A DNA stretch of 26,938 bases from positions 1 to 26,938 of IMG/VR virus record IMGVR_UViG_3300005753_000054. One strand, 5' to 3'. Shown here one piece after another: positions 1 to 26,938 of this stretch. Below the pieces are notes generated by a model that had not been told where the DNA came from, searched no databases, and saw only the letters and a list, made by a program, of their open reading frames with translations. Numbering within the stretch: the first letter of the stretch is position 1; every line of letters begins with the position of its first letter. The position numbers were made by a program, and so were the translations under genes. This DNA comes from a virus.

Positions 1-50
1 AATTAGTGTTTGTGATAAAATTAAAGGATAAATCCTTAATTAGGCTAATC

Positions 51-842
51 ATGAAAACAGATAGAAACATTAGCAATACAGAACACATTTTAAATTTATG
101 TCATGCGCCGTCTTTGCGCCCTGTTGGTTTGCAAATATCAAAGACGGCAAATAAAGATTGCACTTGCGCTGTTTGTGGAGTTGATTTAAATAAAGATAGC
201 GACCATTGGAAATTAGGCAAGTTATTTAATCTTTCTGCCTTTACAATGCCTCACCTACTTAGTAATCAACAATCAAATACAGTTTGTTCTTATTGTGCAA
301 CATTCTTTAAAAAAGAAGGTTGGGTTGAATTTTGCAACAATCAGAATATTGATAGTAATTTTCCTTTAAAGGAAGAAAAAAAACCTTTTATTGCAAACTG
401 GATGTTTTTTTCTCATGCTTTTTCAAATGATTTTTACAAAAAAGTCATAAAAAGAAGTGACTGGAAGCAACTTATTAGCAGTCCACCTGAGCCGCCTTTT
501 TATTTTATTATTACAACAATGAAGGTAAAGCATTTAATTTTCAGGGCGCAAGTGGGATTAAGCCGCAATCAATTCCCAGTGTTGTTTGAAGAAGATCATA
601 TTTTTGTCAATCGAGCACACTTTGTAGCGTGTATTGCATTGTTTGAATCGATTTACTGCATGGGCTTAAGCAAAGATTCTATTTTAACAGGCGACTACAG
701 TAGTAATCATTTAATCAAGTTAAACTCTGAGGAATTAGAGGACTTTAAAAAATATGAGAAAAAAATACGTTTTTACAGAGAGCAATACAATGGCGTAATA
801 CGCTTATGCGCTTATGCTGCAAGCAAAGATAGTAATGTGTAA
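51..842 (+). CDS. csf1: Csf1-like (Cas8-like) type IV CRISPR effector subunit
   Basis: Probable large-subunit-like component of a type IV CRISPR RNP. Two cysteine pairs typical of the Csf1 zinc finger are visible: CTCAVC and, about 40 residues on, CSYC. Csf1 proteins are short Cas8-like subunits of about 200-280 residues, and this one is 263 if it starts at the ATG at 51, where an AGG lies 7 nt upstream. The frame is open further left, with a GTG at position 6 giving 278 residues, and may continue outside the window, so the start is uncertain. The assignment rests on the zinc-finger pattern plus the neighbouring csf2 and csf3, because the rest of the protein is too divergent to recognise by eye. 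Its stop codon lies inside the start of the next gene (ATGTGTAA), implying translational coupling in one operon. Csf1 is known to help recognise target-flanking sequence in type IV-A; here that role is inferred. Confidence 0.68.
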   Translation: MKTDRNISNTEHILNLCHAPSLRPVGLQISKTANKDCTCAVCGVDLNKDSDHWKLGKLFNLSAFTMPHLLSNQQSNTVCSYCATFFKKEGWVEFCNNQNIDSNFPLKEEKKPFIANWMFFSHAFSNDFYKKVIKRSDWKQLISSPPEPPFYFIITTMKVKHLIFRAQVGLSRNQFPVLFEEDHIFVNRAHFVACIALFESIYCMGLSKDSILTGDYSSNHLIKLNSEELEDFKKYEKKIRFYREQYNGVIRLCAYAASKDSNV

Positions 843-1014
843 TTTCATTGGTATAAAACCTATTGTAGACGTTGATACCCGCGTTAATTTCATAATAAAA
901 TGTGCTGACCAGCAGGAATTAAATAGCCTTATGGAAATACTCAATGTCAAAAAGAAAGGAGTGTTATTTGAAGACGTTATTGATCAACTCAAGCAAAATA
1001 GCGAAGAATCCTAG
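835..1014 (+). CDS. Small unrecognised protein in the csf operon
   Basis: A 59-residue protein if started at the ATG at 835, which overlaps the csf1 stop by 8 bases. An alternative ATG at 814 adds 7 residues. The predicted protein has a beta-rich first half (VNFIIKCAD) and a helical acidic end (EDVIDQLKQNSEES). I do not recognise the family. Its end overlaps the start region of the downstream glycosyltransferase-like gene in a different frame, in keeping with the other tightly overlapping junctions of this operon, and that is the main reason to treat it as real. It could be an accessory subunit or small regulator, or a non-coding overlap produced by a mis-set downstream start. Confidence 0.45.
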   Translation: MCNFIGIKPIVDVDTRVNFIIKCADQQELNSLMEILNVKKKGVLFEDVIDQLKQNSEES

Positions 1015-1894
1015 TACTGCTTATACCCGTTTATCCATAGAAATATCAAGTATTTCAGGTCATGAATTAGTAGGTACAATTGAAGAATGTCACATACTAG
1101 ACCGCAATAAATATAACCGATTTATTATAATAGGCAGTGCCTTTTATAATAAAACAGCCGAAATTGAGGCATGGATAAGATCAGGTGAAGTTGATGATAT
1201 AACATGGATAAACAATGAATATAACGTATCACCCAATTCAGAATATGCACGCATGATTAAGGAATTTAATTCTACTGTTATTTCTAATTGTGTAGAAAAG
1301 GCAAATAAGGTTAAAGGCTACACTACATTTAATTTATTAAATTTAAATGTATTACTTATGCAGTCACGGCAAAAATGCATTAAAAAGCAATATGATTTAA
1401 TCTATTATGGTACATATCGACTAGGGCGACGGGCATATTTACAGAAATACTTTAATGATAGTCCCTTTATGTTGTCATCCACGAAGCGAAATATCAGAAA
1501 GTTCTATCAATTAATGGGCTGTACCTGTAATTATTGCGACAAATTGGACTGGACTAAAAATAGAGAATCATTAAACCTATTTCGTTACTCGCTGTATATT
1601 GAAGATGAATACACTCATACTCATTACAACCATTTAGCCAATCGTTTTTATGAAGCAATCATGTGCAATTGTGTCCAGTTTTTTGATAAGAGTTGTATTA
1701 ATACCTTAAGTCAATCAGGCTATGAAGTACCTGATTTTTATTGGGTATCGGATAAAGAAGAATTAATCGATAAAATAAAAGACTTGGATTTCAAAAAAGC
1801 ATTAAAAGAACAGAGTGAGTTATTTCTATTGCCAGCAATCCAAGAAAAAAAACAGGTAGAACAAGAACTATGTTTATTGCTTCCACACAAATGA
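944..1894 (+). CDS. GT-B-like glycosyltransferase in the csf operon
   Basis: Protein of up to 316 residues that I read as a GT-B-fold glycosyltransferase-like enzyme of the kind common in phages and mobile elements. Visible features are an N-terminal segment with NPSTAYTRL (residues 22-30), a Rossmann-like strand RFIIIGSAF (59-67), then YDLIYYGTYRLGRR (150-163) opening the second domain. Next come LYIEDEYTH (217-225) and NHLANRFYEAIMCNCVQFFD (229-248), the acidic donor-binding and EA-helix region typical of GT-B C-terminal domains. The family label comes from pattern memory, so donor and acceptor are unknown. The ATG at 944 has no clear ribosome site, and a TTG at 980 would also leave the domain intact. 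It overlaps the TGT-like gene downstream by 25 bases. Placement between csf1 and a TGT-like gene suggests it adds a sugar to a nucleobase or to an RNA/DNA modification, which is inference. Confidence 0.55.
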   Translation: MSKRKECYLKTLLINSSKIAKNPSTAYTRLSIEISSISGHELVGTIEECHILDRNKYNRFIIIGSAFYNKTAEIEAWIRSGEVDDITWINNEYNVSPNSEYARMIKEFNSTVISNCVEKANKVKGYTTFNLLNLNVLLMQSRQKCIKKQYDLIYYGTYRLGRRAYLQKYFNDSPFMLSSTKRNIRKFYQLMGCTCNYCDKLDWTKNRESLNLFRYSLYIEDEYTHTHYNHLANRFYEAIMCNCVQFFDKSCINTLSQSGYEVPDFYWVSDKEELIDKIKDLDFKKALKEQSELFLLPAIQEKKQVEQELCLLLPHK

Positions 1895-2580
1895 GTTTAT
1901 CATCCGATTTGCTGCACTATAACCGACTCTATGCCTATCCCAATATCCCTGAAATATCCGACACGCCTATTATTATTTTAGATTCTGGTGCATTTGCCTT
2001 ATCTATGCGAAAGGGGTACATGGATGCCGAGTATATCGAAAAATTAGCGGCACACTACCAGGGTTACGACCATCTTGATAATATCTATTGCGTTGCACCT
2101 GATGTGTTTAAAAACCCTTATATTAGTATGAAACAATATAAAGATTTTGTTGAAAAATATACGATCAACGCTGTGCCTGTATTGCAGTTTTCATCGCCGC
2201 AACCTGATCTTTTTAAGGTAAAGAAACAGATTGATTTTTACCATCGATTAAATGAAGATATTAAAATGATGTGTCTCTCTAATCATAAATTTAACCCCGT
2301 AAAACAATATAAAGAATTACAATTTATTGTTAATATCATTAGAGAGACATTTAATGAAAATATTTTAATACACGTACTTGGTGCAGGCTACAATCATTTA
2401 GATGTTCTAGACTGGCTTAAAATAGGGGTTGATAGCCTTGATAGCATTAGTTATTACACCGATGCACAGCAGCATCAAAAATGGGTGAAAGGTAGTTACA
2501 AAGTAGAACATTCAGATTTACCTTTTAAAGACCTTGCTTTACTTAATTTAAAAATAGCAAATCAGGAAAAATACTTATGA
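1870..2580 (+). CDS. TGT/DpdA-like base-exchange enzyme (tRNA-guanine transglycosylase superfamily)
   Basis: A 236-residue TIM-barrel protein resembling the tRNA-guanine transglycosylase superfamily, which exchanges guanine for a 7-deazaguanine in tRNA (TGT) or DNA (DpdA). The DSGAF motif (38-42) matches the DSGGF/Y motif of TGT with its first catalytic aspartate (D38). CVAPDVF (74-80) matches the APD segment common in DpdA-type proteins. HVLGAGY (168-174) matches the YLMGVG strand of TGT, and GVDSLDS (186-192) matches GIDMFDC, so D191 aligns with the nucleophilic aspartate. The C-terminal CxCxxC zinc site of bacterial TGT is absent and the protein is well short of the usual 370 residues, favouring a DpdA-like or phage-type relative over housekeeping Tgt. 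It starts inside the glycosyltransferase gene, and its stop overlaps the start of cas11 (ATGA), so it is embedded in the csf operon. The substrate is unknown. Confidence 0.7.
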   Translation: MFIASTQMSLSSDLLHYNRLYAYPNIPEISDTPIIILDSGAFALSMRKGYMDAEYIEKLAAHYQGYDHLDNIYCVAPDVFKNPYISMKQYKDFVEKYTINAVPVLQFSSPQPDLFKVKKQIDFYHRLNEDIKMMCLSNHKFNPVKQYKELQFIVNIIRETFNENILIHVLGAGYNHLDVLDWLKIGVDSLDSISYYTDAQQHQKWVKGSYKVEHSDLPFKDLALLNLKIANQEKYL

Positions 2581-2948
2581 TTCACAATTTCAACACCAAC
2601 GATCAAGCATTAGCAGATGCGTGCTTATTAGTTTATACAGTTTATCGTAGTCGCACATCGCGCTTTAAAAATGATACACGCATGTGGGATCGTATTGCCC
2701 GATTCACCGAAGCCGCAGCGAATGCCGCCCAATCTATACCTAATTTTATTGATCGATTTTCCAATAAAATGCAATGTGATGCACTTAAACTGTCAAAAAA
2801 CAAAAACCATACATTAGTGGATGCCATTAATGCAATGACGGACAAAGAAGTACTACGAAAACTTAATACCGAACACTTATTCGTTGTTTTACACGTAAGA
2901 GAACGATTACAAACAGAAAAGAATACGGAGAAAAACCATGCCAAATAA
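2577..2948 (+). CDS. cas11: Cas11-like small subunit of the type IV effector
   Basis: A 123-residue, predicted all-helical, basic protein placed directly before csf2. Subtype IV-B loci carry a small helical Cas11 subunit at this position, and size and neighbours agree. In type I, III and IV RNPs Cas11 lines the inner belly of the Cas7 filament and contacts nucleic acid. There is no sequence motif I can point to, because Cas11 families are very divergent, so the call rests on length, helicity and order (csf1, cas11, csf2, csf3). The start overlaps the upstream stop as ATGA, and the stop lies inside csf2. A long open frame on the opposite strand here is a shadow. Confidence 0.55.
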   Translation: MIHNFNTNDQALADACLLVYTVYRSRTSRFKNDTRMWDRIARFTEAAANAAQSIPNFIDRFSNKMQCDALKLSKNKNHTLVDAINAMTDKEVLRKLNTEHLFVVLHVRERLQTEKNTEKNHAK

Positions 2949-3849
2949 TAGCATCACAAGAATCGAGCTAAGTGTCATAACATTGTCCCCACTATCGCAT
3001 ATAGGAAAAAGTATTAGTGCGGATAATTTCCTGAGAACTGTACCTATGCGTCAATCAGATGGGACGTATAGAAGCATATTCAGCTATTCGGGCAATGCAC
3101 TTAGAGGCATGTTCAGAGATTTTATGGCAGAGTACATATTATCAAGTCTTAACATAGAATATGAGTCAATCCCGCTTGAATCCTTTGATTTTATATTTTC
3201 AAGCGGGGTGATTGGCGGTCAATCTAAATTTGATCCAAACCGCATTAAGCTGATGAAAAATATATATCCTCCATTTGGTCTGCTCGGCGGCAACCTAAAC
3301 AACATGATGATGCAAGGTAAAACCTCATTTTCTGACATTGTGCCTGTGTGCAAGGAAACTGAGCATAATTTGAATTTATTAAATTATGCACATGTCAACA
3401 ATGAAGATTATGCTCACAGTTATTATGACCTAATTTCAGAGTTGGAATATACCCGCTCTGATGATTCAAAATCCAACAATATTAATACATCTCCTTACTT
3501 AAAACCGCTCGAAAAGGAGAGGAAGTCAGCCGTACAAATGCGCTATAAAGACGAAATACTAAATGAAGGGGTGCTATTAAAAGGCGAAATACTCTTAAAT
3601 AAGGAAACGCCGTTTGAATTGGGCGCTTTGTTTAGTGCATTTCATCACCTTAAAACATTGCCATTTATAGGTGGGATGAAATCAAAAGGTTTTGGAAAGG
3701 TGCAACTTGAAGCACACATAGGTAATAAACTTATCTTTAGTACAAATCCATCAAATCAAACAGACGAATACTTTAAAAGCGTTTTAAGTGACTATGATAA
3801 GCATCTGTTAGCGCATAAAGGTGAAATTATTAGCGAGTTTACCGCGTGA
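2938..3849 (+). CDS. csf2: Csf2 (Cas7) backbone subunit of a type IV CRISPR effector
   Basis: RAMP-superfamily Cas7 protein of 303 residues, expected to polymerise along the guide RNA to form the RNP backbone. Visible signatures are an N-terminal strand with TLSPLSHIG (15-23) and the SGNALRGMFRD helix start (51-61) found in Csf2/Csm3-like Cas7 proteins. There is also a FGLLGG turn (113-118) and the glycine-rich loop GGMKSKGFGKV (245-255). Length is typical of Csf2. No catalytic Csm3-type aspartate can be assigned by eye. The start is fixed by an ATG overlapping the cas11 stop; a GGAG ribosome site (acGGAGaaaaacc) lies 6-7 nt upstream. The gene end overlaps the GTG start of csf3. Confidence 0.82.
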   Translation: MPNNSITRIELSVITLSPLSHIGKSISADNFLRTVPMRQSDGTYRSIFSYSGNALRGMFRDFMAEYILSSLNIEYESIPLESFDFIFSSGVIGGQSKFDPNRIKLMKNIYPPFGLLGGNLNNMMMQGKTSFSDIVPVCKETEHNLNLLNYAHVNNEDYAHSYYDLISELEYTRSDDSKSNNINTSPYLKPLEKERKSAVQMRYKDEILNEGVLLKGEILLNKETPFELGALFSAFHHLKTLPFIGGMKSKGFGKVQLEAHIGNKLIFSTNPSNQTDEYFKSVLSDYDKHLLAHKGEIISEFTA

Positions 3850-4514
3850 AATATAAACCCCTAAAAGTAACCGCATATTTAAGTGGGGGGTTGGATACAG
3901 GGAATAGCTGGACACCAGCCCTCGATGGCATATTAGCCTATTTTTATCTTGAAAATAAAATGGGTATCGATCAATTTAGTGCTGAAAGAAGCCAAAATAC
4001 TGAAAGTCTCGTTGATGATATGCCGATTCAGAAATTTTTTGATAAACAAGATAAAGATATATGGGTTTACCAATGTTCGTCCCCTTTTGTCAAAGTAGGT
4101 AGACAGGAAATTATTGAGCATTACAAACGATTTAATCTAAATAATTTAGAATATTTAAAGGTTAAAACAAAAACAGTGGCTTTAACAAAAGGTAAGCACA
4201 AAAACTGGATATTCAAGGTATTTTTAAAGCTCACAGAAAAAGTAGAGTGGTATATTGTTGCAGACAAGCCGTTTATTGAAAAAATGTTAAGCAACTGCAC
4301 GCACATCGGTGCAAATCGGGGAGCAGGTTATGGTCGTGTAATAAAATGGGCAGTAATCGAGGATGAACATGCTGAAAGTCTATCAATGCAGCGTCCTGTC
4401 CCACTATCGATACTGCAAGGTACAGAGATCGATAACGATGCAAAAATACAAGTGTGGGGATTTAGGCCTAGCGTGAGATTACACAGCAATAAGGCATATT
4501 GCTTGATGCCCTGA
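3846..4514 (+). CDS. csf3: Csf3 (Cas5) subunit of a type IV CRISPR effector
   Basis: Cas5-type RAMP protein of 222 residues. Visible Csf3 hallmarks are an N-terminal ferredoxin-like strand followed by ALDGILAYFYL (25-35), CSSPFVKVGRQEIIEHYKRF (77-96), and the glycine-rich loop GANRGAGYGRV (155-165). The C-terminus, WGFRPSV...AYCLMP, resembles the RPP/W...C..P ending of many Csf3 proteins. Cas5 caps the 5' handle of the crRNA. The start is GTG at 3846, overlapping the csf2 stop as GTGA. This is the last gene of the operon, and a strong terminator begins 8 bases after its stop. No cas6 follows, so crRNA processing, if any, must use another system's nuclease or none. Confidence 0.82.
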   Translation: MKYKPLKVTAYLSGGLDTGNSWTPALDGILAYFYLENKMGIDQFSAERSQNTESLVDDMPIQKFFDKQDKDIWVYQCSSPFVKVGRQEIIEHYKRFNLNNLEYLKVKTKTVALTKGKHKNWIFKVFLKLTEKVEWYIVADKPFIEKMLSNCTHIGANRGAGYGRVIKWAVIEDEHAESLSMQRPVPLSILQGTEIDNDAKIQVWGFRPSVRLHSNKAYCLMP

Positions 4515-4521
4515 ATTTCAG

Positions 4522-4568
4522 GCATAAAAAAGCCCCGCTTAGAAATTTAGTACGGGGCTTTTTTATGC
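4522..4568. terminator. Strong symmetric intrinsic terminator after csf3
   Basis: A perfect 16-bp inverted repeat, GCATAAAAAAGCCCCG (4522-4537) and its complement (4553-4568), surrounds a 15-nt loop. The GC-rich core is flanked by A6 on one side and T6 on the other, so it can terminate transcription in both directions. It closes the csf operon and insulates it from the phage side. A smaller hairpin (CCTGAATTTCAGG, 4510-4522) abuts it at the csf3 stop. Confidence 0.9.
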
Positions 4569-4614
4569 GTTGGAGTTCTTGTAAGTAAAATGTTGTCATA
4601 ATGTTACCATTCTG

Positions 4615-4634
4615 GAGAACATCCGAGAACATCC
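4615..4634. repeat. 10-bp tandem direct repeat beside the attachment site
   Basis: Two head-to-tail perfect copies of GAGAACATCC (4615-4624, 4625-4634), followed by a partial third copy (GAGAGT). The pair lies about 55 bp left of the tRNA-derived core. Short direct repeats at this distance are typical of arm-type integrase or excisionase binding sites, but no integrase is in the window, so this role is inferred. Confidence 0.4.
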
Positions 4635-4690
4635 GAGAGTATGTAATGTCACTCTCTAATTTATAAGTTGTTGTTTTAATTGAATATTAG

Positions 4691-4715
4691 TGGTGGAGAC
4701 GGCGGGAATCGAACC
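4691..4715 (-). other. Attachment site: 3' end of a tRNA or tmRNA gene
   Basis: Read on the minus strand this is the T-arm loop GGTTCGATTCCC followed by an acceptor 3' strand ending GTCTCCACCA. That is the last 25 nt of a tRNA-like gene, including encoded CCA. Only the inner three T-stem pairs can form (GGG with CCC). The sequence further into the gene (4716 and up) gives no T-stem outer pairs, anticodon or D arm, so the gene is not intact. This is the usual footprint of integration into a tRNA or tmRNA 3' end. The ...CTCCACCA end resembles many tmRNAs, but a tRNA whose 5' end is GGAGAC cannot be excluded. The CCA end faces left, so the reconstituted full gene should lie beyond the right end of the window. 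Confidence 0.75.
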
Positions 4716-4761
4716 CTAAAACTATCCTTGCTTATCAAAACATTACGATACTATGCTGTCA

Positions 4762-5229
4762 TCACATCACTGTGTTAGTCCTTATTTGAGCTACCCTGCC
4801 ACAAAAAACCTCAAAACATTTCAACTGTGGTCTATTGTCGTAACCCATTGTTAGTAACATGAAACCATTGTGAGTTAATCGATAAGCTATGGATTTAACT
4901 TTAGCTTTAAAATTATTTATATAAAAATAAGGCTCTTCAATAAATAGCTCACTAATGTCCTTTATCTCAAATCCATTAAAATTAGCATTCTTTCCGAAGC
5001 CCTCAAATTTGAGTTCTTCGAGAGTTTCAATGACTTGTGCGATAATTACGTTAATATCTCTCAATACATTGTAATGCTTTTTATTAAAATGACTAGCAAC
5101 ATCAATACTTGTACACGTAATAGTTTCATCATCGTTTATGGATATGTTGGGCATCCATGAGTCTAATGGATTTTTATTTGAATTTTCTTTAAGTGCAGCA
5201 GAAATTGCTAAAGTTGTATGCTTTTTCAT
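4762..5229 (-). pseudogene. rha: Rha-family phage regulator with truncated or replaced C-terminus
   Basis: Member of the phage Rha regulatory family, whose members interfere with phage growth in some hosts. Visible motifs are TSIDVASHFNKKHYNVLRDI (40-59), the conserved DVA..F.K.H..VLRDI block, and the domain core YRLTHNGFMLLTMGY (116-130). In intact Rha proteins the latter is followed by a lysine-rich TGKKA..FK..YI..FN segment. Here the sequence after residue 130 is unrelated (DNRPQLKCFEVFCGRVAQ) and ends about 45 bp from the attachment site. The gene therefore seems to have lost its C-terminal part at the prophage end. It is the only well-supported gene on the minus strand. Whether the shortened protein works is unknown. 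Confidence 0.7.
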
Positions 5230-5277
5230 AATTCCATTCTCATTTAATTATTTAATTACTATTACCCTCAAGGTCAT

Positions 5278-5391
5278 TCAAGGGTGGATAGACTGTACGG
5301 GATTGACCTTGCCGCTAAATAAGAAAAGCAGCGAATCCGAAGACTCTCCTATACAGTCCACCATAAGCAGACAGGCACAAAAAAACCGCAT
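5278..5391 (-). CDS. Short ash/Icd-like prophage ORF overlapping a terminator hairpin
   Basis: A 37-residue minus-strand reading frame starting MRFFCACLLMVDCIGE and ending KVNPVQSIHP. Read back to the nearest stop it begins EAHTASMRFF. The HTASMRFF start and NPVQSIHP end resemble small ash/Icd-like ORFs common in gammaproteobacterial prophages, whose expression is doubtful. The first codons lie inside a terminator hairpin (5379-5400), and the frame ends just upstream of rha. It could be a leader peptide or merely a recurrent prophage sequence that happens to be open. Confidence 0.35.
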   Translation of the reverse strand: MRFFCACLLMVDCIGESSDSLLFLFSGKVNPVQSIHP

Positions 5392-5400
5392 AGAAGCGGT
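5379..5400 (-). terminator. Minus-strand intrinsic terminator
   Basis: On the minus strand ACCGC (5400-5396) and GCGGT (5389-5385) form a 5-bp stem with a TTCTAT loop, followed by seven T (5385-5379). It would stop transcripts entering from the right before rha. No minus-strand gene lies upstream, so it may serve an antisense or small RNA from the 5400-5750 region, or be a carried-over prophage element. Confidence 0.55.
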
Positions 5401-5754
5401 GTGTGCTTCTTATTTATAACAGGAGGTCAATCCTGACCGCTGTATTTTGCAGCGATAAGAAAATACTAATCCCGATCATAAAATAAGTCAAATTTTTATA
5501 CCATGTCACCCGTCCAATCTATCGAATTATCCTGCCTAAATCAAGCAATTTGCCCCAAATAAATGACAGCATTTTTTATAGGCCATTGATTTAGATTATA
5601 AGACGGCGGGAATAAAGGGCGTAATCGTCCGTTTAAAGTATTTTTGATTATTTGGAAATAAAGTAGGAATTACTGCAATTTTTTCGTATATTTTGCAGTG
5701 AAGCTCATGGAATAATAAGAGTTATTCGCTTATCAAAGGTTTAGATTTTTCACA
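5401..5754. other. Intergenic region before the lysis module, with inverted repeats
   Basis: No convincing gene in about 350 bp. Visible structure is a GGTCAATCC (5425-5433) that is the exact inverse of GGATTGACC at 5300-5308, and a CGCTG/CAGCG hairpin (5438-5454). There is also an ACTGCAA (5672-5678) facing TTGCAGT (5693-5699), with arm centres 21 bp apart as in a dimeric operator, and a GAATAA/TTATTC repeat near 5711-5727. A 13-bp copy of part of the attachment core lies at 5601-5613. A late or lysis promoter is expected here, but I could not identify a credible -35/-10 pair. Confidence 0.4.
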
Positions 5755-6801
5755 ATGGTGCATCTTGTTTCTTCCAAAAAAGTCAGTTTTAAGTTTTTTA
5801 AAGAAATTCGATCCTCTTTATTCAGCGGAAAACTAAATAACAAGCAAGTCCAAGGTGTCAATATGACTATCCTTGAATGCAGCAAACACACCAGTGATGT
5901 GCGCCTACTTGCCTATATTTTGGCAACGTTTTATTTAGAAACAGGGAAAACCTTTCAAGCAATCAAAGAGATAGGTAGCGATGCCTATTTCTTCAATCGT
6001 TACGATCCTAAAGGCAAGAAACCCCATATTGCTAAAAGTCTGGGCAATACTTGTGCGGGTGATGGCGTTTTATTCCCTGGCATGGGGCATGTGCAGCTAA
6101 CGGGCCGCAGAAATTATGTATTTCAGTCCAAAAAGCACGGGATTGATCTAATCGGCAACCCACACTTAATGCTTAAAAATGAAATATCAATCCCTGTTTC
6201 CGTCCAAGGGATGTTAGATGGTGATTACACGAGCAGGCCATTATCGCGCTATATCAACAAAGATAAATGTGACTTCAACAATTCACGTCGTGTTGTAAAT
6301 GGCACAGACAGAGCAGAGGATATTGCGGCTTATGCTGAAAAATTCCTGTCTGCTATTAAATCGGCATTACTACAAATAGAACCTGTAGCCATTATATCCA
6401 AACAAGAAGCATTACCAAAATCGAAGAAGGCCCATGTAATCGATCCAATGACGAGTACTGTGCCAAATAGCACGACAATAGAGACAATCTCAATAAGAGG
6501 CGAGGACATCGATAACGATGAATACCTTGCTTATCAACTCAACCAAGCCACAAAACAGCACGCCGCGCTAATGGCCACGATTGAAAAGCCCGAATACCAA
6601 TCTAAAACAATTATCGCAGCAGTAGCGATGTTGTTATCACTCATGCTGACCCGTTTCGGCTTGAATATTTCTCCAGAAACCGCGCTAAATATCATCACAC
6701 TAGTGGTGACAATTGGTTTGCCAATTATTATCGCTTTGCGAAAGTGGAGCAAAAATAAGCCGATCAAAAAGCGAAAGTCCAGAAAAGAGGTTATTTTTTA
6801 A
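5755..6801 (+). CDS. GH19-type phage endolysin with two C-terminal membrane segments
   Basis: Phage muramidase/chitinase-like endolysin (348 residues) that cleaves cell-wall glycan at lysis. The domain runs from about 12 to 200: FFKEIRSSLFSGKL at the start, LATFYLETGKTFQAIKE (56-72) with likely catalytic E62 and E72, then GRRNY (117-121) and SRRVVNGTDRAEDI (177-190). There is no signal peptide. After a linker the C-terminus holds KPEYQSKTIIAA (278-289), a first hydrophobic segment (about 285-299), a second (about 309-328), and a very basic tail. The YQSKT-plus-TM module is often a separate small phage protein, so this is an endolysin fused to a membrane or holin-like module. It would be tethered to the inner membrane. 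The stop overlaps the next ATG (TAATG). Confidence 0.8.
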   Translation: MVHLVSSKKVSFKFFKEIRSSLFSGKLNNKQVQGVNMTILECSKHTSDVRLLAYILATFYLETGKTFQAIKEIGSDAYFFNRYDPKGKKPHIAKSLGNTCAGDGVLFPGMGHVQLTGRRNYVFQSKKHGIDLIGNPHLMLKNEISIPVSVQGMLDGDYTSRPLSRYINKDKCDFNNSRRVVNGTDRAEDIAAYAEKFLSAIKSALLQIEPVAIISKQEALPKSKKAHVIDPMTSTVPNSTTIETISIRGEDIDNDEYLAYQLNQATKQHAALMATIEKPEYQSKTIIAAVAMLLSLMLTRFGLNISPETALNIITLVVTIGLPIIIALRKWSKNKPIKKRKSRKEVIF

Positions 6802-7229
6802 TGTCAAAAAAGACAGATTTCCCTAAAAAGACAGCGATAAATTTAGCAGAGGTACAATCACAAGCCTGCCAAAATTTATTGAACCTACAAGAAGAACAGC
6901 ACCTAGGGCGACAGAAAAAGGAAGTTAAGCGTCATAAGCAGGCGATGCAAGAAATGCGGCGTGACGATACTGTACTGAGAATGGCGATTAGCGAAACATT
7001 TGGAATTACGCCTGCCTCCGCTGTGGGCGTATCCCCTCCTGAAAAATCACGACTCGAATCAAAAGAAGCCGTCAAATTAAATAAATCTCGTCAGGTAAAA
7101 AAAACAGTTGAGTCGATCCTAAAATTAGATGCACATGAGATTGATTCTGATAAAGCACTTGCAGCAATGTTAGCGCAAAACAACAATTACGAGGTAGTCG
7201 AAGATGAGCGTTCCAACAAACAAAGCTAA
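6801..7229 (+). CDS. Unrecognised basic helical protein in the lysis module
   Basis: A 142-residue, highly charged, mostly helical protein with a KR/E-rich segment (QKKEVKRHKQAMQEMRRDD, about 36-55) and an acidic end. No transmembrane segment or catalytic motif is visible, and I do not recognise the family. It starts at the endolysin stop (TAATG) and its end overlaps the next gene by 26 bases, so it is co-translated with lysis genes. The overlap with a PLA2-like gene may mean the two proteins work together. Confidence 0.65.
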   Translation: MSKKTDFPKKTAINLAEVQSQACQNLLNLQEEQHLGRQKKEVKRHKQAMQEMRRDDTVLRMAISETFGITPASAVGVSPPEKSRLESKEAVKLNKSRQVKKTVESILKLDAHEIDSDKALAAMLAQNNNYEVVEDERSNKQS

Positions 7230-7749
7230 CACGCTCCCCGTCGGGGTCAATGATCCAAAATGGCAACGTTCAGTGCCTGCACAAGCGCGACATGACAAGG
7301 GTTTTGTATCATCGAATGGCTGCGGAACAATAATGACAAAGGTTTTTATTGTTCGGTTTCTGACCTTCCCATTATCCTTAGATTTGCGAGTCCCCTGCTA
7401 TTGGCATGATGACGAGTACGGTGTGGGTGAAGATTTCCGTAGCGACGAACACAAAGAGCAAGCGGATTTGGATTTCAAAAAGAATCTTCAAATGGCCTTA
7501 AAAGCTTATCCTGAAAATCTAGGAAGAATTAGTAAATTCTTCTACGAATTACCCGATAGAATCCCTAATAAATGCCCTCTTGTGCTGCGTGCAGTAAAAG
7601 TATCTCCATCGGTATATAACCGTGTCACACCTAAACTAAAATTAGCATCAAGTGCCTATAAATTCCTCATTGATTTCACCATAAAATCAATCCCAGATTT
7701 ATATTGTTCTGCTTCAAAAATGGCAGGGCATACGGCTTACTGGAGATAA
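7204..7749 (+). CDS. Phospholipase A2-like phage protein
   Basis: A 181-residue protein with the segment PCYWHDDEYGVGED (64-77) followed by ADLDFKKNL (87-95). The C-x-x-H-D-x-x-Y-G motif followed by a D-x-D-F helix is the active-site pattern of phospholipase A2-like domains, with H68/D69 the expected catalytic pair. Such domains occur in phage proteins as membrane-active enzymes. No signal peptide is obvious. The gene sits between the endolysin and the holin, which suggests a role in membrane disruption or lysis, but a structural or host-effect role is possible. The motif is clear; the enzymatic activity is inferred. Confidence 0.55.
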   Translation: MSVPTNKANTLPVGVNDPKWQRSVPAQARHDKGFVSSNGCGTIMTKVFIVRFLTFPLSLDLRVPCYWHDDEYGVGEDFRSDEHKEQADLDFKKNLQMALKAYPENLGRISKFFYELPDRIPNKCPLVLRAVKVSPSVYNRVTPKLKLASSAYKFLIDFTIKSIPDLYCSASKMAGHTAYWR

Positions 7750-7753
7750 TACC

Positions 7754-8104
7754 TTGAGCCGTATGATAGAAAGTTTTGTCAACGCATACAATACGTTGCT
7801 TGATTTTCTCGATAATCATGTATTGATTGCCTCACTTATACTTTTTGCGGCACTAACCAATGCGATGATACAGCTAAAAAAAGCGAGGGGTGAAAGCAAG
7901 GTATTTGGTTTCATTGATTTCCTAATCGAATTAATTGCCGCTATTTTTGCAGGGATCGTCTCTGTATTGTTTGCGGTGCAATACAACGCGACACCCGTAG
8001 AACTGGGTATTGCAGCAGGCTGTGGTGCATTTTTAGGGATTCGCGGATTAAATGCTTTTGGTGATTTAATTTTGAGACATTACACAAACAAAATAGAAAA
8101 ATGA
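7754..8104 (+). CDS. LydA-type (holin superfamily III) phage holin
   Basis: A 116-residue membrane protein with three hydrophobic segments (about 22-40, 52-75, 80-97) and a basic C-terminus, fitting the P1 LydA-like holins that form inner-membrane lesions to release or activate endolysin. The GxxxGxRG turn near 90-98 is typical. The TTG at 7754 has GGAG 8 nt upstream and is the likelier start; the in-frame ATG at 7763 would remove three residues. The stop overlaps the next start (ATGA). Confidence 0.72.
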   Translation: MSRMIESFVNAYNTLLDFLDNHVLIASLILFAALTNAMIQLKKARGESKVFGFIDFLIELIAAIFAGIVSVLFAVQYNATPVELGIAAGCGAFLGIRGLNAFGDLILRHYTNKIEK

Positions 8105-8232
8105 AACAAGAAGACCACGAAACATCTTTACCTGCGGCATACGGCATTGCAAGAAGTCTATTGATACTGTTCTTTATCGTATCACTAGCGATTGGCGGGT
8201 TTAGATTGGTTAAATGGTTTATAGGATTCTAG
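8101..8232 (+). CDS. Small one-TM protein after the holin
   Basis: A 43-residue protein beginning MKQEDHETSLPAAYG, with one hydrophobic stretch (about 19-35) and the end RLVKWFIGF. It starts in the holin stop (ATGA). By place and form it could be a holin partner, antiholin or spanin-like peptide. No lipobox cysteine is present, so it is not an Rz1-type lipoprotein. Confidence 0.6.
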   Translation: MKQEDHETSLPAAYGIARSLLILFFIVSLAIGGFRLVKWFIGF

Positions 8233-8240
8233 AGTAGAAA

Positions 8241-8330
8241 ATGAAATTATTTTTAGATACAGAATGTACAGGGTCACACCAAAATACAACGCTGATGCAT
8301 ATTGTTGCAGATAATGTATCCGGTCTATAA
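8241..8330 (+). CDS. Very small ORF overlapping gpD start
   Basis: A 29-residue frame (MKLFLDTECTGSHQ...) starting 8 bases after the previous stop, with a weak AG-rich upstream sequence, and overlapping the first codons of the gpD gene. No family is recognised. It may be a leader peptide that couples translation into gpD, or a decayed start of a longer gene such as tail protein X, or not coding at all. Confidence 0.25.
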   Translation: MKLFLDTECTGSHQNTTLMHIVADNVSGL

Positions 8331-9375
8331 AATTTTATCTAATAACGCCGATATTACAAAGGCAATAGCAGAACGCCTTTACGAACTTATCGTTGTTGAC
8401 AATGCGGGATTTAAAAATGACAAATTCACCTTGCGACTCGATGATCAAAAACCCTGGGTGAAAATTCCAAAATATGGTACAAAAGTACAGATATTTATGG
8501 GATATCAATATAAAAATAACTCAGAAATGCCGAGTGTTATAGGTGATATGGGTATCTATTATGTCGATGAAGCCGCTTCTGATAATAAGCCAAATGTATT
8601 AACGATTACAGGGCGTTCAGCAGATACAGGCGGCACGTTAAAATTTACGAAATCAAGAACATGGGAAGACACAACGATAAAGGAAATATTGTCAACCATT
8701 GCAGCAGAACACGGCAAAGATTTTTTTGCAGGTGAGTCAGTAGCGGATGAATATTATGATGTAAAAGTTCAGCATAACTCTAGCGATCAAAAATTTCTTG
8801 CTAAAATTGCACACGAAAAACAGGCAATATTCAAGGTCGTTAACGATACATTAATTATTGCAAGACGCGGGGAAACAAAGAGTAAAAGTGGCGGTACAGT
8901 TGTGCCTTTTGTTTTAACCGATAAATATTTAAACAAGGTGTCGTGGCGAATACATCTTGTTAATGAGTATACCTATGTATCTGCTAGATATATGTCAAAA
9001 GAAAAAGGGAAACAACTGGAAATAAAGAAAAACGTTCCGCCAAAGTATGTACTAAATCCTGATGAAAAAAACTTAACGTTAGACACTGTATATCCATCAG
9101 CAGAAGAAGCAATGGATGCGATTGATAGTGCAATTGAAGAGCTAATTTTTGGCAAAGAAAGGTTGACATTAAATGAAATGGTTGGACATCCATTATTGAG
9201 AGCGGAAAGGAAAATCTATGTCTATGACGGAAATATACGCCCAGAGATTTACATGGATCAGTTTTCAGGAAAGCCTAAAGCATGGCTTGTTTCCTCAATT
9301 ACGCACAGAATGGTGGGATCCTCCTCCACATACACGATGTCAGCAGACTGTGAAATTTGGAAAGAAAAGGATTGA
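8314..9375 (+). CDS. Baseplate hub, P2 late control protein D-like
   Basis: 353-residue protein of the P2 gpD / Mu gp44 hub family, which sits under the spike at the centre of the contractile-tail baseplate. The N-terminus PVYKILSNNADIT...RLYELIVVDN followed by KFTLRLDD is the usual gpD opening. GKDFFAGESVADEYYD and FLAKIAHEKQAIFKV (about 165-180) match the domain that continues ...LLARLA...A.FKV in this family. YTMSADCEIW ends it. An upstream TTG at 8302 is open, but the ATG at 8314 fits the family start better. In P2 the D gene follows T and U at the far end of the tail operon; here it lies between lysis and head genes. Confidence 0.75.
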   Translation: MYPVYKILSNNADITKAIAERLYELIVVDNAGFKNDKFTLRLDDQKPWVKIPKYGTKVQIFMGYQYKNNSEMPSVIGDMGIYYVDEAASDNKPNVLTITGRSADTGGTLKFTKSRTWEDTTIKEILSTIAAEHGKDFFAGESVADEYYDVKVQHNSSDQKFLAKIAHEKQAIFKVVNDTLIIARRGETKSKSGGTVVPFVLTDKYLNKVSWRIHLVNEYTYVSARYMSKEKGKQLEIKKNVPPKYVLNPDEKNLTLDTVYPSAEEAMDAIDSAIEELIFGKERLTLNEMVGHPLLRAERKIYVYDGNIRPEIYMDQFSGKPKAWLVSSITHRMVGSSSTYTMSADCEIWKEKD

Positions 9376-9424
9376 GTGCAGCTAATTTCATTAACATCAA
9401 TGCAACTTATACAGGGGATTTGCA

Positions 9425-9838
9425 ATGCCACGAAAACGAGGACTTAACACGCATGATGATGTTATTGAGCTAGTATCCGATTATTGTCATTTTTGTCCCG
9501 CTCAATTATCTGCAATGACAACACAGTTGTGCCAAAAAAAATTAAGTAAATCAGAGATAATGCACATCCGTGATAAATACAGCATTACCTACACCCAACC
9601 CTCTCCTATTATGTTTAGGATACATGATATTGCTGTATTACTCGGTGTTAAGCAAAAAAATGTATGGGATTGGATTTACTCGGAAAAAATAGCCTACAAA
9701 TATGTAGCAGAGCCGTCACCGTGCAATGCAGTTATTACACGATACTCAGTAGCTAAATTTATCCGCACCTACCCGGGCGAAGTGAATATAAAGAAAATGA
9801 ATTTCACCGCGATTGTTGACGTATTAACGCCTGAATAA
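9425..9838 (+). CDS. Helix-turn-helix DNA-binding protein
   Basis: 137 residues. A MerR/excisionase-like winged helix is visible: FRIHDIAVLLGVKQKNVWDW (64-83), a short wing, and ITRYSVAKFIRTYP (104-117). A CHFC pair lies at 21-24. AGGGGA 5-6 nt upstream supports the ATG. It opens the stretch leading to the head genes and may activate late transcription, as Ogr/Delta-like regulators do in P2 phages, but it is not an Ogr homologue by sequence. Confidence 0.55.
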   Translation: MPRKRGLNTHDDVIELVSDYCHFCPAQLSAMTTQLCQKKLSKSEIMHIRDKYSITYTQPSPIMFRIHDIAVLLGVKQKNVWDWIYSEKIAYKYVAEPSPCNAVITRYSVAKFIRTYPGEVNIKKMNFTAIVDVLTPE

Positions 9839-9859
9839 AACTCATAATGAGAATGTATT

Positions 9860-9967
9860 ATGTTAATCAAAATTAAAGCCACATTAGCTTGTTCTTTGTT
9901 CCCAGAGTTTCTAGAAAGAAAGCTGATGTCTTGTCAAGAGCACTCTATCGTGGTGATTTATGAGTAA
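9860..9967 (+). CDS. Small ORF of unknown function
   Basis: A 35-residue frame (MLIKIKATLACSLFPEFLER...) whose stop overlaps the next gene by 8 bases. There is no recognised family and no metal-binding cysteines of the Mu Com type. The overlap hints at translational coupling; otherwise support is weak. Confidence 0.25.
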   Translation: MLIKIKATLACSLFPEFLERKLMSCQEHSIVVIYE

Positions 9968-10445
9968 TACTTTACATGATAAATACAAAAAAAATACGGG
10001 TGTTGGTGCAGGAATAACTGTCCCTGCTTTTAATGAGATATTTGACATATTTTCCATAAATATAATGGAAAGTGGTTCTTTACTGCATTTTAAAGAAAAT
10101 GAGGTTGAGGAAATTAGAGAAATAGCCCGATCAGTAGTCTATTTAACGCTATCTAAATTAAGTGCAATATTCACCCTCTATTTAGATAGAGATCAAGGGG
10201 ATTTAAAAAAAGAAGAGGACGATGCAAAGCCCATCTTAACTTTTGTTGTCCCTGCAATGGTAATGAATGCACAGTTTTTGTTTTATTATAATTTAGAAGA
10301 AGAACGGCTATCAAGTTACAATATTATGACCGAAACAGGGTATATTTTGGGTGTTTTTTTAAAGACAATGGATGAGTGGCGAACCTCATCGCCGTGGTTT
10401 ACATCAGCGTTATCTACGCCAATTGACGCTAATTTGTTAAATTAA
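9960..10445 (+). CDS. Hypothetical phage protein
   Basis: 161 residues, predicted helical, with an acidic middle (DQGDLKKEEDDAK) and hydrophobic helices (about 58-72, 91-107), but no clear transmembrane protein character. No family recognised. It precedes another unknown gene and the portal gene, the position usually held by terminase subunits, but no terminase motif is visible. Confidence 0.6.
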   Translation: MSNTLHDKYKKNTGVGAGITVPAFNEIFDIFSINIMESGSLLHFKENEVEEIREIARSVVYLTLSKLSAIFTLYLDRDQGDLKKEEDDAKPILTFVVPAMVMNAQFLFYYNLEEERLSSYNIMTETGYILGVFLKTMDEWRTSSPWFTSALSTPIDANLLN

Positions 10446-10459
10446 GCAGGAATCTTAAA

Positions 10460-11224
10460 ATGGATCACAGTACAAAAAAGAAAGAACCTATTAACATAGG
10501 CAGATTTTCGGATAATGGGCAGAATATAAAAATGGATAAAGTACTAGGGGAAAAAAATGAAAGCCTTAATAATATAAATGAACTAATTCTAGAATCAGAA
10601 CAATTGATTAAAGAGTGTGCCACCGTATCAGGGGTTGAGGGTAATACTGATAGTGCATCAGCTGTAATGTTTCTGGATATGCAGAGTTTAAATACATGGG
10701 TAACATTATCAATAACGCTGTATTTTTTATACGAAAGTCGGGATTATGAAAAGTTCGAGTATTTTGGCGAAAATGATGTAGGATTCAGGGCATTCATCGA
10801 ACAAAATACGTCTATTAAGTATCGAAAAGCAATGTATATGGTCGGTCTTGGACGAATGACCATTGAAGAACCTAAAGTAATGCAATTAATGGATGGGGTT
10901 GGCTGGTCATTAGCTGTTGAAATATCTAAGGCGTATTTGTCGGAAAATATAACCTTTGAGCAAATCCCTACATTAGTAAGAGCAGCTAAGGTGTCGCGAG
11001 AAGAAATGCGTAAAGTTCTCGCTAGTCTAAAAGGCGATGAAAAGGACGACGCACCCCTTTTTATGAAGTTTGGATTTTCCGTGTCAGAAGAAACAGGCAA
11101 GCGCCTTGGTAACATCATTTCAAATATGCTGACAGAAGGCCATGCAACGACAGAAAATCAAGCGTTTGAAAAACTAATATTGGAGGGTTCTAATTTCTTT
11201 AATATTAGAGCCTATGATGAATAA
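10460..11224 (+). CDS. Hypothetical protein before the portal gene
   Basis: 254 residues with a well-placed AGGA upstream. The N-terminal 45 residues are polar. The middle contains KYRKAMYMVGLGRMTIEE..QLMDGVGWSLAVEISKAYL then AAKVSREEMRKVLASLKG (about 116-195), a helical repeat-like arrangement that looks like a nucleic-acid-binding or adaptor fold. It ends in an acidic tail that overlaps the portal start. Position would suit a small terminase, but I see no supporting motif and do not call it so. Confidence 0.6.
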   Translation: MDHSTKKKEPINIGRFSDNGQNIKMDKVLGEKNESLNNINELILESEQLIKECATVSGVEGNTDSASAVMFLDMQSLNTWVTLSITLYFLYESRDYEKFEYFGENDVGFRAFIEQNTSIKYRKAMYMVGLGRMTIEEPKVMQLMDGVGWSLAVEISKAYLSENITFEQIPTLVRAAKVSREEMRKVLASLKGDEKDDAPLFMKFGFSVSEETGKRLGNIISNMLTEGHATTENQAFEKLILEGSNFFNIRAYDE

Positions 11225-12650
11225 ATCTAAACGAAAAAACCATAGAAGACCCTCTAAATCCTCTTTCGCATTATCAAGCATTGAATTTAATTCAAAGTCA
11301 ATAATGCAAATAGATGATGACAGTGAGGGCGTTGGCTTAGCCGAAGCACATGGAGGTGATGATACCTTACTAATACCCTTGTTTTCTATTTCAAGACTCA
11401 ATCTTTATCCTTACAAAAATGACACATTACTACAGTGTATTTCGGCAATGGTTGCAAACATATCATCCACCTCAGAAACTATATTTATAGACGCTGATCT
11501 TATTATGGGAAAGGAGGAAGGTGCTAATTTAGAAAATGAGTTATTGTCAGATATAAAGAAAAATTGTTCGGGCAAGAAAACATTAACTAAAGTGCGAGAG
11601 ATTTATAGAAATCATTTAGAAACATTTGGATTTGCTTTTGTTGAGATAGTAAGAGATGGAGTTGGTACAACAGCAATAATACATAATGTAAGTCCTCTTA
11701 TTACGCGTATCATCGATGCAAAAGAGGAAACGCTTGTGACTGAGTATGTTCACCGAAAAGGTGAACGAGTAGGCATAGAAAGAACGAGAACATTCTATAA
11801 ATTCATTCAGCGGAACAATAAAGGCGACATTCGTTACTTTAAGGAATTTGGCGATCCGAGAGGAATGGAATCGACAACAGGGAAGTTCCTTAGTGGTGGG
11901 GTTAAGGGCGATGCAACAGAAATAGCAATGTCATCATTGTGCGAGAACGGTTCACCTTATGGATTTCCTCGTTGGATAAATCAACTCCCATCGGTAATTG
12001 GTTCAAGGAAAGCCGAGAATGTGAATGTTGTATTTTTTGATTCAAATGCAATTCCCGATATGGTTGTACTGGTTTCAGGTGGCTCATTATCGGATGACTC
12101 ATTTAACGAAATTGAAGAAAAGTTGACGAGCAATAAAGGGGCGGATTCTTTAAATAATATTATTGTATTGGAAGCATATGGCGATGAAGAAGCTAGCGAC
12201 GATAATGGTAAGATACCTCCGCCAAAAATAGAAATAAAACCCTTATCGGATAGTCGTCAATCGGATCAATTGTTCGGAAAATACATTGATAAATGCACTA
12301 AATCAATTAGACGTTCCTTTAGATTGCCTCCAATCTTATTGGGTGCAGCAGGTGCTGATTACAATAGAGCGACAGCTGAAGCATCAATAAAACTTGCCGA
12401 ATCACAAGTATTTCATTCGGCAAGAAAAGAGGAAATCGACTTTTTTAATGGATTAATTCAGATTGAATATAAACCGCTGCGTTACGCCAAATATATTGGT
12501 AACACGCCAGCCAATACCAATATTATCGAAATATCTAAAATACTAGAAAAGATCGGTCATAAAATGGGGCTTAGCGAGAAAGAATATAGAACAATACTAA
12601 ATGATGCACTTAGTACAAATATTTTCACTAGATGTAAGGTGCAAACATAA
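11214..12650 (+). CDS. Phage portal protein
   Basis: 478-residue portal of the PBSX/HK97-like class, the dodecameric ring at one capsid vertex through which DNA is packaged. Evidence includes LETFGFAFVEIVRDG (about 139-153), VTEYVHRKG, and the diagnostic late segment SIRRSFRLPPILLGAAGADY followed by NRATAEAS (about 363-388). The opening residues are strongly basic. It overlaps the upstream gene by 11 bases and its stop overlaps the next start (TAATG). The large terminase gene that normally precedes a portal is not present upstream in this window. Confidence 0.85.
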   Translation: MMNKSKRKNHRRPSKSSFALSSIEFNSKSIMQIDDDSEGVGLAEAHGGDDTLLIPLFSISRLNLYPYKNDTLLQCISAMVANISSTSETIFIDADLIMGKEEGANLENELLSDIKKNCSGKKTLTKVREIYRNHLETFGFAFVEIVRDGVGTTAIIHNVSPLITRIIDAKEETLVTEYVHRKGERVGIERTRTFYKFIQRNNKGDIRYFKEFGDPRGMESTTGKFLSGGVKGDATEIAMSSLCENGSPYGFPRWINQLPSVIGSRKAENVNVVFFDSNAIPDMVVLVSGGSLSDDSFNEIEEKLTSNKGADSLNNIIVLEAYGDEEASDDNGKIPPPKIEIKPLSDSRQSDQLFGKYIDKCTKSIRRSFRLPPILLGAAGADYNRATAEASIKLAESQVFHSARKEEIDFFNGLIQIEYKPLRYAKYIGNTPANTNIIEISKILEKIGHKMGLSEKEYRTILNDALSTNIFTRCKVQT

Positions 12651-13477
12651 TGGCTTTGGATGTTAGTGAGTATACGGGTATTTATGATGGTGTAGACGCA
12701 TTATTTAGCGCAGTAGAAAATTCACCTTGGTCTAAAGAGGAAAACTATATTGCCGCCATATTATTGTTTTTCTCCTATAACTCAATTGAAAGCACCAAAA
12801 CCGTGTTATCTCCATTATGGTCAAACTTTTCTGAGAATATCAATATATTATCAGAGGGTGGTAACGTGCCGACTACTAAACCAACTATTAAGAAAATGCA
12901 GCCAGCTTCATTGCAGTCAGTAACCGCAGGTTGGAACGAATCAGCAAATTATAGTATTGAAGAGCCTCAAAATTACCCATCAATGCTTGAGTATTCCACG
13001 GATATTGCTCGACAGATAAAAGAAGGATATTCAGAACGCTATGTATCAATCGCTAACAAATTACTAAGCGATTATACAAAAGAAAAAATAGAGAATGGCG
13101 AAAGAGAAGGTGAGCCCTTGCCTGAATACTATGAGAGAAAAGTTACAGATAGTAATCATTGGAAATTAGTTGCAGCAGCAGCAATGTCACGCTCATACCA
13201 TTATGGATTCTATCGAGCAACACAGAGCCAAGGTTTAACGCAGTGCCAATTAGTTGCACAGTTAGACCATAGAACATCAAAAATATGCCGTAGCCTACAC
13301 GGCACTACTTTTTATGTGGCTAATGCCATTGCAACAATGGAAGATCAAGCTAAATTGACGTTAAGTGATTTAAAAACAAGTTATCCGTGGGCAAAAAATG
13401 TAACCGATTTAAATACAGATCAACGCTTACCTCCTTTCCATGCAAGATGCCGTACAACCGTCCACATTGTAGGTTAA
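12650..13477 (+). CDS. Mu gpF / SPP1 gp7-like minor head protein
   Basis: 275 residues. The C-terminal domain is typical of the Mu F-like head morphogenesis family: QLDHRTSKICRSLHGT (about 204-219) and the end PPFHARCRTT (261-270), with paired cysteines and histidine. These proteins bind portal and are carried in the head, possibly helping DNA ejection. The first 150 residues are family-poor. The position right after portal is canonical. Confidence 0.85.
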   Translation: MALDVSEYTGIYDGVDALFSAVENSPWSKEENYIAAILLFFSYNSIESTKTVLSPLWSNFSENINILSEGGNVPTTKPTIKKMQPASLQSVTAGWNESANYSIEEPQNYPSMLEYSTDIARQIKEGYSERYVSIANKLLSDYTKEKIENGEREGEPLPEYYERKVTDSNHWKLVAAAAMSRSYHYGFYRATQSQGLTQCQLVAQLDHRTSKICRSLHGTTFYVANAIATMEDQAKLTLSDLKTSYPWAKNVTDLNTDQRLPPFHARCRTTVHIVG

Positions 13478-13479
13478 AT

Positions 13480-14037
13480 ATGACAGAACGTAGAATTGTT
13501 TACGGGGTAGTTTACCCCGTAAATCGCCCCGATACCGATAATGAATTCATGCTAGCAGAAGATGTAGAAATGGCAGCGCATTCATTTATGGAAAACATAT
13601 ACAAGCAACAGGGAGGGGGGATTGATTATATGCATAACTGGGAATTAGCAGATGCACATCCCGTTGAAAGTTATATTTGCCCTGTTGATATTCCAGAAAT
13701 GAAATTTATAAAAGGTGACTGGATACTGGGCGTTAAAATTAATGATGATGATCTATGGGATAAAGTTAAAGTCGGTGATATTGGCGGTTATTCGTTAGCC
13801 GCATTAACGGATAGTGTGGAGGTTGACACTGTATTGGATAACCCTCAATATTTTATTGGTATTACTCAACCCGACCATGAAGATAGCCATGTACACTTAT
13901 TTCATCTGAATATAAATAAAATGGGGCGAATCGTATCAGGTTGCACTAGTATGACTAACCATCATTCTCACAAGATAACGAGCGGCACGGTAACGAATGA
14001 AGAAAAAAAACATAAACATAGAATAATCGTAAGATAA
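13480..14037 (+). CDS. XkdF-like prohead protease
   Basis: 186 residues from the ATG at 13480, two bases after the upstream stop; the frame is open further left but overlaps the previous gene. YGVVYPVNRPDTDNEFM (8-24), GIDYMHNW (47-54), VESYICP (62-68), GDWILGVKI (79-87) and GDIGGYSLAA (99-108) match the XkdF-type serine protease family. H52 and S105 are the likely catalytic residues. The C-terminus is histidine-rich (HVHLFHL, NHHSHK, KHKHR), like the H-x-H tails seen in some phage relatives. It should cleave scaffold or capsid during maturation. Confidence 0.7.
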   Translation: MTERRIVYGVVYPVNRPDTDNEFMLAEDVEMAAHSFMENIYKQQGGGIDYMHNWELADAHPVESYICPVDIPEMKFIKGDWILGVKINDDDLWDKVKVGDIGGYSLAALTDSVEVDTVLDNPQYFIGITQPDHEDSHVHLFHLNINKMGRIVSGCTSMTNHHSHKITSGTVTNEEKKHKHRIIVR

Positions 14038-14041
14038 TATT

Positions 14042-15232
14042 ATGACGACTAATAATCATAAATCTACGCGACTAACAAATCCTAATACGTTTTTTGTGTC
14101 CCTAGTGGATAAATCTGCATCACAATTCCCCTTTATGAAAATCAAAAGAGATAAGGCTATGACCCCTGTAATAATAACAATCAAAAGCAAAAATAAAGAT
14201 AAAGCTAAAGCCATTGCAAACAAAGTGGGTATTGATGATTTTAAAATAAGTGAGACTGTAGATGATTTAATTACATTGACTGAGAAATCATTTGAAGGTG
14301 AAGAGTCTTTGATTGACGATTTAATACTGCTTGAAATCAAAGCACCTAATAATGACATTGAATCGGAGTGGATTGTGGTAAATAAAGCCTTAATTAACCC
14401 GTCAGAGGATGAAGTCATTGAAGATGATGCAGGGATATTACTATCGACAGTGAAAGCTGATGCATCTAAAAAGATGGATGCATGGGATGCGTACTATGGG
14501 GTTCGTTGGTCAGAAGAAATTCCGAATATATTCAATGCTTTTCGGGAAGGAGTTTACGCGCCTTATGAGTCCATTATCCCTATAGATTCATTTACTCAAG
14601 CATTGATTGCGACAATCAATGCTTCAATGGTTAAACGTGTTGCAAATGAGATAACGAAAGAAGAAGCCTTAGCTGCTATGGACAAAGCAGTGGATGATTA
14701 CGCGAATATTGTGAAACAAATGATTGCCGTAATTGAGCCTATTTACACAGGTGAAGTAGAAGATGACAATCAATTAAGTGCAAAAACACCCGTTATTAAA
14801 GATGGCGATAATAACAAGTCAGAAACCAATACATTTATTATTAATTTTGGGGATGTTAATGATACAGCGGGTGAGAATTTAAATGAAAAGATTGCAGCTA
14901 GCGTCACTAAAAACCTAAAAGAAAATGATTTCAATACAACGATTGAATCGATAAATCTCAAGGTTAAAAAACTAACCCTTTCATTAAAAGAAAATAAGGC
15001 TGAACTGAACAAAAATTCAGAAGCAGTTAAAGAAATTTCAAATATCAATAAAGAGCTAACTGTATTAAAAAAGGGTTTGAATGAATCTGATATTCTTATC
15101 AAGAAAATGGCAATTAAGCCCACAACAAACACTAACCAATTATCCAATCATAATCACGCAGAAAAAAGCGAGAATGAAATTAAAAACGATGCGTTTGATG
15201 AAAAAATGGTTAACAACACTTTAGGTGTGTAG
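14042..15232 (+). CDS. Scaffold-like head assembly protein
   Basis: 396-residue acidic protein between protease and capsid, where a scaffold is expected. It has an alpha/beta N-terminal half, a WDAYYGVRWSEEIPNIFNAF segment (about 145-164) of the kind found in companions of XkdF-type proteases, and a long predicted coiled coil (about 290-360, rich in K/E/L/N). The end has NHNHAEK. No catalytic motif is seen. Function is inferred from place and the coiled coil. Confidence 0.6.
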   Translation: MTTNNHKSTRLTNPNTFFVSLVDKSASQFPFMKIKRDKAMTPVIITIKSKNKDKAKAIANKVGIDDFKISETVDDLITLTEKSFEGEESLIDDLILLEIKAPNNDIESEWIVVNKALINPSEDEVIEDDAGILLSTVKADASKKMDAWDAYYGVRWSEEIPNIFNAFREGVYAPYESIIPIDSFTQALIATINASMVKRVANEITKEEALAAMDKAVDDYANIVKQMIAVIEPIYTGEVEDDNQLSAKTPVIKDGDNNKSETNTFIINFGDVNDTAGENLNEKIAASVTKNLKENDFNTTIESINLKVKKLTLSLKENKAELNKNSEAVKEISNINKELTVLKKGLNESDILIKKMAIKPTTNTNQLSNHNHAEKSENEIKNDAFDEKMVNNTLGV

Positions 15233-15235
15233 CAT

Positions 15236-16144
15236 ATGAGTTCTATGATTGAAAAAGCCCTTCTAGGTATTGATGATCTAATGGCCGATGGTGGGCAATT
15301 ACCTGCGACAGAAGCTAAGACCTTTATCCGTACAATGACGGAGCAAGATACCATTATGCGGACAAGTCGGGTTGTGCCAATGGCAAGCTCCACACATAAT
15401 TTATCTAAAATAGGGTTTGGTAGCCGTATTTTACGTGCTGCAAATCAAGGTGAAGGGAAACGGGCATTGTCCGAAAATGACCGCTCAAAGCCAACCACAG
15501 GAAGAGTATCGCTTGAATCTAAAGAAGTGATTGCGGAGGTGCGTATTCCGTATGAAACCATTGAAGATAATATTGAAAAAGGGCAATTAACCTCAACTAT
15601 TATCGCCCTAATCGCACAGCACGCATCTGTTGACATAGAAGAAATACTCATTAATGGCGATACAGACGACACGGATCCTTTTTTGGCATTATTTGATGGC
15701 GTGTTAAAACGTGCAAATCGTCATACAGTTGATGCGACGGGATTTGACATTGATTCTGATTTATTTAGCAGTACAGTTAAGTCGATGCCAAAAAAGTATC
15801 GAACCAACAAACGCACTATTAACTTCTTTTTGCCCGACGATGTTGAGCAAGACTATCGCAACGCCCAATCTAAGCGTGGAACAAACTTGGGTGATGCGAC
15901 ATTAACAGGTGATGCGCCTTTACGTTTATTTTCATCCCCTGCTATCCCTGTAGCGATGCTTCCAGATGATCAGGCTATTTACACCCCGCCTCGAAATATT
16001 ATCGTAGGTGTGCAGCGCCGAATCACCATTGAAACAGATAAAGATATTTCTGCACGAGAAGTTATTTTTGTTGTTACGGCCCGCATCGCATGTGCTGTTG
16101 AAGAAGCAGACGCGATTGTTAAAATAATCAATATCGGTAAATAA
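15236..16144 (+). CDS. Major capsid protein, HK97-like
   Basis: 302 residues, of typical size and position. SRVVPMASSTHNLSKIGFG (about 41-59), RIPYETIEDNIEKG (about 103-116), IEEILINGDTDD (about 133-144) and the late IIVGVQRRITIETDKDI (about 253-269) match HK97-fold capsid proteins of phages with separate protease. There is no long N-terminal scaffold domain. The next gene follows after 4 bases. It should form the icosahedral shell. Confidence 0.82.
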   Translation: MSSMIEKALLGIDDLMADGGQLPATEAKTFIRTMTEQDTIMRTSRVVPMASSTHNLSKIGFGSRILRAANQGEGKRALSENDRSKPTTGRVSLESKEVIAEVRIPYETIEDNIEKGQLTSTIIALIAQHASVDIEEILINGDTDDTDPFLALFDGVLKRANRHTVDATGFDIDSDLFSSTVKSMPKKYRTNKRTINFFLPDDVEQDYRNAQSKRGTNLGDATLTGDAPLRLFSSPAIPVAMLPDDQAIYTPPRNIIVGVQRRITIETDKDISAREVIFVVTARIACAVEEADAIVKIINIGK

Positions 16145-16148
16145 GATC

Positions 16149-16415
16149 ATGGCAACACGTATTATGTACACAGCACAGACCATTGCAAAAGACACGACAT
16201 TTACAATTAAAGGAAAAAAGATTGTAAATAAACCGCAAGAGGTTACAAAGCTTGAGGCTGACCAGTTAAAAGTTAATGCAGTGCGCCAGCGCATCGATGA
16301 AGGCACACCAATTTTTATTCCGTTGGTAACAATCAAAGAAGTTAAAAGCGAAATACCTATTGTTAGCCCTGCAAAAAAAGCCGCAGCAGCTAAACAAAAA
16401 GGCGATACAACTTAA
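16149..16415 (+). CDS. Small Lys/Ala-rich head-region protein
   Basis: 88 residues: a beta-rich first half (TFTIKGKKIVNKP), a helical middle and a K/A-rich tail (PAKKAAAAKQKG). Such small proteins often follow the capsid gene and act in head completion. Family not recognised. A hairpin follows the gene (16443-16470). Confidence 0.65.
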   Translation: MATRIMYTAQTIAKDTTFTIKGKKIVNKPQEVTKLEADQLKVNAVRQRIDEGTPIFIPLVTIKEVKSEIPIVSPAKKAAAAKQKGDTT

Positions 16416-16442
16416 ATCATCAATAGGCTGAATTTGATATAT

Positions 16443-16470
16443 AGGCGACAATATTTATATTGTCGCCTTT
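16443..16470 (+). terminator. Terminator-like hairpin between head and connector genes
   Basis: AGGCGACAATAT (16443-16454) and its exact complement (16457-16468) form a 12-bp stem, followed only by TTTG. The T run is short, so it may terminate weakly or protect the 3' end of the capsid mRNA, which would raise head over tail gene expression. Confidence 0.5.
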
Positions 16471-16482
16471 GCCGCACCCAAG

Positions 16483-17055
16483 ATGAAGGCAATAATGATA
16501 AAATCAAACTACCAAGATAAGACAATAGCTCAGTGGCAGTCTATTTTATATCCCTTAGAATCACTTATTAAGCCACATTTAAGGATTGCATCTAATTCAG
16601 ATGATGAGCTACTTGTCGCTTATCTATCCCAGTCAGTATCTATAGTTGAGTCAATGGTTAGGCGAGCAATCACCCCCGTTGTTTTCACGAAAGAGATAAC
16701 CCCGCATCGCTCAATAATAATAACCAAAACAAAACGTATTAAGCTTACCGTGCCTATGATTGATTTAATAGAGATTGTAAACGAAGATGAAGATAGCCTT
16801 CTAAGTTATGTAAAAAACACTCATTATGGTTGCATTATTATTAATGTTCCAGAATTTACATTATTTTCAAAAAATGGCTTTTCTGTGACATATGCAGCGG
16901 GCTACACTGATACAGCTACCATGCCTCAAGCAATTACCAGTGCTATTTTACAGTTACTTACATCACTTTACGAAAATAGAGGGGATTACAATCATGGCTT
17001 GCATAGAAATATTACAGGCATACTTGCTCCCTTTCGCTCAACCTTTACTGCCTAA
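16483..17055 (+). CDS. Head-tail connector (gp6-like adaptor)
   Basis: 190 residues. An N-terminal helical domain (LLVAYLSQSVSIVESMVRRAITP, about 44-66) and a later VTYAAGYTDTATMPQAIT followed by LLTSLYENRG (about 135-165) match the gp6/gp15-like adaptor family that binds below the portal. An in-frame ATG at 16495 with AAGG 5 nt upstream may be the true start. Confidence 0.75.
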   Translation: MKAIMIKSNYQDKTIAQWQSILYPLESLIKPHLRIASNSDDELLVAYLSQSVSIVESMVRRAITPVVFTKEITPHRSIIITKTKRIKLTVPMIDLIEIVNEDEDSLLSYVKNTHYGCIIINVPEFTLFSKNGFSVTYAAGYTDTATMPQAITSAILQLLTSLYENRGDYNHGLHRNITGILAPFRSTFTA

Positions 17056-17060
17056 AATTC

Positions 17061-17519
17061 ATGGCTAAAAATAAAATAAAACGATCCAGGGGTCGGAGTG
17101 GTGCTTTTGCTTTCAGAAGAAAGTCGGAGTCATGGATCAAGGCTATTAGCATCCGTGACCTTGATACATTAATAACGATACATACAAGTTATAAAACGCC
17201 CTCTGGTAGTGACAATACCTCAAATGCCTTTAAATCAAAGGGGATCAAAGCGTATGCAGCAATGCATATTGATAGCGTTATACAGAATAAAAATGCAAAT
17301 GATTCTAATGTAGAGGTTTTATTCTGCGTTCGGAATATAGAAATTGTAGGGCTAATACTTCCTGCGCTAATTTATATTGGTGACAGCTCATATCGATTGA
17401 TAGAAACCATGCCTGTAATAAGGGACAGATTCACAATTCTTATTACAATACCTGATGCAGATGAAGTAATGAGCAATAAGGTTATCGAAGAGACTGATGA
17501 ACTACCCATATGGAGTTGA
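17061..17519 (+). CDS. Head closure / head-tail joining protein (SPP1 gp16-like)
   Basis: 152 residues with a basic N-terminus, then a beta-barrel-like pattern: RDLDTLITIHTSYKTPSG, YAAMHIDSV, LIYIGDSSYRLIETMPV. This fits the phage head-tail joining family. It lies between the adaptor and the gp10-like gene, the standard order. Confidence 0.65.
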   Translation: MAKNKIKRSRGRSGAFAFRRKSESWIKAISIRDLDTLITIHTSYKTPSGSDNTSNAFKSKGIKAYAAMHIDSVIQNKNANDSNVEVLFCVRNIEIVGLILPALIYIGDSSYRLIETMPVIRDRFTILITIPDADEVMSNKVIEETDELPIWS

Positions 17520-17522
17520 TTT

Positions 17523-17963
17523 ATGATTAAACTAGATATTGAGATTGATACAGGTAATTTTGAAAGAAGATGGAATAAGAATGCCAATCGATTTACTCAA
17601 GCTTTGCAGTCAAGACTAAAATCCACATCATCCGATTACGCAAAAAATATAAAAGAAGAGATTAATCGTCGTTTTAATCTGCCTAAAACGGGGCGAATTT
17701 ATTCTTATAAGGGGAAGTCACATCAAGCATCAGCCCCAAATGAAGCGCCTGCCGTTCGTAGTGGGTCATTATTAAAATCAATTTTCGTAAAAGACACATC
17801 AGTGGGACTGGTAAATGAATTTAAGATAGGCTCAGGATTGAATTATGCATTATTTCTAGAAAAAGGAACAAAGCATATGAAACCTAGACCCTTTTTAAGA
17901 ATATCAGCAAGCACCCATTACGCAACATTCCTTGCCAACATAAAGCAATCCTTAAAAGGTTAA
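17523..17963 (+). CDS. HK97 gp10-like tail completion protein
   Basis: 146 residues. APNEAPAVRSGSLLKSI (about 76-92) and YALFLEKGTKHMKPRPFL (about 109-126) are the usual signatures of the HK97 gp10 family, needed to join or complete head and tail. An ATG with an AT-rich leader follows the upstream stop by 3 bases. Confidence 0.82.
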   Translation: MIKLDIEIDTGNFERRWNKNANRFTQALQSRLKSTSSDYAKNIKEEINRRFNLPKTGRIYSYKGKSHQASAPNEAPAVRSGSLLKSIFVKDTSVGLVNEFKIGSGLNYALFLEKGTKHMKPRPFLRISASTHYATFLANIKQSLKG

Positions 17964-17965
17964 CT

Positions 17966-18673
17966 GTGAAACACACTGATTTTATTATTGCCCGAATTCG
18001 GGATAAATGTCTTGGATTTGAGAGGCGCGTACAAGGCGTGGCTGAACTTAATGATAAAATTTCATCAAAAGAGCTAGATATTGATACGCCCCATGTTTTT
18101 GTAGTTCCGATTGATATGCAGCCAATAGGAAAAAAGCAAGATGACAAACATCTTACGTGGGTAAAAGCAAACTACTCTACGGTTATTTGCGTATCCAATA
18201 TCAATCCCCTTGACGGTGTGGGAATACACCCATCTGCACTCATTAATAAATTATTTATGGAAATATACAGTGCTTTTGATCATTGGATACCGTTGCAAGA
18301 CAAAGACAAGCCAACGTTAACATTATCGGATGCTATCCCAGTGGAGGAAAGAGCGCTTTATTTAGGGTTAATTGAGAGTCAAATGAAGCTGGCTGCACTA
18401 GACTATCCCCCCGAATACGAGGGAGGTGGATATTTGACAATGGAAAATAGCTATTTATGGCATGAATACAGGTGGTCGATTGAATATCCTTTAATTCCAA
18501 ATGGGGGTTGCAAAAGCACTCAAAACCAACCGATAGATGATATTACTATTGCCATATCACCCAGCCCCATCACAGGTGATGAGTCAGGTGCAAGCGCGAA
18601 GGATTATGAGCTTTACAGCAATAAAGGCTGGAGCAATGTTGATAATCCATCTAAAGAGGATGAACCTACATGA
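17966..18673 (+). CDS. Probable tail terminator protein
   Basis: 235 residues starting at a GTG 2 bases after the gp10-like stop. Position and alpha/beta layout (IIARIRDKC, HVFVVPID, STVICVSNINPLD, WSIEYPLIPNGG) fit a tail terminator of the Mu gp37/P2 gpR functional type that caps the tail tube. The last 60 or so residues are a low-complexity S/D-rich extension without family match. Its stop overlaps the spike gene start (ATGA). Confidence 0.55.
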   Translation: MKHTDFIIARIRDKCLGFERRVQGVAELNDKISSKELDIDTPHVFVVPIDMQPIGKKQDDKHLTWVKANYSTVICVSNINPLDGVGIHPSALINKLFMEIYSAFDHWIPLQDKDKPTLTLSDAIPVEERALYLGLIESQMKLAALDYPPEYEGGGYLTMENSYLWHEYRWSIEYPLIPNGGCKSTQNQPIDDITIAISPSPITGDESGASAKDYELYSNKGWSNVDNPSKEDEPT

Positions 18674-19908
18674 GCGCAGTGGGCAAGCCAAGATATGAGC
18701 GTGGCGGCTTAAATAATCAGGGTGATATTCATGATCAGCAGCAATCTATTACAAGTGTGGTTCGTACTGGAATTATCTCTGATATTGATGCAGATAATGC
18801 AAAAGTACGCGTACAAGTTGGGGGTAATGGGCATTCTGAGGTTAGAGATTCAAAGTTTTTCGTTACGCCGTGGATCGACCCTTTACACGTATCTTGTGGA
18901 TCGATGCTGATTATACATCCGCATGAATTAAATGAAAAAGTTATGATTGCTGTGCCTTCAGGGCATCTTGAGAATCCGTGGATAATTAAAAGCATAACAT
19001 CCGATATTCGCCCTATTTTTTACCCTAAAGAATTTTTCGACGACGGTTACATGAATCCAATATCGTATGTCTCACTTTTTGGTTTATTGGAGGATACAAA
19101 ATACTGGTGTGCGGCTGAAACACTCACAATGGATGATCCTGAAATACAAACAATAACGAGAAAAAAGTTTGCGGATACCCCGCTTAATGTTTTTCCACAG
19201 AAAAAAAAGGATGCACGTCGCAGCCTAGGATTTATGGACTCGCAAGTCTTGCGCTGGAACCAACACCTGCGGGCAACGTGGCGTTCATATAGAGAAACAG
19301 TGGCAACAACAACGTTGTGGCGACCTGATAAAGATCCGACTGTTGAGAATAAATTAGCAGCGGTATCGCAAGGCGGTGGTTCGTCTGAGTTTTTTATCGA
19401 ATCTTCTAATAAAGGCACGGGGATTGCTAAAGGGAGAATTTCGGTGCTGCATGACGGGTCTAGCTATGTTCAGCATCATGATGCGCCACCTAAAAATAAA
19501 ATTAATCAGGTCATAAAAGAAGGGGTTGTTACGCTAAATTCCCGTGATGAAATAAAAGACACCGCGCCATTGATGCGTAAACCCCCCGTAGAACCACCAT
19601 CACCTTTGGTCGGAGACTCATATTTTTTAACAGAAGTCATTGCAAGCAACGGGAAGTCAGGGCATGACGTAAATTACCATGCGAGTGATGAGGCATGGAC
19701 TAACATTGATATAAAGGGTAGCACTGGAAAGTACAAACTTAGTGTCAATGGCGCAACCATATTAACCATTATCGACGGGGTGTACCACTTAAAGGCGGAC
19801 TCTGAGGTTGTTATTGAGTCCCCTAAGATTACATTTAAAAGCAAAGTGCATGAAATATTAACCGACTTGTATCGTTTGTTTTATTCAAAAAAAGAAGGTA
19901 TGCCCTAA
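18670..19908 (+). CDS. Baseplate spike protein (gpV / Mu gp45-like), enlarged
   Basis: 412 residues. The N-terminal OB domain is visible: TGIISDIDADNAKVRVQVG (about 34-52), TPWIDP and a hydrophobic DP...HPHELNEKVMIAVPSG segment (about 74-98). The C-terminus has the beta-prism repeat pattern GSTGKYKLSVNGATILTIIDGVYHLKADSEVVIESPKITFKS. P2 gpV and Mu gp45 are about 200 residues, so some 200 are inserted between the domains, including a W/R-rich block (MDSQVLRWNQHLRATWRSYR) likely to be an extra domain. It pierces the host outer membrane. Confidence 0.72.
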   Translation: MSAVGKPRYERGGLNNQGDIHDQQQSITSVVRTGIISDIDADNAKVRVQVGGNGHSEVRDSKFFVTPWIDPLHVSCGSMLIIHPHELNEKVMIAVPSGHLENPWIIKSITSDIRPIFYPKEFFDDGYMNPISYVSLFGLLEDTKYWCAAETLTMDDPEIQTITRKKFADTPLNVFPQKKKDARRSLGFMDSQVLRWNQHLRATWRSYRETVATTTLWRPDKDPTVENKLAAVSQGGGSSEFFIESSNKGTGIAKGRISVLHDGSSYVQHHDAPPKNKINQVIKEGVVTLNSRDEIKDTAPLMRKPPVEPPSPLVGDSYFLTEVIASNGKSGHDVNYHASDEAWTNIDIKGSTGKYKLSVNGATILTIIDGVYHLKADSEVVIESPKITFKSKVHEILTDLYRLFYSKKEGMP

Positions 19909-20342
19909 TGACAACCCCCATATCATCAAATATCGACGCACCTGAACACATGTTTTCTAGTGAAGATTATGTTTTCGCAGGCGAAACAGATTGCACGATA
20001 GATTCGATCAATAATAGAATTTGCGCTGATATTAATATCATTTCTTTGTTGACGGGCGTAAATGAAAATAATAAAGAAATTCATCATTTATCTGGCAATG
20101 ATGCAACATACTTGTTAAGGATTGCTGGGTCAAATGGGTCTTCAGTCATCGAAATAAAGAATGGCTCAATAAAAATACAATCTACTGAATTTGTAGAAAT
20201 TCAGTCCCCTAAAATCAGCCTAGATTGTGAAGAATTTAATCTTTCTGCATCAAAATCCATTGCAATTATAAGCCCCTTTGTTGAGATAGAAGGGGTTGAG
20301 CATCTGGAAATCAAAGAGAGGGGGAATATAATTATTCCCTAA
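19908..20342 (+). CDS. Second spike- or needle-like beta-repeat protein
   Basis: 144 residues starting inside the gpV-like stop (TAATG). The C-terminal half has the same beta-repeat style as the spike: VIEIKNGSIKIQSTEFVEIQ, SPKISLDCEEFNLSASKSIAII, SPFVEIEGVEHLEIKERGNIII. Likely a spike tip or partner trimer. The SPKI(T/S) segment is shared with the upstream gene, which suggests partial duplication. Confidence 0.55.
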   Translation: MTTPISSNIDAPEHMFSSEDYVFAGETDCTIDSINNRICADINIISLLTGVNENNKEIHHLSGNDATYLLRIAGSNGSSVIEIKNGSIKIQSTEFVEIQSPKISLDCEEFNLSASKSIAIISPFVEIEGVEHLEIKERGNIIIP

Positions 20343-20397
20343 CTATCAATTATGCTGAAATATTTACGGGTAAAAAATCGCTGACTGTATTAATTAG

Positions 20398-20403
20398 TAT
20401 AAT
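20398..20403 (+). promoter_or_regulatory. Candidate -10 box in the gap before 20445
   Basis: A perfect TATAAT lies in a 102-bp gap between tail genes, 42 bp before the next start. No good -35 at 16-18 bp is seen (CTGACT at 20381 is only 11 bp away), so promoter status is uncertain. The gap is one of few non-overlapping junctions in the structural operon. Confidence 0.3.
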
Positions 20404-20444
20404 TCAAATGCAGTAATACATATACGATTTAAAGTGGATAAGGA

Positions 20445-20663
20445 ATGACTAGACAAAAATACAACTGGGGAACGGATAATTTAGGATTAGCTGCATACTC
20501 ACTTGCATGTGACGCTAGCATTACTAAAGTGGAGAAACGGACATTTTATATTGAATCTGATTCATCAGAAGATGATATGAATTTGCATTATGTTTCGAGT
20601 GGAGAGAGAAAATTTAATAACCATCTTATCGCTTTAATGAAAATGCGAAGGAAAAATTTATGA
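20445..20663 (+). CDS. Small conserved-looking protein, DUF5659-like
   Basis: 72 residues: NLGLAAYSLACDASITKVEKRTFYIESDS then a basic tail. The layout (L.LAA.L...G.....R..F.F) recalls small proteins of the DUF5659 type from phages, of unknown function. The stop overlaps the next gene start (ATGA), so the two are coupled. Confidence 0.55.
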   Translation: MTRQKYNWGTDNLGLAAYSLACDASITKVEKRTFYIESDSSEDDMNLHYVSSGERKFNNHLIALMKMRRKNL

Positions 20664-21487
20664 CAACACAAGCCGAATTAGAAGCAGGTCTAGTTGCACA
20701 AGAACAAGCCTCAGCTCTACATACAATTACAGTTGTAAAAGCAATTGTTGATAACCGTTTATCACTTCATGATATTGATTTTGATACATTAGCCGCGAAT
20801 GTTAATGCAATTAATACATTGCTGGACGGTGATCCAGATAGCGCGGGTTATCAAGCCTTTGCCGCATTAACCACAAAACTGAATACCGTCGAAGCGACCG
20901 CGGGAAATAATGCATCGGCTATTTCTGCACTTCAGTCTGCATTAACATCACAAATTGCAACAGTCAATTCTCGGATTGATGATGTTGAATCTGCATCTCG
21001 CACAGCGCGTGAAGCACTTGATGCGCGTATCAGTACGTTATCAGACCAGTATACGTCACATGTTGCCACTCAACTTGCAAAAGATAATGCACAAAATACA
21101 TCACTTGATGACCATAAGTTGCGTATTGAAGCGTTGGAAGCCGCTAAAGCACTCCATGTTTCTCGTCTTGATTTCTTGGAGACGGATAACACAGCAAACA
21201 AAAGCGCAATTGCACAATTGGTTACTACTGTTGCAGCTCAATCAGAGGCTTTGCAGTTAGAGCAGCAACGCGCTGAACTCGCTGAAGCAGCTTTACGCGC
21301 TGAGCTTGTTACCGAGCGTGCGCGGGTTGATGCTCTCGAATCCAGCAATGCAGCGCAACCAAATCGAACTGAAATTGTTCAAGCGAATGAAGCTAGCTCT
21401 ATGGCTTTTGTTGATGCTCTATGGGCGAGTGCAGGCATTGCAATGCCCTCAGGATTAGCATTACCTAACGGTACTGTATCTGCCTGA
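20660..21487 (+). CDS. Alanine-rich coiled-coil tail protein
   Basis: 275 residues, almost wholly helical from about 60 to 235 with heptad-like spacing (TTKLNTVEATAG, SALTSQIATVNSRIDDVE, EQQRAELAEAALRAELVTER). Before it lies LDGDPDSAGYQAFAAL (about 53-68), a segment seen in phage tail-tip proteins. It is richer in Ala and GC than the flanking genes. Place among baseplate genes suggests a fibre stalk, ruler or baseplate rod. It is too short for a tape measure of a normal myovirus tail (about 700 or more). Confidence 0.55.
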   Translation: MTTQAELEAGLVAQEQASALHTITVVKAIVDNRLSLHDIDFDTLAANVNAINTLLDGDPDSAGYQAFAALTTKLNTVEATAGNNASAISALQSALTSQIATVNSRIDDVESASRTAREALDARISTLSDQYTSHVATQLAKDNAQNTSLDDHKLRIEALEAAKALHVSRLDFLETDNTANKSAIAQLVTTVAAQSEALQLEQQRAELAEAALRAELVTERARVDALESSNAAQPNRTEIVQANEASSMAFVDALWASAGIAMPSGLALPNGTVSA

Positions 21488-21530
21488 TAGCGTATTTAAG
21501 GTTATGCTTTAAGATCGGATAAACTATCTT

Positions 21531-22190
21531 ATGACAGAAGATGAGGCTTTAGCAATAGGGCAGCACATAGGGGAGCTTTTAAGGACAACCCCATCGGGTG
21601 CAGGGGGTGGTTTATCAGTATTACAAAGTCAAAAGTTAGATGAAATATTAGCACTCGTTAAAACAGGGTCTTATGACGCTTCGAGTGCTAATAGTCAAGA
21701 AATACCCGCGACTATTTCAAGCGCGGATCGAACCACAAACACCATTAAATCGAGTACCTTTCAAAAGGTTGATTTAACCAAGGTTAACTTTCAAGTCGAA
21801 TTTGTACAACAGCAAGGATTAAATCGCAATCAGGCGGGTTTTTTGCGTGCTATTAATCACATTAACCAATCAATAGGTGACATTGTTAACACCCTTATTG
21901 GTACAAGGGTCGAACGTAGAGAATATGGCAGTCATGTTCCTGCATTAGTCGATTCAGGGTTGACCCCGATTAATATATTAAGAATTTACGAAGCTGCAAC
22001 CGTTGCAATTGATCGCTGGGAAGTGCGAATTAATGTTAGAAAGGTTTTTATTGACACGGCTAATGTAACCAGCGGACACGTCACGTTAAATATTGCGTGG
22101 GTAATTAGAAAGAAATATAGATGGATTCTCAGAGAAATAAAAGAAAATGAAGTCATCGAGAGTTTTATTAAAATACAGGTTATATCATGA
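21531..22190 (+). CDS. Baseplate wedge protein gp25/gpW-like with N-terminal extension
   Basis: 219 residues. The C-terminal domain (about 85-219) carries LIGTRVERREYGSHVPALVD followed by IYEAATVAIDRWEVRI, the R-R-E-Y-G-S hallmark of P2 gpW and T4 gp25. The first 80 residues, with a G-rich SGAGGGLS segment, are not part of normal gpW (about 115 residues). The stop overlaps gpJ start (ATGA). An inverted repeat TAAGAT/ATCTTA (21510-21515, 21526-21531) covers the ribosome-site region and the A of the ATG. Confidence 0.75.
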   Translation: MTEDEALAIGQHIGELLRTTPSGAGGGLSVLQSQKLDEILALVKTGSYDASSANSQEIPATISSADRTTNTIKSSTFQKVDLTKVNFQVEFVQQQGLNRNQAGFLRAINHINQSIGDIVNTLIGTRVERREYGSHVPALVDSGLTPINILRIYEAATVAIDRWEVRINVRKVFIDTANVTSGHVTLNIAWVIRKKYRWILREIKENEVIESFIKIQVIS

Positions 22191-23143
22191 GTGATGTTAC
22201 GTCGTATTCCGAATTAATCAGATTACCAAAACCTGAAATGATTCATGATTTAGATTATGAATCTACCTTGCTTGAGCGTAAAGCCCTTCTTAATTCATTG
22301 CAACCTTTATTATTTAACGATAAGAGAAAACCTGTATTTAAAAAGGCAGAATTATTCAAAGATGAACAGGGTGAGTTTTTCTTCAAAATCCCTGCATCGG
22401 AGGATATTGGGCTTTTATGGCTTGATCTTGAATCTGAACCGACTAATAAATTACTGCAAGAAGCAACTTACAGGGAAATGGTGCAAGGCCAACGAATCAA
22501 TGACTCACTTGCCGCTAACCTACTGGCACTTGCAATTGGCGCAAACCTTGACCATCATGTTGCAAGTTTCTATGATGTTTATCGACTGGAAGGGGAAACA
22601 GATGACGCATTAAGACAACGCACTCAGTTATCAATCCGAGGATGGTCGCCCGGCACAGATGATTATTACGAATTCCAGGCAAGAAGTGCAATTAATGGCA
22701 TTAAAGATGTCATGGTTGATACGCCATCTGATACGGGGATAATCAGAATTACGGTTATGGCAGAAGAAGGGGATGGCTATCCATCTACAGAGATTATTGA
22801 TGCAGTAAGAGAGAGAGTAAATCAAAAAGGCATAAAACTAAATAACGATACACTTATAGTTGAGGCCGTGGAACTAGTTGGGATCGAGTTGATAATTACG
22901 CTCTATATGTACGACCAATCAATGCCAGAAAATATAATTTCATTAAAAGAATCATTCTCGCTCTTGTTTAACTCAACAAGAGGCTTAGGTTGGGATTTGG
23001 CTAAATCATGGGTTGATTCAAACCATCATGTAGTTGGCGTTAAACGGGTGGCGTGCAATCTGCCTGAAAATACCATTATTGAACCCAATCAAAGCCCATT
23101 TTTACTAAGCTACGATGTCGTTAATGGCGGAAATGAATGGTAG
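22187..23143 (+). CDS. Baseplate assembly protein gpJ-like
   Basis: 318 residues, near the 302 of P2 gpJ. The segments LAIGANLDHHVASFYDVYRLEGETDDALRQRTQ (about 115-147), YYEFQARSAINGIKDVMVDTP and GIIRITVMAEEGDG match the baseplate J family that builds the wedge arms. Order W, J, I is conserved. It overlaps gpI by 7 bases. Confidence 0.85.
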   Translation: MSDVTSYSELIRLPKPEMIHDLDYESTLLERKALLNSLQPLLFNDKRKPVFKKAELFKDEQGEFFFKIPASEDIGLLWLDLESEPTNKLLQEATYREMVQGQRINDSLAANLLALAIGANLDHHVASFYDVYRLEGETDDALRQRTQLSIRGWSPGTDDYYEFQARSAINGIKDVMVDTPSDTGIIRITVMAEEGDGYPSTEIIDAVRERVNQKGIKLNNDTLIVEAVELVGIELIITLYMYDQSMPENIISLKESFSLLFNSTRGLGWDLAKSWVDSNHHVVGVKRVACNLPENTIIEPNQSPFLLSYDVVNGGNEW

Positions 23144-24345
23144 ATTTTCGCAGCATTTTGCCTGATTCATCTACCGCATACGAGAGAGCATTAGAAATAG
23201 CCTTATTACCCCATTCCAAATATGATCAGGCTATTAATAATCTAAGGGGGATTATAATATCCCCCCCAGATGAACTGCTAATTTGGTTAGCATGGGAATA
23301 TGGACTATTTCCTATTGTGCCTTATCTTCCTAATTTACGGGTAGCGATTGAAGAAGGTTTGAAATGGCAAAAAGAGAGAGGTACTGAGCTTGGAATTAGA
23401 CGTGCATTGAGCTGGGTTAATATTGATTTAGAAGTTTTTGAAGAAGAAGTACCGGGGGTTCACTGGCGTGAATTGCAATATGATGTTGGGTATGAACCTT
23501 CGCCTGATGAAATAAAATTAATTGAAAAGCTGACAAAACTCTCATCAAGAGCCGTTACCAAATTAACGCGGCTTTATCACGGTTATGATATTCGACGTTT
23601 TGTTTTAGATGACTCCCAATGGGGTGATTTGCTCGATAATTATTCTGGACGATTTATTAATGGATTGTGGTTAAGTTTTGGTGAAATTCATCAGCATGTT
23701 GATCATTTGCCATGCCCGACCGCATTATCAAACTACACCTACCATTCCTACATTGATCATTGCATCTATCCCGATAGATTGCCGCTGGGTGGCGCTAGGA
23801 TATTCGGTGAAATTCCAGAGATGCAGCCCCGATTTGTATTATTTACCGTTAATTCAACAGAGGCTTTTTTAAATCCTGAATGCCTAGGTGTAACAACGCA
23901 ATCAATTAGTAAATGCCAGTTAACATTATCAGAGAGCTTAATCGATTTTACGCATATGGGTCTTTGCGTTAAAACGCATTCAGGTGTAAAAGATATAACA
24001 CTTGGATCAGTGCCTGTTGATAATGTTGTTATAAATGGAATCGAATACGAATCATTTATAACAACTCACCCTATATTAATTTATGGCACTCGCGCCTTAG
24101 TAGGGGTAAGCAATGCAAGCGTTACGGTGTCCAGTGCTCAAATTAATCCTGATAGATCACTGTCTAACGATTTTGTGTTTGGTGAAATTGAATCAACGAC
24201 CCCCCGCCTATCGCCCTTCCCGCCCATTTATGGGGAATTGATTATAGATTACAGTCCTGTAATTAGTAGCATTTCTCGTTATGAAAAGAACGCAGGGTTT
24301 ATCTATTTGTCTGAAACCAGATTGAGCGAGGCAGCATTGCACTAA
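23137..24345 (+). CDS. Tail protein gpI-like with large C-terminal extension
   Basis: 402 residues; P2 gpI is about 176. The first 130 or so hold the gpI domain: ILPDSSTAYERALEIAL, LIWLAWEYGL, WQKERGTELGIRRALSWV. The remainder is beta-rich with a (S)PFPPI(Y)GELIID segment and the terminal FIYLSETRLSEAALH. The extension is related in style to the two following proteins. gpI lies at the baseplate edge and connects to fibres, so the extra part may be an attachment platform. The stop overlaps the next ATG (TAATG). Confidence 0.75.
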   Translation: MVDFRSILPDSSTAYERALEIALLPHSKYDQAINNLRGIIISPPDELLIWLAWEYGLFPIVPYLPNLRVAIEEGLKWQKERGTELGIRRALSWVNIDLEVFEEEVPGVHWRELQYDVGYEPSPDEIKLIEKLTKLSSRAVTKLTRLYHGYDIRRFVLDDSQWGDLLDNYSGRFINGLWLSFGEIHQHVDHLPCPTALSNYTYHSYIDHCIYPDRLPLGGARIFGEIPEMQPRFVLFTVNSTEAFLNPECLGVTTQSISKCQLTLSESLIDFTHMGLCVKTHSGVKDITLGSVPVDNVVINGIEYESFITTHPILIYGTRALVGVSNASVTVSSAQINPDRSLSNDFVFGEIESTTPRLSPFPPIYGELIIDYSPVISSISRYEKNAGFIYLSETRLSEAALH

Positions 24346-25670
24346 TGGCATTAGATCAATATCAAACGATTACATGTGAGCCAGTTGATTGTTATGAAAG
24401 CAATTTAATCACCACGTCCTTCCTAATAGAATCACCCTTTCCTCCTATTTTTCCTGTGTTTGCGAAAACGCAAGACAATAAGGATGCACTTATTCATGAC
24501 GGTATATTGCGCTTAGGGAGTGATATTGTATTAAGCGTTCCTTTCATACCCTTCTTTGAATTAGGAATGCAGCACCTGCATTCTCATGCCTGTATTGAGT
24601 CTCCCAAAGTGGCGTCATCTGACCACCGTAGGTACAGTGCTAATACAATCTATTTATCAAATAGCAAAATATCAATGGCGCACCTTAGTGCCAGTCAACC
24701 TGTCCATTGCTCAGTAAATGCGGTAGTGACATTGGGAGATGTTCCGCCTGAATACATAACAGACGTTATTTATTTGAAGCACACAAACGCAATGCAACCA
24801 GCATTATCATTATCATACTCCAAACATGTCCATTCGCATTCTGCTGGATTTTTAGTGGGAATGTCTTTAGGGAATGATGGTGTTATCGGTGATAAGGCAA
24901 CGCTTAATCCTATCATTGTTAATTATAAGCCTAGAATAATAACGCAGGCACTTGTATATCTATTTTCACCCCCGAATCTAAACATAAATACTTATCACAT
25001 AGATACGATATTGCTTTCAAATAATATTGCTTTATCTGATAACGCTATATTATCAGGTGATGTGAAACTCGTAAGTGAAAGATTTTGTATTATAAAATCT
25101 TTCACTTTTGATAGAAAATCAGAGTCAAAAATTAATGTATTTCATGATGACACATTATTGTTATCAGATTCCACCCCTGATAATCATTTAGCTGGATACC
25201 TTCCTGAAACGTTAATAAAGTACCATGAAAATCCTATTATTCGGAGTGCATTATCCCTAGATAATACATATGGGAGTATTCGATCAGCATTAAAAGAATA
25301 TGATCTTAATTTTATCTATCTATCCGAGATTGATGGTGATTTCCAAAGACTTAATGGGGTGGACTTATTGCCAGAAAACCCATTGATAGAGGGTTTATAT
25401 AAACATGAAGTTTTAATAAAAACACCCCGATCAATTGCTCAGTGGTTAACTCATAAAGATAAACTAGGTTTTATTTTTGGTCAGGATTTTTCATCTGAAA
25501 TTAATTTATATGGAGATACTAATTCTGAGGTAGTGGCACTAACCGATAATATCAACACCACTTACCTTGATGCGATAAAAGAGATCAAAGTAGATTTATA
25601 TCAATATGAAACTTATGACGCTGTAATGACGCTCTCTGAGTCTTTGCTAGGCATGACTACATTGCACTGA
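24345..25670 (+). CDS. Large beta-rich structural protein with LSD/LSN repeats
   Basis: 441 residues. ESPFPPIFPVF (about 29-39) and the C-terminus VMTLSESLLGMTTLH match the gpI extension (SPFPPIYG and YLSETRLSEAALH). Short strand motifs of the form (I/L)YLS or ILLSD recur: NTIYLSNSKIS, DVIYLKHTN, DTILLSNNIALSD, DTLLLSDSTPD, NFIYLSEIDGD. This suggests tandem beta-hairpin units. No known fibre family recognised. Probably a decoration or receptor-binding component. Confidence 0.55.
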   Translation: MALDQYQTITCEPVDCYESNLITTSFLIESPFPPIFPVFAKTQDNKDALIHDGILRLGSDIVLSVPFIPFFELGMQHLHSHACIESPKVASSDHRRYSANTIYLSNSKISMAHLSASQPVHCSVNAVVTLGDVPPEYITDVIYLKHTNAMQPALSLSYSKHVHSHSAGFLVGMSLGNDGVIGDKATLNPIIVNYKPRIITQALVYLFSPPNLNINTYHIDTILLSNNIALSDNAILSGDVKLVSERFCIIKSFTFDRKSESKINVFHDDTLLLSDSTPDNHLAGYLPETLIKYHENPIIRSALSLDNTYGSIRSALKEYDLNFIYLSEIDGDFQRLNGVDLLPENPLIEGLYKHEVLIKTPRSIAQWLTHKDKLGFIFGQDFSSEINLYGDTNSEVVALTDNINTTYLDAIKEIKVDLYQYETYDAVMTLSESLLGMTTLH

Positions 25671-25680
25671 AAGGATTCCC

Positions 25681-26938
25681 ATGTTTAATAAAGAAAATGT
25701 ATCTTGCAGTACAGAAACTACAGATGATTTAATATACCTTACAAAAAAGTCATACTCAAATCTGGCGTATTCTTTGCAATTTATTTGTCAGCGAGCAACG
25801 CTCTATGTGCGACAAGAAATACATAAAAAAGCATGGATATTAGGGCAAGACGAGATAATTGGGGATGAGATAATACATAACCCTATTTTTATTCATCGGC
25901 ATTTGCACGAGTCTTATGTGGCAATGGGCAGCCATGTCAATGCCCTGTATTTAAAAACTTATGGGGAAAGTGATTTAATCCTATCGGAGCATGGTAACTT
26001 TCTTGAAGCGAGGCTACGTGTCTTTGCATCGGGCTATGATTTAGATGACACGCTACTTGATGATATTACTATTGATGATCACTGGGTTAATGTAGACCAA
26101 TACACGTATCTAACTAAAAGAAAATCAGCCGTTAATAACTACCAGCGGGAAGTTAGAAGCAGTACAAACACAGAAACGGTTATATTTACGAATGACAATT
26201 ATATTGATTTAGGCAGTAGCCGCCCCCTTAAAAATAGTGCTGCAAGCCTTGGTTCTCAAATTATTGGCTCCAGTGAGATTCACAGAAATACGTGGTGGGC
26301 AACCCCTAATAATTTTTCATGGAATGATGCCGATAATCCACGCCAACTTGATGCAAAAATTGAAAATACTAATACATTAATCGCAAATTATCCCAATATT
26401 AAGTTAGTTATTGAAACAGTGCCTGCAACAGCTATTTTTCATGAAAACAAAATAACGATTAATGGCAATATATTCAGCAGCAATCGTCACACAAATTCTT
26501 TAAATGCAAAACATCAGGGGCGGTTGTGGCAATGTAATTGGGGGATAGAAACATGGGGTACTCAGTCATTAATTCACATAGAACGGTCAAGTGAAAATAG
26601 TCTATCTTCCGAAGTGGAATTTAATTTAAAAGATAGAGAGCTAAGCGAAAATTCATTGTCTCTATTTTATTCATCTAATAAATACGACTTTCTATCAAAA
26701 GAACCTCCTAAGATTATCAACATCCCTATTGTTGGCTCTCATTTGTCTCTGGATTCTCAAGAGTTTTCGCTTTATGTAATGAAAAATATCAGAACCGACA
26801 TTCTGACAAATAATGCCTACTCACATAATGTCAATGAAAGCGTATTTGCACCAATAAAGAGAAATGCCCGTAACACAATAGCCGTGGTTGATGCAATCAT
26901 TGGATTATCATCCTCAACAAAGAATACCCTTACGACAA
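25681..26938 (+). CDS. Partial large structural (fibre-like) protein, runs off the window
   Basis: An open frame of at least 419 codons from the ATG at 25681 to the last base, with a good AAAGGA ribosome site 5-6 nt upstream. The start, DDLIYLTKKSYSNLAYSL, repeats the IYL unit of the preceding protein. Further repeats are seen: NALYLKTYGESDLILSEHGN and YIDLGSSRPLKNSAASLGSQIIGSSEIHRN. The sequence is S/N/T rich and beta-like, typical for tail fibre or adhesin proteins. The 3' end and size are unknown. Confidence 0.65.
   Translation, partial: MFNKENVSCSTETTDDLIYLTKKSYSNLAYSLQFICQRATLYVRQEIHKKAWILGQDEIIGDEIIHNPIFIHRHLHESYVAMGSHVNALYLKTYGESDLILSEHGNFLEARLRVFASGYDLDDTLLDDITIDDHWVNVDQYTYLTKRKSAVNNYQREVRSSTNTETVIFTNDNYIDLGSSRPLKNSAASLGSQIIGSSEIHRNTWWATPNNFSWNDADNPRQLDAKIENTNTLIANYPNIKLVIETVPATAIFHENKITINGNIFSSNRHTNSLNAKHQGRLWQCNWGIETWGTQSLIHIERSSENSLSSEVEFNLKDRELSENSLSLFYSSNKYDFLSKEPPKIINIPIVGSHLSLDSQEFSLYVMKNIRTDILTNNAYSHNVNESVFAPIKRNARNTIAVVDAIIGLSSSTKNTLTT

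Follow-up and report, generated by a model that had tools for sequence, protein, structure and literature searches.

Tandem ssrA islands have been documented in Dehalococcoides (PMC3146451), and in Gifsy-1 the isrK RNA heads an operon in the order isrK-orf45-anrP (PMC4825925). The viral DNA analysed here, hereafter the window, recalls the latter order. It is an entire 26,938-bp IMG/VR record, an isolated viral contig classed as linear or fragment-like, in which an orphan copy of a tmRNA 3′ end stands between a csf operon on its left and phage genes on its right. The initial annotation had taken this fragment for a tRNA or tmRNA 3′-end attachment site whose polarity puts the csf cassette outside the prophage. 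The attachment site itself is ordinary; the location of the csf cassette is the interesting part, and who benefits from the cassette depends on whether it is phage cargo or belongs to the chromosome or a tandem island.

An orphan tmRNA 3′ end as attachment core

On the minus strand, positions 4691–4716 read GGGTTCGATTCCCGCCGTCTCCACCA, which is exactly the 3′ end of tmRNA (ssrA), with its CCA pointing left. The sequence was first described at 4691–4715, and that description holds, except that the exact tmRNA match spans 26 nt rather than 25 and takes in part of the T-stem along with the T-loop, the acceptor 3′ strand and the CCA already recognized. Because the bases 5′ of the core (...GATAGTTTTA|GGG) differ from those of intact tmRNAs (...GGACGC|GGG), and because ARAGORN calls neither a tRNA nor a tmRNA anywhere in the window, the fragment is an orphan: the gene's 5′ part is absent and only its 3′ end, exact in sequence, is there. 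The Rfam tmRNA model matched 13 nt of the window with 10.9 bits, far below gathering, which is unsurprising for so short a fragment. The core is present as a single copy in the window even when up to 3 mismatches are allowed (shuffles expect 0). A 13-nt part-copy at 5601–5613 was judged to be a chance match, neither side of which continues as tmRNA.

Scanning IMG/VR returned 28 viral-contig stretches with the identical 26-mer, and every RNA gene that ARAGORN placed on the 26-mer in these stretches was a tmRNA (8 standard, 3 permuted). Of 369 sampled gammaproteobacterial genomes, 15 carry the 26-mer too, 14 of them with an ARAGORN tmRNA that terminates exactly on it. Since the genes on the 26-mer in both viral contigs and sampled genomes are tmRNAs, a tRNA origin of the core was rejected.

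Both ends are in hand for three complete elements, one in G269 and two on IMG/VR contigs (the contig of L007 and L029, and that of L022 and L023). The G269 element (L240) is a 6.4-kb ssrA island that carries an integrase and a cytosine-methyltransferase-like gene and is bounded by two copies of the 26-mer. The repeat common to intact tmRNA and orphan in the three elements is the 26-mer, extended by 0–2 nt upstream of GGG and by 1–3 nt past CCA; in G269 its upstream limit coincides to the base with that of the window. The core of the window thus has the boundaries of the repeat in known ssrA-integrated elements. Because the 26-mer both ends tmRNAs and forms the repeated core of the three complete elements, the assignment of 4691–4716 as an att core of an ssrA-specific integrase is well supported, and the attachment site proposed for either a tRNA or a tmRNA can be narrowed to tmRNA. 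In all three elements the orphan CCA faces away from the element, in agreement with the polarity rule that the initial annotation had invoked. In loci found through their similarity to one ssrA integrase, this enzyme is encoded 15–1750 nt from the core; in G269 the distance is about 20 nt. In L002, L015 and L020 the integrase is at the distal end, where the tmRNA is intact. Within the window, among the subset of ORFs scanned, no integrase was seen in the 4.7 kb to the left or the 22 kb to the right of the core.

Phage genes and a csf operon on either side of the core

The phage genes that had been proposed to lie right of the core are indeed there. Closest to it is a Rha-family antirepressor gene (4762–5229, minus strand; Pfam PF09669, 2.7e-12; phrog_518, 1.8e-10), and upstream of this gene on the same strand are a C4 antisense RNA (5280–5368; Rfam RF01695, 57.5 bits against a gathering score of 45) and an isrK RNA (5379–5456; Rfam RF01394, 51.1 bits against 50). 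Further right, on the plus strand, are genes for a GH19-type endolysin (5755–6801; phrog_181, 1.2e-29) and a holin (7754–8104; phrog_6384, 4.3e-8), and then a head and tail block (8302–26938) with homology to Aeromonas phage HJ05, in which we recognized a tail protein, portal, minor head protein, protease, major capsid protein, adaptor, neck and baseplate. By its capsid HJ05 is the closest named phage (54%), and we found neither an integrase nor a phrog_22746 csf2 in it. Integrases are rare in the related phage family (4 of 43 records with a match), csf2 was found in 1 of the 50 family records searched, and portal relatives in genome contigs were all distant, the top one being from Paracoccus (34% identity).

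The antirepressor resembles the Rha domain up to position 72 of the 91-position profile, and the similarity breaks off about 120 bp from the core, suggesting that the 3′ end of the gene has been replaced and that a secondary rearrangement may have taken place there. The core could then be a passive remnant that no longer works as att, left by an earlier integration or deletion and taken up when cassette and core together displaced the antirepressor's own 3′ end; that no integrase was seen nearby and no paired core in the window is consistent with this. Each boundary of the core, however, is flawless, and Rha proteins may come in variants with a short C-terminal part; we hold a remnant to be improbable.

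Left of the core is a plus-strand operon that begins with csf1 (type IV Cas8-like; 3–842; PADLOC PDLC01721, 2.2e-31; TIGR03114, 3.8e-19, below the curated cut-off), the reading frame of which is open at the left end of the contig. This is followed by a gene for a beta-glucosyltransferase-like protein (944–1894; phrog_7922, 1.3e-6; Pfam Glyco_trans_1_2, 0.0012, below cut-off) and by one that weakly resembles queuine/archaeosine tRNA-guanine transglycosylases (TGT-like; 1870–2580; phrog_7068, 0.0018; phrog_887, 0.0022; TIGR00432, 0.0018; Pfam TGT, 0.012), for which an AlphaFold model was unusable (mean pLDDT 34.6). The operon continues with type IV cas11 (2577–2948; PADLOC PDLC01183, 1.7e-23), csf2 (type IV cas7; 2938–3849; PADLOC PDLC01724, 6.5e-49; phrog_22746, 1.9e-41) and csf3 (type IV cas5; 3846–4514; PADLOC PDLC01727, 7.9e-32; phrog_34599, 6.5e-13). 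PADLOC thereby finds csf1, cas11, csf2 and csf3 together, as in type IV-B. No CysH-like gene and no array-like repeat family was found in the part of the operon seen, which may continue left of position 1. Both inserted genes match phage families, weakly in the TGT-like case.

Type IV-B-like genes were also seen on two other phages. An 86-kb phage contig, G028, has csf2 and csf3 (PADLOC) just past its endolysin and holin genes (L121, 12511–19042), accompanied by a CysH-like gene, a DNA helicase gene and a csf1-like ORF that has paired-cysteine motifs and no PADLOC match; its portal and capsid are related to those of the window phage, and a gene for a tyrosine integrase lies at 32 kb. Skermania phage SPI1, whose genome is complete, has csf1, cas11, csf2 and csf3, annotated as hypothetical proteins, upstream of its lysin and holin (L038, 6849–9781). 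SPI1 itself matches phrog_22746 at 7.7e-145, and the PHROG match of the window's csf2 is not independent of it. Patterns for csf2 gave no match in viral or genome contigs. Among the 369 gammaproteobacterial genomes there were four strong Csf2 matches, all in other contexts; in these four regions tblastn detected nothing related to the cas11 of the window.

Ownership of the csf cassette

Polarity alone does not imply that the cassette is outside the prophage, as the initial annotation had it, because attP and attR carry the fragment in the same direction; in a free phage, attP has phage DNA on both sides. In an isolated viral contig nothing about the polarity separates the two states. In the three complete pairs, a terminator on the chromosome side of the orphan follows 31, 53 and 63 nt after CCA, and most native ssrA genes have one 26–40 nt past CCA. 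In the window, the first terminator after CCA is a bidirectional intrinsic one (4520–4570; segment fold −13.8 kcal/mol) that ends csf3 and has its T-run 159 nt away. Apart from it the CCA side consists of csf genes only, with no chromosomal gene recognized over the 4.7 kb between the core and the contig's left end. Some native-looking flanks also have no early terminator, namely the Pseudomonas-like flanks common to intact and orphan copies (L004, L005, L009, L024 and L026), and this exception makes terminator distance moderate evidence.

The same flank contains a perfect tandem direct repeat of a 10-bp unit, GAGAACATCC (2.4 copies; 4615–4638), 53–76 bp from the core. It has no copy on the other arm of the core and no match among viral contigs. 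These repeats are possible candidates for integrase arm-type sites, a role that stays a guess because the 10-bp repeat was not found elsewhere. A 22-mer spanning the CCA and its flank likewise had no match among viral contigs.

Two further readings of the junction were weighed. The fragment may be attR, with the prophage to the right of 4716 and with csf, to the left, belonging either to the chromosome or to a tandem ssrA island. The polarity fits, following the rule seen in the three complete elements, and an integrase placed, as in L002, L015 and L020, at the distal end with the intact tmRNA would explain why none was seen near the core. A tandem csf island also has the Dehalococcoides islands as precedent (PMC3146451), and G269 shows an ssrA island between two cores; nothing in the window, however, shows such an island. 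The attR reading is further weakened by a left side with neither an early ssrA terminator nor a recognized chromosomal gene, by the phage-type genes within the csf operon, and by the other contexts, with no cas11 relative detected by tblastn, of the four strong Csf2 matches in gammaproteobacterial genomes. We regard it as less likely than phage cargo but more likely than a remnant or a chimera. Alternatively, the assembly could have fused two metagenomic sequences at a 26-nt stretch that is widely shared. The 26-mer is common to many bacteria and elements, and gene content changes in kind at this very stretch; yet assemblers normally accept only overlaps longer than 26 nt, and composition is similar on both sides of the core. 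A chimera is very improbable, and even jointly with a passive remnant it is unlikely.

That the csf cassette is phage cargo beside attP is the reading to which we give the greatest weight, about an even chance, and the cassette more probably belongs to this phage than lies beyond its limits. The weights given to phage cargo, to attR and to remnant or chimera are judgements and were not computed. Phage cargo is favoured by the distance to the first terminator and the lack of a recognized chromosomal gene to the left, by the csf genes adjoining endolysin and holin in G028 and SPI1, by the phage-family matches of the two extra operon genes, by the isrK-C4-antirepressor module of temperate phages that adjoins the core, and by the tetranucleotide usage of the csf block, which is inside the range of the phage blocks. 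Against it, the GC content of the csf block (0.346) is below that of the phage blocks (0.365–0.398), its codon distance lies at the upper end of what the phage blocks show, and the related phage family is mostly without integrases and csf2. Composition leaves the ownership of the block undecided. That no integrase was seen also counts against attP, which should be near one, given the distances in the traced loci.

If the cassette is phage cargo, the contig would most likely derive from a temperate tailed phage with a proteobacterial host, and the orphan tmRNA 3′ end would be the crossover core of an ssrA-specific tyrosine integrase, serving as the phage's own attP or representing the same site viewed from inside the element. 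Such a phage presumably integrates by means of an integrase encoded beyond the contig ends. Integration would rebuild the host tmRNA with the phage core as its 3′ end and would leave the host's own, displaced 3′ end as the orphan at the far junction. Being on the CCA side, and probably of the same element as the phage genes, the csf cassette would then be just downstream of the restored tmRNA, where the terminator of csf3 would also end read-through from ssrA. A bolder and less probable reading is of a temperate phage that bears a type IV-B-like csf operon, with glucosyltransferase-like and TGT-like genes inside it, right beside its ssrA attP, and whose csf complex may act with nucleic-acid modification in the lysogen. 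A phage-borne cassette beside lysis genes and an attachment site, with possible nucleic-acid modification genes, would point to mobile-element competition or self-marking.

Comparison with known elements

Like the type IV-B-like genes of SPI1 and G028, the csf2 and csf3 genes of the window (and, as in SPI1, its csf1 and cas11) are next to endolysin and holin genes. The window's operon differs in its glucosyltransferase-like and TGT-like genes and in the absence of a CysH-like gene from the part seen, and its csf2 is only 23–28% identical to theirs. In having an antirepressor gene follow isrK and C4 RNAs on a single strand, the window resembles the isrK-anrP operon of Gifsy and the C4 modules of the P1/P7 type, whereas its antirepressor is of the Rha family, with a C-terminal part that is not recognizable.

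At the attachment site, neither an intact tmRNA nor a second core or integrase was seen in the window, unlike in known ssrA elements, and the Dehalococcoides islands differ further in having a 20-bp repeat and a serine recombinase (PMC3146451). With those islands, as with G269 and the two IMG/VR contigs, the window shares an orphan copy of the tmRNA 3′ end. In the latter three, where the complete examples have the CCA facing away from the element, the core boundaries are the same as those of the window.
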